Assembly (NCBI GenBank): GCA_000333855.2
Contig: CM007339.1
Span: forward strand, 551,777-615,776
Reading direction: 5' to 3'
Length of the DNA stretch: 64,000 bases
Source: Endotrypanum monterogeii
Taxonomy: Eukaryota > Euglenozoa > Kinetoplastea > Trypanosomatida > Trypanosomatidae
Shown here piece by piece: positions 1 through 64,000 of the stretch (the stretch's first letter is position 1; every line of letters starts with the position of its first letter). Under the pieces are notes generated by a model. That model had not been told where the DNA came from, did not search any database, and saw only the letters and a program-made list of their open reading frames with translations. A program made the position numbers and the translations under genes.

Positions 1-2249
1 TTCGTGTCGAAAATTTTGCAAATAAAGCGTGGAAAAATGACCTCATGAATTTTCTCTAGAGTTTTGCTCATGTCAAGGGTTTCCCCAGAAAGTCTTTGGG
101 GGGGGGGCAGGGGGAATTTGGCATGGCCTAAGAGTTTTTTTTTCCAGGTCAATCCGCTGAGCGAGAGAAAACTGTAACTGATGCGAGGTGGGGAAGATCA
201 CGCAATTTGGAGCTTAGCAGAAACAACACTCGCGTCTAAATGTTCAAGAGCAGTCATGCCCACATGAAATGTGGGTTGGAAGAAAAATGTTTACTTGTCC
301 GTTGTCCCGCCAGGCCTGCTAGAAGTGTCATTCGCATTTTGAGGGGGCATTTTTTTTTTCAAAGTTACTGTGTGACTGGTGCTTCGGCGTAAATATAACG
401 TTGGCTGATCTTGTATATTTAAGTGCTGATTGCGAGTGTATTGGAATGAATGGTGCTTTTAACTCGCCAAAATAACAAAACCATCGCATGTATTTCCGTT
501 TTGCGTTTTGTTTGTTTCCAGATTCCTCGCATATGGATGCTTCATTTTGTGGCATAAAAATGTGCTTTTCAGTGACTAAGCTGGCTTCTCTGGAAAAGTT
601 TCGAGAAACTGCCCATGGCTTCGTGTGGGGCTATTTTCCTTTTTTTTTTTCTGCGGCTGGGGTGGGGGAAGGTTCTCTGGTTTTCTTCGCGTCTGGCGGG
701 TTGGGGCGCCAAGTCGGCCCCGGGTCGCAAACCCGCACGCATCGCCCCTCCAGAAAACCCCAGCTAGCCCACTTATGTATTCTTATCATGCAAAATACAT
801 GAAAAGAGGAAGTCTTCTAGATTTTTTCGCTGGAAGTACATCCCTACAGTCTAGATGCGAGGTGGAAAGAAGCCATTTCTTGAATAATATTGATTTTTGG
901 AAATAGGGGGGATGTCGGCATTTAGGTCTTCATTAAAAAAGGAAGTTTTTTTTGTTAATCAGACTTGCGTCGTTGCTTTTGCCGGGGCGAGGTTGCTCAT
1001 TCCCCTTGGGGGTTGTGGGCTGACTTTTCAAATCTGGTATGGCGGGTTTTGGGTCGGTATAAAAGGGGGGGGGTTTCGTTTTCGGGGGGGGGGCGCCTTC
1101 TTGGCGGCGGTGTGGGGCGTGGGGTTTTCTAAAAGGGCGTTGGGTCGCTGCGCTTTTGTGGCCGTTGGTGCCGGGTCGCTTCGCTTGTCGTGCGTGGTGG
1201 GTGGGGTTCGCGGGGCCCTCGGCGCCTGGCCCCGAGAGCGCCAACCCGAAGCCGAAACCGGGGAGAGAGGCGCGCGGCCGCCAAGGGCCACGGGATTTCA
1301 TGCCCCCCCCCAAAAAAAACGTTAAAGGATAAAAGGGTGAAATGCATGAAGGTTTGTCTACTTCGCTGGTGGTTGTTCATCTCCCATTTTGTTGCTTGTA
1401 TTATTCGCAAAGGGATCACAGTTTTATAACCGCTAACGGGGGTTTTCCTCGTCGTTGGTTTGTGGTACTCCTGTCTTCTGTACATGGCTAATGCTTGCGA
1501 TCTCCATCGTTGAGGGGACATGGTATACCTGCGTGGCTTCTCCCTCTGGCTAACATCTCTGAGTATCCCCTTTTGTGTTTATTGATGGCCCTTAGGGGGA
1601 GGGTGGGTGGGGATGGCTTACCGGACGATGACGACGAGGACCGGAGGCTTGCTGTCGTAAAACAGTCTTATCATATGTTTTTCACTAGGATCTGGATGTC
1701 ACTTCAAATCAAAGAATAACCGAGTGACAAAAGCTTCGCAGCTCTGTTGTTCCTTTTCCATCGCCTCTTCACTTACTGAAAAAAAGATTCCGTTTTATTT
1801 ATTTCACTTATTTTCAAGTAAATTATAATCCACTGATGTAACAAGGGTCCAGCAGAGGTGTGCGCCTCTCTGCCTCTTTCGCCTAACCTTTGATGCTTTT
1901 GTGGCAATGAGGATTCTTTGTTTTGAGATGAGATATCAGAAATCACGACGCAGCGAGGTAAGTGATATGTACTACTGCTGGTTTCAGTGCTGAAACCCAA
2001 GCAGGTGTTGCAACCCAGGGGGTGTGCTCAAATATTTAATCTGTTTTGCTGGAGCGTTTTTCAACGCGGGCCTCTTATTCTGCTATGGGCTTGTAAGGTC
2101 TAGGGGTCAAGTGTGACGCTGCACTCATGCAAACGACAAATGAAATGCAAAAAAATTCACTTAAAAGATCACTTTACTCATATCCCTGCTTCTTTCTTCC
2201 GCGCAAAGTATTCCTTTTTTTTTTACCTTGACAAAATCTCCAGATTGAT
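1..2249. other. gene-free spacer, GC-patchy
   Basis: No reading frame here looks like a protein; all are short, low-complexity or overlap on both strands. The stretch is mostly AT-rich but has two G/C-rich patches (about 640-770 and 960-1315) with long G runs and one C run. A nested inverted repeat lies at 696-736 (outer arms 696-702/730-736, inner arms 703-707/717-721). A pyrimidine-rich tract at 2183-2226 followed by AG at 2242-2243 could be the trans-splice acceptor of the next gene. The rest is probably the 3' UTR of a gene to the left. Confidence 0.6.
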
Positions 2250-3344
2250 ATGCTGACGTCATCTGGTCTTCTAGTGGGCTTCGCATTCACGGCTAAAGTC
2301 GCTGATGAGTCTTCATCTTATGTGGTGAATGTGTGCGGCCACGATTCGGTGGGGCTTCCACTTGCCCGTTCTATGGATACAGTGGGCGATGAATATATAG
2401 AGCTCCACGGCGTTGATAACCTTATTATTCCCATCTCTGTGAGCGAACTCAAAAAGACAAAAGGTGGAGATTATGCATTCTGTGTGGATGTTGTCGTGCA
2501 TACGATCTTGATTAAAAAGTGCTCTCCTAGTCATCATCTTTTCCAGCACCTGACGGAAAAACTTGTGGCTCTTTCGATTGAATGGATCCTAAGAGAGTGT
2601 GGTGTGCAACTGTTGCCAAGGACTTGTCGTATCGCTGGCAACCCCCTTTACTTTACCGACACAATCGACACTGCTAAATCCATGACGGAGATCATGAAGC
2701 ATGCCGCTGAGCTTTTTCAGCAGAAGTCGAGTACTTCCGAGAGTCAGGAAGGGGAGAAAACCATAATCCCGGACGCTCTTAATATAGGAAAGGCAGAGGT
2801 GACCGCGGCGCGACAGCCATTGATTCGTGAGGTGGTATCAACTCCTGCTATCAAGAAGGGTTTCTTAGTAGATGGGCATGCACGACTTTACGGCCCTGAT
2901 GGGACTCGTGAAGGTTCTGGTAAAGCACCAGATCCCCTGGCACATATACCAAAATCGCTGCGAGAGAAGTGTAAAATTATTGACACACGAGACATGGGGC
3001 AGCTGACTGGTCTAGCTACTGAAACACCCAAGTTGGACAGTACAGTGCAAAAACTGCATCCTTCCAGCAAACCTTTTGCACCCGTGGCAAAGTCTCCAAA
3101 AGCAGACGGGGATGCTTGGAGCAACTTTTCAATAGAGCGTACACAGGAAAAGATTGTGGTTAAATTTCCATTGCCCGACGGTGTATTGTCTCTTCGTGAT
3201 ATTGATCTCTCTGCAACAACGGACACCTTAGAGATTAATGGGAGTGTGGTGCAGTTGCCAGTACCTATCGTGACGGATGACGTTCGGGCTAAGCTTATTA
3301 AGGCCACTCGAATTTTGGTAGTTACATGTATGATAGATGTTTAA
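2250..3344 (+). CDS. PIH1-domain protein with C-terminal CS-like domain
   Basis: A 364-residue protein. Residues about 24-110 carry a PIH1 N-terminal domain, recognisable from the VNVCGHDSVGLPLARSMD stretch and the following IPISVSELKKTKGG segment. The middle (about 150-295) is polar and probably disordered. The last 70 residues, from about 298, have the beta-strand pattern of the CS/PIH1 C-terminal domain. PIH proteins are HSP90/R2TP adaptors; in flagellates they act in the cytoplasm to preassemble axonemal dynein arms. I cannot tell which paralogue (Kintoun, MOT48 or TWI1 type) this is. The ATG at 2250 closely follows a candidate acceptor AG at 2242-2243. Family call is firm; the dynein role is inferred. 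Confidence 0.82.
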   Translation: MLTSSGLLVGFAFTAKVADESSSYVVNVCGHDSVGLPLARSMDTVGDEYIELHGVDNLIIPISVSELKKTKGGDYAFCVDVVVHTILIKKCSPSHHLFQHLTEKLVALSIEWILRECGVQLLPRTCRIAGNPLYFTDTIDTAKSMTEIMKHAAELFQQKSSTSESQEGEKTIIPDALNIGKAEVTAARQPLIREVVSTPAIKKGFLVDGHARLYGPDGTREGSGKAPDPLAHIPKSLREKCKIIDTRDMGQLTGLATETPKLDSTVQKLHPSSKPFAPVAKSPKADGDAWSNFSIERTQEKIVVKFPLPDGVLSLRDIDLSATTDTLEINGSVVQLPVPIVTDDVRAKLIKATRILVVTCMIDV

Positions 3345-3670
3345 AAAAAAAATATGTATATGTATATTCATATCCATAAATAAATAAATATATATATCTA
3401 TATATACAAGCGATGGAACTCAGCTTCCCACGACTAGCGAATGCACTGCTTTCGTTGAACTACATAAAGCATATTGCGAGATGTACAGCGGTCTCTTTTA
3501 CAACCAAATGGAGACTCCACAAAGTTGTCAAACCGAAGGTCCTTATCGACACAAACATGTACAAAAAATAAATCAGAATGACTCCTTTCAAATTTATTTT
3601 TCCTCTTTCGAATGTTGCTGGGAAGGAAGCTGCATCGCCCAGAAAACGGCGAAAAGGAGCTTATATAAAT
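3345..3670. other. spacer with AT-rich tract
   Basis: Contains a long A/T-only stretch around 3343-3408 with TA and AATA runs, then more balanced sequence. The polypyrimidine tract and AG that define the next transcript lie at its right end. No gene is seen. Confidence 0.6.
3596..3625 (+). promoter_or_regulatory. predicted trans-splice acceptor for MPK4
   Basis: The pyrimidine-rich stretch 3596-3609 is followed by the first AG at 3624-3625. It lies inside a longer open frame that begins at ATG 3578, so a mature mRNA spliced here would exclude that upstream ATG and leave the ATG at 3671 as the start, with a 5' UTR of about 45 nt. Prediction from pattern only. Confidence 0.5.
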
Positions 3671-4762
3671 ATGTCTCAGCTTGTCCCCTTGGCTGAGCTA
3701 CCTAGTGGTAAAAAAATATATAGTGTTCGAGGGGAGCGGTTCGAAGTTGACAAACAATATAATCTAGTTGAAGTTGTCGGATTTGGTGCACATGGAACCG
3801 TGTGCTCAGCAGTTGCGAACGGTTCAGGTGACCGGGTAGCGATCAAACGGTTGTCTCGTGTTTTTGGTGATCTCCGAGAAGGAAAGCGTATTTTACGTGA
3901 GATGGAGATAATGACGTCACTAAAACACAAAAATCTCATTCGACTTCACCATTTCATTAGGCCACAGTCAAAGGAAACGTTTGAGGACATATATTTGGTA
4001 ATGGATCTCTACGACACCGACTTGAATTGCGTTATACGAAGTAGGCAGAAGCTCACTGATGAGCATCTGCAGTATTTCATGATCCAAGCGTTCCGCGGAT
4101 TGCATTATCTCCATTCCGCCAAGGTGATGCATCGAGACCTAAAGCCGAGTAATTTGCTCGTAAATGCAGATTGTGCTCTGGCAATCTGCGATTTCGGGCT
4201 TGCTCGTGATGATCAAATCCTGAGCTCCTCGGATCTCACTCAATATGTTGTGACTAGGTGGTACAGACCTCCCGAGGTGCTTGGGATGGGATCCAACCAG
4301 TACACTAGCGCGGTAGATGTCTGGAGCCTTGGTCTGATTTTCGCTGAGCTGATGGTGGGGCGCACCTTGCTTCCGGGAACTGATTATATTGGGCAGCTGG
4401 TAATGATTGTAAATTTATTAGGGTCTCCATCTATCGAGGATATGGAGTTTCTGAGCTCTGAGGCGCAGTCATTCATTCTCTCTCAGCCCTATCGGTCGCC
4501 TCGTCCTTTCAGCGATCTTTTCCCTATGGCTACCAAGGAAGCTACTGATCTACTCTCAAAGCTGCTAGTTTTCCATCCTGCCAGGCGATTAACTCCGAAG
4601 CAAGTGATGGAACATCCATATTTCTCAAAATTCAGAGACGCCGCAGGAGAAGCCGCCGCTCCTAATCCGTTTGTGTGGAATCATAGTCATATCGAATCCA
4701 AGGAGCAACTCCGTGAGGACTTATGGCGTGTTGTTGTGGCCCATTCGAATTGTAACGAATAA
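3671..4762 (+). CDS. MPK4: MAP kinase, MPK4 type (TQY activation motif)
   Basis: From ATG 3671 the product is 363 residues, the length I recall for Leishmania MPK4; an upstream in-frame ATG at 3578 would add 31 residues but lies before the predicted splice site. All kinase motifs are present: glycine loop GFGAHGTV (37-44), catalytic Lys59, Glu77, HRDLKPSN (154-161), DFG (174-176) and the MAPK lip T190-Q191-Y192. A Gln between the phosphorylated Thr and Tyr is, from memory, characteristic of MPK4, an essential kinase in L. mexicana; most other MAPKs of these organisms have TDY. Acts as a cytosolic Ser/Thr kinase activated by a MAP kinase kinase. The C-terminal tail after about 325 is short. 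Base composition is more AT-rich than in genes further right. Confidence 0.88.
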   Translation: MSQLVPLAELPSGKKIYSVRGERFEVDKQYNLVEVVGFGAHGTVCSAVANGSGDRVAIKRLSRVFGDLREGKRILREMEIMTSLKHKNLIRLHHFIRPQSKETFEDIYLVMDLYDTDLNCVIRSRQKLTDEHLQYFMIQAFRGLHYLHSAKVMHRDLKPSNLLVNADCALAICDFGLARDDQILSSSDLTQYVVTRWYRPPEVLGMGSNQYTSAVDVWSLGLIFAELMVGRTLLPGTDYIGQLVMIVNLLGSPSIEDMEFLSSEAQSFILSQPYRSPRPFSDLFPMATKEATDLLSKLLVFHPARRLTPKQVMEHPYFSKFRDAAGEAAAPNPFVWNHSHIESKEQLREDLWRVVVAHSNCNE

Positions 4763-5133
4763 GCAGTTTTTTTCTATCACTATCTTCATCTGCATTACCC
4801 AACCTTCTTCTAACGAACTTCCCCGCTTTGAGATAATCCGATGGCGGTGGATGATGACTGTCGTCCACTATGGAAGTGTGTCGAGATTGTTCACTGCGAC
4901 TTAAATCTACTGCAATTTCTTTACTGCAAAGATTGCTGATTATACCATGAGAAAGTTCCTTGCACAAATGAAATGACTTTGCGCGCGTTACCGTCCAACT
5001 TATACCTCTTTTTTTATTTGTTTGCTTGTTAGCAGTACATGGGCCCGTGGATCGCTTTTTTATTTTTTGTCATTTAACCTGAGGTGGTTCTTAGGTTATC
5101 ACCGTTTTCTCAGATACCAAGCAGTCGAGTCTC
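4763..5133. other. short spacer
   Basis: 3' UTR of the kinase and 5' UTR of the next gene. T-rich stretches near 5008-5030 and 5055-5073 followed by AG positions (for example 5094-5095, 5120-5121) could serve trans-splicing. No gene is seen. Confidence 0.5.
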
Positions 5134-6882
5134 ATGAGACGTCCGCGTGAACCGGCCCCCGGGGAGTGCTGCGGAAGTGGCTGTACTCGCTGCGTCTGGG
5201 ATATCTACTACGATGAGCTCGCACGATTCGAGGAGTTTATAGCTGAAGGCGGTGTTGAAGAGGAAGGTACCCAATCGTCCGAAGAGGAGGCTATTAATTA
5301 TATCGGATCAGTTGTGGTGAAGTATATCGATCAGTCAAGTTTGTCAGCGTCCACCATGGACTTTTCAGATGAGTGGGAAAGGGCCGAGATGCACGCGCGA
5401 GGTTTTTTTCCTGTGGAGAAAACGGAGCTAGTTAGCTCCAGCAAATTGTCGTTTTCTCCCACTGCTCCAGGTATCAACGTAGTCAACCTTTTTACATCTG
5501 CAAAAAGCAGGACGATGCTGCCCGGCGATGTTATAGAGGTGCTTGTGCCTAACAGTCGAGGTACTCATGCTGCCGATGATGTTGAGAGGCTCTGCAGCGC
5601 GCTTCATCTGAACTCTTGTGCATGGTGCGAGTTGCATCGTTCCCCGTTCGTGCCGGAGGACAACTTCCCTCCGTGGCTTCCCCTGCGAAAGCCGCTGACG
5701 CTCGGACAGCTTCTTTCGGTATACGTTGATGTAAGCAGTAGTAGCTATGTTCTGCATCAAAGCTTTTTTGAGAGTCTCTTGCGAATTTACGACGACTCCA
5801 AGGATTCTACAGCTTCTTTAGCTAAATCACCACCCGATCCAGAGAAGGTGCGACTTCTCGAGGCGTGTGCATCTCCTGAGACAGGTCCACAGCTTTTGCG
5901 CTGGTTGTCGAAAAGCAGTCCACCCCTTTGCTACCCTTCTCTAGCCGATGTTCTCGAGGCCTTTTCCTTTATTCATGTTCCCCTCGACCGTCTTCTTGAG
6001 ATTACTGGACCACTACAGACGAGAAAATATAGCCTGGCTAATTGGATACCTGCACCACTTGCATCAAGTCCACTTCAGGTGTGCGTGAGGGAGGTCTGTG
6101 CTCGACGCTCTGCAGACATGCCGACACCTGCCGACATTAGCGCCGACTCTCAGCGTCTTGCAGACATGCTCAATGGGGTTGCCGAGGGTGCATCTAGAGA
6201 ACACAGCAGATTCTTCTTTGGGCACACGTCTCACCCACTCTGTTGTACAGCGCGGTCCATGATGAGTACTGCTGCCGTGAGTCAGCGCGCTATCTACGTG
6301 AGCTTTTCTTTACTTGGAAGCTCTTTCTTTGCTCAGCAGCTTCAGTCAATGTGTGTATCCCTCTGCGACTCGGTGCATGCAAAGAGTTTGCGCAGTCCAG
6401 TTTTCCTTATCGGATGTGGCACAGGGATAGCACCTTTAATCGCAGCAGTTACGCAGCTGTTGTTTCATCGCACCTTCTCCGCTGCCGACAGCTCACCCTT
6501 TGCGTGCTGGGTGTTCTATGGAGCACGCACTAAGGCGGAGTTGCTGTACGATGATATCCTTAGAGAGGCGTTGAATAAAGGTGCGATTGCCCGATACGAA
6601 TACGCGATTTCGCAGGAGGATGTCGAGGGGCAGCACGGCAGGCATGTGACGGACCTTATGAAGTACAACAGAGTAGTGATCACAGATGCCCTGCGAAGCA
6701 CGGGCCAACTATTCTTTTGTGGTCCAGCAAAAGCAATGCATTCTGTGAGGCAGCTAATCAAGTCCGACCTGCTCTCTGAGCCCGACGACGACGACAGTGT
6801 CCAGGAGCAAAGGCTGATGTTTCTAAAGGAAAAAGGGCAGGTGAGTTTCGATATATGGAGCACCGGAAGTGCATTTGAGTGA
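5134..6882 (+). CDS. oxidoreductase-like domain fused to FAD/NADPH reductase (P450-reductase-like)
   Basis: 582 residues. The N-terminus has the cysteine signature C12-C13-x3-C17-x2-C20 followed by VWDIYYDEL, typical of the small oxidoreductase-like domain of human OXLD1. The remainder resembles the diflavin reductase FAD/NADPH half: TRKYSLANW near residue 298 matches the RxYS FAD site, a GCGTGIAP nucleotide-binding turn lies near residue 428, CWVFYGARTKAELLY follows near 457, and FFCGPAKAM lies near 528. No FMN/flavodoxin domain is visible upstream, so electrons would have to pass from NADPH via FAD to something other than a built-in FMN, perhaps the N-terminal cysteine module or a separate partner. 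The exact substrate is unknown. Confidence 0.75.
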   Translation: MRRPREPAPGECCGSGCTRCVWDIYYDELARFEEFIAEGGVEEEGTQSSEEEAINYIGSVVVKYIDQSSLSASTMDFSDEWERAEMHARGFFPVEKTELVSSSKLSFSPTAPGINVVNLFTSAKSRTMLPGDVIEVLVPNSRGTHAADDVERLCSALHLNSCAWCELHRSPFVPEDNFPPWLPLRKPLTLGQLLSVYVDVSSSSYVLHQSFFESLLRIYDDSKDSTASLAKSPPDPEKVRLLEACASPETGPQLLRWLSKSSPPLCYPSLADVLEAFSFIHVPLDRLLEITGPLQTRKYSLANWIPAPLASSPLQVCVREVCARRSADMPTPADISADSQRLADMLNGVAEGASREHSRFFFGHTSHPLCCTARSMMSTAAVSQRAIYVSFSLLGSSFFAQQLQSMCVSLCDSVHAKSLRSPVFLIGCGTGIAPLIAAVTQLLFHRTFSAADSSPFACWVFYGARTKAELLYDDILREALNKGAIARYEYAISQEDVEGQHGRHVTDLMKYNRVVITDALRSTGQLFFCGPAKAMHSVRQLIKSDLLSEPDDDDSVQEQRLMFLKEKGQVSFDIWSTGSAFE

Positions 6883-7387
6883 TCGTTGGCGCTCGCGATC
6901 GCATTGGACGGCGGCGTACAGGAATGGGCGTTTTCAGGAGACAACGCCGACAGAAGTAATGTGGCTCTCCGCGAATGAGCCCCTTCGTCCCTCCCCTGGT
7001 CCTTGACGCGCATTTTCTCCAGTCACTCGGCGCTGCGCTCTGGATGTTTGTTTCCACTTCTAGGCTAGTTGCCAGGGGATGTTCTATGTATCTGCTGCAC
7101 GCGCTATATTCACCTGGTGGCCACACGCACCTTTTTCTCTGAAACGGCGCGCGCTCTTCGGTGGTGTGCGAGGTCCGACAGTTGCCTTGGTGAAGTCGAT
7201 TTTGCTTGTGAATCCCGCATCCTCCATGGGAAGTAGCTCATCACTGTATAGATCATTTTTTTTTGACAGTGGCAAGCGACGTGAAAAATAAAAATAAATG
7301 AGCGACACCGCGGATCTGATTGATCAAAAGGGCATGAGGCCCGCTCCAACCGAAAGAGGCGGGTAATATATATATATATATTCCTCA
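6883..7387. other. spacer with predicted splice acceptor
   Basis: A T-run at 7256-7264 followed by AG at 7268-7269 is a good trans-splice acceptor for the small frame that starts at 7388. A (TA)n tract lies at 7366-7380. Nothing else is recognised. Confidence 0.5.
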
Positions 7388-7668
7388 ATGTCATCGAGTG
7401 TCAAAGGGAAAAAGCCCCAGTCCTGAAAAGATCGCACTTCACCTACGTCAAGACCGTCTTTGACCAGTCTAAAGGGGTCATTCTTGCCATTAGATGCTCC
7501 TTTGTCGAGGAGCGTGTTATGACTTCCGCTGACTCACAGGCGTGGCTATCTGAATTGAGCGGTGTGTACAAGTCTCGTGCCGCAGAGAGGGAAGAGTTGC
7601 CTTGCCCGTACCGCATGAGGATGTGCGTCTACTCACGTCAGGAGGTTGGCTTCAGTGAAGCGATATGA
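7388..7668 (+). pseudogene. small gene broken by a single frameshift
   Basis: An ATG at 7388 opens a frame that ends after 12 codons at TGA 7424-7426. The neighbouring frame (codons starting at 7411, 7414 and so on) is then open to TGA 7666-7668 and reads like real protein, for example SHFTYVKTVFDQSKGVILA and CPYRMRMCVYSRQEVGFSEA, but it has no ATG upstream. One missing base near the A5/C4 runs at 7409-7418 would join the two parts into a protein of roughly 93 residues. A splice acceptor at 7268-7269 supports transcription. Either a homopolymer error in the assembly or a recently inactivated gene. I do not recognise the family. Confidence 0.55.
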
Positions 7669-8259
7669 GGGGGATCGGTTCAAGCGGACATCGGCTTCAG
7701 CGTTTCTTTCCCGCCAAGTCACCTCCGCGATCGCATTCTCTTCCCTCCGGTGAGCAGGGGCACATCACCCGAGTTTACTGTTTGCGTTTTTCTGTTGCTC
7801 TTCTCTGGTGGCATTGCCAATCAACATTTTAGTCTTTCATTTCCCTCGTTTTTCTTTCGTGCCGCACTTGACGCAGCCGCACACCCGGATAGATGAGAGA
7901 AGGGAGGGGAGGGGGGGGAGAGAGAGACGAAGGTTAAAGAAAAACAATAAGTAACGTCCACTAAACCTTTCACGGAACTTTCTGTTCTACGGGTTACGTT
8001 CATGAGATTTTGTGCATGTCAGCAGTAGAGCGTAATGGGCTGCTTGTGCTTTGTATCGTCAGTATCACGTATTGCTGCCGCCACCTAAAGGAGAAGGCTT
8101 ATCAACTTCTCTGAGTTGTTTTTCTTAAAGTTTATTCCCACTGGCTCTTCCCACTGTGCTTCCGTCTTCGCATTTATTATTATTAAGTTTGAAACTGTGC
8201 GACGGTGCTGTCAGCAGTGACGCGACTCACATTTACAGACTCATTTCAGTCATTGAGGG
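7669..8259. other. spacer
   Basis: Contains pyrimidine-rich segments (7832-7860, 8100-8175) and a purine-rich G/A segment at 7890-7945. No coding sequence is seen. Confidence 0.5.
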
Positions 8260-8613
8260 ATGCCGCAAGACACGTACTTCCGCCGTGCCATTAATTGGAT
8301 GTACGGAGAGGATGCGTACCTTCAACGATTGCCATCGGAGGATCTGGGCGGCAAGCACATCAATGAGCTCCTTGGCCGGCACCCCTACCACCCATACGAC
8401 CCCGATGTGAAGGCCGGCGAGCCTTGCTACGAATACAACCAACTCTTTTACGAATGCATGGAGGCGGAGCATGTGGAGGGGTACGAGCTGTATCAAAAAC
8501 ATGTAGCTTGCTACTACCCGTACAAAGTAGATTTAATGAAGTGTATCGCCACGGAAAAACGGCGCCAACGCATGGAGGGGGAGACTTCACGCTCCACAGA
8601 TATGAACAGCTGA
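8260..8613 (+). CDS. small CHCH-like (twin cysteine) protein, probably mitochondrial
   Basis: 117 residues, acidic and tyrosine-rich, without a signal peptide. It has exactly four cysteines in two pairs, C56-x9-C66 and C84-x10-C95, separated by 17 residues. This is the layout of coiled-coil-helix-coiled-coil-helix proteins, which fold in the mitochondrial intermembrane space with two disulfides; members include small respiratory-complex subunits and assembly factors. The second pair has a 10-residue instead of the usual 9-residue spacing, so the assignment is tentative. The segment between Tyr43 and Pro55 is rich in Tyr, Pro and His. The even codon use and the clean start directly after a pyrimidine-rich leader support a real gene. 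Which complex it belongs to cannot be told. Confidence 0.65.
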   Translation: MPQDTYFRRAINWMYGEDAYLQRLPSEDLGGKHINELLGRHPYHPYDPDVKAGEPCYEYNQLFYECMEAEHVEGYELYQKHVACYYPYKVDLMKCIATEKRRQRMEGETSRSTDMNS

Positions 8614-9493
8614 ACTCTGACCGCTACATGCATTCTGAATCTTAACGTGTTTCATATTCACAAGTTTCACAACTCTCAAAACATCAACAAGCAGCCGCTC
8701 TACTGAAGATGTTCAGGGTGGCGGTGCCACACCATTGACCTCCCTTCATCTGGAAGGGAGCAGAGAGACGTTCCTCCAAAACCCATAACGAATGTTGGAC
8801 TACTCCCTATTGTCGCTATGAGCGTTCCCGCGCCTTTATCCAACCCCACGCTGATGTGGGCGATGCGAGTGTCAACTCGGACAAAATGTGTAGATGTGCA
8901 TGTCGCGAGGAGCCTTTGACTCCCACCTTGCCACCCGCCTCGTATGTACTTTTTACGGCGTCTTTGAATCCTTTTGTGTCTCCTTCCTATGTCTGCCTGG
9001 GCGATGCGGTGCACACCGTTTGCACGTGTCCTTTTACTTTCTCTGGATAGATAAAACAGCGGTTTTTGGAACACAGTCTGTAACCCACGATTTCCTTTTT
9101 GCTTTCTCCTCCTTTTTTATTGACACACGCACCCATATATATATATATATATATATATACTGTGGTGACGTGTGTGTGTGTGTGTGTGTTTGTGTGGGGA
9201 GGGGTTTCTGTTTCAAAGGGCTCTAATGCCTCATGGCAGCTTTCCGTTGTGCACCACGTCAACTCAAACCATCTCGTCTTCGCATCGTTTCTACCACAAA
9301 ATTCTAGTGTTATCAAAAAGGTAAAGGGAATTGACTTGAGTGGACAGACGTTTACCTCCCCTTTCCTCCTTTTTTTTTCCTAGGACAGGAGTTTGGTGAC
9401 CCCTGCCGCCACTCATTCGCTACATTGAGCAAGCCTCGAACGCGGATCGATCAGTTCCTTAGTGAATCTGTTTCACACACCTCAGTGGATAGG
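8614..9493. other. spacer with TA/GT microsatellites and splice acceptor
   Basis: Contains (TA)n at 9135-9160 and (GT)n at 9171-9198. A strong pyrimidine tract at 9351-9381 followed by AG at 9382-9383 is the likely trans-splice site of the next gene, giving a 5' UTR of about 110 nt to ATG 9494. No gene seen. Confidence 0.6.
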
Positions 9494-11356
9494 ATGGGGG
9501 CACAGAACGGGAAAACTTTCTCCCCGACGGTGAATCGACCACACACATCGTGTAGTGTGTGTGGCGCAGCGCCGACGTACGAATCGCTGCAGCATACGGG
9601 CAGCAACCTTCTCTTTGAGGAATGTAACCGCTGTCATTGTCTCTGCTGCGCTGAGTGCTACGTGTGGCGCCGATACGGGTCTAGATGGTCAGTCGACGAC
9701 GAGGAGAACGCTGTCCCCGAGTATGCCCCTGTTTGCTTGCGTTGCATAGCGAAGCCAAACCTGGTAGTTAGTGCACCGTGGTGTGCGTGGAAGCGGATAT
9801 TTGAATACTGTGATGCAACAATGAAGCATCATTTGCTGCAGCTATGCCACGCAACGCAAATGGGTGTTCTCCTTCCATACCCCTACACGCGGTATGGCTG
9901 GAACACATTTTTCGAAGGAAAGCGTTTCATCTCGAAAGGGGCCAATGGTGAGGCCTATCAGACGACGGTGCACCGCGACATTACTAAGAGGGTCACTGGG
10001 CCTCTACTTGACGTCTTGGATACAAATATGCTAGCTAGTCTTGCGGGTCGCATGGTTGCTGTTAAGGCGATTCGGAAGTCGACTGTTTTCTCCCTGAGGA
10101 GATGGAAACACATTCAGCGGGAGGTGCAAGCACTGCATAAGTGCCGCCATCGACACGTTGTTCAGCTGCACTTTGTAGTCCAGGGCCCTAGTGAGGTGTA
10201 TATTGTGCTTCAGTACGTCGCAGGCGGAGACTTGTTTGACTGGCTGGTCCACCAGCAAATTCCAATAGAGGATGACGTCCTCGTCATCGCGCGTCAACTT
10301 TTTGAAACGCTTCACTATTTGCACGAAGTGTGTGGCGTTGTGCATCGAGATATCAAGCCGGAGAACATCTTACTGGAATCCCCGGAAAATATAGATGCGC
10401 AACGGGGGATCGGTGGGTCTCTCAGCGAAGGCGACGAGTGTTCCGAAGGGAACGACAATGCTTGCGATAGCTTGTACATCCGTCTTGCCGACTTTGGGTA
10501 CGCAAAAATTCTTTCGCAAAGCGAGGCAGGGGATGAATCCTCTTTGACAGAACAGTTCCCCGGTCATCTTCCATTTTGTCTGCCCTCCGATACCGATTCT
10601 GCCGTTAGTCCTAAGCGGGGAAATCAGCACGACGCCGAGTCTCTGGCGAACGCCCGCAGACCATTTCTCATTTCATCTACTCCGTGCGGAACGCTCGGCT
10701 TCGCCGCCCCTGAGATTCTCTCCGCCTACAACGCACAGAAGAGTGTTTCACAGCGTATTCGATCAAATCGACAGTCCGCCGAGCAGCTTGAGGATACTGT
10801 CAAGCCGCGAACACCAGTAGATTTAGTGAAGCGAATGGATATCTTTGCTGCTGGGGTGACGGTATGCATCCTGTTGACAGGGTGTGAGCCGTTTCCATGT
10901 TTGTCATCTAAAGAGCATATCGAGGCTGTTCAAGAAGGGGTGGACTTCAGCGGACCTCAGTGGTCCTACGTCTCTCGGTCTGCCAAGAACTTGCTACGCC
11001 GCATGCTTTCCCCAAAGGCGGCGAATCGACCATCTGCCCTTGAGTGCCTGAACTCATCTTGGATCAAGAACCAGGACCCCTACGCTGACACCGCAACTGG
11101 GGCAGGTGATGATGACGGGACTCTACTTCGGAAAGGTCTTAATCGCAGTGTGTCTATGTGGCAGCTCCTCTCAACTTCCTTCAAAAACTCGGTCCACTCG
11201 CTGCGGAAGAACGAGGGCTGGCTTTTCGTGCAGGATGCACAGGGGCTCGTCAAAGCGATTCCGCGTGAGCTTGTTAACGGCAAAGAGGACGGTGAGTCCT
11301 TTTCCGAGATACTCCATTCATCCAACGCTCGTGAGCAAACTTCCGCTGTCTATTAG
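9494..11356 (+). CDS. Ser/Thr protein kinase with N-terminal FYVE-like zinc finger
   Basis: 620 residues from ATG 9494; the frame is open a little further upstream but only with a TTG codon. The N-terminus has paired cysteines C20-x2-C23, C44-x2-C47, the cluster C49/C51/C52/C55 and C81-x2-C84, the spacing of FYVE-type zinc fingers. The kinase domain follows: AVKAIRK (catalytic Lys), HRDIKPEN, LADFGYAKI and a late FAAPEIL. About 70 residues separate DFG from APE, where 25-30 are usual, and this insert is Ser/Asp-rich. The catalytic residues are intact, and the style is CAMK/AGC-like. A basic tail of about 90 residues follows the domain. FYVE-like fingers often bind PI3P membranes, so endosomal placement is possible but inferred. 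Confidence 0.8.
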   Translation: MGAQNGKTFSPTVNRPHTSCSVCGAAPTYESLQHTGSNLLFEECNRCHCLCCAECYVWRRYGSRWSVDDEENAVPEYAPVCLRCIAKPNLVVSAPWCAWKRIFEYCDATMKHHLLQLCHATQMGVLLPYPYTRYGWNTFFEGKRFISKGANGEAYQTTVHRDITKRVTGPLLDVLDTNMLASLAGRMVAVKAIRKSTVFSLRRWKHIQREVQALHKCRHRHVVQLHFVVQGPSEVYIVLQYVAGGDLFDWLVHQQIPIEDDVLVIARQLFETLHYLHEVCGVVHRDIKPENILLESPENIDAQRGIGGSLSEGDECSEGNDNACDSLYIRLADFGYAKILSQSEAGDESSLTEQFPGHLPFCLPSDTDSAVSPKRGNQHDAESLANARRPFLISSTPCGTLGFAAPEILSAYNAQKSVSQRIRSNRQSAEQLEDTVKPRTPVDLVKRMDIFAAGVTVCILLTGCEPFPCLSSKEHIEAVQEGVDFSGPQWSYVSRSAKNLLRRMLSPKAANRPSALECLNSSWIKNQDPYADTATGAGDDDGTLLRKGLNRSVSMWQLLSTSFKNSVHSLRKNEGWLFVQDAQGLVKAIPRELVNGKEDGESFSEILHSSNAREQTSAVY

Positions 11357-12223
11357 AGACCGTTGGCTGCTCTTCTGTTGATTGTGTGCAGTGGCACTTC
11401 AGAGGGTCTGCGTTGAAGCTTTTCTTTTCCATCTTGTGAATTGTAGCGCATATGACATCATTTCTGCACATCTGACCCTTTGTAGAGGTACTAGAGCACA
11501 GCCCCCTTTTCCCCTTCAGTACCGAATATTGTTGTATTATCTTCCTCTTTTTTTCTTTTTTTCTGTCGAAATGTTTTATAATGTTTTTCAACTCTACCTT
11601 TTTTTTTTTCCGCGTGTATGTGTGTTCGTTCATCTCACTGAGCAGTGATGAGGTCGCATGGAGATCGCTTCCATACGCACTTTCAGCTCATCTCACGCAA
11701 ATATTATATATTTTTGCTTCCATCGACGTTTACAGCGGTTCTGCCTTCCCATTTTTTTTTTCTTTTACACTTTACTATTTCCACCCTTTCCCTCTTTGAT
11801 GTGTTTCAATGGTGTGCGACCGCTCGCTTTTCTGACTTCCCCTTTTTACCCCCTTTTGTTTGTCATGATCCCCCTTATCGCTTATATTTCCCTCACTGTT
11901 TATTATTATTGCGCTTTCTTTACATGTTCTGTGTCATCCAAGACTCGACATCAAATGCCTCGCTTACGGCTTTATAAAAATCGTATTGTTGAATTGTTCT
12001 ACAACGCAGAGTGGTCCAGTGTTTTTTTTTTTTTTGAGGGGTGGTGGTCCTTCTTTTCGCTACTTCTATATATTCTGCTCGACTGGTTCTCTCTCGTTGC
12101 CTCAGTACTGTTCTGCAATTCTTTTATTTCTTCATTTTTCGTTGTTGTCTCTCCTCATCCCTTCAGAAGAAAGAAAAAAAATATAGAAGAGGTGGCGGCG
12201 TTGAGTATTCACACACACTCACA

Positions 12224-12261
<38 letters not shown>

Positions 12262-13566
12262 TACAAATGTATAGCGATGCTTTATGATCTGCCTGTCCCT
12301 CCCTCTTTTCTTCTCACTTCGATAATCACTTGACTCTTTTTGTTCTTTGCACATTCTCGTAATACAGTTTTCCCATCCATTTCTTTCCTTGCTTATCCTT
12401 TTCCCCTGTTGGGGGGGGGGGAGGGCAAACATTTCTCCAGTGTTGTATCGAGTATTGAGCATTCAGTAGGCGAAGGAGGTCAAGCAACCTCTACACATTG
12501 AGTGGTTCCGAGCCCCCCTTCCCCCCTGGTGTTTCCAATATTGAAGTGCCTACGGTGTTAGGGGGACCATAGTCATTTTTGCGTGACGCATGTCGGTCTA
12601 CTGATCTCAGGCTGTGTTACATCTGTGCGACACGAGAAAAGGAGAGGATAAGTGGAGGTTAAACCAGGGACCATGCTCAGAGAGACAGGTTTGCGTTGCA
12701 CTCACGTGTGTCTATACCGTAGTTTTAGCCCAACGCATTAAATCTGTAGACAAATCTGTGTGCGGCGTGACGAGTAGAGGTCACATGTGGAATGGTGGAA
12801 TGTATATCGCAGGAAGGAGGGGGAAGAGGAGGAGGGGGAGTATGAAGTACTTGTTGATTCTCGAGTCATTTTGACAAGAAGACTTGTGAAAAATTTAAAG
12901 ATTCCTTCCCTTTTCCCTCCTCCACATGAACAACTTGTTTGTTTGCTCGATTAACCCCCTTTATCTTCCCCCCCCAAAAACGGAATATAGCACATCCAAA
13001 ACGGGTATCCGATTCGATGAAACAAAATGCGGAAAGGCGTGTGTTTGCTGGCATCAGGTGGAGGGCTAGATCCTCTCAGTCGTGAAACGAGTGACTTCCT
13101 GAGGGAAAACGAGAGAAAATCTCTGTTTTCATTCCCCAGCTTGCCGTTGAAGTGGAGCTCTCTCTCCACCCCTCTTTCCCCATCTAAATTCAAGATAAGC
13201 GCGTTCTTGTCAACAGCGATCGATTCCGTGAACTCTATTGCCGCGCTCATCTGAACTCTTTCCACCGCCGCGACTCTTTCTCATTTTCTGATGATAAGGC
13301 ATTTTGCTTCTCCTTCGAAGGAGCTACTTGCTTAAAGGGGGAAAATACATGAGAGTTGAGCATAGAACGTACAGGTATTTCGTAGACACACTCAGGAAAT
13401 CTCTTTAACTCATCAAGCGTCATTCCCTCCTTGCGCTGCAGTTAACGGAACAACTCTCATATTCATACGCACTTGATTCGATAGACATTACATTTGCTTT
13501 TTCTCTTATTTTTTATTTTTGTGAGGTGTTGTTCTCTTCCTTTCCTGCTTTTTCTATATCAACGTT
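11357..13566. other. long spacer with microsatellites
   Basis: Strongly T/C-rich from 11540 to 12180, (TA)n at 12226-12258, a G run at 12410-12421. Short open frames are present on both strands but are low-complexity and unconvincing. A pyrimidine tract at 13498-13520 with AG at 13524-13525 probably defines the 5' end of the eIF4E mRNA. Confidence 0.5.
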
Positions 13567-14409
13567 ATGGATCCGGATAGTTGTGTTGTGGAGAGCTCAT
13601 CGACGAATGAGCATCCGCTCACTCTCCTTTGGGGGACCTGGGAGATGTGGTGTGACATTCCTCAGCGACAGAAAGGCTGCAACATAGAAAATTCGAATTG
13701 GCTCGAACAGGTTCGGAGCATTGGCTTGTTTGATAGTGCCGAGGGGTTCTGGGGAATTGTTGACTGCACCATCTTGCCATCACAGCTCCCCCCGAACGGC
13801 TCCTACTATTTATTTCGAAAACATATTGCCCCCATGTGGGAGCACGAGGCGAACCGAAGGGGTGGGAAGTGGGTCATACCTTTCACCGGCAAGGTGTCGC
13901 GGGATGGGGGAGATCTTCAGGCGGTCGATGTTGCTTGGCAGACGCTGTGCCTATCTGCGATTGGGGAGCTTTTCCCCGCGGACGAGGTGGAGATTTGTGG
14001 TGTCACTGTGAGTCGTGGGAGGCAACGCGCCTCACCCTCGGGCCACACCACGTCGGCGTTGAGTGAGTGGAAGCTTTGCCTGTGGACTCGCAGCGCCGAT
14101 GACAAAGACTCGCAAATGCGCATCGCAGAGTACATTAGCGCACAGCTGCGCTTACGATTCCAGAAGGAGACGAACAGGAATCCTATAAGTCGTGAGCATG
14201 ATGCCCTTTTGTCTGCGACACGGTTTCAGGACCGCTCTTCACCTGCAAAGACGCGAGAGGTGCTCGGGATTCCGCCTACGATAACGTATGTTTCACATCG
14301 GGAACTGATGGAGGCCAAGCAGGAGTTTGTCAAGGGTGGTAGCAGTGCAGCTCAAACGTTTAGACCCAAGTATACTCTGGTTTTGGATGCAAGGGCTGAT
14401 GCCGTGTGA
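13567..14409 (+). CDS. EIF4E2: eIF4E cap-binding protein, LeishIF4E-2-like
   Basis: 280 residues. The eIF4E fold is recognised by the tryptophan pattern: HPLTLLWGTWEMWCD near residue 17, WLEQVRSIGLFDSAEGFWG, then the cap-stacking APMWEHEANRRGGKW stretch (MWEHE equals the canonical W-E pair that holds the methylguanosine) near residue 93. The C-terminal half is longer and more divergent than in human eIF4E. Trypanosomatids have six eIF4E paralogues; I recall LeishIF4E-2, of about this size and chromosomal location, as a cap-4-binding form associated with polysomes. The family is certain, the paralogue inferred from length and synteny. The protein acts in the cytoplasm on spliced-leader cap-4 mRNAs. 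Confidence 0.82.
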   Translation: MDPDSCVVESSSTNEHPLTLLWGTWEMWCDIPQRQKGCNIENSNWLEQVRSIGLFDSAEGFWGIVDCTILPSQLPPNGSYYLFRKHIAPMWEHEANRRGGKWVIPFTGKVSRDGGDLQAVDVAWQTLCLSAIGELFPADEVEICGVTVSRGRQRASPSGHTTSALSEWKLCLWTRSADDKDSQMRIAEYISAQLRLRFQKETNRNPISREHDALLSATRFQDRSSPAKTREVLGIPPTITYVSHRELMEAKQEFVKGGSSAAQTFRPKYTLVLDARADAV

Positions 14410-15157
14410 TGCTGCGCCTCCATACATCGGTTCCAATTGATGCTGCCTGTCAGGCATACCTTTGTCATCAGGTTTTGAACTTCTCTTTTCTTTTTTCTGT
14501 GCATTTCACGATACTGACGAAGGTGTAACACATTTCGACAGAAGATCAATTCGCCTGCTGATTTTCGTTTGCCTACAAGTGGGAAGGGTGTGTCGCAGCG
14601 TTTTCTTCAACCTCTGACTGTTTAGATATGGAAGTATTTCTCTTACCAACTTCTGTAGTCGTTCATACTCAACCTCGAGCAAATTCTGAGAAGGCATGAA
14701 GGAGCTTTGCACACACACGCACTATATACGTATATATATATATATATATGTATGCGTGTGTCTCACGTGCGAGTGCGCTGCGGCCGTGTCTACTTTTAAT
14801 GGAACGAATAGTCGTTGAAAGAATCAGTGTATTTCGTTGTCGAACCTGTGGATCTTTTTCCCAATTCCCATACATCTCCCTTACGTCATTGGTGGTGTAC
14901 TCCTCCCTAATCCTGCCCGAAGTCTCTGTCTCACAGATGTGGTATACATACTCTTGTTTTTTTTTTTTTTGGATCTTTGGAACCTCCTATCCTTTCCTCC
15001 CTACTCTCCCCCTTTCCTTTGAACTTGTCTTCACAGTAGGAAACAATCAACCAACACAAAGGGGAAACTCTCATACACACACTTCCATCTCGGAGAATTT
15101 ATATATATATATATATATATTATTTTTTTTTTTCCTCCTCACATCCCTACCGAGAAG
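14410..15157. other. spacer with polyT-AG acceptor
   Basis: (TA)n at 14735-14749 and 15102-15121. A long pyrimidine tract at 15122-15150 is followed at once by AG at 15153-15154, just before ATG 15158. No other gene seen. Confidence 0.55.
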
Positions 15158-15502
15158 ATGTTTGGTCGCCGCGTCGCCAGTAGCTGTCGAATCCCAGCTA
15201 GCATGTACACTCGGTTGCACATCAGCTCCCCGCAGCAGGCGAATCGAATGCTCCCGTCATTAGTCCCAATCACGACCACAGTCTGCCGCAGCGTGAGCGG
15301 TGGTGCGGGGGCATTCACGTCTCTGGTCGCTGGGAGCGACGTGGTGCCGGCAGACTTGACGTCTCCAGCGAATCTGCTTTCTCTTCTCGGTGTGGCGCCG
15401 CAGGTGCTGCTGGGCACTATGAATGCCAATCCATTACTACTACGCATGATCTCCGATACAATGAGTACTTATAGTGTTATATTACTCCATGCCAGCAAGT
15501 GA
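15158..15502 (+). CDS. small hypothetical protein, possibly mitochondrial
   Basis: 114 residues, not recognised. The N-terminus is basic, hydroxylated and free of acidic residues (MFGRRVASSCRIPASMYTRL), as in mitochondrial presequences; the rest is Ser/Leu/Val-rich and ends LLHASK. Its coding sequence has clearly higher G+C than the flanking spacers, and a strong splice acceptor ends 3 bases before the ATG, which supports a real gene. If splicing occurs at that AG the ATG at 15158 has almost no leader beyond the spliced leader itself, so ATG 15203 (Met16) is an alternative start. It could instead be an over-called frame. Confidence 0.45.
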   Translation: MFGRRVASSCRIPASMYTRLHISSPQQANRMLPSLVPITTTVCRSVSGGAGAFTSLVAGSDVVPADLTSPANLLSLLGVAPQVLLGTMNANPLLLRMISDTMSTYSVILLHASK

Positions 15503-17072
15503 TGCTGCTATTATACATCTCCTCACCCGTTGCCTGGAGAGATGATGCACACCCGCCTAGTAATGCGGTCCATGGGTGGGAAAAGTGAGGCGCTCCCTGA
15601 GAAGAAAAGAAAAGATGACCAAAGGGGCAACGCGTTTTGTTTCTCTTTCCTGCTGATTCACCACTCAATTGTCAACCGTTCACAGGGTTTTTTTTTTTAC
15701 CAAAGAGCTGGTGTTTTCCTTACGCTTTTCCTTTCACAGGTTGTTCACATCTTCTTTCAGCTTTCCGTGTTTCCGTGTTTGCGTGTGCTTCTGTGTGTAG
15801 GCGACCACGCCTGCGCGTCCGACGAAACAAAGGAAGCGAAAATCCGATTTGTCGTGTGGCTGTTTGAGTACTTTTTCTCATGTGCATATCCACACCTTTT
15901 TTTTTTTTACCCACATGACGCAAAAAAAAAAAAAGGAGAGGAGGATCATTTAAAAAGTTCTGTGGCTGTGTGGATGATGGGGCGGATGGCGCCGTCGGAT
16001 ATTTTTTCCACAGACGGGCTTTCATGAGAGGAAAAAAGCCCCCCGGCATTTTTTTCGGTGCGCTTACCTCATATACGCGCTCACTGAGAAACCGAGCTGA
16101 TTCTCCACGTCTGTTCTTTGGCGGGTGGGTCTGCACCGGGCACTCAATAAAGCGGAAATCCTTTGCCTTCTGCGTTCAATACGTTGACTCCAAGTTGGGA
16201 ATGTGGGTGTGCGGTGCTCAATGCACTCGTGTCGCTCTTCGGCGATTTTTATTTTTTTTCCGCCTCTTCCACTTCTTCTCAAACGAAGGGATGTCGGCAG
16301 TGGAGTCACGTTTGTGTGCTTATCGCTCATTTTTTGATGCTCTTGTTATCACTGTTTGTGTAACGTTTTCTTTTTTCCTCACACACCCAGGCACACCCAT
16401 ACACATGCATCCACCCACAGAACTGTTCATCTTGTTATCACCCCTTCAATTTTTTTTTTCTGTAGGTGAAACTCGTCCATAAAGCGTAAGTCAAAAGTGG
16501 AATGAAAAAAAAAGGTAAGAGAACAATCACGGGAAAAACATTAGAGAGAGAGAGGAGGCGGTAATACTCATCCTACTTCCAAGCTGGTGGTAAAGCAGAG
16601 GCTGTTTCCACCGCAGTGCGGCTGAAGTAGGCGATGTGTGCACGTGACGACATTTTGAAGTCTGTACGATTTGTCTGAGCACATGACACACATCAAACAT
16701 CTTCAGTATGCTTTGAGGGCATGCTGACTAATAGATGGAATGACCTCCACCATCTTGTGAAATGGTAAGAATATCACACACACACATATATATATATATA
16801 TGTACTATTTTCACACGCTTTCCCCTTGAGATTTTCAGTTGTGATAATTGTTTTCTTCTAATGTGAGATTTCGATCTGACAGGCAGGCACCTTAAAAAAA
16901 AAAAGAAACAAGACGTATACGTGTAACTCAAAGAAAAAAAATTGTGTTTGACCCACTTCATTCAACCTATTCATCTCCCCCTGGCCGCCCTTCTCCCTTC
17001 CATATCGGATCTACCTACTAGATAAATTACACATCCTCAATTATTTACCTAAAAAGGTGTAGCCTGCATGCA
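15503..17072. other. spacer
   Basis: Poly-T/poly-A rich (15896-15943, 16500-16513, 16893-16906), (TA)n at 16786-16802. The pyrimidine segment 16976-17015 with AG at 17020-17021 is the likely splice site for the transporter gene. Open frames here are low-complexity. Confidence 0.5.
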
Positions 17073-18041
17073 ATGTTCTTCGGTCAAAATTTACCGACTA
17101 TGATTTGGATGGTGCTGAACGCCACCAGCAGCATTCTTATCGTATACGTGAACAAAGTGATATTCCAAAATCATAGTTTCACATATGGTACTCTTCTCAC
17201 CGCAATTCACTTCTTTATCACATCCATTGGGCTCTTCATCTGCCAAAAGGCCGGTGTGTTTGAGACGAAGCGCATCCCTATCCTCAAGATTTTGCCCCTT
17301 TGCATAAGCTTCTGCGGTTTTGTGACGCTGACTAACTTGTCACTCTTGCACAACAATGTTGGGTTTTATCAGCTCATGAAGGTGTTGACAACTCCCATGC
17401 TGGTTCTGATTCAAAGCACATTCTATGATAAGACGTTCTCCCTCAAGGTGAAGCTGTCTTTGACGCTGATCTGTGTGGGTGTGGTGCTGGCTACTTTCAA
17501 CGATGCCTCAGCGAACCTATTAGGCACGATCATTGCACTTTCCGCTCTTCTTGTGACGTGTATGTACCAAATCTGGGTGGGTACAAAGCAGACGGAGTTT
17601 CACTGCGATCCTTTTCAACTCCTTTATAATCAGGCCCCCCTTTCAGCGATCATGCTTTTGCCGATTTCGTTCTTCTCTGACCATCTCAGCTCTTGTTTCT
17701 TGATGCCGTGCGGGCCCGCTGTCCTGCTGATCCTTCTCTCCGGACTCCTGGCGTTTGTTGTGAACATTTCCATCTTCTTTGTGATCGGCATGACTTCCCC
17801 CGTAACATACAATGTCTTGGGTCACTTCAAGCTCTGTGCCATTCTTTTTATCGGGTTTCTTTTTTTCTCTGATCCAATAAACAAACGCATTGTGATTGGA
17901 ACTGCTATGGCGATTGGTGGGGTGTTTTGGTACACCCATGCGAGAGTGCAAGATAACAAGAAGGAGAGGAGTATCACCCGCGCCGATGGGATCTTGGAGG
18001 AGGATCACGGTGACGGCGATAGCGCTAGTAAAAATGTCTAA
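17073..18041 (+). CDS. SLC35/triose-phosphate-translocator family transporter
   Basis: 322 residues with about ten hydrophobic segments starting at residue 8 and ending near 292, followed by a charged cytosolic tail. The sequence NATSSILIVYVNKVIF near the N-terminus and GFYQLMKVLTTPMLVLIQ in the middle are typical of the SLC35E group of the drug/metabolite transporter superfamily (TPT domain). KVLTTPM corresponds to the conserved K-x(2)-T-P motif. The family exchanges nucleotide sugars or phosphorylated sugars across Golgi or other internal membranes; the substrate cannot be read from sequence, and SLC35E members are mostly orphans. The ATG lies 51 nt after a predicted acceptor. Confidence 0.82.
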   Translation: MFFGQNLPTMIWMVLNATSSILIVYVNKVIFQNHSFTYGTLLTAIHFFITSIGLFICQKAGVFETKRIPILKILPLCISFCGFVTLTNLSLLHNNVGFYQLMKVLTTPMLVLIQSTFYDKTFSLKVKLSLTLICVGVVLATFNDASANLLGTIIALSALLVTCMYQIWVGTKQTEFHCDPFQLLYNQAPLSAIMLLPISFFSDHLSSCFLMPCGPAVLLILLSGLLAFVVNISIFFVIGMTSPVTYNVLGHFKLCAILFIGFLFFSDPINKRIVIGTAMAIGGVFWYTHARVQDNKKERSITRADGILEEDHGDGDSASKNV

Positions 18042-18916
18042 AACATCACCCATAACACTTTTTTTTTTTTTTTGGTGGGTTTGCGCACACTTACTCTTTT
18101 CTGATAACGAGGAAATTTTTCTCAATCGAGCAGGAGGAAACGCTCTCATACCATTTTTAAAGAAAAGCTGAAATCGGCGCAATCGAGATAGCAGGGAAAT
18201 CAGACGACATGCGTACATATTTGTTGCCCGCGTCATTCCTCGACTTCCTGAATAGCGTCGAATGAACAGCGCATTCACCTGGCGCGTGCGCATGTACACA
18301 CACGTGCAGTAGTTCTTTATATGCATTTAGTTTACTACGACGCGTGTGGGCACACGAAAGCAGTCTAGCCACCATGGTGAGTGCGCCATGTAACTTCGAG
18401 GAATCGCTTTTCTACTTTGTAGGTTTACGCTTGTACAGATGTTGGACGAGATGTGATTTAAATGAGTCGTTATATTCCGGCAAGTTGATCGCTTTCTGGC
18501 TCCGTTGCCTTGCTTCACCACTTCACGAGGTCCCTTTGAGCCGTAAAGTGCGAGCACGTATTCTATCATGGTGGCGGAGGTAGGGGGAGTACCTAGCAGT
18601 GCGTGATCATCCTGATACTGGTATCATGTTTAGAATCTTTTTTTGCCCAAGTCTTTATTACATCAGTGCATCTCCGTTGAGTCTCCACCCTTTCACCTGC
18701 TCACCTCTCTTCTTTTGGCGCAGAGGAGAAGGTGGCATGGGTGGGTGGGTGGGGTAATCCTAGCTTTATGAAAAAAAAAACATTTTTTTTTTTTCGTTGC
18801 AGCGTACTAATATTTTTACAATTGTGCTTTTACATTTTATCTCTGACGTGAGGGAACTGCCCAAGAAGTGGAGGTCGCATACGCACGTCAACACATCTGT
18901 GTGCTTTCATCGTCTC
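18042..18916. other. spacer before the left inverted-repeat arm
   Basis: T-run at 18059-18074, A/T runs at 18770-18795. No gene seen. Confidence 0.5.
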
Positions 18917-19773
18917 CTACTCCCTCTGTATAGAAGGAGGGGGGCGGCGAGAGACTGCAGCTTGTCCTCTGGGGGGTACCCGCTATGCAGGCTGTTGGGT
19001 GTCGGCAGAGAGGTCTGGGTCGCTCCTGTGTCGAGGGGACCTGGAAAAATCGTGGTTGACAGCTGTGCTGGCCGCTGTCGGAGGCTTGTGACTTCAATAG
19101 CGAGCGAGCGGGATATTTCCGCTCTCACACACCCACGAGCACGTCTTACCCTGCGGCGACACATGCGGGCAGGCGACCCGTGCATGAACTGAACCCTGCC
19201 CCCCCCCGTGGCAACGATGCTAAGAACAGCTTTAAGAAGGAAAGGGTCCCCCACCACTCGCCCACCTCAGCACAAGCATCGCCAGGAGGCAGCCTCCATG
19301 ATGCGAAGGCGCGAGCGCTGTAGAAGCACCCCGTAAGGAATGGTCTTAATCGTGTGGCACATTGAGAAGAAAAAAAAGATGCAGGAAGTCAGAGAGCAAG
19401 GCTTGAGAGGATTACGAAAAAAATCAACGTTGACCTACTTCAGCATGCTTATCCTCAAACCACACAGCACTCCTTATATACGACCGTGGAGACGAATGTA
19501 AGGCGGATGCCAGAAACTTGGCTAGACTGCCCACAGCAGGGGGGGGGGCTTTGGAGAAAGCATAGCTCCTCACCGCCTCCCCCCTCCTATGCAACGCCAT
19601 ACTGCCCAGGCCATGTCTGTCTGACACGTGTCGGGCAGCAGGTATCGGGAGGAGGGTGGGAAAATGCCGAGGGGCTCTCTGTCAACTGTAGATCCACTCG
19701 ACCACAGAAAACAGTGCGCGGTCGATGACCAAAGCGGCAGCCGTGTTGCAGTAGATGTCTGGTCAGCTGTTGC

Positions 19774-19804
<31 letters not shown>

Positions 19805-19834
19805 GTTCGAACGCATTTTGTGAAACTGTTCATG
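18917..19834 (+). repeat. left arm of a ~0.92 kb inverted repeat pair
   Basis: This ~918 bp sequence is repeated in reverse complement at 27188-28110. Matching starts at CTACTCCCTCTGTATAG (18917) and ends at GTGAAACTGTTCATG (to 19834). The two arms differ at only a few bases that I could find, plus run-length changes in C/G homopolymers and the internal (TA)n. No convincing reading frame is conserved in it. It lies downstream of the transporter gene, so it would be in that gene's 3' UTR or spacer. It might be or contain a SIDER-type degenerate retroposon, which is common in Leishmania 3' UTRs, but I cannot identify the SIDER signature. Confidence 0.9.
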
Positions 19835-21524
19835 ACAGTAAACGGTGGAGCAAAAAGAAGTGAGGGGACAAAGTATACCGTGCTCCTTCATTTGAAGCTG
19901 ATCACGGCTTGAGCGACTCGTAGTAGGCACTTTTTTTTTTTTTTCGTGAAGAGCTCTCGTTGAATCTCTGAGCATAGAACCTTCGAAGGGACTCTGAAAA
20001 AAGGTGGCAACATCGTTTGGGCCCGAGGTTTTCTTCTTCATTCTTGAGCAGAAGAAGATGGAGGTGTGGGGCAGAGGGGGTGTATAACAAGCTCGCAGTT
20101 CTCTAAAGAGGAATTGGCTGTTTCCAATTCAAAAGAAGGGTCAAGAGGGATTTTTTTCTGGATGGATGGCCCTGGTGTGTTTGTGTGTGTGTATCTTTTT
20201 TTTTTTTCAAATCTTTTTTTCTGCAATAATAGTGGAGACTAGCTTCCTCTGTGACAGTAGGCGCTGAAGGACTTCAGGTGTACTCCTCAAAAAAAAAAAA
20301 CGACAAAGGTTGCATTCGTGATATATATTTTACGTGAAGGCGTGCGATGAGTCGAGGTAACTTAGCGAAAATAGGCACTCAGACTGCGATCTAAAGGGTA
20401 CGTGATCTGTAGACTCTGTGTTAATTTCCGCACTGGGATCAGCATATTAGTGTGTATGGTGCATCTTATCAGTGACATTCTATCCGATCGAGTGGCAGTT
20501 GTTCTGCTCGCTTCTCATGAAGAGGACTGAAAAAGAGGAACGAGATTCTTTTCATGTCTTCACTTTAATACATCGGTGTATTACTTTCTACCGTTGATAT
20601 GGGGAAGAGTCTAGTAGGTGAGATATTTTTTGGGACACTTCTTCGAGTTTTTAACAGCAGCAGAAAATAAATAAATCTTCGAGGGGCGGCCAAAGATTGA
20701 AGACGGAATTCTGAGCGTTTTAATAGTTACACCAGCCGTGTATGCATGTTGTGGTGCGAGGAGCGCGACGAGTGTGTCGAAGTGATCTCCCCTTTTTTGT
20801 TTATCCCAGCTCATAGGAGCTCCGCTGGTGTCAAAAAAATAATAAGATAACACCGCTGTTTCTCGTCGTTCCGCTGATTGAGCTGGAGTGCGCCTCAGCA
20901 CGAGTGCTGTTATGGCCAAGCGATTTTGTTATTCATAAGTTGTATTGGTAGCACCCGTAGCAAGATACACCTACATTATGATCAGCTGACATGGAGGAAT
21001 GGCAGAAATGATGGCTGCTTTGTGTCTTCCAGGGGTGGATCTCTCCATCTTTTAAGCCTTTCCCTCCGTTTTCGTGCATTTTTTCTCCATCCTCATCTCA
21101 CATAGTGTACGTATCGAGGTCAGTGCGTCCCCCCCCCCTTCCTACTGGTGAGGTTGAAGGAGTGTGTTTACGTCTACGTATATGTGTGTGTTTGAGGTGG
21201 GTGGGTGGGTGGGAAAGGGTGTCTAGCACTTGTTTGGGCAGCGTGCACTGAGGGTCGCTGTCGTGTTTGTTTTCTGTGGTTGTCACAGGCGGTTGCACGA
21301 GTGTGCGCTAGTGCCTCGTGTCTAACCCGTTGCTCTTCCCCTGAGGACGTTCACATAGGTACCCTTTTTGTTTTGTATATCGGAAGAACTTTCCAACGCG
21401 GTCCCAAGAGTTGAAGTGACCACTCTTCTTGTGGCACCACGGCCTAGAGGGTTTTAAACAAGTGCGGCGTCTGCTCTCTTTAGACTCGCAGCCATCCCCA
21501 CAACCCTTTTCGCTGGCCGTGAGG
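19835..21524. other. spacer
   Basis: T-run at 19931-19944, further T-runs at 20197-20209 and A-run 20289-20300; no gene recognised. The segment 21468-21481 is pyrimidine-rich with AG at 21482-21483 and may be the acceptor for the IF3-like gene. Confidence 0.5.
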
Positions 21525-24254
21525 ATGCGTCGTGCAGCAGGGAGTGTATCGCTGGAGGGCGGTTTTTCAGCCGCTTCTGTCGGCCCTCTGCTGTTTTTTT
21601 TCCCGTCTTTGCGGCAACAGAGGCACCAGCTGCATATGCCGCCCGGCGGCTTCGAGGAGGCGCTGCCGAAATCGTTTGGCAGACAAAGCGGAAAAGGGGA
21701 GCTGAGTAGCGTAAATTTGCGTACCAGGCAACAGAAAGCACACCGTGTGAAAAAGAATCGGCAGAAGCTACGGGTACCGCTGAGGGATTCTGTCCCGACG
21801 TTGGCCAAAGTGAAAGGTGAGCTGCTTCACCTCATACACCGGACGCGGGAGGCACGTGGGGGGTCCATGTTGAAGCTTGCAGAGGTGGAGGGTATATGCG
21901 CAACAGAATCTTTCTCCTCCCCGTCTGCTAGCCGCACCCTACCGACCGACATCGCCGATATTGTTTTCCACGAGACCAAGGGAGAGGGAACGTCCGTGCT
22001 TCCTTCACAACAACCCACCCCCTTCGTTGACGATTCTAGCGAATTCGCAGCAGCAATCGGGGCGGCGAGCGCAACGTCTTCGGTTTCTCTTCTTCCAGTG
22101 CCTTCGCCATCAGGGGAGGCGTGGACTTCGCATGAGGATGCCGTGGAGCGGGGCTACGCCATCAAGCCCACAAGCACTATCTTTGGGACTGATCTCGATC
22201 GACTCGAGCGTGACATGATGCGGGATCATCACCAGAGGGGTGCCAGGCTACCACCGCGTGATCGTGTGTACGCCGAGTTCGGTGCCAGTCAACTCGGCCG
22301 GCGCATGCAGTGGGAGCCGTCGTCGTCCTTTGATCATCTGGCTGCTTCTGCCTTTTGTTCCAATAAGCGGAGCAAGATGGTGGTGGGAGACGAAACGAAT
22401 CGCAACTTGGCTCCTTACCATATGTATGCCGAGGCATATCAAACGCAACAGGAGGAGAAGGAGCGATCAAGGCGCGGCGAAGCCTCAAAGGCCATGGGTG
22501 TCAACCTTTGCCGCGCGGATCAAGGTGCTAGTAGCATCGCCGAGGCCGACCTGCCCGCGTGGGAAAATCCTCACTTTCCTGTTGTAGGCTCTGGCCACAG
22601 GGATTCCTCGGGGGCATCATCATCCACACACACCGGCGCACTCGACGAGGTGCTTCTCGACTGTGCAAGCGGCTCGCCAAAGGAGGTTGTAGTAAACGCT
22701 CGCACCGACTACAAAGCACGGATGTCCATCGTGCCGAGTCCACCCGGCGAGGGCGAGGATACAAACCGTATCGTTTACGATGCGTACCGGCAGAGGCCAG
22801 CCGACAACACACTTCTCGAGGTCCGTGGTGCGGATTACTGGGGCGACTACGAGAGAAGACGTCGCGTGGAAGAGCGCAGTGTATATCGGCAAGCGGCAAT
22901 CGCGAGAGAGGTGATGCAGGAAGGGGCAGTGGATACGAGTGAAGTGGAGTACAGCACGAACAGGGTGCGCAAGGAGACGTTGCTCTACTTTCAGGCACAC
23001 CCAATCAACGAGATGATTCAAGAACCCTTTGTCCGTATTCGCGAGTTTATGCCCACCGGCGGCGGCGCGAGAGTTGCATTCAACCCCAACGATCCTCCAC
23101 CGGTGCTGCCAAACAGCGACAGTGGAGATCGAAAGGTTGTTGAGTCGATCAACATGGACGTCGACATACCCGTTCAGGAAGCGCGGAGGATGGCTCAAGA
23201 GATTGGATTGGATTTAATACGCATTGGTGCCCTCTACTCGCAGAAGACGGATCGCCGCATCATCGCGCTCTGCATGATTGGTGACCACCGCGAGCATATG
23301 CGTGAAATGATCAAGTTCAAAATGCAGAAGCTTGGCGTGCAACCGCCACCGACCAAGGAGTGCGTGGAGGTGCCCTTCAAGGGCGGCACCCATCCACACG
23401 CGATACGTTTCAAGTGCGCGGGTGTGGCAAAGCACCTTCTTCACCGCCACGTCATCCGGATCAACTTGACCAAGTTCGGCACGCCACGTGAGGGGTTTCC
23501 TGTCTTGCAAACGATTTTAGACGAGCTCAAGCGGCAATGCATGCGGTTGAAGGCTTACCACACAGCTGGGCAGATCCAATCGAACTATGACGAAATTTTC
23601 TGTTACCTGTATCCTTCTACGGGACGATCTCCCAAGACGACTGTACTGCACCCCACTCCGCAGCAGGTTCTGGAAGCACGCGACGATCGAATTCTTGAAA
23701 ATGAGAAGGAGATCTACTTCGACGATCTGCACGACAAAGGTACGCGAAAGGAGCGACTTCAGTACATGCTGAAGCTCGAGAATGGCACCGCCTGGGCGGA
23801 AAAGGATGAGGGTATGTCCCTGCAGCGGCAGCGTGCCATCAAGGTGATGCTCGGGTACCTCCCGAAAGGAAACCGGGAGTTATACGCTGCCCGTGGTGAT
23901 GTAAACATTCCTGCACCGTTCCGTGCCAGTCACCCAACATCGGTCCACAAGTGGTCGTACCCGTCCGAGTCCAATTTGGAGCAGGCGAGTCGTGGCGCAG
24001 CTGCGTTGGGTAAGCGTGCTGCTATGCCAATCAGCGAAATGCACGACGCTGGGGAGACACCAGAGAACCCCACGCAGCTCGATCGCTTCTACTACACGGC
24101 GCAGGGGCCTGCCCTCGAAATGGGCGAGTTCAAGGAGGCGCTAGGTCTCAAAGACAACCGGGCGCGGCGTCCACCTGCAGGGCCCGGGTTCGCCACGCTG
24201 GGTGTCGAGGCTGCAGACAGCGAGGCTATGCGGTCGGGCTTTGCCACAAAGTAG
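21525..24254 (+). CDS. mitochondrial translation initiation factor IF-3-like protein
   Basis: 909 residues from ATG 21525; the frame continues upstream only to a TTG. Residues about 533-672 match bacterial/mitochondrial IF-3: an N-domain part (PVQEARRMAQEIGLDLIRIG), a linker rich in Lys/Met (HMREMIKFKMQKLG), then the C-domain (KECVEVPFKGGTHPHAIRFK ... INLTKFGTPREGF). IF-3 binds the small ribosomal subunit and governs initiation; in trypanosomatids the mitoribosome is protein-rich, and large divergent factors are usual. About 530 residues precede the domain and 235 follow it, far more than the ~180 residues of bacterial IF-3. The N-terminus MRRAAGSVS is basic, compatible with mitochondrial import. 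The gene lies inside the 7.35 kb segment bounded by the inverted repeats. Confidence 0.68.
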   Translation: MRRAAGSVSLEGGFSAASVGPLLFFFPSLRQQRHQLHMPPGGFEEALPKSFGRQSGKGELSSVNLRTRQQKAHRVKKNRQKLRVPLRDSVPTLAKVKGELLHLIHRTREARGGSMLKLAEVEGICATESFSSPSASRTLPTDIADIVFHETKGEGTSVLPSQQPTPFVDDSSEFAAAIGAASATSSVSLLPVPSPSGEAWTSHEDAVERGYAIKPTSTIFGTDLDRLERDMMRDHHQRGARLPPRDRVYAEFGASQLGRRMQWEPSSSFDHLAASAFCSNKRSKMVVGDETNRNLAPYHMYAEAYQTQQEEKERSRRGEASKAMGVNLCRADQGASSIAEADLPAWENPHFPVVGSGHRDSSGASSSTHTGALDEVLLDCASGSPKEVVVNARTDYKARMSIVPSPPGEGEDTNRIVYDAYRQRPADNTLLEVRGADYWGDYERRRRVEERSVYRQAAIAREVMQEGAVDTSEVEYSTNRVRKETLLYFQAHPINEMIQEPFVRIREFMPTGGGARVAFNPNDPPPVLPNSDSGDRKVVESINMDVDIPVQEARRMAQEIGLDLIRIGALYSQKTDRRIIALCMIGDHREHMREMIKFKMQKLGVQPPPTKECVEVPFKGGTHPHAIRFKCAGVAKHLLHRHVIRINLTKFGTPREGFPVLQTILDELKRQCMRLKAYHTAGQIQSNYDEIFCYLYPSTGRSPKTTVLHPTPQQVLEARDDRILENEKEIYFDDLHDKGTRKERLQYMLKLENGTAWAEKDEGMSLQRQRAIKVMLGYLPKGNRELYAARGDVNIPAPFRASHPTSVHKWSYPSESNLEQASRGAAALGKRAAMPISEMHDAGETPENPTQLDRFYYTAQGPALEMGEFKEALGLKDNRARRPPAGPGFATLGVEAADSEAMRSGFATK

Positions 24255-25022
24255 AAAGCTTCAGGAGTTGGCTTACAGTCACGGATATCCCCCCTTTTTT
24301 AAAATGCTCGCACGACGTGGCCTATGCGAGGGAACGTGGAGACATTCGATTGTGAAGAGGAAAGGAGGGGGGGGGGGGGCGGTGTTTCAAACATTTCGGC
24401 TCGTTTGCTTGTTCTGCGGGTAACGGCTACGCTCGTGGCGCAAGTGAGGTGCAGACCGTGCGATGTCTGTTCTCTGCGCTACGGGTTGAGGGGTGGGTGA
24501 GTGGGTAGGGGAGGCAGCCATAGCTGCATACATAAACCTCTTTTTTCTCTTCCTTTTTGGCTTATCAATCTCTGCTGGTAGAGGAAGGATTCATGAGGAA
24601 GTAAAGCAGAGATGTGTGCAACTTCACAACTGATAACAGATGTCGCTGTGTCGTCAGAACGAGTAAGAAGTATTTGAGCGAGTGACAGTGTCCAATCATC
24701 GCATCGGTGGTCTCCTGAGCTTCCGCTGAGGGAAATGAAATGGAGTGCTGCGAACATCTTCCGCAATGAGGATGGCAAGCCCGCAGAGTGATCTGAGGTC
24801 GAAGTACGACAGCAATGCGTTTGTGGGACTGAAGCGTATCGCATGTTTGATGCATTTTCGGCTACCTGGTCTATCATCTTTATTACTTGTGTGTGCGTCA
24901 CGACACATATTTTTCTCTTCCTTCGCTTGCATCTTCGCTGTTCTCATCTTTTTATTCGGCAAAAAAAAAAAATACCAACCCTTGACAGACTAAAAAGCTA
25001 TCTCGCACTCACCTACTAGCTC

Positions 25023-25074
<52 letters not shown>

Positions 25075-25458
25075 GCGCACTCTCTCTCACGCGCTGTTCG
25101 AAAAACAGGGGAGAAGTAAGAAAAAAAAAAACGGGTCCTCGTTTCACGTTTTATCGGGCAGCAATATTGAGAGAAGAGGGATAGGAAGAGGCAGGTGCTG
25201 TTGAGATTTTTCCCAGCTTCCTCCTTTCCATATTTCAGTTTATATTTCGCTGTGTTCTTCTTTTTCATTCTATTCCACTTTTTTTTTTTTCGCGACGTAG
25301 ACGACTGCCTCGCCTCAAATTGCTGTGCCGTTGTGTTGCGTTGCATTTCTTTTTCTTGTTTTCCTCCTTCCACGCACCCGCTCACACCGTCGTCGCCGCA
25401 GGAGGGCAGTGAAGGGGAAGAGAAGTTGATTCTAGACCAAAGGTCACTCTTTTTCACA
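24255..25458. other. spacer with CA tract and splice acceptor
   Basis: G run at 24367-24380, (CA)n at 25028-25071, A/T runs at 24960-24972. Pyrimidine tract 25255-25290 with AG at 25299-25300 likely marks the 5' end of the FKBP mRNA. The frame upstream of 25459 stays open to a GTG but is hydrophobic low-complexity sequence translated from the tract itself. Confidence 0.55.
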
Positions 25459-26757
25459 ATGGGGGATCAGCCGATCGATAGCTTGGAGAGCTCTCTGAGT
25501 GAAGACAGCCAGCCTCCGATGGAGGTGAATTTCCCTTTAAATGAGGAGGTGGAGGTGCCTGGGACGAATGGGGGATTGCACAAGACAGTGCTGGTGGAGG
25601 GTGCTGGGGCGCCACCAGTGAAGGGGGCCAAAGTAACGGTCCACTACGTTGGCACCTTGTTGGATGGCACCAAGTTCGACAGCAGCCGTGACAGGGGTGA
25701 TTACTTTGAGTTTGATCTCGGCCGTGGTCAGGTAATCAAGGGCTGGGACAAGGGTGTCGCGACAATGCGGATTGGCGAGAAGGCGTTGCTGAAGTGCTCG
25801 CCGGAGTACGCCTATGGCGCTGCTGGCAGCCCGCCAACGATCCCTGCCAATGCGACGCTTCTTTTTGAAGTGGAGCTGTTTCATTGGACGCGCGAGGTGG
25901 ATGTCTCCGCTGCGAAAGACAAGTCGCTTATGATGAACGTGCTGAAGGACGGTGTCGATTACGAAAACCCGAGCTTCGAGTCTGCCGTAACGATGGACCT
26001 CCTCATTTATCTTGGCGCCTTTGATCCAGCGGACAAGGAGAAGCAGACACCGGTGAAATCGATCAGTGACTGGAAGGTAATTGTTGGCGTCACGTCGCTG
26101 CCTCCACACTTGGAGACATTCCTATACAAGATGCGCAAGCATGAGGCTGCCGCGTGCCGGGTGCGCGGCGATCTGATCTCTGACGCAGTGCCTGAGTTTG
26201 CCATTCCCTCCAGCGCCGAACGGGACCACTGCGACGTCACATACGTGGTCGAGATCAGCGAGTTGAGTCGTGTGAAGACATACGACTTTTCTGGAGAGGC
26301 CAAAATCGCGGAGGGTGAGAAGCGCAAAAATAATGGCAACGACGCCTTCAAGGATGGTAAGCTGGACCTTGCAGAGCGCTTCTACCGTCGTGCAATGGAA
26401 TTCATTGGGGAGGACTACGGTTTCGATGACGCACTCAAGACTGAATGCCACCGTGTGCGCATCAGCGTTATGGGGAACCTGGCGCAGGTGCTTCTGATGC
26501 GCAAGCAGTACACCGAGTCCGCAGACTTTTCACATAAGGTGCTGAAGCTGGACACCAAGAACACAAAGGCGCTATTTCGCCTGGCGAAGGCGCACGATGG
26601 CATGCAAAACTGGGAGGAGGCTGTGAAGTATGTCGATGAAATTCTCGTCATTGAGCCGGAAAACGTTGACGCGGTGACGTTGAAAGCACGCCTTCGACAG
26701 GAGCAGAAGGCGTTTGACCAAAAGCAGAAGTCTTTGTTCAAGAAGATGTTTGTCTAG
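25459..26757 (+). CDS. FKBP-type peptidyl-prolyl isomerase with TPR domain (FKBP52-like)
   Basis: 432 residues from ATG 25459. The first FKBP domain (about 35-140) keeps the active-site set: [23 protein letters not shown], and a terminal LFEVELFHW, so isomerase activity is likely. A second, degenerate FKBP-like region follows (about 150-275). The C-terminus has three TPR units; basic and Asn residues in [17 protein letters not shown] and [11 protein letters not shown] fit the carboxylate clamp that binds the HSP90/HSP70 EEVD tail. It is therefore a cytosolic HSP90 co-chaperone. I recall a single FKBP52-like gene of Leishmania in this chromosomal neighbourhood. It shares the inverted-repeat-bounded segment with the IF3-like gene. 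Confidence 0.9.
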
Positions 26758-26786
26758 AGGCTAGGGACGTTCCAGTGGCCTCCTTG

Positions 26787-26818
<32 letters not shown>

Positions 26819-27187
26819 TAAGCACTCTTCGGTCTTCCTTTCCGTCCTCTTTTATTCTACCCGTGACAGAAAGGGAAGCGAGGGTGTCGGGTGACGATTG
26901 ATTCCTCTGCTTCAGATTTCTTCTCGCCCGCCCCCCCTCCCCTCCCTCCTCCGTTTTTCACACCACTTTTTTTTTCTTCTGCCTAACATTTTCCCCTCCT
27001 TTGTCAAGGGTCTACCTGTGCTCTCTTCAGTGATTTGTCTGGTATTTCTCACCGGCACCTTTTGGGACAGTCGATCATAGCCGCAGAGATGAGCTGGTTG
27101 TTCACTATCACCACCGTCAGAGTTTTTTTTTTTTTCGCCCCTCCGTTTTCGACTTTACTTTCTGGTTCAGTAGGTGTGTTATTCTTC
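26758..27187. other. spacer before the right inverted-repeat arm
   Basis: (TA)n at 26786-26814, C-rich then T-rich pyrimidine stretch at 26920-27000 and T-run at 27124-27135. No gene seen. Confidence 0.5.
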
Positions 27188-27217
27188 CATGAACAGTTTC
27201 ACAAAATGCGTTCGAAC

Positions 27218-27250
<33 letters not shown>

Positions 27251-28110
27251 GCAACAGTTGACCAGACATCTACTGCAACACGGCTGCCGTTTTGGTCATC
27301 GACCGCGCACTGTTTGCTGTGGTCGAGTGGATCTACAGTTGACAGAGAGCCCCTCGGCATTTTCCCACCCTCCTCCCGATACCTGCTGCCCGACACGTGT
27401 CAGCCAGACATGGCCTGGGCAGTATGGCGTTGCATAGGAGGGGGGAGGCGGTGAGGAGCTATGCTTTCTCCAAAGCCCCCCCCCCCTGCTGTGGGCAGTC
27501 TAGCCAAGTTTCTGGCATCCGCCTTACATTCGTCTCCACGGTCGTATATAAGGAGTGCTGTGTGGTTTGAGGATAAGCATGCTGAAGTAGGTCAACGTTG
27601 ATTTTTTTCGTAATCCTCTCAAGCCTTGCTCTCTGACTTCCTGCATCTTTTTTTTTCTTCTCAATGTGCCACACGATTAAGACCATTCCTTACGGGGTGC
27701 TTCTACAGCGCTCGCGCCTTCGCATCATGGAGGCTGCCTCCTGGCGATGCTTGTGCTGAGGTGGGCGAGTGGTGGGGGACCCTTTCCTTCTTAAAGCTGT
27801 TCTTAGCATCGTTGCCACGGGGGGGGGGCAGGGTTCAGTTCATGCACGGGTCGCCTGCCCGCATGTGTCGCCGCAGGGTAAGACGTGTTCGTGGGTGTGT
27901 GAGAGCGGAAATATCCCGCTCGCTCGCTATTGAAGTCACAAGCCTCCGACAGCGGCCAGCACAGCTGTCAACCACGATTTTTCCAGGTCCCCTCGACACA
28001 GGAGCGACCCAGACCTCTCTGCCGACACCCAACAGCCTGCATAGCGGGTACCCCCCAGAGGACAAGCTGCAGTCTCTCGCCGCCCCCCTCCTTCTATACA
28101 GAGGGAGTAG
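27188..28110 (-). repeat. right arm of the ~0.92 kb inverted repeat pair
   Basis: Reverse complement of 18917-19834, about 923 bp. Differences noticed: a G/A change near 27889, single changes near 27320 and 27402, a G run of 10 versus a C run of 9, a longer C run near 27477 and a different (TA)n length. Homology stops abruptly at both ends. It lies between the FKBP and carnitine acyltransferase genes. Confidence 0.9.
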
Positions 28111-28772
28111 CAGATAATTTGATTGTAAGGTGCGAGATACCCATCGTGGACAGGCGTAGTCTAGAGTGCAGCAACAGATAATAATGAAAGCAAAGCAGTA
28201 AGTGGGGTTCACGAAGAGTTCTCACGTCCGCTCAGCTGAGCTGCACAGCTTGTCCGAAGTGAGAATTCTTCGTATGGGAGGCGGCCGTACCCGTTAGTTG
28301 CTGACAGTGGAAGGAAGTGCTCGGCTTATCGGCTGTCTCGAGGGAGATGGCTGCTGCACCCGTAGCCTCCTCACATACTGTCAGATGTTTTTATGTTGTC
28401 AATTGCAGGCCGCCATATGTGTTCAGATGCTTTGCCCCTGTAGAAGAGGAGGACAAAACGCGACGGATTGCTTCTTTCTAGTTTGCGCGGTCGACGGTGG
28501 AAGTGTGATGTAAATTCCACCCTCACTGGGCAACAAGAAATCCATTATCTGTTCACTACTCTCCCTCATCTTCATGCTCACTCGCTGCTTTGTGGATTTC
28601 CTTTCACACACACACACACACACACACACAAACGTACATACAGATTCTTAATCCCCCGTGCTTCGTTTATTATTTGCTCGAGGCTTGCAGCAAATTTCCT
28701 GTTAGCGTCTGATCCATTTGATTGCACGCAGACAATTTTACCGTCTCTCCACGCGGTCATGTGTCAGGCGTC
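28111..28772. other. spacer with hairpin and CA tract
   Basis: Holds a stem-loop with 15-base arms at 28211-28225 and 28259-28273 (one mismatch) whose loop contains the 12-bp palindrome GCTCAGCTGAGC (28230-28241). (CA)n at 28605-28630. A short upstream reading frame, ATG 28759 to TGA 28791, overlaps the start of the next gene. Confidence 0.5.
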
Positions 28773-31370
28773 ATGGCTGAGGCGTTCTTGAGTCAGCAGC
28801 CGCACCCGGCCAAGCAGGCCCGGGAGGCGGGGCCGTCTGTGATGGAGATGCGAGTTTCGTGGACGAGTAATGGCCTGGATGTTCACATTCCGCCGCCGCG
28901 GTACATTTGGCGCGGCATACACCGCTCCATCGTGGACAACATCGACAAAGTGTCGGCCATGCTATACCCCGTTCCCTTCTCGTGTGTCGTCGCTTGCGCA
29001 GCTGGGTCGTGCTTCTGTGTATGGTATGTACCACAAACCTCTTGGCTTCACACGAATCCAGCGAGCAAGTGGCTGCGCTACGTCGACACCATCGTAACAC
29101 CCTTTTCGCGTTACCTCCCCCCCGCCTCGCAGGCACCCGTGCTCTGCGCAAAGGTATGGGTCGTCGGGCTCGCTGCGGCAACGGTGCTACATCGCTTCTC
29201 TCTGCGGAGGCTGCTGCGGTACAAGGGATGGATTCTGGAGAGAGATCCCCAGAAGCCCTCGTGGCGCACGCGTGTGTGGTCGCTGGTCGTCCGCACTTTC
29301 TTTGTTAGTCCATCCATCCCAAAGATGGGGGTGTATGGGCGCTGTCTCCCCAGTGTGCCTCTGCCTTCGTTGCAACAGACGGTGAACGGCTACTTGTCTA
29401 GCATGCGTTCTATTTATCACCAAAGGGACAGTGACGTCAACGATTGGCTGGAGCTGCGCCGTTCCGCGGAGTCTTTTCTGCTCAATGAGGGGCCGTCACT
29501 GCAGATGTACCTGCGACTGCAGCGCGTGATGAGCCAAAACTATGTGTCGGAGTTGTGGACCCGTAACGTGTTTCTTGCTGCGCGAGACTCGCTGTGCCTG
29601 CACTCCAACTTTTACACTGTCCCCTTCGCAGAGCATTTACCAACAACTATCCCCGAGGCGCGCGCTGCCGTTCTTATTTATCTCCTCGCGCAGCTGAAGA
29701 GCCGAATTGAGTGTCGTACCTTGTGCCCCAACTTTACTGGTCCTCGACAATGCGTTCCGTTGTCCATGAATCAGTACTCGATGGCGTTCAACACAACTCG
29801 TATCCCAGGCCGTGAGATCGACGTCCTCGAGCACACCAGGGAGCGTGAGAATAATTACTTCGTGATTCTCTATCGAGGTCGAATTTATCAAATGACAGTC
29901 GTGGACCCGCAGACGGGGCGTCTGCTTACACCACACCAGTTGGAGGTGGTGCTGCACCAACTGCTTGTGGAGGTAGAGGAGGAAGTAAGCACTGGCCGCG
30001 ACGAGTCTGAAGAGGATGACGCAGAAGACACACTCGAGACACTCGGAAAGAAGCGCTCGTATCGTATACTGGAGACACACCTCCCTGTGTTGACCACTGC
30101 GCCCCGTGCACAGTGGGCTGATGTTCGCAATAGCTACATGCTCCACGATTCCAGCAACAACATTCCTTTACGCATCATCGAGAAGGCGATGTTTGTTGTC
30201 AGCTTTGATGAGCGATGCGGGATGTCTAGACACCAAAAGCCAAGCTCATCCCTGCCGGATGGCAGGCCCCTCTCCACGGATTGCGCTCATTACCTCTGTG
30301 GCAACGGCTCTAACCTATGGTGCGACAAGAGCTTCAATCTTGTCATTCGGTCTGATGGCCACGTTGGGCTGCACGTGGAGCACTCGTGGTGTGACATGTC
30401 TACTTTTCTCGGCTTCTTCGAGCATGTTGCGGCGCAGGAGGAGTCTGCCGAGCTTTGGTATGATGTGGAAACCGGACACGCCAAGAAGCTGACGGAGGAC
30501 AGGCGTCGTGCAAAGCTGTTTTCAGCGCCCGATATGGACGACCCGCTTTACCCAAAGCGGTTGCGTTTCGTTATCTACAAAAAGCTAGGTCTAGCGATTC
30601 GAGAGGCGCACACCGAGTTTCTATTCAACGTGGGCTCGCAGGTGGATCTGCATATCGTCCGGTACACCGGATATGGGCGTGAGGTACCCAAAGGCATGGG
30701 TTGCAGCCCAGACGCCTGGGTTCAAATAGCGATTCAGCTCGCTCACTACTATGATCAGGGTGGACATTTGAGTCTTGTGTACGAGTCAGTGCCGCAGCAC
30801 ACGTTTGCTAAGGGTAGAACGGAGGCGGTACGGAGTGTGACTGACGCGAGCACTGCTTTTGTAAAGGCGATGGCCTCGCCTGAGGGCGGCGATGCCGCCA
30901 TGCCTGCGGAGGAGAAGTGCGCGTTATTGGTGGACGCCTGCGCCCATCATCAGCGCGCTGTGCAGGAGGCGGTGGCAGGGCGCGGAGTGGATCGGCATCT
31001 CTTCGCGTTATTCATGGCGAGTGTTAGTCAGGAAACACCTTCTGATTTTCTTACAACTGCTCTTCGCAAGACCGAGTGGAAGGTGAGCAGCGCTCAAGCG
31101 CATCAACGCACTCTGCTTGATCGACTCCATCCTGCAGATGGGGGGAAGGTGTATCACGAGACGCCAGGGTTCGGCTTCGGCCCTGTTTCTGCCGATGGCT
31201 ACGGCATCTCCTACTGTTTTTGCGTCAACGGGGTACTCTACATCACCATTACATCTCACAAGAACTGCGATACCACTTCTTCACGCGCCTTAGGGAACCA
31301 CATTGTGAAGGCACTCGATACTTTGGGCAATCTCAGCATGTCTTGTCGCCGCGCTTCAGCCCCGTTGTGA
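28773..31370 (+). CDS. carnitine O-acyltransferase, CPT1-like
   Basis: 865 residues from ATG 28773 (the frame extends upstream only with a TTG). Two N-terminal hydrophobic segments, about 68-87 and 127-143, precede a choline/carnitine acyltransferase domain, the layout of outer-membrane CPT1. The catalytic histidine is in HVEHSWCDM (His537), with the acceptor-site features PLSMNQYSMAFNTTRIPGRE and LSLVYESVPQHTFAKGRTE. An acidic insert (EVEEEVSTGRDESEEDDAED) splits the domain near residue 395. The enzyme transfers long-chain acyl groups between CoA and carnitine for mitochondrial import. The membrane placement suggests a CPT1-type role, but soluble carnitine acetyltransferase activity cannot be excluded from sequence alone. 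Confidence 0.85.
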   Translation: MAEAFLSQQPHPAKQAREAGPSVMEMRVSWTSNGLDVHIPPPRYIWRGIHRSIVDNIDKVSAMLYPVPFSCVVACAAGSCFCVWYVPQTSWLHTNPASKWLRYVDTIVTPFSRYLPPASQAPVLCAKVWVVGLAAATVLHRFSLRRLLRYKGWILERDPQKPSWRTRVWSLVVRTFFVSPSIPKMGVYGRCLPSVPLPSLQQTVNGYLSSMRSIYHQRDSDVNDWLELRRSAESFLLNEGPSLQMYLRLQRVMSQNYVSELWTRNVFLAARDSLCLHSNFYTVPFAEHLPTTIPEARAAVLIYLLAQLKSRIECRTLCPNFTGPRQCVPLSMNQYSMAFNTTRIPGREIDVLEHTRERENNYFVILYRGRIYQMTVVDPQTGRLLTPHQLEVVLHQLLVEVEEEVSTGRDESEEDDAEDTLETLGKKRSYRILETHLPVLTTAPRAQWADVRNSYMLHDSSNNIPLRIIEKAMFVVSFDERCGMSRHQKPSSSLPDGRPLSTDCAHYLCGNGSNLWCDKSFNLVIRSDGHVGLHVEHSWCDMSTFLGFFEHVAAQEESAELWYDVETGHAKKLTEDRRRAKLFSAPDMDDPLYPKRLRFVIYKKLGLAIREAHTEFLFNVGSQVDLHIVRYTGYGREVPKGMGCSPDAWVQIAIQLAHYYDQGGHLSLVYESVPQHTFAKGRTEAVRSVTDASTAFVKAMASPEGGDAAMPAEEKCALLVDACAHHQRAVQEAVAGRGVDRHLFALFMASVSQETPSDFLTTALRKTEWKVSSAQAHQRTLLDRLHPADGGKVYHETPGFGFGPVSADGYGISYCFCVNGVLYITITSHKNCDTTSSRALGNHIVKALDTLGNLSMSCRRASAPL

Positions 31371-32587
31371 GGACTCGGGAGGGTGTAGCCCACTCACCTG
31401 CTGAAGTGGCCAATTCGCGGCGCGGCAATTTTTCCCTGCAGGTACAACGCTCGGCGCATGGGAAGACACCTGAGGAGGTCAGCAAAAATAAAGGGCAGCC
31501 TCGGCGGTGGTGGTGGTGGTGGCGGAGAGGGGGGATATGGGGTAAAGGCGACAGCCATTATGTTTTTCTTTTCGACAAAGGTATATATCTATATATATAT
31601 ATATATATATATTGATTTTTTCCCTTTTTTATCCCTCTCCCCATCTATACCTCTTCCTGTCGATGCGCTTTTTATCCTTGGCCAAATGACTATACATTCG
31701 TGCTGTTTCCCATCGAATACCTTGTTCTATTCGTTGGCGAACAACAGGGGGTGGGTGGGTGGGGGCATCACCTGCCACGCTCGTACATATTTGATCTGAG
31801 AATAAAGGGCGCCCGTGTGTGTGTAGAGTGAGAAGCGCTGCGGCACAGAATGAGTACAAGTCATTTTCCGACGATATATATGTGATTCCGCAGCGCACGT
31901 ACTTTTGATCCGCACTCGAAAAGGCGTGCCCTCGCTCATGCACAGAAGAAGAAAAAAATGAAGAACACGAAGGTTTGAGTGCGCAACTATTTTCCACCTA
32001 CCATTTTCTTAGAAGCACGAGGAAAGTCCCCCCTCCCCTCTTCTCCCTTCCCACCTCCTGCACCCCAAAACACACACATATATATATATATATATATATT
32101 GGCAAGGAGTGATTACATGCCCCTCTTGTGTTCTTGCCTAGTCTCGCGAAGGCACATATTCAGGCAGCAATACTTTTCTTCTGTGTCTCCCGTTATTCTC
32201 GATTCCCCTTTGCACTGGTGCCGCCCTCTACAGGAATACATCTGCAACAACAGTGTTTACTTGAATAACCTCGTGCTCTCTTCAAATATTCACACAGGTT
32301 CATACGTACTAGGGAAGGTGCATGGCTTATCTCAACGCACCTTACCGCCATATCTAGGAGTCCAGAGGAAGATTGTTTATTGTCAGTGACTTCGTTACAC
32401 ACACACACACACACGCACACACACAGACACACACATACGCCACCTCATCCCCACTCTAGAGATCGCGCCTGTGCTGTTTTTCGCATTTCCGCTTCCATCA
32501 GTAGAACTGCAGAGGGGGGCGTAGAGACAGGTCAACACCTGTGGGCGGTCAGATCACCCGGGGTGGGGGGGGCACACATTATTCATA
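31371..32587. other. spacer with GGT, TA and CA tracts
   Basis: (GGT)n at 31505-31522, (TA)n at 31582-31612 and 32078-32099, (CA)n at 32397-32434. AG at 32500-32501 after a pyrimidine-rich stretch is a likely splice acceptor for the WD-repeat gene. No gene seen. Confidence 0.5.
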
Positions 32588-33793
32588 ATGGCCAACTCAG
32601 GCTCTGCGACGGGTGAGGACGGGGCGAAGCGCTTTAGCCGCCAGCAGATCATTCAGCACGTAAAAAAAAGTTTGCTTTATACGGCCTTTGACGTCAGGTG
32701 GGTGCCGCAGACAGCGTCCTTCGTGGTGGTCGGTCAGTACCCCAATAACCATGGCGCGCTTTCCCTGTACCAGCTGCACCACGGAGATCTAAATCCGACG
32801 GTAGAGGTGCGGCTTCCACACCCACTCAAATGCTGCACTTTTGGGCATAATGCGTCTTTTGGCAGCATCGGAAACGGAGGCGCGGGTACGAGCGGTAGCA
32901 CTGCTCCTGCTGGCGTGACAGCAAATCAGATCGCGACGGGTGACTTTGCCGGCAGCTTACAGATATTCGATTTGAGTCGCCTCGGCTCGAGGAACGCGAA
33001 CGCATCCAATGCCTTGAGCGATGTGACAGAGGCATCTGTGCTACACATCCCTCACGCGCACGAAAGCATAATCAACGCCATCGACGGTGCGCGCTACTCG
33101 GGGCCACCGGAGGTGGCAACAGGAAGCCGCGACGGTGCCGTCAAGGTGTGGGACACCCGTCAGTCTAACAAGCCTGTGGTTTCTCTGAACCCTGCCGATC
33201 CTGCCCGCGCCCGCGACTGCTGGACAGTGCGGCTAGGAAACAGTTTTGACGTGGATGAGCGCGTGGTGGCTGCAGGCTACGATAATGGTGACGTCAAAAT
33301 ATTCGACCTACGGACGCAAAAGATGTTACACGAGATGCACGTGAGCAATGGCGTGTGCGATTTGGAGTTTGATCGACCCGACATTCCCATGAACAAACTC
33401 TTCGTGTCATCCCTGGAGGGCCGTGTGCGGTGCTACGATATGCGTACGTTGCATCCTAAGCTGGGCTACGCGTATGTGGAGGAACGCGTATCTGAAGGCA
33501 CCGTGTGGTGCTCGCGCGCGCTTCCACAGAATCGAGAAATATTCTTGAGTGGTGGTGGTGGCGAACTGGCACTGTCTCTCTACAAGTACCCCCCAGAGCG
33601 TACCCTGAAAGACGGTGATGGGCAGCAGCGCGGTGTACCTGGTGCGGTGGAGGCGCTGAACAAGGTGAAAATTGGCGATCAGCCGATCAACGCAGTGGAT
33701 TGGAATCGCTCTAAGGAGGGCCTCGCCGTTTGCGCTTCTTTCGACCAGTGTGTTCGGGTCATGCTGGTCACGAAGCTCAGTTTGTTGCTATAG
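32588..33793 (+). CDS. WD-repeat protein, WDR92/DNAAF10 (Monad) type
   Basis: 401 residues. Beyond generic WD repeats it shares stretches with human WDR92: HGDLNP, the ESIINAIDG segment, ATGSRDGAVKVWDTRQ, RDCWTVRLGNSF, GYDNGDVKIFDLR, NGVCDLEFDRPDIPMNKL, STVW-like EGTVWCSRALPQNREIF and CASFDQCVRVMLVTKL. Length (human 357) is increased by a Gly/Ser/Ala-rich insert at about 98-118 and a longer Ser/Asn/Ala-rich stretch in the first propeller blades. WDR92 is a cytoplasmic adaptor of the R2TP/prefoldin-like complex and is needed for axonemal dynein assembly in flagellates. Together with the PIH1 protein at the left, this puts two proteins of that pathway in one window. Confidence 0.9.
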   Translation: MANSGSATGEDGAKRFSRQQIIQHVKKSLLYTAFDVRWVPQTASFVVVGQYPNNHGALSLYQLHHGDLNPTVEVRLPHPLKCCTFGHNASFGSIGNGGAGTSGSTAPAGVTANQIATGDFAGSLQIFDLSRLGSRNANASNALSDVTEASVLHIPHAHESIINAIDGARYSGPPEVATGSRDGAVKVWDTRQSNKPVVSLNPADPARARDCWTVRLGNSFDVDERVVAAGYDNGDVKIFDLRTQKMLHEMHVSNGVCDLEFDRPDIPMNKLFVSSLEGRVRCYDMRTLHPKLGYAYVEERVSEGTVWCSRALPQNREIFLSGGGGELALSLYKYPPERTLKDGDGQQRGVPGAVEALNKVKIGDQPINAVDWNRSKEGLAVCASFDQCVRVMLVTKLSLLL

Positions 33794-35401
33794 CGCCATG
33801 GCAAAGGGGTAAGTGGTAAAGTCACGGGGACAAGATGGATAGAGCTGTCATCGCCAATACATATTAGATGGGTGCAAGCGTGCATGCGAGGAACTCCCTC
33901 GTGGCCTGAGTCTCTCTTATTAGTTCTGTCGTAAACAGCGAACGAAACACATGTACTCTTCTGCATTCATGACTGCGACTCTGTACCCCCAACTCCCCTT
34001 TTTCGTTTTCTCCCTCGCACTTCTTGTTCTCACGCGACTTTTTTTTTTTCGTTTGCAATGTTTTCTTGGACTGCGCTTTAGTCCCGTGCGCGTGCGCGGT
34101 CTTCAGCAAAGAATACGTGACTGCCGTCCAAACGAAAGGTGATCATGTGGTTCTCCCCTGGACTTGGTTCCACTTGCTGTTGATGGGCAATGTTGCTGTC
34201 TGTCCTCGTTTCTCGTTGCCATTCCCGGGGTATTTGCATAGACCGCAGTCATTGTTGTCAGCGGTGCAGGTTTGAGTGTTCGTCTTTGTGTATGCATCGA
34301 GTGAGTTGAGGGTTCTGAGACCAGAGGGGGGGGGCGAGCACCAGGTGCATACTCTCTCAGTGTCACGGAGGGGGTACCACCCCTCTCGCTCCCCTCTTCC
34401 CTCTTTCTTCTCCTTCAGGCCTTTGGTATTTCTTTCGTTTTGCGTATTACCTTTTTTTGTTTCTCTTTCCCTTCCCTTCCGTGGGTGTCTTCAAATTACC
34501 ACAGCAGGCGAGAGATCACTCTGCCGAATGATGTATCCAATACACCCCTACCCGAACCCACCGATGGACGGGACCAGCAGCCTCAGGAAAGGCTTCAGGT
34601 CGCTAAGGATAACCTGCATGTGCACAGACGCAAGGGGTCAACGACAAGCTCTACATGGCTGCTGTCCGCGTCGACATAACGTGAGGAGGATAGCCATCTT
34701 CACAATAGACGTGGGTCTTTGAACATCTTGCTTCTCACGCGTGTGCGTGTGCGGTGGGCGTTTATTTATTTTTTCCCCCAAAGTGAGGAAAGGATGCAGG
34801 TGGTGAGATATCAATATACATATATATCTATATATATATATATATCTATATATCTATATATGAGTATCGCTACTCTTCTGGATCCCCTCTCATTCCGCAC
34901 ATCGGTGAGGGATGCAAGAGAGATGGCATTCGGTGATATATATCGTCTGCTCTCGAGTGCTGTGAATCTTAATTTTGGATGCAGACGTCGGCCAAACTAC
35001 TGTCATGCTTTTCTGATGCGCTTTTTTTTCTCACCTGTATTCTTGACCCATGTATTTACACCCTCGTCGCATCTCTGCGCGCACGCACGCATGTACACAT
35101 ACGCCAGTCCGCCTCGTGTCTTTCCTTCTTCCTGCGCAGATTTCTCTTAGCTTCACGCATATTCCCTCACCTGCTACCTTTACCTGTAGCACGTCAACGA
35201 GAAAACGCGTCGTCTTCCCCCCCCTTCTTCTTCTCCTCTCACTTATTTTTTTTCCCCGTAGTTGCTTCCCCTCCATCTCAGCAAGTTGCTACCGGACTTT
35301 CCATCGTCGTTGACTCCTTTCAGCTCACCTGATAAGGTGCACTCGTCGTCTTCTCTCGCCCTTGTTTCCCACCTGTTACCGTGGTGAATACCGTCAACAG
35401 A
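33794..35401. other. spacer with TA tract and splice acceptor
   Basis: T-run 34038-34050, G run 34326-34334, (TA)n interspersed with TC at 34812-34861. Long pyrimidine tract 35214-35257 with AG at 35260-35261 is the likely acceptor for IMPDH (5' UTR about 140 nt). No gene recognised. Confidence 0.55.
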
Positions 35402-36946
35402 ATGGCGTCCAATAACTCAAGCTACCGCATCAAGACTATCAAGGATGGCGTAACCGCCGAGGAGTTGTTCCGGGGTGATGGACTGACGTATAATGACTTC
35501 ATTATTCTGCCAGGTTTTATTGACTTCAGTGCCTCTGATGTGAACATATCTGGTCAATTAACCAAGCGTATTCGTCTTCACATCCCGGTCGTATCATCGC
35601 CGATGGACACGATCACGGAAAGTGAGATGGCCAAGAAAATGGCGCTTATGGGTGGTGTCGGCGTGCTGCACAACAACTGCACGGTGGAGCGCCAAGTAGA
35701 GATGGTAAAGTCGGTGAAGTCGTACCGCAACGGGTTCATTTCTAAACCAAAGTCGGTGCCGCCCAACATCCCCATCAGTGATATTATCCGCATCAAGGAG
35801 GAGAAGGGTATCAGTGGCATCCTTGTGACAGAGAACGGCAACCCGCATGGAAAGCTTCTTGGAATTGTGTGTACCAAGGATATCGACTACGTTAAAAACA
35901 AAGACACGCCGGCTTCGGCGGTCATGACAAGACGGGAGGCGATGACAGTGGAGCGTGCGCCAATCCAACTGGAGGAGGCGATGGATGTGCTAAACCGAAG
36001 CCGCCACGGATATCTTCCCATCTTGAACGAGATGGGTGAAGTTGTCTACCTCTGCTCCCGTCGTGATGCTGTTCGCTCGCGCAAGTACCCGCACAGCACC
36101 TTAGATAAGACCGGTCGCCTCATCTGCGCTGCTGCTACCTCAACTCGCCCAGAAGACAAGCGACGTGTGTCAGCGTTGGCGGATGTGGGCGTGGATGTGC
36201 TGGTGCTAGACAGTTCTCAGGGAAACACGATTTATCAAATTGCCTTCATCAAGTGGATCAAGGCTACATACCCACACCTTGAGGTTGTTGGGGGCAACGT
36301 GGTGACACAGGATCAAGCCAAGAACCTCATTGACGCCGGCGCGGACGCTATTCGCATTGGTATGGGCAGTGGAAGCATTTGCATCACACAGGAGGTACTC
36401 GCATGCGGTCGCCCCCAGGGTACGGCTGTCTTTAAGGTGGCGCAGTACTGTGCGTCTCGCGGCGTCCCGTGCATTGCCGACGGCGGCTTGCGCCAGGTCG
36501 GCGACATATGTAAGGCTCTGGCGATCGGTGCCAACTGCGCGATGCTCGGTGGCATGTTGAGTGGCACGACGGAGACGCCTGGAGAGTACTTCTTCAAGGG
36601 TGGCGTTCGCCTGAAGGTGTACCGCGGCATGGGTAGCCTGGATGCGATGAGTCAAGGCAAGGAGTCTGGCAAGCGCTACCTTTCCGAGAACGAGGTGGTG
36701 CAGGTTGCACAAGGTGTATCCGGCAACGTTGTGGACAAGGGCTCTGCGACGAAGCTCGTCGAATACGTCGCAAAGGGACTTCAGCAGTCTGCGCAGGACA
36801 TCGGCGAGACGAGCTTTGACGCGATTCGAGAGAAGATGTACGCCGGTCAGGTTCTCTTCAATCGCCGCTCTGCTACGGCACAGAACGAGGGTGGCGTGCA
36901 TTCGCTTCACAGCTACGAGAAAAAGCTGTTTGCAGCGAAGCTTTAA
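35402..36946 (+). CDS. IMPDH: inosine-5'-monophosphate dehydrogenase, glycosomal
   Basis: 514 residues from ATG 35402, the length I recall for Leishmania IMPDH; the upstream open codons begin only with GTG. It catalyses the NAD-dependent oxidation of IMP to XMP, the first step to guanine nucleotides. The barrel contains the substrate loop GMGSGSICITQE with catalytic Cys327, and GGLRQVGDICKAL with MLGGMLSGTTETPG. A pair of CBS domains (about 110-230) interrupts the barrel. The protein ends in AKL, a type 1 peroxisomal targeting signal, which places it in the glycosome, as established for Leishmania IMPDH. All functional elements look intact. Confidence 0.96.
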   Translation: MASNNSSYRIKTIKDGVTAEELFRGDGLTYNDFIILPGFIDFSASDVNISGQLTKRIRLHIPVVSSPMDTITESEMAKKMALMGGVGVLHNNCTVERQVEMVKSVKSYRNGFISKPKSVPPNIPISDIIRIKEEKGISGILVTENGNPHGKLLGIVCTKDIDYVKNKDTPASAVMTRREAMTVERAPIQLEEAMDVLNRSRHGYLPILNEMGEVVYLCSRRDAVRSRKYPHSTLDKTGRLICAAATSTRPEDKRRVSALADVGVDVLVLDSSQGNTIYQIAFIKWIKATYPHLEVVGGNVVTQDQAKNLIDAGADAIRIGMGSGSICITQEVLACGRPQGTAVFKVAQYCASRGVPCIADGGLRQVGDICKALAIGANCAMLGGMLSGTTETPGEYFFKGGVRLKVYRGMGSLDAMSQGKESGKRYLSENEVVQVAQGVSGNVVDKGSATKLVEYVAKGLQQSAQDIGETSFDAIREKMYAGQVLFNRRSATAQNEGGVHSLHSYEKKLFAAKL

Positions 36947-37070
36947 CGTGTCTTGACAGGTCGCCGTCAATACCATCCGGTTTCCCACCTCCTGCCTTCC
37001 TCTTTCTTTTGGTGGCACCGTGTTTCACCTCCCTTTTCTTTTTTTGCTGCTGTTGCTCCTCCAGGGACAC

Positions 37071-37112
<42 letters not shown>

Positions 37113-37791
37113 GCACACACATATCTGTTGAGTGACCAGTCGATGATTTTTATTTCTGTTTGCTTGCCTAGCACGCCCCTTCTTGTGTGCATTTCACTGA
37201 AGCGATACACGCCAGTCTCGAGCTCCTCCTTCATAAATGCTGTTCTGTGCTCCACTGACTTGCTCTGAGAAGGGCTTTGGTGACGAGGTTTTGCCACGTT
37301 CTTTCTCTTATTCCAGTTTTGTTCTAATTGCGTGTCGGAGCTCGCCATTTTTTTTTTTTCGCGTTTAGAGGCTTCAGGCACGTGCCGTGTGATGTGATGC
37401 AAGACGTCACCAAAAATGCTAGAGGGCTTTTTGGGGGAGTCGTGAAGACACTTGGAAGGGGTTGTGAAGAGCAGAGCACAGCGGCTCCCCCCTCTCGACC
37501 GCTTTTGCAGTGATGTTTTTTTTTGTTGCTCCAGAACAGAACATTATCCATTGTGTGTGTGTGTGTGTGGCTACATCAGCGCTAAGTAGGAAATCCTTTT
37601 CTTCTTCCCTTTTTTCTTTTCCCCGCTCTATTCTGAGAGAAAAAAAAATCAAGTTGGCGCTCATCAATATAAGGGATCACGCTGGCTGGCTGCTGAAGAA
37701 ATGAAGCCCCACTCGTCTCCACTCCACTCCACTTCGCTTTTTGATTGATTTATTTATGCGCGTCTATATGTACGTCTGTATCCGTTTCTCT

Positions 37792-37828
<37 letters not shown>

Positions 37829-39343
37829 GTCTTTTCTTTGCCTTTTGTCCCCCTCGTCTGTTCTATTTTCTAAACTGGGCCGCGTCACCGTTGCAATGAA
37901 AGACGTCTTGGTGTTTGTGCGTGGGTGAGTTCAAACTTAATCTTTTTAAGCGATTTAAACCCTACTTCACCCCCCTCCCCCCTCCCCCCTCTCCCCCACA
38001 CACACAGACACAGACACAGAGAGAGAGCAACTCGCGCATTCTCACTCATGCATCCATCTTCAGGCCATCATCGCATTCCATCTCCTCCATACGGTAGCGG
38101 AGCAGCATGCCATCAATCGCCCCTCCCCTCTTTTTTCCCATCTGTCTCCGTCTCGCCCCATCATTGTGTGAGCATGTTTCTGTGCGCGTTTGTAAGTGGC
38201 GCATGCTTTCACTCGCTTTATAAATTTTGTGTGCTCTTGCTCTCCTCTATTCGATGCATTCAGAAAATGCGCGAAGTGCAAGGCAAAGAGCCGGAAAAAA
38301 GAGTTGCATATAGCAGGCCTGACGTGCACGAGCGAGTCCAGTGCCGTTGCCTTGATTTCCCCTGTTGCTGTTTTTCCCATGTTTTTTTTTTCGATCGAGA
38401 GTTTTTCCTTTTCTGCCCAACAGAAATGGAATGGGTTCTTGCTGTACCGCTTTCAATGAGGGGAGTACGTCGACACACCTTTCTCTACCCGCAGAGGGTG
38501 TGCATGAGGCAGGGGGGGGGTATGGATCTGATTTGATATATATATATATATATATATATATATGACTGCGGCTGCGGCTGCAACTGCGTGCGTGTTCGTA
38601 CGTGATTTTTCTTCAATTTTTCTCATTTAGAGCTTTGTGAGTTCGTCCCTCTTTAATTTTTTTTTGTCGATACCAGCGTAATTTATCTCCAGTGATATTG
38701 GCGCGTCATTGCAGATTGCATTAATCGCACACTCGTGTGCCTAGCCATATTACAAAAAAAAAATGAACGGTAACACAGAGAGGTTTACGTATAGGATCGA
38801 TGGTTAAAGGTTGTGGGGACTGACACAGCTCAGTCACATCACTTCCCCTACTCTCAATATTTCGAGATTCGTAAGTGTTTGCCATCCGTTCTCGTGGAGA
38901 GCATATGCGCGTCTTTTTTTTTTCATTGAATGTGCGTTGTCTCCAGAGAAAAGGGGGGGCGTAGTTGCATCCCGTTTTTCTGTGTTTCACTCACAGTTCC
39001 ACCACCTTTTAAAGTGAAATTTCTTCCGCCCTACTCCTCTGTTTCTGGCGTGGTATTGTGCTACGGACTGCGCATCTGGCGTGTATCCAATGTGCGACTG
39101 TGCCACCACAGTTCCTTTATCCCCCACCACAAGGTGACTGAGCACACGTCGCAGTCAGTCGTCACCAGGAGGATTCAACACACACCAGGAGAAAAGGGGA
39201 GGAGGACTGCATACACGCTTTGACTGCTCACTCAAACTCCCTCATACACTCATTTTTTTTTTTTGCCAGCTAGACCCTCTGCGTTCCCTTCTCCGAAATT
39301 TCTGAGTTTTTTTTTTTTGTACCACAGGTATTCGAGTTACACG
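36947..39343. other. long spacer with CA, GT and TA tracts
   Basis: (CA)n at 37077-37110, (GT)n at 37552-37568 and 37796-37825, C-rich pyrimidine run 37969-37996, G run 38511-38519, (TA)n at 38536-38563. The T-run 39307-39318 with AG at 39326-39327 is a strong splice acceptor 17 nt before ATG 39344. Open frames within are low-complexity. Confidence 0.55.
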
Positions 39344-40300
39344 ATGCGTCACCGCAACGGCAGGTCGCTCTCTGTAGCTACATCCACTTCTTCGATGCAC
39401 GTCTCCGAACGCCATGGTACGTCTGACGCTGCCTGCTCAGCGCATCCGCAAGACACAACAGACCACCAGGGAGGCAGTTACCAAGATGACCTCTCAGTCA
39501 CTGCGGGCACGGCCGCCAGCTTGGCTCAAGCACGCGCAAATCGACTGGAGGAGATGAACCGCTCCCTCTACTATTGGCCGCAGATGATGTTTCTGAATGT
39601 TATGGGTGTAATGCCCGTGGGCTTGACTAGCTGCTTAGTGCCTCCGCTCCTGCCTCAGTACGAGGTCATGCTGAACCACATCCGTGAACGTTACGGGTAT
39701 CTGTACTCTGCAGAGAGAGAATTGGATGTGGAGCTGCTTGGCCGCTTGTGGAACGGTCACAGTCGAGTGATGTTTTTGCCGGACAACTTGATCTTCTCCC
39801 CGGAATCTCACTCGGTTAGCAATCGATGGAAAGAGATGGGCTTCCAAGGCACTGACCCATCGACAGACTTTCGTGGGGCCGGCGTTCTCGGTCTCGTGCA
39901 GCTCGTATACCTTGTGGAGCGTCACCCGCAGTACTGGAGCGAGATATTGACCGAAGACTTTTTGGCTGCTGCTGCTGGTCTTAATATAACGATGCGACTC
40001 TCGACACTGCTTGGCATTAACGCGTCACTCAACCAGTTCAGCCCAGCGATCCTCTCCACATATTTAGCTTGCGAGGCGCGGGTGCAGTTGTGTCGTTTCA
40101 TTTTCGACCCGAACGTCGATGTTTCGGTTCAGCGACTCGGTGAGGTTTATTGCTTTGCCATGCGTCTGCTGCATTATCGATGGATGCGCTCGACGCGCAA
40201 TATTATGGAGTTCAATCAGCTGCTCAACAAGGTTTACGAGGAGCTTGAAAAACTTCTTTTTTTCAGTACGACACTGGAGGATCTGTGCACCCGCCTCTGA
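39344..40300 (+). CDS. ELMO/CED-12 domain protein
   Basis: 318 residues from ATG 39344; longer open sequence upstream crosses the predicted acceptor at 39326-39327 and starts at TTG. The first 75 residues are Ser/Thr/His-rich and probably disordered. The ELMO domain is recognisable at about 160-300 from RWKEMGFQGTDPSTDFRGAG followed by GLVQLVYLVERHPQYW. Small ELMOD proteins of protists and animals act as GTPase-activating proteins for Arf-family GTPases; the arginine that ELMODs use for GAP activity lies in the (W)xxxGFQGxDPxTDFRG motif, and here the FRG arginine is present. Domain call is firm; Arl/Arf GAP activity is inferred from the family. Confidence 0.85.
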   Translation: MRHRNGRSLSVATSTSSMHVSERHGTSDAACSAHPQDTTDHQGGSYQDDLSVTAGTAASLAQARANRLEEMNRSLYYWPQMMFLNVMGVMPVGLTSCLVPPLLPQYEVMLNHIRERYGYLYSAERELDVELLGRLWNGHSRVMFLPDNLIFSPESHSVSNRWKEMGFQGTDPSTDFRGAGVLGLVQLVYLVERHPQYWSEILTEDFLAAAAGLNITMRLSTLLGINASLNQFSPAILSTYLACEARVQLCRFIFDPNVDVSVQRLGEVYCFAMRLLHYRWMRSTRNIMEFNQLLNKVYEELEKLLFFSTTLEDLCTRL

Positions 40301-41382
40301 TAAAGCACACTGCATCTACCTTGTCGGAGACTTTGCCGGAGAGCAAGTGCCGGAGTCAGTGAGGATATGCAACGCCCCCGACTTCTAGGTCTGAGTGTGG
40401 GACGCTTTCTGTTATTCAGCTGCGAGTGGGTACAACGCTTTGCCCTGCTTCTCTTCGTTTTCTCCCGGTCATGCGGCTGTGTCTTGTGCACCCGAAAGTG
40501 CTTCTTCGTGTGCGTGTGGGATTGGAGTCTTCGAGCTTTTATTTTTACCGTGAATTTTTCTTATGTTGTGTAGTTATAAATTTTTTTTTTTTCTGCACGT
40601 GTGTGTGCGTGTGCGTTCTTTCCCCGGATGCATCCCTCTGGTGTGCGCCTACAATCACCTCCGTAGTCTTCGAAGGATGCATGAAGCAGGCAGGTGGTTT
40701 TATATTGTAATGCTGATTCCGCTCGTCTTGATTGCGAGGCGCCACTGTTGGGTAGTTGCCTGGAGGCAGCATTCTCCGGCCGCTGAGAAGATGCTGGCAG
40801 AGGAGTTGTATCGCTACTCCTCGCGGGGCTCTGCGGTATCGGCATTATAGGGAGGCCCCCTCGCACCTCTTCATGACACACTTACACACACACACACACA
40901 CACGGAGAGATGCTGCTTCTTTCCATGAAGTCTTCACCCTAGTAGTCCTCTGCGTCGTCCAAGCGGTTGTCGTAGCAGTTTATATGCAATACCCTCTCCT
41001 CGCCCTTTTGTTTCAAGTGAGTCTCCCCTCCTCGGGCCGCTACACGCCCACTTCTCGTTCCTTTTTGCGTGTTTGTTTTATACGATTCGCCTTCACCCAA
41101 TTCTTTTCCCAAGAGATGAATGGGTAGACTTCCCTGAGATTCCGCGTAGATGTGTATCTTTTCGATCCGCACACCCCCTTTTTATTTCCTTGTGGCGACG
41201 GTTCAGACGTAGCTGCACACCAGAATTCTTAGCTCACACTCGGTGCGCACAATAGATATCCAGAAAACTAGCTGCTCAGCGCTTCAAATGTGCTGTGGGG
41301 CGTATAGTGTAATCGCCTCAGTTACTGTCCCCCCCCCCCGAACTGTACTTCCCTAGGCAACAGAGGACGGGGGTGGTCAACT
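40301..41382. other. spacer
   Basis: T-run 40579-40591, (CA)n 40883-40902, C-run 41329-41340. AG at 41355-41356 after a pyrimidine-rich stretch could be the acceptor for the next gene. No gene recognised. Confidence 0.5.
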
Positions 41383-42588
41383 ATGAAACGTGCGCGCCGC
41401 GTGGATTCTGAGAGTCGTGAGAAGAAAAGAATGCGAATGAACTCGATGCCCCTCATTCGTGAATGCGAACGCCAGCTAGCGGAGAAGATGAGGGCTTGCG
41501 ACCGGGTCATCGCTGTGGACTCACTGGCGTGTGTCAAGCTTTATGAGGATGCTGCCGCATGCACCCCCCTCGAGGCTCTCTCGTTGCTCCTGTTGGAGAA
41601 ATTCAGTGACCGGCGCGCGGAGGGTATGTCTGCGCATCGTCAGACATGGTGGGGCGTTGGTGTTCTGCGAGGGCGCCAAGGTGACGTGAGCATCGATTCT
41701 GGAGACGGTGCAGGAGTTCTCTGGAGAATTGTCCCTCTTGCACTTTCTGTGGTCCCATGGCAGGTGCAACTCCCACAACCACTCCAGGATCTGGTTCTGC
41801 GCCACGGACAATTCGTATCCATCACAGAGTGTGACATCAGTGGAAGCGATGTTCGCTGTTTCCCGGATATCTGCATTGCGCGCGAGGCGTTGGCTTTGCT
41901 GCGTCGGCTGCCGCGCTGCTACATTCAAGCGATCTCTGGTCGTTTTCCCCTTTTCCGTCGAGTGACGCCTGTCAGCCGCCCCCCCTCTTCGGTGGTAAGG
42001 CGTGCTGTGGCAAATGATGCTACCTTGTCTTTGGTTGCGTTGGAAGAGGTGTCTCCTGCTCAATGCGCAGCAGCTGCACACCGTCACGTACGTCGGTTGA
42101 TACCCTATTCAGTGGGTGGTCTGTCGTCTTTGATGGACTCGCTTGTAGCACAGAGTCCGACGTCCACACAAAATTGCTGGGTTGTTGTTTCCTATCCAGA
42201 TGGAGCCCCGTCCGCAGCGTTGGCGTGTGAAGCGGCTGATCGATTGTCTGGTGATGATAGCATCACCGTAGGAGACGTCCCCGGAGTTCAACAGGGTGCG
42301 CGGGGTATGTCTGTGGAGCAGTCTGAATGTTCCTGTGAGGCAGCACCATTTTTTATTCTGCCCTCTCACCTGCTCTGCCAATCACTTCGCGTTGCGGTTG
42401 GCTGGCGGCAGATCCCGCCCTCCTCTCGCTCCGTAGCTGAGGAGGTTCTGGAGGGTATGTGTGACATCGTGAAAAGCGTCACACTCTACACAGACCAAGG
42501 CGTGCAGCTCACATGCAGGACAGCCTGGGACCTCCCCTCAGAGAAACATTCCGTGGCCATGAATATCCAGAGGGCGTCGAGCATGTGA
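41383..42588 (+). CDS. hypothetical protein, basic N-terminus
   Basis: 401 residues; I do not recognise a family. The N-terminus is strongly basic (MKRARRVDSESREKKRMRM), which resembles a nuclear localisation signal. The rest is a globular mix with Leu-rich helices (CTPLEALSLLLLEKF) and several Trp residues in the middle (WWGVGVLRG, WRIVPLALSVVPWQVQ). There is no signal peptide or membrane segment. An ATG 26 nt after a candidate splice acceptor, a long uninterrupted frame, and coding-like composition support a real gene. It is probably a kinetoplastid-restricted protein; a nuclear location is only an inference from the basic cluster. Confidence 0.72.
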   Translation: MKRARRVDSESREKKRMRMNSMPLIRECERQLAEKMRACDRVIAVDSLACVKLYEDAAACTPLEALSLLLLEKFSDRRAEGMSAHRQTWWGVGVLRGRQGDVSIDSGDGAGVLWRIVPLALSVVPWQVQLPQPLQDLVLRHGQFVSITECDISGSDVRCFPDICIAREALALLRRLPRCYIQAISGRFPLFRRVTPVSRPPSSVVRRAVANDATLSLVALEEVSPAQCAAAAHRHVRRLIPYSVGGLSSLMDSLVAQSPTSTQNCWVVVSYPDGAPSAALACEAADRLSGDDSITVGDVPGVQQGARGMSVEQSECSCEAAPFFILPSHLLCQSLRVAVGWRQIPPSSRSVAEEVLEGMCDIVKSVTLYTDQGVQLTCRTAWDLPSEKHSVAMNIQRASSM

Positions 42589-43522
42589 ATGTGTTGTGCG
42601 ATGCTATGTCCGGTCTTTGGTTAATACCGCATCTGAAAGGGTTCTTGACTCGTTCTATGGCCTTGTGCACCCCTGCCTCAGGTTTTCGCACCTTGAAAAA
42701 AAAAAAAAGTGATGAGCTTCCGCTCTCCTCCCTTATCCTCCTCATGTTTTGACCGTGCCATGTGCGTGTGTGCTGCACACCACACCACGGAGTGAGGATT
42801 CTTTCAACTTCTGCTTACATCTCTTTTTCAGTTACTTCCGAAAGAAGAAAAAAGGCAAAATAAAACTTAACGGTGGACGAGTGCGTCATGTCCCCCCCCC
42901 TCCCGGCAACACACACACACACACACAGAGGCGCGCCTCGATGTAGAGCCCTTTCTTTTTCCCTCATTATGGGGACTGGTTGCTGTCTCTGTGCATTTTG
43001 GGACGGGTGCATTCAGATCGCGCACATCGCAGTGAAGGAATAGGAGGGATTCAGCGTGTGTCCCGTGTGTGCATGTTTTCATCTTTTCGATACTGTTCCC
43101 ACCGAACATTCTTTTTGTTTCGGGGTAGGTGGAAGAGGGTCACACACCGGCACACACGCTCAGGCACTTGCGCGTCGCAGCTCCTCTGCCCGGCTTTGTT
43201 TTCTCCAATCTTTTCTGTCTTTGCGGTCTACTCGCGTCCTTCTGACACTTGCAATCATCTAATTACACCATCGCTTTGCTAGGTGACGCCTCTACCTTTG
43301 CATCTGTGAGCGCAGTTTTGCATTCATCTTGAACTTCAAAGGCATTTCTTCGTTCCGGCCACAGTTGCATCAGCCAGGAAGCAGCATCAGCATCGATAGG
43401 GGAAGGGTCGCACATCGCATTCCTCTGTTTTGATTTCTATCTTTGATCTTCACACATTTATATCGCTGTAGCTCGAGGCCACCCGCTTCAATCTCTCTCT
43501 CCTTCTCTTCGGTTTCCGAAGA
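42589..43522. other. spacer
   Basis: A-run 42697-42709, C-run 42893-42903, (CA)n 42909-42928, pyrimidine-rich 43480-43517 directly before the next ATG. No gene seen. Confidence 0.5.
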
Positions 43523-45319
43523 ATGGATCCCCTGCAACGGAGGGTCTCCGAGAAGGATGCCGCGGAGTCGTCGGAGAGGAGACCCCCGGCTTACTTCCGT
43601 GGGTTCTTCGACGCACAGAAGCGCCGCAAAGTAGTGAACCACGACCCGACCGTAGGCCAGGCCATCGGGGGTGCCGTTTTATTAGCGCTTCCTGTGGCAC
43701 TCATCATTACCTTGGTCATGCGTCGACGTACTAGACTCGCCACGGAGGCGGCCTCCGGGGCTGCGGCGAAGGAGGGCACCTTTTTTGGGGAGATGCAGAA
43801 GGCAATGCGGCAGGCCATGAACCCAATGGGGGAAAAAAATTTCAAGGTTTCCGTGAAGGGAACCAAATTCAGCGACGTCGTCGGTGTTCCAGAGGCGCTG
43901 GCGGAGGTGCAGCAGTACGTCAACTTTCTCAAGACGCCGCAAGCCTTCACACGGCTTGGTGGCCGCCTGCCGAAGGGCTGCATCCTCACAGGGGAGCCTG
44001 GCACTGGAAAGACGCTGCTGGCGAAGGCGGTTGCTGGTGAAGCGGGCGTCCCCTTTCACAGCTGCAGTGGCGCTGACTTCATCGAGGTATACGCAGGCTC
44101 TGGACCAAAGCGTGTGCGCGAGCTCTTCGCGGCAGCCAAGAAAGACGCCCCTTCTGTCATCTTCATTGATGAAGTAGATGCTGTTGGCTCGCGCAGCAGC
44201 GGCAACGGTGCGATGGGCCTCAGCAGCGAGGAGAACCGTACCATCAATCAGTTGCTGGCTGAGCTCGACGGGCTGCAGTCGAACGAGGCGGTTATCGTCT
44301 TCGCTGCTACAAACTTCATAGAGAGCCTGGACAAGGCCCTCCTGCGCGAGGGCCGCTTCGACCGGAAGGTTGAGGTCCCCATGCCCGATAAGGAGGCTCG
44401 TCAGGACCTCTTCCGTCACTACCTTGCTCGTGTCACCTGCGAGGATGCCGCAGCACTCTCAAGTAAGCTAGCTGAGCTAACCCCTGGCGTCTCACCAGCC
44501 ACCATCGCAGCCATCGTCAACGAGGGTGCTCTCAGCGCAGCTGTCAATGACAAAGCTGCCGTAACCGCCGTAGACCTCTTCCCTGCAATCGACGATGTAC
44601 TCGTCGGCAAGAAGCACCGCAATCGCATGAGTAACGATGCCGCGAGAAGGGTGGCACTCCACGAGAGTGGGCACACGCTTGTGGCGTGGCTTCTGCCAGA
44701 GCAGCCAGACGTGGTGAAAGTCTCCATCACGCCACGCGGCCAGGCTAGTGGATTCACTCAACAGATGGGTCGTGAGGTGCTCGACATGCCAACCGAGTTT
44801 TCTCTTTTCACAGACGTTTGTGTGATGCTAGGTGGGCGGCTGGCTGAGATGACGCAGCACGAGTCCCTCACCACCGGTGCACAAGACGACTACCAGCGTG
44901 CGACTCAGACAGCCATTCGTGAGTTCCTCGCGTTTGGCATGTCGCGCCAAGTCGGTCTCCTATCGTACAGGCCGCAGCGACTCAGTGAGGGCCGCATGCA
45001 CCAGGAATACTCGGAGGTGGCACAAAAGACGGCTGAAGAAGAGGCGTCCCGCCTGGTCGCTACCGCCTCTGAGCACGTTAAAGCACTTTTACGTGCACAT
45101 GATGGAGTGCTGCAGAAGCTGGCGGACTCGCTTTTTGAAAAGAAAGAGCTGCTGCGCGAGGACATCGAGGCTATCGTGGGGCCGCGCCCTGGAGCCAGCT
45201 CAATTGTTTCGGAGCAGACGCGGGCGGCGCTGCACCGGTTCTTCGACACGTCTGAGGCTGCGGCGCTGCAACGCCAAACCTCGAGGGAGGCGATGCTTGG
45301 CACCGCATCTGTTGCATAG
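43523..45319 (+). CDS. mitochondrial FtsH-like AAA zinc metalloprotease
   Basis: 598 residues. A hydrophobic segment at 47-66 anchors the N-terminus. The AAA module has Walker A GEPGTGKT (157-164), Walker B VIFIDE (212-217) and the second region of homology [13 protein letters not shown] ... LREGRFDR. The M41 peptidase has HESGH (380-384) with the two zinc histidines and Glu381 as the base, and Asp456 in [11 protein letters not shown] as the third ligand. Family members are hexameric proteases of the inner mitochondrial membrane that degrade misfolded membrane proteins and process substrates. One visible membrane segment suits an i-AAA (YME1-like) better than the two-segment m-AAA type, but this is not decisive. 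All catalytic residues are intact. Confidence 0.92.
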
Positions 45320-46395
45320 GGCAGAGAGGGGTGGTGGGTGGGAGATGATCCTACACACAAAGCACTACGCATTCTTGCGGCCGTTCTTCCTTTGGACCTT
45401 CCTTTGCTGTGGAGGTGCGCATGTTCTTTCTTCGGTGCTGCGCAAGCGGTGTCACTGCTGAGTCAGGCGAAGGTGTTGCTTGCACGCTACTCGGATCTCC
45501 GTTCATCACAAGGCTGGCTGGGGGTTAGCACTGGTAGTGTGAGCTCGTTGCGCTGTGTTCACATGTAGGATGCTCAATCCCCAATGACTATAGCTGCTCG
45601 CATCCTTCTAGTTTCGCTTGAGACACCCAAGCAATATTATCTATAGGGATCCTGCCCCCTACACCGTTCCATTGTCAGGTACACAGATGCGGTCCTTCTC
45701 TAACTTTCCGAGAGAAGGTGTGGTCAGTAACTGTGCAGCCGTGTGCACAAATGCAGCAGCTGCAGATTTGTGGACTTGCTCTTTTCATTAAGAGTGATAC
45801 CCTCTCCGCCCCATAGGGTCGAGTAACTGGAGGCTTTCATTGTAACCCCCCTTGCACAGGGTGGTGCACACAGGGCTTTCACCGTTACCCGAGCGCGATT
45901 CTGTTGATTAGGTTCGCCGTCAACTGTGTCGACACGTTGGCTCCGTGCGATGATTGCAGATCGGCTTTGGATGGTTTGGAGCTCCTCTTTTTTTTTTTTT
46001 GTGCTACACTGACACACACCTACACATTATTTATTCGCTTTCTTCACTCTCGGAGGGGTGTTTTTATCGTCTCCCCTTGAACATCGGGGTTGCGACGCAG
46101 CGGATTGGGAGGAGGGGGGGGGTGAGGCGAACCGATACACACACACAGACAGACAGACAGACAGATGGTCTTCTATTTCAGCCATGTATTCATCGTTTTG
46201 CCTCTCCCTTGTGCCCCTGATGATTTCGTGGATGCGCGTATCCGTTAGGCACGTGCTGCTGTTCAATGTTATTTCTATAAATGCATATTCCCCCCTCACG
46301 CTCTACGGCACGTTTGCACGCGTTTTTCTTTCTCCCTTCATCTCTGGTGCATTCATGCTCCCTTTTCTGTAGTTGATACCCCCCGCCTAGTAGCC
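45320..46395. other. spacer
   Basis: T-run 45988-46000, G-run 46112-46121, (ACAG)n 46147-46165. AG at 46371-46372 after a C/T-rich stretch is a likely acceptor for SRP19. No gene recognised. Confidence 0.5.
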
Positions 46396-46896
46396 ATGCA
46401 GCAGCCAGCTCCTGGGCTAGCCCAGGCGGCGCCGCACTCCTATGACAAGAAGGCGTACCAGACCATCTACCCGCAATACATCGACTCCTACCTGACACCC
46501 AACGAAGGCCGTCGTATCACCAAGTCTCAAGGCGTCGCGCACCCAACGATGGACGAGATGCTTCTCGCACTACGGGTTCTGGGCTACAAGGACGTCGTTG
46601 TAGACCGGGCTCATTCATATCCACGCAGCCAGAGCACCCGTAAATTTCCGATGGTGCCGCGCGGCTGCATCAAAGTCGCCATCAAGACCCCTGTAGACGA
46701 GCATTATATCAAGAAGAGCGACTTTGATACGCAGACGCGCAACGCTGTGGTGGCCGACATCGAATCTAAGCAGGAGCTCCTTCGACGCGTTGCAGTGCTG
46801 ATCAAGGAGAAGGTGCCGAATCGGCCGCAACTCGCAACAGTGGAAGAAATTGTAACGGCGCTCAACCCCACGGCGCACCCAAAAGGTAGGAGGTAG
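46396..46896 (+). CDS. SRP19: signal recognition particle subunit SRP19
   Basis: 166 residues. The SRP19 fold is clear from YIDSYLTPNEGRRITKSQGV near residue 28, the helix MDEMLLALRVLGYK, and the sheet HSYPRSQ ... RGCIKVAIKTP. SRP19 binds the S-domain of SRP RNA and promotes SRP54 loading; it is partly assembled in the nucleolus and functions in cytosolic targeting of ribosomes to the ER. Size is close to the human protein (144) with an extended C-terminus that ends in a basic KGRR. Trypanosomatids keep SRP19 in an SRP with an additional tRNA-like RNA, from memory. The start is well placed, 23 nt after the predicted acceptor. Confidence 0.93.
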   Translation: MQQPAPGLAQAAPHSYDKKAYQTIYPQYIDSYLTPNEGRRITKSQGVAHPTMDEMLLALRVLGYKDVVVDRAHSYPRSQSTRKFPMVPRGCIKVAIKTPVDEHYIKKSDFDTQTRNAVVADIESKQELLRRVAVLIKEKVPNRPQLATVEEIVTALNPTAHPKGRR

Positions 46897-46929
46897 CTGA
46901 TTGGCCTCCCTTGCGAGAGAGAGAGAGAG

Positions 46930-46965
<36 letters not shown>

Positions 46966-47591
46966 GAGTGGAGTGGAGTGCACCTGCTATGGTACCGTGC
47001 AGACTTTTGAAAACGCAAGATGAGCCCTTTTGTTCACCTCCATCTGGGTTTTTGTGTAGGTGGTTGCGTGTGCCGGCACACAAAGGTAAACACACAAACA
47101 TATCTATATATATCTATACATATATAGTCGTATTTTATATTATAAAAACGATGCGCATCATCACTACATGATCATCCAAAGGCCGTGTAAAGATGTGAAA
47201 GGAGGGGTCCGGGAGATAAACGCAAAGTGGTCGAGATAACAACATGCAAGTGCACGTCAAACGCTGGGGCTCGTGAAGTGTTGCTTGACGATCTGGCGGG
47301 ACTTGACATCTCCGTTCCTCTCTTCACAGACTCTTCTGTACAGGAGGCTGATCATAGGAAGAGGGAGTGGTGGAGCACAGGGTGAGACACCAACGTGTAA
47401 CTGCGCGCCTCTGTAGGTCTTCACCTCACTCAAGTGGGCAGCTGTCTGTGGCGGCAGCACTTTTTGTTTGACCCCTCCCCTTTGTTATATCACGTTAGGT
47501 GGTAGTCTCGTGTTTCTTCTTGCAGACGGCGACAGAGGCTGCTTTCTGTATCCTTTCCCTTTCTCCTTCCTTACACACATAAACACAAAAT

Positions 47592-47630
<39 letters not shown>

Positions 47631-47902
47631 ACAATGAACCCATACTGAGTTTTGTAGATTGACTCTGCATCCACTTTCTCCAGTTTATTGATCACTCTCT
47701 CTCGCTTGTTTCTTGCCCATCTTTCTGCTGTTTCTCGTGCTTCATTTCTTCACATCAGGAAAGGGAGGGAGGGTGCGGCGGCGCCTCCCTTCAGCTTTCC
47801 GTGACTCCTTTTCACGTGCGTCAAATACCTTATGGATATACCTTGCTACTGCTTGACATTTCAGTGCAATGCAAGCGTCTTCGCACGTGCACCGTAGATG
47901 GT
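46897..47902. other. spacer with GA/GT and CA tracts
   Basis: (GA)n 46915-46931 runs directly into (GT)n 46931-46962; TA-rich 47101-47130; (CA)n 47594-47629. AG at 47863-47864 is a likely acceptor for the kinase-like gene. No gene seen. Confidence 0.55.
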
Positions 47903-48832
47903 ATGAGTAGCTTTGCTTCCTTTTCGCTATACGATGTCTGTGACCTCGAGGAGAGTCAGCACGGCGGTAGTGTGTCGCGCTTGACTAGAGACAGGACCAC
48001 AGACACACGTCGCAGCCGACTGTGTCGCGTTTGGTGGACACCGCACCAGCGAGTTGTGGTGCTGAAAGAAGTGCACTTATGCGCTGAGGACTGCGTAACC
48101 GAGAGCGTCCACACTGTTGCGGAGCGAATATGGAAGGTGCGCGAGGATGCGTATAGCACCGACCGAGCGCAGTACTTGGCTGAGTATCTCGCTCTTCATG
48201 TCGACTCCCCATTTCATTATCAATGGCTGCTGACCAGCTATGGTCCTTCACTGCGGGACTTGCTGCTCACTTCCTCCATTACTCCGTTCACAGAGGAGCG
48301 CACCAGAGGCGTATTGCGGTGCGTTCTCCTGGCGCTAGATCAGCTGCACCGAGTGTCTTCCTACGTGCACGCCGACGTCAGTCTCGGTAATATCTTGACC
48401 TCTTCGTCTGTCTGCGGCGAAGTTGTGTTGGCAGACTTGGAGAGCCTGAGTCCGATGGGTGCGGTGCCGAATGGATGCCTCGGGTCGTACCTCTTCATGC
48501 CTCCGGAGAGATTGGTGGATGGCGCCGCGCCCCTCGCTTTTCACGACGACGTGTGGGCATTGGGGGTTGTTTCATACAACCTGCTGACCTGGGACGTGGC
48601 GCATCCGTGGTGCGCTCTGTCGACCGGGTCTGATTACCCCAATAATTTCTGGGCCTTCTTGGATCTCATGTCGAAAGCGAAGGTCGTGCCAACAGCTCAG
48701 CTTCTGCTGCAGTCGCGACTGTCACGGTGCTCCCACAAGGCGCTAGATTTTATTGGACGATGTTTGAGTTGGGATCCAGTATGCCGCCCTTCTGCAGCGG
48801 AGCTGCTGCAGCACAGCTGGATGCGTCCCTGA
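47903..48832 (+). CDS. divergent kinase-like protein, probable pseudokinase
   Basis: 309 residues from ATG 47903 (upstream open codons start with GTG and precede the predicted acceptor). The kinase fold is recognisable: VVVLKEVHL (a candidate VAIK lysine), HADVSLGN (156-163, with catalytic Asp158 and Asn163, but HRD is HAD), DLE at 178-180 in place of DFG, MPPERL in place of APE, DDVWALGVVSYNLLTW (subdomain IX) and a final AAELLQHSWM. A glycine-rich ATP loop is not seen. Loss of the glycine loop and of the DFG Phe/Gly suggests weak or no catalysis and a scaffold role; the intact Asp/Asn means activity cannot be ruled out. It stops right after subdomain XI. Confidence 0.72.
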   Translation: MSSFASFSLYDVCDLEESQHGGSVSRLTRDRTTDTRRSRLCRVWWTPHQRVVVLKEVHLCAEDCVTESVHTVAERIWKVREDAYSTDRAQYLAEYLALHVDSPFHYQWLLTSYGPSLRDLLLTSSITPFTEERTRGVLRCVLLALDQLHRVSSYVHADVSLGNILTSSSVCGEVVLADLESLSPMGAVPNGCLGSYLFMPPERLVDGAAPLAFHDDVWALGVVSYNLLTWDVAHPWCALSTGSDYPNNFWAFLDLMSKAKVVPTAQLLLQSRLSRCSHKALDFIGRCLSWDPVCRPSAAELLQHSWMRP

Positions 48833-49320
48833 TGCGGCTGGAGCGAGGGGGAGAGGTCCTGGGCTCGCTGGTGTGTGTGGCTTCCTCACCCGTGACAACT
48901 AGCGCGGACACCGACGAGGCGTTGATGCAGCTACTTGTGTCGCGTATATAATTTTTTTATACGGGACCGCTGCGCAGCTCCGCACTTTATGTGTTTCACG
49001 ATGAGGAGAAAATTTTTTCTCCTATTTCCACACCATGCTTCGCCTTTTCAGATGGGTGGGGTATTACGTGTTCATGTGTGTGTACATCGATGTTTTCGTG
49101 TGCTTTAGAGTTGATGTGCACTTTGGGTTCGTGAGCGCTGTCATTTGTCTCCGATCTTTAATGTCTTTCCCTCCTCTCGTCTTTCCTTTTGTTTCTCATT
49201 GTACTGCCAATTTTACTCGGCAGTGTAGTCTTGCTCCTCCTCCCCCCCCCTCCTCCTCCTTTTTTTTTTTTGGCGGTGCACAAGTCTGTGTGTTTTCGCC
49301 GAATTCAAAGTATAGCGCAA
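48833..49320. other. spacer; open out-of-frame tail and splice acceptor
   Basis: In the neighbouring frame the sequence stays open and coding-like to TAA 48949-48951 (MRLERGGEVLGSLVCVASS ...). Pyrimidine tract 49224-49271 with AG at 49283-49284 is the probable acceptor for the BTB gene (36 nt leader). Confidence 0.5.
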
Positions 49321-50283
49321 ATGAATCGGATCGTCACTGTTAACGTTGGAGGGCGTTTCTTTCAAACACGTCTTTCCACGCTGCTCCGCTTCCCCGGAAC
49401 GTCATTCGCGAAGATGTTCGAGGGACTGGCACCGACGAGTGTCTCACCATCCACTTCTTTGCAGCCGCCGCCACTGTCGTCGTCGTCTTCGTCGTCGAGG
49501 GGGAGCGAGGATGTTTTCTTGGATGTGGATCCTGACGTGTTCGACAGGGTGCTGAGGTTTTTACGAACAAATCACATGGTGCTTCCCGTGGACAATGAGG
49601 GGCTGCGTGCGGAGATGGTTCACCACCTCAACAATTGGGACCTGATGCCGCATGCTTTCCCTGCGTCTGGAGCAGAAGGTTCTGATGTGGGGGCGAAGGG
49701 TGACCTGGTCGAGCTTCCCGACGTGTGCGTTGTGCAGCTGTGCGATCACATGCAGCACGACCAAGGAGTGAAGCGCCACGCCATGACCATCACCTACGGT
49801 GCCGACGGATTTCAGCTCCGTAAATTGGCGCAGATGATACGCCGAGACTTGAACGTACAACTCTCCTCCACATATTGGCAGTGCTATCAAACAGGTGAGC
49901 GGGCAGCATTTTTCGCGACTACAAAGGTGGCCAACGGTGCCGCAGACATTCTTACGACTTCCATCACACAGCAAGTAGTTCAGCACACGGAAAGGCTTGG
50001 CTATCACTTGGCCTCTTCTTATGTAACTCTAAGCCCCGATGTGGTGCACACGAGTTTGCGCATGCTCATTCATAACTTAATCTTTCGACGAGTGCGACTT
50101 CCGGCTTTGGAGGCGGCAGATGAGGCGGCTCTGCTCAGTGATGAGGATGTGGAGGTGGAGACGTACCAGAACTTTGAGCCTCGCCCCGTAGGCCCGAAGA
50201 AAGTGCAATGGGAGGACTCGCCATCGAGGCCGCCCGCACAGGATGTCTCCGCTGATATATGGAATGATGCAAAGTCTATGTGA
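49321..50283 (+). CDS. BTB/POZ (potassium-channel T1-type, KCTD-like) protein
   Basis: 320 residues from ATG 49321; the upstream part of the open frame is translation of the splice tract. The T1-type BTB domain starts immediately: IVTVNVGGRFFQTRLSTLLR, then a Ser-rich insert, then VFLDVDPDVFDRVLRFLRT and MVHHLNNWDLMPH (about residues 3-105). No membrane segments follow, so this is a soluble KCTD-like rather than a channel protein. The remaining ~200 residues (VCVVQLCDHMQHDQGVKRHA ... LIFRRVRLP) are not recognised. KCTD proteins oligomerise and commonly serve as CUL3 ubiquitin-ligase adaptors; that role is inferred only. C-terminal 40 residues are acidic/proline-rich. Confidence 0.85.
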   Translation: MNRIVTVNVGGRFFQTRLSTLLRFPGTSFAKMFEGLAPTSVSPSTSLQPPPLSSSSSSSRGSEDVFLDVDPDVFDRVLRFLRTNHMVLPVDNEGLRAEMVHHLNNWDLMPHAFPASGAEGSDVGAKGDLVELPDVCVVQLCDHMQHDQGVKRHAMTITYGADGFQLRKLAQMIRRDLNVQLSSTYWQCYQTGERAAFFATTKVANGAADILTTSITQQVVQHTERLGYHLASSYVTLSPDVVHTSLRMLIHNLIFRRVRLPALEAADEAALLSDEDVEVETYQNFEPRPVGPKKVQWEDSPSRPPAQDVSADIWNDAKSM

Positions 50284-50884
50284 TGACTATGCGTGGGTGC
50301 CCGCCTTCAGCGAGCAGCTTTTTTTTTTTTCCACAGTTTTTGTACACTTGTCTGTAGGTGAAGTAAAAAAAAAAAAGATAATACAGATGAAGCTCTCTGC
50401 AGGCGTGCGCTGTTGAGGACTTCCTTGGCTAGTAGGACAGCTAATGGGTTGCACATCTTCGCATGTAGCGCCCTTCCTCCATGGGAAGGTGCCGACGCGT
50501 ATTTTTTTATGATCTGTTTTTCTCAGTCCTCCCATACTCCTCTTTCTCTTCCTCCTTCATTTGACACTGCTTTATCCCTCCTTCCTGTCGTGCGCCTACG
50601 AAGAAGCAAACCCGCGGGATCAAACCACAACTACACGCGTCGTTATCAGTATTGTGTAACGCCTTTTTTTTTTCTTGCCGTACCTAAATTGGCGCCTGCT
50701 AGCGCAACTATTTCTCTTTTTCAACACAGACTATAACAAAAAGAAAAAGAGCGCGAGTGTGTGATTCGTACGCGTACGATCTCTTCTGTTTCCCCTCACC
50801 CTTCTTTCCCGATTTCTTTTCTTCCTTTTCCCGCTGTTCTCTGCACACACACCATTTTTTTTTTTTTTTTACGAGCGCGTCATC
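50284..50884. other. spacer
   Basis: T-run 50320-50330, A-run 50366-50377, T-run 50664-50673. The T-run 50855-50870 and AG at 50874-50875 form a clear acceptor for ATG8. No gene seen. Confidence 0.55.
50855..50875 (+). promoter_or_regulatory. predicted trans-splice acceptor of ATG8
   Basis: Sixteen T residues followed after three bases by AG. The remaining leader to ATG 50885 is only about 9 nt, so the mature 5' UTR would be essentially the spliced leader. Confidence 0.55.
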
Positions 50885-51247
50885 ATGTCTTCCAGGGTAG
50901 CGGGGTCGTTCAAGAAGGCACACACGCTGGAAGCACGCCTCCGAGATGCGGAAAGAGTGCGTGAGCGTGCGCCCGATCGCATTCTTGTGATTTGTGAGAA
51001 GGCAGAGAACTCCCCTGTTCCCGAATTGGATAAGAGCAAATTTTTGGTGCCGCCGGATGCGACCGTTGGCGGCTTTCTTGTAAGTATTCGTCGTCGCATA
51101 ACCATGGAGGCGGAGAAGGCGCTTTTTCTCTTTGTGGGAGACAGCGTCCCAGCAAACAGTACCCTGATGAGCGACCTGTTCAACCGCTACAAGGATGAGG
51201 ATGGATTTTTGTACGTGACATACTCTGGAGAGAACACGTACGGATAG
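50885..51247 (+). CDS. ATG8: autophagy protein ATG8
   Basis: 120 residues with the ubiquitin-like ATG8/LC3 fold: basic N-terminal helices (FKKAHTLEARLRDAERVRER), DRILVICEKAE, LDKSKFLVPPDATVGGFL with the first hydrophobic-pocket region, and the second strand set KALFLFVGDSVPANSTLMSDL ... DGFLYVTYSGENTYG. It is conjugated to phosphatidylethanolamine through its C-terminal glycine on autophagosomes. Here Gly120 is the last residue, followed directly by TAG, so no propeptide remains for ATG4 to remove. I recall a single ATG8 gene on chromosome 19 of L. major besides ATG8A-C families elsewhere, which fits this neighbourhood. Confidence 0.95.
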   Translation: MSSRVAGSFKKAHTLEARLRDAERVRERAPDRILVICEKAENSPVPELDKSKFLVPPDATVGGFLVSIRRRITMEAEKALFLFVGDSVPANSTLMSDLFNRYKDEDGFLYVTYSGENTYG

Positions 51248-52963
51248 TGACAGCGTCTACAGAAGGCACTGTGACTGCTCGCTGCCCTTCCTGGCTTCTA
51301 AGGCACGCTTTCTCGGTGCACGTGTGCATGCGTTCGTGTACCCGCAGCTCGTCGTTTCCCACGCAGGCAGGTAGGGGGAAGGGAGGGCGCACTCTCCCCC
51401 CTTTTCAGTTTTTCATCAGCGTACTTGAGCTTTGCCAATTCTTTTTGATGTGAGAGGGCGTACAGCTCAGCGTTCTTTTCCACCCTGATGGGCTTCTCTC
51501 TTTCGCGCACCCGAAGATCGCCACGCCTTCATCTCCTATAGCACAAAGGGCAAGGCATGCTCACTCGACATATACAGACGATAGTGCGTAGATGTCTGCC
51601 CGCTCGCTGTGTGATTCACTTCGACTTGATTTCAGCTTTCTTTACCTTTTACCTTTTCGCATTTCAATACATTTCTTCGTCTCCCCTCTCTCCCACCTTC
51701 GCCCAGGAAACATCATCATCATCTGTTTTTTTTTTTCTTTTCCTCTGTGCTGATGTGTGTGTGTGTGTGTGTGTTTAGTGGCTGCATCTTTAACGTGTCC
51801 CGCTGTGCGGGTGCGTTCCCCGCCACCTCTCCTCCTCCTTCCCTCGAACGAAGGTGCCAAGGCAGCATGATCGAGGGGAGCGGTGGGGGAGGGGGGGAGG
51901 GCGGCTGTATGTCTTGAAGTGTTCTGCTGTAGCGTATTATTCTGTACGTCAATGTATGTCTTCTCGAGAACTCGAGTTTTTTTTTTTTTGTACGAAGCGG
52001 ATATTTTCGATGTGGACGATGCTTAAGTGCTCGAATGTCAGAGCGCACGGAGGCACTCGTTCGCAGGCACTTAGAAGAGCGTGCATCATTTGTTCCCGTC
52101 ATCCGTACCGCTACCTAGGGCCTGCGCGATGAGGTAGCTCAGTAAGCGCGAGGGGGAGGGGGGGGAAGGCGTACTGGCAGACAAGGTGGTGAACATATTT
52201 TTCCCAGATGCTCTCGGAGAACGAATACATTCGCGCTTCGCTCCACCTCTTCTGCATTCTTCACGTCTTTATTGTTCTGTTTGATCATTTCGTGTGCTCC
52301 CCTCTCGCCGCTTTCCTCGCATCGCCATTTGTCCACTCATCGTGCTTGCTTGCTGAACTGTTTTTCTTTTCTTTTGGTATTGTCTTCGTGGTTGGATACT
52401 CACTCGTGGTCAGACTCTGGTCATCTTCATTTGCCCATTTTTTTTTTTGTGTTTCACGCGTGCTGCAAACCCCAGGAACGAAACATGATATGCTGTTGTG
52501 TGTGTAGTTGTGTGTCACCAGGCGACGTGTTCGCATTCTCCCCTCCCCCCTGGGGCTCTCGCGTGTGACCTTGTTCTCTCGGGTCACTGCTGCCATCGAG
52601 ACAGCTGTAGTGGCTTCCACGTGGAATTCTCTCGTGTCGCACGGTCAGGTGGACTTGGGCGGGGCTGCATTGCCCTAGAGATGACTTTTGAATGACGCAG
52701 TGGAGAAACTCCCTCCGACTCCTCCCGATAAAAGGGGTAAGCATTTCCCTGTACGTTGGGGATCGTTGGACTCGCATGTACAGTCTGAACAACTCCTTTC
52801 TGGGCTCTAGTGCGTTTTTGCCGAGGCCATGCCTTCATTCTACCTATCTCATTTACTCGTCTCCGGATGTATCCCCATTTGATTGCACTGCACGTGCTCG
52901 TACACGCGGCCCGCGGTCGTTAGCGCCACCTTGAGCCTCTGTGCTCCCATTTTTCAGCCCCCC

Positions 52964-52966
<3 letters not shown>
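51248..52966. other. spacer
   Basis: T-runs at 51725-51737, 51968-51980, 52440-52449, a G-rich segment at 51880-51900, and (GT)n at 51752-51775. The open frames are low-complexity and conflict between strands. Nothing is recognised. Confidence 0.5.

Positions 52967-53046
<80 letters not shown>
52967..53046 (+). repeat. (CA)n tract, left of gap
   Basis: Uninterrupted CA dinucleotides for about 80 bp, the longest in the window together with its counterpart at 53305-53376. Confidence 0.95.
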
Positions 53047-53048
<2 letters not shown>

Positions 53049-53301
53049 CTCGTACGACGACCGTACCGACGACGACGGACGGGAGGAGAGTAAGAGTAGA
53101 GACGTACTCTTCGTTCGTTCGTTCGTTCGTCGTACGTCGTCGCGTACGTACGTCGGTACGGTACGGACGACGACGNNNNNNNNNNNNNNNNNNNNCTACG
53201 ACGACGTCGTCGTCGTACGTACGACCGCCGGCCGGTCCGGTACGGTCGTACCGTACCGTACGTACGTCGTCTCGTCGTCGTCCTTCTTACTACCTACCTA
53301 C

Positions 53302-53304
<3 letters not shown>
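53047..53304. other. assembly gap with artefact-like flanks
   Basis: Twenty N at 53176-53195. Both flanks consist of almost nothing but TACG/CGT/CGA words (for example TCGTTCGTTCGTTCG and CGTACCGTACCGTACG) that grade into the CA tracts through ACTACCTACC. This does not resemble any other sequence in the window and looks like degraded read ends inside one long CA microsatellite. No biological feature should be called here. Confidence 0.8.

Positions 53305-53376
<72 letters not shown>
53305..53376 (+). repeat. (CA)n tract, right of gap
   Basis: About 72 bp of CA dinucleotides, same orientation as 52967-53046; probably the other end of the same microsatellite. Confidence 0.95.
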
Positions 53377-53381
<5 letters not shown>

Positions 53382-53855
53382 ATCTTGAGCGTCCCCGAGA
53401 ATCACGGGGAGGAGATAGAATGAGAGACTCTCTGTTCTTGTTCGGTCACTGTGCGCATCGTCTGGGGACAGAGACGCCGTTTGGCAGCCGCAGTTGCTGC
53501 GTGAAGCACGACGGAAGACTGGACCAGAAGTGCTTCCCTGCGGTGTTTATGTGCCCGTGCGCTGTTTGAAATCGATCACCACCATAACCACTTTGTCATG
53601 GTTTTCGTCGCCATAATTGTCACTGAACACACAATTCAAATTGCAAAGAAAAAACGGAGAAAATTGTATGTGCGTCTTCATACGCACCGTGAACTCATCA
53701 CCAGCCCCCCCTTCCCACCTTCTACGCTGCCGTCAAAGCATCTGGGTGGAGTCTTCTATCGAGGGTCGCCGTCACCAGCTCGAGAGGTTTTATTTTCTCG
53801 CATTCTTTGCCTCGTTAATATCGAACCTCAACGCTTCTTTAATTTTACACATACA

Positions 53856-53888
<33 letters not shown>

Positions 53889-53932
53889 GTGTATATGTAT
53901 GTATATCGCACGCTCTCTCTTGAAGTGTACAG
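53377..53932. other. spacer with (ACAT)n tract
   Basis: (ACAT)n at 53848-53884 and TA-rich 53885-53906. A C/T-rich stretch 53910-53920 and AG at 53930-53931 abut the next start. No gene recognised. Confidence 0.5.
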
Positions 53933-56380
53933 ATGCGTGACGTCTGTTGTGGAAAAACTCGAGAGGATTTCGCTGCACTTGAACGGATGGGTGGGTTCGG
54001 TGCAGAGAGAAGGATTTTCGATCCCATCGCTGTTGCGAAGTTCTCCTGTGTGTGTGTGTGCCTTTTCAGTGTTTTATCCACCACTTGTTATGTGGTGGAG
54101 GTGCGCTCTCGCTATCGCTCCCTTTCTAGAGACTACGATTTGATCGCTCCCACTGCACGCAAGCTAGCAACATCACAGCGACGCTCGGGCTATTGGGCAG
54201 ATCCGTTGACCTTTGGAGGCGTGCTCATGCATCGCGGTTTTGATGCGCAGCGGCTGAACACGACCACAGCGCGCCCGCGCACATTGGCTGCGGCTCCTCT
54301 CTATGGATTACAGCAGATTGATTGCTCTTGGTTTCCCCCTATCAGCCCTACATTGCCACTGCCTGCCGCAGTGGAGAATATATCGCTGCTTCTCTTCTTC
54401 ATTCATGGAAATGCTGGTGGTGCTAGCCAAGCGAACTACTGGAGCTGTGCGGCACAGTACGTCAGTAAGGCCTTGGGCGTGCAGGCCGAAACGTTTTCCT
54501 TTGAGTTCTCTGAGCAGGCGAATGTGCACCGCGGTCACTTGGTCTCGACACAAGCCGAATACATAGGGGACGTGGTAGAGGCAATGGTGCGCGAGAAGCG
54601 GAGCGCTGTCTCTGCCGGCGTGCGTCTTCATGTATGGCTTGTTGCACACTCTATGGGAGGGATTGTCGCTCGTATGGCAGCGCAGTTGCTGAGCCCCACC
54701 GTGACGTTGGCGGGCATCATTACATTCAACGCGCCACTACTGTTCCCGCCGCTCTTGTTGGATGCACCCATGGCCGATGTGTATTGCGCCCTCAGTGTGG
54801 CTGAGCAGCAACCGCCGGTACATTTGTGTGACTTGCCCTATGATGTTTCGCCCACCAGACTGACCAGCAGCGAATTGCTTCGCTCCTGCACATTGGGTAA
54901 CTGCTCCGTGCGACGTTCCTGTCGTCGCGACAAAACTATTCTTATTTCTATAACATCTGGGGAGATGGACTTGATGATCGAGCCGTCCACGACACATATG
55001 TCGGCGTGGCGCAGCGCTTATATCGTTACTTCATTGAATACGCTCCATCCCGAAGTTTGTGGTCATTCCAGTCCACACAACGAGGTGTTACACGACCCTT
55101 GCACGACTGTGTCGGCTGCTTTCTTGCTTGTATCTTCCTCGCTGAATATTTCAGATGACATGCGGGATGTGACGAATTTGCTGCTGAACACCACAGGTGC
55201 TCGTAACGGCGATGTCGCGCCTGAAATTCCCTTGAGTCCTGCGATTTCGGTGATGGGATACGTCGGTCGGGAGCTGCGGAAGCGGCAGGTGTGGCCGTGC
55301 GCGGCAGCTGCCCTGTACAGCCACATACTTTTATCTGGCCTACACACCTACATGGGAAGTATGGTGCAGGCAGCGCAGTTACAAAAAAAGGGGTTCCGGC
55401 GCATTGCTCGACCGGTTTCTCACGCGCTCGCCGCGCCTTCTTTCCCTCCTGCTATCACCGTGGGCTTCTTCTACACCTGCGCGCTTTCCTACACCACTGT
55501 GACCGCTACTGTTTTTTGGCTTTTTGGCGGGTGGGAGTCGCACTCTGCCCGTGCTCCTTGGAGTTGGGCATGCTACCCACAACTCCACGCGTCATCTGCC
55601 GGCGCCATTGCACCAGTGTATTTGATCTTCGATACTGCCGTTTTCGTTTTAGTTTCAATCGGCCCTGTTGTGCTCGGAGCCCTAGTGGGGGTGGCAGTGG
55701 TGCGGGCGATCGAGTCGACCCATCGCTTCGCACGTCTCCTGACTTACATGTACCCGAGGTCTGTACATTGGCAAACAAATCGATTTCGATGTGCTTTCGC
55801 GCCCTTGCTCGTGCTTGTATTTGTAGGTGCTCTTCGAGCACTTGGTGCAACTCTCACGACGCGTGCTCTTGTATGGCTTGCTCTGCTTCTTCTCATGCCA
55901 TCTCCACACCACCTACCTGCAGAGAAGCGTGTGCGAGATGAGGACATAGATGCCATCTTGGTCAGTGTCGCGCCAAGCAACGAGGTGGTGATTTCCGACG
56001 TAACACACAAAGGACATGAAAGCGGATCAAATCGATGCCTTGCGGGTCAGCTGTACGGTGTCGTCTACGTACTGCAATTAAGTCCCTTCTTCACAATCCG
56101 AAACACCCTTTTATCTCACACCGTTGAAGACGCCAGTACAGTGGACTGGCGCAACTACGCTGCCGAGTGTGGCGTTCTCGGGTTGTTGTGTGCTACTGCT
56201 GTTTCACGGCGGTTTGACTGTGGGGGTATGCCTTTTCTCGGAGCTCTCCACGTCGCATGCGTCTTGTTGGCATTGACGGGGGTGGGGATGGTTACATCAC
56301 ACCCAATCGAGTCTTTTCGAGTGCTTCCAGCGTTGCTCTGCTGCCTTCCTGTGTATTTGTACAAAGCTTTTAGTGTCTGA
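53933..56380 (+). CDS. PGAP1-like GPI inositol-deacylase
   Basis: 815 residues. An N-terminal membrane segment (about 36-56) precedes a lumenal alpha/beta-hydrolase domain: oxyanion region LLFFIHGNAGGASQ near residue 157, then the lipase elbow VAHSMGGIVARM with nucleophile Ser240, preceded by the YIGDVVEAMV helix. Several hydrophobic segments occur in the C-terminal half (about 490-790). This is the layout of PGAP1/Bst1, the ER enzyme that removes the acyl chain from GPI inositol after attachment to protein. In trypanosomes this matters because GPI-anchored coats are abundant. An alternative start is Met19 (MGGFGAERR), which would shorten the cytosolic tail. Function is inferred from family and topology. 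Confidence 0.8.
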   Translation: MRDVCCGKTREDFAALERMGGFGAERRIFDPIAVAKFSCVCVCLFSVLSTTCYVVEVRSRYRSLSRDYDLIAPTARKLATSQRRSGYWADPLTFGGVLMHRGFDAQRLNTTTARPRTLAAAPLYGLQQIDCSWFPPISPTLPLPAAVENISLLLFFIHGNAGGASQANYWSCAAQYVSKALGVQAETFSFEFSEQANVHRGHLVSTQAEYIGDVVEAMVREKRSAVSAGVRLHVWLVAHSMGGIVARMAAQLLSPTVTLAGIITFNAPLLFPPLLLDAPMADVYCALSVAEQQPPVHLCDLPYDVSPTRLTSSELLRSCTLGNCSVRRSCRRDKTILISITSGEMDLMIEPSTTHMSAWRSAYIVTSLNTLHPEVCGHSSPHNEVLHDPCTTVSAAFLLVSSSLNISDDMRDVTNLLLNTTGARNGDVAPEIPLSPAISVMGYVGRELRKRQVWPCAAAALYSHILLSGLHTYMGSMVQAAQLQKKGFRRIARPVSHALAAPSFPPAITVGFFYTCALSYTTVTATVFWLFGGWESHSARAPWSWACYPQLHASSAGAIAPVYLIFDTAVFVLVSIGPVVLGALVGVAVVRAIESTHRFARLLTYMYPRSVHWQTNRFRCAFAPLLVLVFVGALRALGATLTTRALVWLALLLLMPSPHHLPAEKRVRDEDIDAILVSVAPSNEVVISDVTHKGHESGSNRCLAGQLYGVVYVLQLSPFFTIRNTLLSHTVEDASTVDWRNYAAECGVLGLLCATAVSRRFDCGGMPFLGALHVACVLLALTGVGMVTSHPIESFRVLPALLCCLPVYLYKAFSV

Positions 56381-58770
56381 GCCCCACATGAAAGACGATG
56401 TGCTGAATATGAGGCAGTTCTGCTTGTACGCGACTTATAGCGTGACATCCGTCGATGTTTGTTGTGTTTCCATCCACTCCCTTCCTCTACCGGCTCTCCC
56501 ACCATGATCGAGAGCAGGAAGAGTGGGGGCAGGAGGGGGCAGGGGTAGAAGAGGTAATCGCTTTTCCTCGCTTGGCCTTCGATTTGTTAGTGTCTCCTCA
56601 TCGATCTCTCTGTCACCACCTGCCAGGCCTCAACCGCACACGCATATCTATCTATTTGCCGCGTACACTCGATACCTACCGTGTGTGTCTTTGTTGACTT
56701 TCGCAGGAACGACGACAAACATGCAGACGTGTGCCGATAGGCAGAGTTTTGGGGTCTCGCGAAAGCCCCTCGTGAGGTGACCACTCTCTGAAGGATTCTG
56801 AATCATGCCTCAGAGAAAGTACTTTCAAAGATGAGAACAAAGAAGGGTTACAACAACAAAAAAAAACAACCCTTGCATCTGAATCTCAGTGGCTCTGCAA
56901 AAACAAAAAAAAACGAAATATACGTATATATATGCAAAACACACTGGGGACAATGCGTGCTTCTAGCGTGCCCTCCGTTGGATTAGGCTCATGAGTGCTG
57001 TGAGACAGCTGCTGATATGCTTTCAATGATGTATACCCTCACATGCACTGGTCTTTGCAGGCGCAGTCACCACTGGCCAGGCGTCCGCCACCGGCTTTGC
57101 AGCGCAGAAGCCATCATCGATTAAGAAACATTGCCGCCAACGGCAACTTTATTCCGGGGACCATTTCTCTCTTGTGTGGCGTGTGTCGCCGTGCCGCAAC
57201 AGGCCACGGCAGCACCCTCCTGCATTCCTGTGACTTCCCCATTTTGCGCGGTTGTGTGTGTGCGCGTACGTTCTCCTCACCCGTGTGCACGGTGCCTGTC
57301 GAATGGGTGCTGTGGTGCTTCGCGTGTGAGGCCGTGTGCTCGAGGGTGAGTGCAGGAGGCGGTATGTTCACAGAACATGTCTCCCTCTCTTCTCCCTCGT
57401 AGCGTCGGCTTTTCCCATCCAACGCGTGGGCGTCTCGCTGTCAGAGCCGCCCACCGCTCGCCGCCACCCTCTGTTTCGCGTGGGGTTCCTGTCAGCGAGT
57501 GGCAGCCCGGGGTGTCCACCGCGCGGGGGTTGCGGAATCACTCGGCGTTGCCTCCCTGCAAGAGGGGAGGGGGTGAGAGCACCAGGGAGTGGCGCCCACG
57601 CCGCACCACGGGAAAATCTCCGTTGCACAAGGACAGGAGGAGGAAGGACATGGTAACCTGAAAGGGGAGCGTGTTGCCCCTCCCCCCCCTCCTCCGCAGA
57701 CACACACACACACACAGAGAGAGAGAGACAGACGACGAGTGTTCGTCCCGGTCCACCTCCATGAGGAAAAACATAAATCAGGACTGTGGTGCCCCAGTGC
57801 GCGACACCGCCTAATGTGACATGACGCAGGCATGACATGGTGCTTTCCTACCCAGCTGGTTGCTTCGGCCTTCCACTGCAACCCCCCTCTTCTCCATTTC
57901 TCTTCCCCCCTTCGTCGGACGCACACGGTTGATCGACGACAGGAGTCTCATATTGTGCCATACGCGCCTTTCTCTCCATCCCCCCTTTCAGAACACACGC
58001 ATTTTGTGTTTTCGCTTTCCAGACTAGCTGCTGCTGTTGTGGTGTACTTCCCCCTGAGCATCTCGCGCGTTTGTGTGTGCCATTCCATTATTTGTTCCTC
58101 TCTTTTTCTGTTTTAAAACTTTTCTTCTCAGACCCCCTCCCCCCGGCACGTCTCTCCCCCATTTGATTTGCACCGCATAGCACCGCTGTCCTGCAATCAC
58201 ACAGAGCACTTCCTCAGTTCATCCTGACGTATACGCACCCATTGTGTATATATATATATATATATATATACACTTCAGCTCATCCAAACAGACACGAAAT
58301 TGTATATCACCCCTTTCAGACTTCTTGTTCTCTCTTTTTTAAACGAGCTTATTTCTTTCCCCTCCTCCTGCACGCACACCCTTCTGTACGACAGTCTACC
58401 GGTCACCTCCCCTTGCTTGGCCGTCACTGTGTCGTATTGCACGGAGTCGTCGCGCTGTGCGTGCAATCGAGCGTTGCACGCATTTGTGTGTAGGTGGCTT
58501 GTTGTGTTTTGTTTTTTTATTCTGTTCTTCGCGTCTTATTTCGTTTTTTTTTGTGTTCTATATCTTTCTCGGTTGCCTCGCTTTCTCTCTTTTCTTGTTT
58601 TCCTCTTTCACGCGAATCCCATCAAGCCGCCGAGTGCGGACAGGAGCGCGTCAAGACAGACTTGTTTCCCTCAACCTGCCCCGTGCAGCTCTGATCCTTT
58701 CTCCCCCCCTCCCCCGTACTCGACCCCGCACACCGCACTTCCTCCGTTACCACCTCGAGACCTCGTCAGA
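56381..58770. other. long spacer
   Basis: A-runs 56858-56867 and 56904-56913, CA/GA microsatellite 57698-57728, pyrimidine-rich 58100-58160, (TA)n 58243-58270. The G+C-rich part 57040-57660 is open on both strands in several frames but the translations are repetitive and overlap one another; no gene is called. Confidence 0.45.
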
Positions 58771-58888
58771 CAAACCAACAAACCAACCAAAAGAAACAAA
58801 ACAAAACAAACAAAAACAAAGAAAAATAAAGAAAAACAAACAAAAACAAACAAACAAACAAAACAAAAACAAACAAACAAACAAACAG
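58771..58888 (+). repeat. A/C-only low-complexity tract (AAAC-like)
   Basis: About 118 bp made of A and C with a few G and one T, variants of AAAC, AAAAC and AACC. It is a simple-sequence tract upstream of the repeat-containing membrane protein. Confidence 0.9.
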
Positions 58889-59345
58889 AGTCTTCAACAG
58901 AAATACCAGCATAGGTCGCTGAGAGGATTGTTCGAGGGTGCATTGGTGTGTGTTCGTCAGTAATATCCAGATATTTTTTATTTTTTATTCATACGCGAAT
59001 TAATATATATTTTCTCAACTGTCAAGCAGACGGGTTTGTTCAACTTCCCCCCCTTTTTTTTTGCGTGTTCAACTCAGGGCCCACTCGTGCACACAGATTT
59101 CTTTGTTATCTTCGTATCATCCCAGCTCCCGTCTCGTCTCCTACACCCCCGCACCATTCACAGAAACTCGCTTCCTTTTTTTTTTCGTTGCCTCGCCGCA
59201 CCAGCAGAGACGTAGCAAGAAAATAAAAGCAGTTCAAAAAGCGAATCTCCAGAAGCACAAAAAAAAAACAGATCGTACCCAGAAGGCCAAACAAAAAAGC
59301 TTCCAAACACGTAACTCGCAAAGATTAACCGCGGCAGAAGAAAAA
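58889..59345. other. leader region of the repeat-protein gene
   Basis: T-run 59175-59186 followed by AG at 59203-59204 is a candidate acceptor, giving a 5' UTR of about 140 nt to ATG 59346. The frame is open upstream without an ATG. A TA-rich patch sits at 59000-59010. Confidence 0.5.
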
Positions 59346-60647
59346 ATGAGCGCAGCGATCATACAAGCGGTAGGAGCGAATGGGTGCTCGTCCGTGATGC
59401 TGTGGAGGCTTTATTTTGTTCTTTTTTTTGTGGCGGGTGTGTACTCAGCGCTGACGCGAAACCTTTTGTTCGTCGCTCCCTTCCTTGGTAAGCTGGTTTA
59501 CGATACGGGCATTTTTGACACGGTGCTGTGGTTGTTGAAGGGGGCGGTGTTGGAAGCGCCGCGGCATTTCCAGATCTCACTGTTTTTGTTTGTTCTTTGT
59601 CTCCCAGTGGTGCTGGCGTTCCTGAGTCTTTTTCTGCTGTTGTTGGTTGCTCTTTTCGCCCTGTCAGCGACTCTTTTTCTGACCTCCATGCTACTTGAAG
59701 TGGTAACAAGCGTCTGCGCACTACTGAGCGATTATGGTATAGCGTGCTTCAGATACCTCGGTTCTTGCTTCCTCGCCGTATGCTCGACCTGCTTACGACT
59801 CGTAGTCGATAAGGTCAGCGAGTACGTGTCATGGCTACAGGGCTGGGAGAGCAGCACCAGATGCAGCAACGTTTTGCCCCGTCGAACAGACTCGGCTACA
59901 GATGAATACACGATCTTCAGTGAATGTCCGTGTCCTGCACCTGTGCCGAGTAGCAGTGCGTGTGGGACCCCCTACTGTGCACCCACGCAGAGCACGAGCG
60001 CCACCGCGCCCTATGGCGGGAATACGTCCAGCAGCAGTGCGTGTGGGACCCCCTACTGTGCACCCACGCAGAGCACGAGCGCCACCTCGTCCTATCGCCG
60101 GAATACGTCCAGCAGCAGTGCGTTTGGTACCCCCTACTGTGCACCCACGCAGAGCACAAGCTCCACCGCGCCCTATGGCGGGAATACGTCCAGCAGCAGA
60201 CTGTTTGGGACCCCCTACTGTGCACCCACGCAGAGCATTACCGTGAACACGTACTACACGCTAAACACGTCCAGCAGCACTCTGTTTAGGACCCCCTACT
60301 ATGTACCCACGTACAGCAGGAGCGCCACCGCGCCCTATGGCGGGAATACGTTGAGCAGCAGTGCGTTTGGGATCCCCCGCCGTCCATACGTGCGCAGCGC
60401 TAGGGTCACCACGCCTTGTGGCGGGAATACGTTGAGCAGCAGTGTGTCTGGGACCCCCCACGACACTCCGAAGCACCGGGCGAGCGACACAGCGCATCCA
60501 CGGTCTGATGAGGCGAGCCCGGCGGCGCCAGCATCGCCCCAGCGAGCTCGCATTGTCACTTTCCGCGACCCTCTAGAGCGAGACGCCTCTCCCTTGAACA
60601 AGACGGCCGATTTTCCTCTCCGCGGAATCCTCCGAACGCTCCATTAA
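59346..60647 (+). CDS. membrane protein with 27-residue tandem repeats
   Basis: 433 residues from ATG 59346; not recognised. Hydrophobic segments lie at 18-36 and 76-112 (long enough for one or two passes), followed by a Cys-rich region (SVCALLSDYGIACFRYLGSC). From about residue 204 a repeat of exactly 27 residues (81 bp) occurs seven times: units 1-3 are nearly identical around CGTPYCAPTQSTSAT and YGGNTSSSS, units 4-7 progressively diverge (RLFGTPYC, LFRTPYYVP, AFGIPRRP, VSGTPHDTP). A basic/proline tail with RIVTFRDPLERD and RGILRTLH closes it. Ser/Thr/Pro-rich repeats suggest a surface or lumenal stalk that may be glycosylated, or an antigen-like protein; that is inference. It is the last gene before repeat-rich DNA. 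Confidence 0.7.
   Translation: MSAAIIQAVGANGCSSVMLWRLYFVLFFVAGVYSALTRNLLFVAPFLGKLVYDTGIFDTVLWLLKGAVLEAPRHFQISLFLFVLCLPVVLAFLSLFLLLLVALFALSATLFLTSMLLEVVTSVCALLSDYGIACFRYLGSCFLAVCSTCLRLVVDKVSEYVSWLQGWESSTRCSNVLPRRTDSATDEYTIFSECPCPAPVPSSSACGTPYCAPTQSTSATAPYGGNTSSSSACGTPYCAPTQSTSATSSYRRNTSSSSAFGTPYCAPTQSTSSTAPYGGNTSSSRLFGTPYCAPTQSITVNTYYTLNTSSSTLFRTPYYVPTYSRSATAPYGGNTLSSSAFGIPRRPYVRSARVTTPCGGNTLSSSVSGTPHDTPKHRASDTAHPRSDEASPAAPASPQRARIVTFRDPLERDASPLNKTADFPLRGILRTLH
59955..60500 (+). repeat. 81-bp tandem repeat within the coding sequence
   Basis: Seven units of 81 bp in register with the reading frame (for example AGTGCGTGTGGG at 59955 and 60036). The first copies are closely alike and the last ones degenerate, a gradient expected for recent expansion at the 5' side. 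Because the period is a multiple of three, other frames also stay open across it and give spurious ORFs. Confidence 0.9.
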
Positions 60648-61339
60648 TCGGTGTCTGGCGCTGCCTCTGGGGCCTGCAGCCTACTCGCTGTTCGACGTCT
60701 TTTCTACATGCCGCACTAATATGGCTGACGGCGCGATGCTGAGCGTTCCTTTTCTGGTGGGAATAAACAGCGACCGATCGTTCCCGGCCCGTGGTGCCGC
60801 GCCTCTGGTGCGCTTCTTCTTAGCCAATAGTGTGTCCTGGGACTTGTGTTTCGTTCGCTTGCGTACGGACCATCAATCCCATGTGCAATGAAGGCACGAG
60901 GGTGCGGTCGAGCGATGGCTGTAGTCAGGCGCGGTTGAGGGAGAAGGATGGCAATCCGGGGGCTGTTGCTGTGTAGCGCGGGTACATCGGCGGCCGTGGA
61001 TGGGTCGGTGGCCCCGTGGTGCGCAAATGTAGCGTCGGCAGATTACGCCCAAAGCGCACGGCTACAAGGGCAGCGGGCGCGAGAGCGCTTGCGGCAGGGC
61101 AGCTGTTTCTGTATCGGCGGTGCTGGGCAGCGGGCATGGGTCGTGTCGGCAAGGTGCACTTGTGTGGTCGCGGTGTGCCTCCGTGTGGTGTTGTCGAGTG
61201 TGACAGCCACATTGGGGGTGTTGCGGGCGCAGGTGTGTGTAGCGATTCGCCGATGCCGTGTGCCCGTAACGCCGCCGGTCACAGCGCGTTGCCTTTGCTG
61301 CGCAGCTCGTGCCTTCGCTGACTGGGGCCATCGAGGGAG
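60648..61339. other. gene-free GC-rich spacer
   Basis: No convincing gene. Several frames are open on both strands, but the translations are Cys/Arg/Val-rich and one runs into the 26-bp repeat. Possibly 3' UTR followed by subtelomere-like DNA. Confidence 0.45.
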
Positions 61340-61715
61340 CTGCATTTCGCTGTGGTGGCGCAGTGGAGTGTTGGGGTGTAGTGGCGCAGAGGAGTGTTGA
61401 GGTGTGGTGGCGCGGTAGAGTGTTGTGGTGTGGTGGCGTAGTGGAGAGTTGGGGTGTGGTGGCGTAGTGGAGTGTTGTGGTGTGGTGGCGCGGTAGAGTG
61501 TTGTGGTGTGGTGGCGCAGTGGAGAGTTGGGGTGTGGTGGCGTAGTGGAGTGTTGTGGTGTGGCGGCGCAGTGGAGAGTTGGGGTGTGGCGGCGTAGTGG
61601 AGTGTTGTGGTGTGGTGGCGCAGTGGAGAGTTGGGGTGTGGTGGCGTAGTGGGGTGTTGTGGTGTGGTGGCGTAGTGGAGTGTTGGGGTGTCGCGGCGCA
61701 AATCGGTGTGGTGGC
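61340..61715 (+). repeat. 26-bp G-rich minisatellite
   Basis: About 14 copies of a 26-bp unit built on GTGGTGGCGTAGTGGAGTGT with point variants (CGCAG/CGTAG/CGCGG; GAGTGTTGTGGT/GAGAGTTGGGGT). The + strand is almost free of C. Confidence 0.9.
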
Positions 61716-61739
61716 GTAGTTTTGTTTTTTTCTCCTTTT

Positions 61740-62130
61740 CCATTTTTTTTCGAATGTGTATATTTTCCTTTTTTTCTTTTTTGTGTGTTTTTTTTTCCAC
61801 TTTTTATTTTGTGCTTTCTTTTGCGTGTTCCTTTATTTTTACCTTGTGTGTTCATTTGTGTGTTTTTATTTCTTCTACGTGTGTTCTTTTGTGTGCTATT
61901 TTCTTTTTTTTTCTACTTTGTGTGATAGTTTGTGTGTTTCTTTATTTTATTTTCTACTTTGTGTTTTCTTTTGTGTGTTCCTTTATTTTTTTTTCTACTT
62001 TGTGTGATAGTTTGTGTGTTCCTTTATTTTATTTTCTACCTTGTGTTTTCTTTTGTGTGTTATTTTTCTTCTACGTGTGTTCTTTTGTTTCAAATTGTTT
62101 TGTTTACTTTGTGTTTTCTTTTCAATTATT
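61740..62130 (+). repeat. T-rich ~41-bp imperfect tandem repeat
   Basis: Repeating blocks of TTTTCTACTTTGTGTG / TAGTTTGTGTGTTCC / TTTATTTT with alternating variants. The + strand is T-rich throughout. It merges on the right into AAT/ATA-rich sequence (62157-62215). Confidence 0.8.
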
Positions 62131-63876
62131 TATTTGTTGTGGTTGTAAAAATTCTTTTCAATAATCATAATAACACTAATAATAACACTTATGATAACAA
62201 TAATAATAATAATATTGTTTATTTTTGTCTACTTTGTGTCTTTCTATATTATATATTTATTTTTACATTTGTGGTTGTCATGTTTCTTGTGTTTTCGCGT
62301 GTTTGTTTATGTTGTGATGTTTGTTTTTCCGCTCGTGTATGCTTGTATGTGTATGTATGTGTGTGTATGTGTGTGTGGTATATGTATATGTATGTCCATA
62401 TGATGGTCTTCTGCTTTGGTCATTGTATATATATTTCCTTTTAATAACGTGTCTGAGCAGCATCGGTGCTATGCAGTCGAGATGAACAAAAACAACAACG
62501 AAGGCTGCCGGCAGTCGTCTCGCCTTCCCTGGCCGATCCACTCGAGGAGGACGGTGGCGGCTGCTGCCGGTGGTCCCCTCAAAGGCGGTGCTCTCTCGCT
62601 TTCTCTCTTTTCTCGTGCCCCCGACTCCCCCCACAGTCGCTACTCGCCGCCGCTGGCCTACGGGGAGGCGTACGGCGCGTGTGAGCGGAGGGGGGGCTCT
62701 TTTCCTTTGACGCGCTCCGATGCACTGACGCGCGAATGCGTCTCGTGGTGCGCGCATTCACACACACACACACACACACGTGTCGGCACACACCCGCCGA
62801 CATACACATAGCTTCACACACGCGCGGTGACACGCAACCGCTGATCGAAACACACGCATACACACAGCGACGCACGGTCAGGCCGACGCACAACACCGCC
62901 GCCTCCGTGGGCGTGTGTACACTGTCACTTGCTCGATCGCGCAGTGTATCTGCCTCTTCTGCGGCCGGTATGAAGCGAGGCGGGATGGACCATAGAATGC
63001 CGCACGCATCGCCTACGCTCGCACCGGTAGAGTCCGTGCAAGTGCCTCGCGCTCCGCTCCCCTCGCCAGCCCTGTGGCGGGGCGCTTTCTCGCATGCGTC
63101 GTGCGCATGTGTGCGTGTCTGTGTGCTCGTCCCCAGCTGTTGCATTCGAGCGGCGATACGCAGCGATCCTGTTTCCATTAATATTGTTGCTGTGTGCCCG
63201 CGAAGGGCGTGACGCGTTGTCGCGCGGGCACGCTCTGCAGCGGTAAGTATGAGCCGCATTCGCACGCAGCTTATGCGATCTGTGCTGTAGCGCGACGGGC
63301 GCATGCAGCCCGATACACTGTTCGGTGTGCCGGCGGAGAGAGCAGGGACAGCGGCGCTGTTCAGTGCGCACACAGCGTTCCTGTGTCCATTGCGCACCGG
63401 TGGATGACCGGCAGTGTGCCGATGGTGGTGCGGCTGGCGTGCTGTGCCCACGATTGCTTCCGTGCCCTTCCGCGGCGCCGTTGTCGCAGTGTCGGGCAGA
63501 AATGTTGAGCGAGCAGCTGTTGCGGCAGCGGCTGAGTTGTTGCGGCCCATGCCCGTGCTCACGCTTGTACATGTTGGCATGTGGTTTTCCTAGATGTTAA
63601 CGTTTTGCCGAGCGCGCCGGCACATTCCAGCACGGGTTCGCGCATTATCTGGACCGGCGTCGATAGGCTGTGTGCCACCTATCCCCATTCCACTGCACCG
63701 GTGCGCTGTGCTGCGTGGACGTCACGTTGCTAGTGTGCGTCTGTATCCCCGACAACGGCGTCGACATCACCGTAAACGCTCGCCGGCGCACACGTCGGCT
63801 TGTGTGCACTTTCAGTATTTTCGAGGTCATGCACACATGCGTTTGCCTGAGAAGCCTTTTGTATGTGTATCCAATG
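62131..63876. other. gene-free region before the window end
   Basis: AT-rich to 62460, then GC-rich with CA/CG words; (CA)n 62761-62778. A 333-codon frame on the minus strand at 62579-63580 and others on the plus strand are open, but have biased, repetitive composition and no recognisable domain. No gene is called. Confidence 0.4.
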
Positions 63877-64000
63877 TGTGTGTGTGTGTGCTGCGACCGG
63901 TATCCTTATCAATGTGTGTGTGTGTGCTGCGACCGGTGTCCTTATCAATGTGTGTGTGTGTGCTGCGACCGGTATCCTTATCAATGTATGTGTGTGTGCT
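63877..64000 (+). repeat. 36-bp tandem repeat running off the window
   Basis: At least three copies of (GT)n-CTGCGACCGGTATCCTTATCAA, period 36 bp (CTGCG at 63891, 63927, 63963). It continues past position 64000. Resembles subtelomeric satellite but identity is unknown. Confidence 0.85.

What the first reader, a model, noticed from the sequence alone, without database searches (positions are those of the whole stretch)
18917..28110. Long near-identical inverted repeats enclosing a two-gene segment
Two ~0.92 kb sequences in opposite orientation (18917-19834 and 27188-28110) bound 7.35 kb that holds the IF3-like and FKBP-TPR genes. Identity looks above 99% and homology ends sharply. Seen directly. 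From knowledge: in Leishmania, inverted repeats can seed extrachromosomal linear amplicons and inversions under drug or stress selection. Inference: this locus may be amplifiable or invertible; inversion would place both genes antisense to the transcription unit. Near-identity over 7 kb suggests recent origin or ongoing gene conversion.
Basis: partly seen in the sequence, partly recalled or inferred. Interest (0 to 1): 0.75.

Follow-up and report, generated by a model that had tools for sequence, protein, structure and literature searches.

The report
Inverted repeat pair in parasite chromosome
Two almost identical 0.92-kilobase DNA copies lie in opposite directions around two ordinary genes near a chromosome end of a close relative of Leishmania; pairs like this are well known in Leishmania as places where extra DNA copies can form, so the find is ordinary, but it suggests the habit extends to the sister lineage.

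Summary
Arm A (18917-19834) and arm B (27188-28110, reverse strand) align over 923 columns with 913 identities, 5 substitutions and 5 gap columns. They enclose 7,353 bp with an mt-SAF39-like gene and an FKBP-TPR gene. Searches of the 30.7-Mb own assembly find only these two full copies. No ORF of 200 aa touches the arms; no terminal poly(A) or edge target-site duplication was seen. Gene order is that of Porcisia. The organism is not Leishmania proper: three proteins are closest to Porcisia hertigi (82-88%); size and GC fit Endotrypanum monterogeii (inferred).

Best reading: a low-copy, chromosome-specific intergenic inverted repeat of the kind called RAG in Leishmania, predicted to seed an ~81-kb palindromic linear amplicon carrying the telomere-ward genes, IMPDH among them. 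Amplification is not shown. Two further dispersed low-copy families without long ORFs on the same contig look alike: near-identical copies, no clear diverged relatives in 314 kb, GC higher than in every flank measured. Caveat: the assembly has gaps and probable gap-fill noise, so near-identity may be partly artefactual.

The parts
18917..19834 (+). Arm A of the inverted repeat (918 nt, intergenic, GC 0.549)
27188..28110 (-). Arm B of the inverted repeat (923 nt, intergenic, GC 0.547)
19835..27187 (.). Spacer of 7,353 bp; the 921-bp piece of it that was searched (20300-21220) occurs once in the genome
21525..24254 (+). mt-SAF39-like gene, 909 aa (mitoribosome assembly role recalled)
25459..26757 (+). 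FKBP-type prolyl isomerase with TPR repeats, 432 aa
17073..18041 (+). Upstream flanking gene, triose-phosphate transporter family (TPT), 322 aa
28773..31370 (+). Downstream flanking gene, carnitine/choline acyltransferase, 865 aa
35402..36946 (+). IMP dehydrogenase gene, 7.3 kb telomere-ward of arm B; would be carried twice by the predicted palindromic amplicon
28111..64000 (.). Telomere-ward flank held in the contig (35,890 bp); predicted product with arms and spacer 80,974 bp without the unassembled end (inference)

Best explanation
The feature is a private, two-copy, intergenic inverted repeat, of the same kind as the repeat alignment groups (RAGs) of Leishmania. Shown: two near-identical arms, no other full copy found in the assembly, no sign of a mobile element among the features tested, gene order as in Porcisia, and a position 36-45 kb from the contig end. 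Inferred: the copies arose by inverted duplication or insertion of an intergenic stretch, or were later homogenised by gene conversion. Inferred by analogy: when a fork stalls or DNA breaks nearby, one arm can anneal to the other, prime synthesis out to the telomere, and give an ~81-kb palindromic linear molecule with the telomere-ward genes twice and the two enclosed genes once. In the assembled state the repeat has no visible effect on the genes.
For: 913 of 918 aligned base pairs identical, sharp ends. Two full copies in 30.7 Mb (the other two of the four rows are about 30-nt TA-tail matches inside the arms), while a neighbouring 921-bp control gives one. By the published RAG cut (at least 200 bp, at least 85%), 10 pairs occur in the 314 kb of contig C19 that I held; 5 of the 10 belong to three dispersed families with no ORF of 200 aa and with 2, 3 and 2 copies; genome searches put every copy found on C19. 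RAGs are described as usually confined to one chromosome and low-copy, with inverted pairs nearer telomeres (PMC4028189, section 7 and passages). In L. infantum the candidate inverted repeats at PTR1 are 440-790 bp and at least 85% identical, and those used most for linear amplicons are 3-10 kb apart (PMC4256157, passages); here 918 bp, 99.5%, 7.35 kb. Gene order equals P. hertigi tags JKF63_05856, 05857, 05858. [quoted passage not shown] donovani is on record (Wilson 1992, title only, in the reference list of PMC5335649); that it carried IMPDH is my recall.
Against: No read, depth, junction or long-molecule evidence of an amplicon or inversion was available. No DNA of Porcisia or a second strain was available, so the age of the pair and conversion versus recent duplication are unresolved. 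Amplification at inverted repeats is demonstrated in Leishmania; my two searches found no report for this lineage. All five substitutions lie within 222 bp of an arm edge (p about 0.026 if uniform), which pooled short reads could also give. The sample of C19 is weighted to the chromosome ends, so nearness to the end is weak evidence.
Confidence: 0.66

Rival explanations
1. Assembly inflation: the arms are real repeats but more diverged than they look, or one arm was partly filled from the other, because reads shorter than 0.9 kb were pooled.
For: The contig carries N stretches, two of round size (5,000 and 2,500), and a 20-N gap in the window flanked by odd simple-word sequence that looks like gap-filling noise. 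All 5 substitutions lie within 222 bp of a unique edge, none in the 480-bp interior; uniform expectation p about 0.026.
Against: The arms do differ at 10 columns, and the genes are in the order of P. hertigi, so a false inversion is unlikely. Two other families on the contig show similar near-identity, though they share the same risk.
Confidence: 0.15
2. Inert recent duplication: an intergenic stretch was copied in inverted orientation recently and has no role in rearrangement.
For: Only 5 substitutions; no clear diverged relatives; no function seen in the sequence.
Against: Leishmania repeats of similar length, identity and spacing do rearrange; three low-copy families on one contig argue for a recurring process.
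Confidence: 0.3
3. A pair of SIDER-type degenerate retroposons or another retroelement remnant in opposite orientation.
For: Arms are GC-richer than their flanks (0.549 and 0.547 against 0.43-0.52) and SIDER2 elements are GC-rich (61-70% in the table rows seen of PMC2424063); most L. major RAG repeats are SIDERs (67.9%).
Against: Only two full copies found; the first 784 nt of arm A have no relative in 314 kb beyond one hit at E 0.33; arm longer and less GC-rich than SIDER2; no terminal poly(A), no edge TSD, no long ORF. P. hertigi has 50 INGI-class copies against 435-1671 in the 13 Leishmania rows seen of Table 1 of PMC12278014. The 79-bp signature itself was not tested.
Confidence: 0.06
4. 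RNA-level role: the two arms in one polycistronic transcript pair into a long duplex, or supply splice/UTR signals.
For: Both arms lie between same-strand genes; three of three pyrimidine runs of 12 nt or more in the 1.2 kb before the acyltransferase ATG lie in arm B.
Against: Opposite orientation means the two RNAs do not share sequence. Rfam gave one hit in 18800-28300, far below its cut-off (22.4 against 83 bits). For RNA interference: one Piwi hit (C21) and one RNase III hit (C20), the latter closest to PDB chain MP90. The PAZ search found nothing, but its control also failed, and I had no positive control for a trypanosomatid Argonaute or Dicer, so absence is not shown.
Confidence: 0.05

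Closest known systems
Repeat alignment groups (RAGs) of L. major, L. infantum and L. braziliensis (PMC4028189)
   Same: Intergenic, 0.2-2.5 kb, at least 85% identical, low copy, usually confined to one chromosome; inverted pairs tend to lie near telomeres.
   Different: Found here in the Porcisia/Endotrypanum lineage. No SIDER was recognised in the arms (signature untested), whereas 67.9% of L. major repeats are SIDERs. No rearranged junction has been looked for.
Inverted repeats A-E at the PTR1/MRPA locus, chromosome 23 of L. infantum (PMC4256157)
   Same: Similar arm length (440-790 bp there, 918 here) and spacing (3-10 kb for the most used there, 7.35 kb here).
   Different: Different chromosome and genes; those were linked by PCR and blots to linear amplicons, this one was not.
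245-kb linear minichromosome with the LD1 region, chromosome 34 of Leishmania (Viannia) (PMC4338418, PMC5936940)
   Same: Palindromic linear molecule with the telomeric region at both ends, the kind of product predicted here.
   Different: Supported there by read depth in L. panamensis and L. shawi; only predicted here, about 81 kb plus the unassembled end.
SIDER1/SIDER2 degenerate retroposons (PMC2424063, PMC2689281)
   Same: Intergenic, GC-rich, both orientations.
   Different: SIDERs are hundreds of diverged copies (785 and 1,073 in L. major), SIDER2 consensus 556 nt; this is two near-identical copies of 0.92 kb.

Membership tests
RAG-type repeat pair | 0.2-2.5 kb and at least 85% identity | tested here: met
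   918/923 nt, 913 of 923 columns
RAG-type repeat pair | Intergenic, noncoding | tested here: met
   No ATG ORF of 200 aa overlaps an arm; longest stop-free stretch 165 codons in arm B, 120 in arm A
RAG-type repeat pair | Same chromosome, low copy number | tested here: met
   Two full copies in 30.7 Mb, both on C19; counts are lower bounds by the tool's own note
RAG-type repeat pair | Rearranged junctions arise between the copies | not testable with these tools
   No reads or DNA samples
SIDER retroposon | Member of a large family of diverged copies | tested here: not met
   Searches (genome, close copies only; 314 kb, profile search): matches outside the arms fall on the (TA)n tail and occur on reversed sequence too, plus one hit at E 0.33
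SIDER retroposon | 79-bp signature | not tested
   The passages read point to figures for its letters
Retroelement insertion | Target-site duplication at the element edges | tested here: not met
   None of 5 nt or more within 25 nt of arm A; for arm B one 5-nt match lying 11 and 17 nt away from the edges
Retroelement insertion | Terminal poly(A) | tested here: not met
   A runs of 6 or more are internal, at 19370 and 19417
Linear amplicon with inverted duplication | Novel palindromic junction and raised copy number to the telomere | not testable with these tools
   No read depth or long reads

The most novel reading that the evidence does not exclude
The repeat-driven amplification platform of Leishmania also exists in its sister lineage, where SIDER-type elements are scarce (known for Porcisia, assumed here), and is built there from private two- or three-copy repeats kept near-identical by ongoing, possibly GC-biased, gene conversion. 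If so the platform does not depend on SIDERs and may predate their expansion in Leishmania. Support: three dispersed families without long ORFs on C19, 97.4-99.4% identical between copies in BLAST, with no clear diverged relatives in 314 kb, each GC-richer than every flank measured, with one inverted pair 30-44 kb from the left contig end and one 36-45 kb from the right.
Probability: 0.3. Interest if true: 0.5.

Novelty: new member of a known kind. Interest (0 to 1): 0.3.

Why it matters
In trypanosomatids genes are transcribed in long units with little control at the start (PMC4028189, passages), so copy number is a main lever of expression. Leishmania pulls that lever through low-copy repeats, most of which in L. 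major are SIDERs. A repeat pair of the same geometry in the sister lineage would let one ask whether the amplification habit came before SIDERs. It also gives a named locus, next to IMPDH, where a junction assay could settle it.

Tried and rejected
Arms as a mobile element: no long ORF, edge TSD or terminal poly(A); no terminal inverted repeat (4 of the first 15 bases agree); not supported. Arms as an RNA gene: Rfam gave one hit far below its cut-off, ARAGORN none in the window. Arms as a dispersed family: sensitive blastn against 264 kb gave only 20-25-nt matches. The nhmmer runs printed nothing because of a format error, found, where they failed again; repeated correctly. In one search matches outside the arms lie on profile positions 792-923, the (TA)n tail; best 16.1 bits forward (E 8.9e-5) against 11.5 on reversed sequence (E 0.0022), so a slight forward excess on the tail remains. 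RNA interference: inconclusive (see rivals). IMPDH amplification in Leishmania under drug: searches listed papers; of these I opened for it only PMC5335649, whose reference list gives the Wilson 1992 title; its link to IMPDH is recalled. That amplification at inverted repeats is unreported in Endotrypanum or Porcisia rests alone: one paper held the terms, where Endotrypanum stands only in a reference, and none did. PMC8004069 reports 27 repeat families (3.66%) in E. monterogeii, most repeats unannotated (passages); whether the arms are among them is unknown. Not done: comparison with Porcisia or other Endotrypanum DNA, SIDER profiles, a census beyond 314 kb of C19, any read-level test.

Rows left out of the 'dispersed, no long ORF' count (5 of the 10 pairs kept): the 1,193-bp direct pair (inside ORFs of 798 and 847 aa), the 1,017-bp direct pair (318-aa ORF), the 511-bp direct pair at 5.9-7.3 kb (no long ORF, but copies 918 bp apart, near-tandem), and two rows of a 26-nt tandem array.

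Full report
Observation. The arms are there. Global alignment of 18917-19834 with the reverse complement of 27188-28110 gives 913 identical of 923 columns, 5 substitutions (19139, 19620, 19708, 19734, 19766) and 4 indels (5 columns) in C, A, G and (TA) runs. The local alignment adds 4 outer columns, one a mismatch. The longest exact shared run is 222 nt; 20 Markov simulations gave 14-124 nt. Outside the edges the flanks look unrelated. The spacer is 7,353 bp.

Where it lies. The window is the right end of contig C19 (551,777-615,776) in an assembly of 30,695,936 bases and 44 contigs (contig length 615,776). The left end of the contig starts with CCCTAA telomere repeats; the right end stops in a short tandem repeat with no telomere repeat. 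The mt-SAF39-like, FKBP-TPR and acyltransferase proteins are 82%, 88% and 87% identical to Porcisia hertigi and less to the named Leishmania species listed (76-77%, 80-84%, 80-81%). Window GC is 0.514 and that of the held left 200 kb 0.518 without N. Published E. monterogeii values are 52.66% GC (M907) and 30.4 Mb (LV88) (PMC10747355, passages). I infer Endotrypanum, probably E. monterogeii; Porcisia deanei is not excluded.

What the arms are not. Genome searches with the whole arm and with the arm minus its (TA) tail find these two full places and no third; two further rows are 30-31-nt matches of the self-complementary TA tail inside the arms. The tool warns that counts are lower bounds. A 921-bp control from the spacer gives one place. 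No ORF of 200 aa touches an arm. There is no target-site duplication at the edges and no terminal poly(A). Rfam has nothing near its threshold. With nhmmer on 314 kb of C19, matches outside the arms fall on the TA tail, and similar though slightly weaker ones occur on reversed sequence; the first 784 nt of arm A match only the arms, apart from one hit at E 0.33. So the SIDER idea fails on copy number, size and GC, although the 79-bp signature was not tested.

Is it unusual here? By the published RAG cut, 10 pairs occur in the 314 kb (290 kb without N) that I held. Five of the ten form three dispersed families without an ORF of 200 aa: these arms (2 copies, inverted); 585/445 bp at C19:30137, 43338 and 78716 (3 copies, 97.4-98.9%, two of three pairs inverted); and 337 bp at 79955 and 112063 (99.4%, direct; the second copy abuts an N stretch). 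Genome searches put every copy found on C19. All seven copies are GC-richer than every flank measured at 400 and 1,000 bp; one flank could not be measured: arms 0.549/0.547, the others 0.60-0.645. For context, 5.1% of 809 overlapping 920-bp windows without a long ORF, the arms included, reach 0.547, so the arms are in the upper tail but not extreme. The families have near-identical members and no clear intermediates (the 585-bp query has weak matches on one part of it, E 0.004 and up, as on reversed sequence), which fits private duplications or homogenised pairs better than an old decaying element. The sample is weighted to the chromosome ends.

Mechanism. In Leishmania, inverted repeats are thought to anneal near a stalled fork or break and prime synthesis to the telomere, giving linear molecules with inverted duplications (PMC4028189 and PMC4256157, passages). 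Their formation was reduced in MRE11-null cells and unchanged in RAD51-null cells, and the repeats used most were 3-10 kb apart (PMC4256157, passages). With the same process here the product would hold arm-spacer-arm (9,194 bp) between two copies of the 35,890-bp flank: 80,974 bp plus the missing end. The flank carries the acyltransferase, a WD40 protein, IMP dehydrogenase, an ELMO-domain protein, an M41 AAA protease, a protein kinase-domain gene, a BTB protein, a PGAP1-like protein and two ORFs without a Pfam match. This product is predicted, not seen. [quoted passage not shown] donovani (Wilson 1992, seen only in the reference list of PMC5335649); that IMPDH is the target concerned is recalled. 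An inversion between the arms would place both enclosed genes antisense in the transcription unit; the assembly shows the order of P. hertigi (tags 05856, 05857, 05858) and, for the first two genes, of L. martiniquensis (06330, 06331) and L. enriettii (06514, 06515). Tags show order, not strand.

Caveat. The window holds a 20-N gap at 53176-53195 with odd repeated words on both sides between two (AC)n tracts, and other N stretches, two of 5,000 and 2,500, exist on the contig, though N may also mean withheld letters. If the assembly was closed with short reads, the arm interiors could have been evened out. The five substitutions all lie within 222 bp of an edge, p about 0.026 under uniform placement. 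Copy number and locus layout do not hang on this; the exact identity, and so the recent-origin or conversion argument, does.

RNA-level readings were checked briefly. One Piwi hit on C21 (49.4 bits; no other Pfam domain in the fragment scanned) and one RNase III hit on C20 were found; the latter matches PDB chain MP90 (2.6e-120), to my knowledge an RNA-editing endonuclease. From recall, Leishmania without RNA interference also has a PIWI-like gene on chromosome 21. The PAZ search is uninformative. I leave this inconclusive.

Verdict. Observation confirmed; interpretation partly supported; a new member of a known kind in a lineage where two searches found no report of it. What lifts it a little is that P. 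hertigi has 50 INGI-class elements against 435-1671 in the 13 Leishmania rows seen (PMC12278014), and one study reports no transposable elements in E. monterogeii (PMC10747355, passages), so the RAG-like layout here is probably SIDER-free.

Noticed in passing
window 53048-53310: A 20-N gap inside unusual sequence made of ACG/GTAC/CGT words, between two (AC)n tracts; looks like gap-filling noise, not biology.
   Followed up: partly
L010:137-721 (C19:30137-30721), C19:43338-43922, C19:78716-79160: A second low-copy family without long ORF (97.4-98.9%), with an inverted pair 30-44 kb from the left telomere, mirroring the arms' distance from the right contig end; GC 0.60-0.645 against 0.44-0.53 in flanks.
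   Followed up: partly
C19:79955-80291 and 112063-112398: A third two-copy family (337 bp, 99.4%, direct); its second copy abuts an N stretch.
   Followed up: partly
window 35402-36946: IMP dehydrogenase gene close to the inverted repeat and the contig end.
   Followed up: partly
window 59346-60647 and 61273-61778: A 433-aa ORF with 81-nt repeats and no Pfam match, then a 26-nt tandem array; the contig ends in a subtelomere-like tandem repeat.
   Followed up: no
C21:121231-122160 (L027) and C20:327305-327574 (L028): Single Piwi-domain ORF and an MP90-like RNase III protein; bears on whether this lineage keeps RNA interference.
   Followed up: partly
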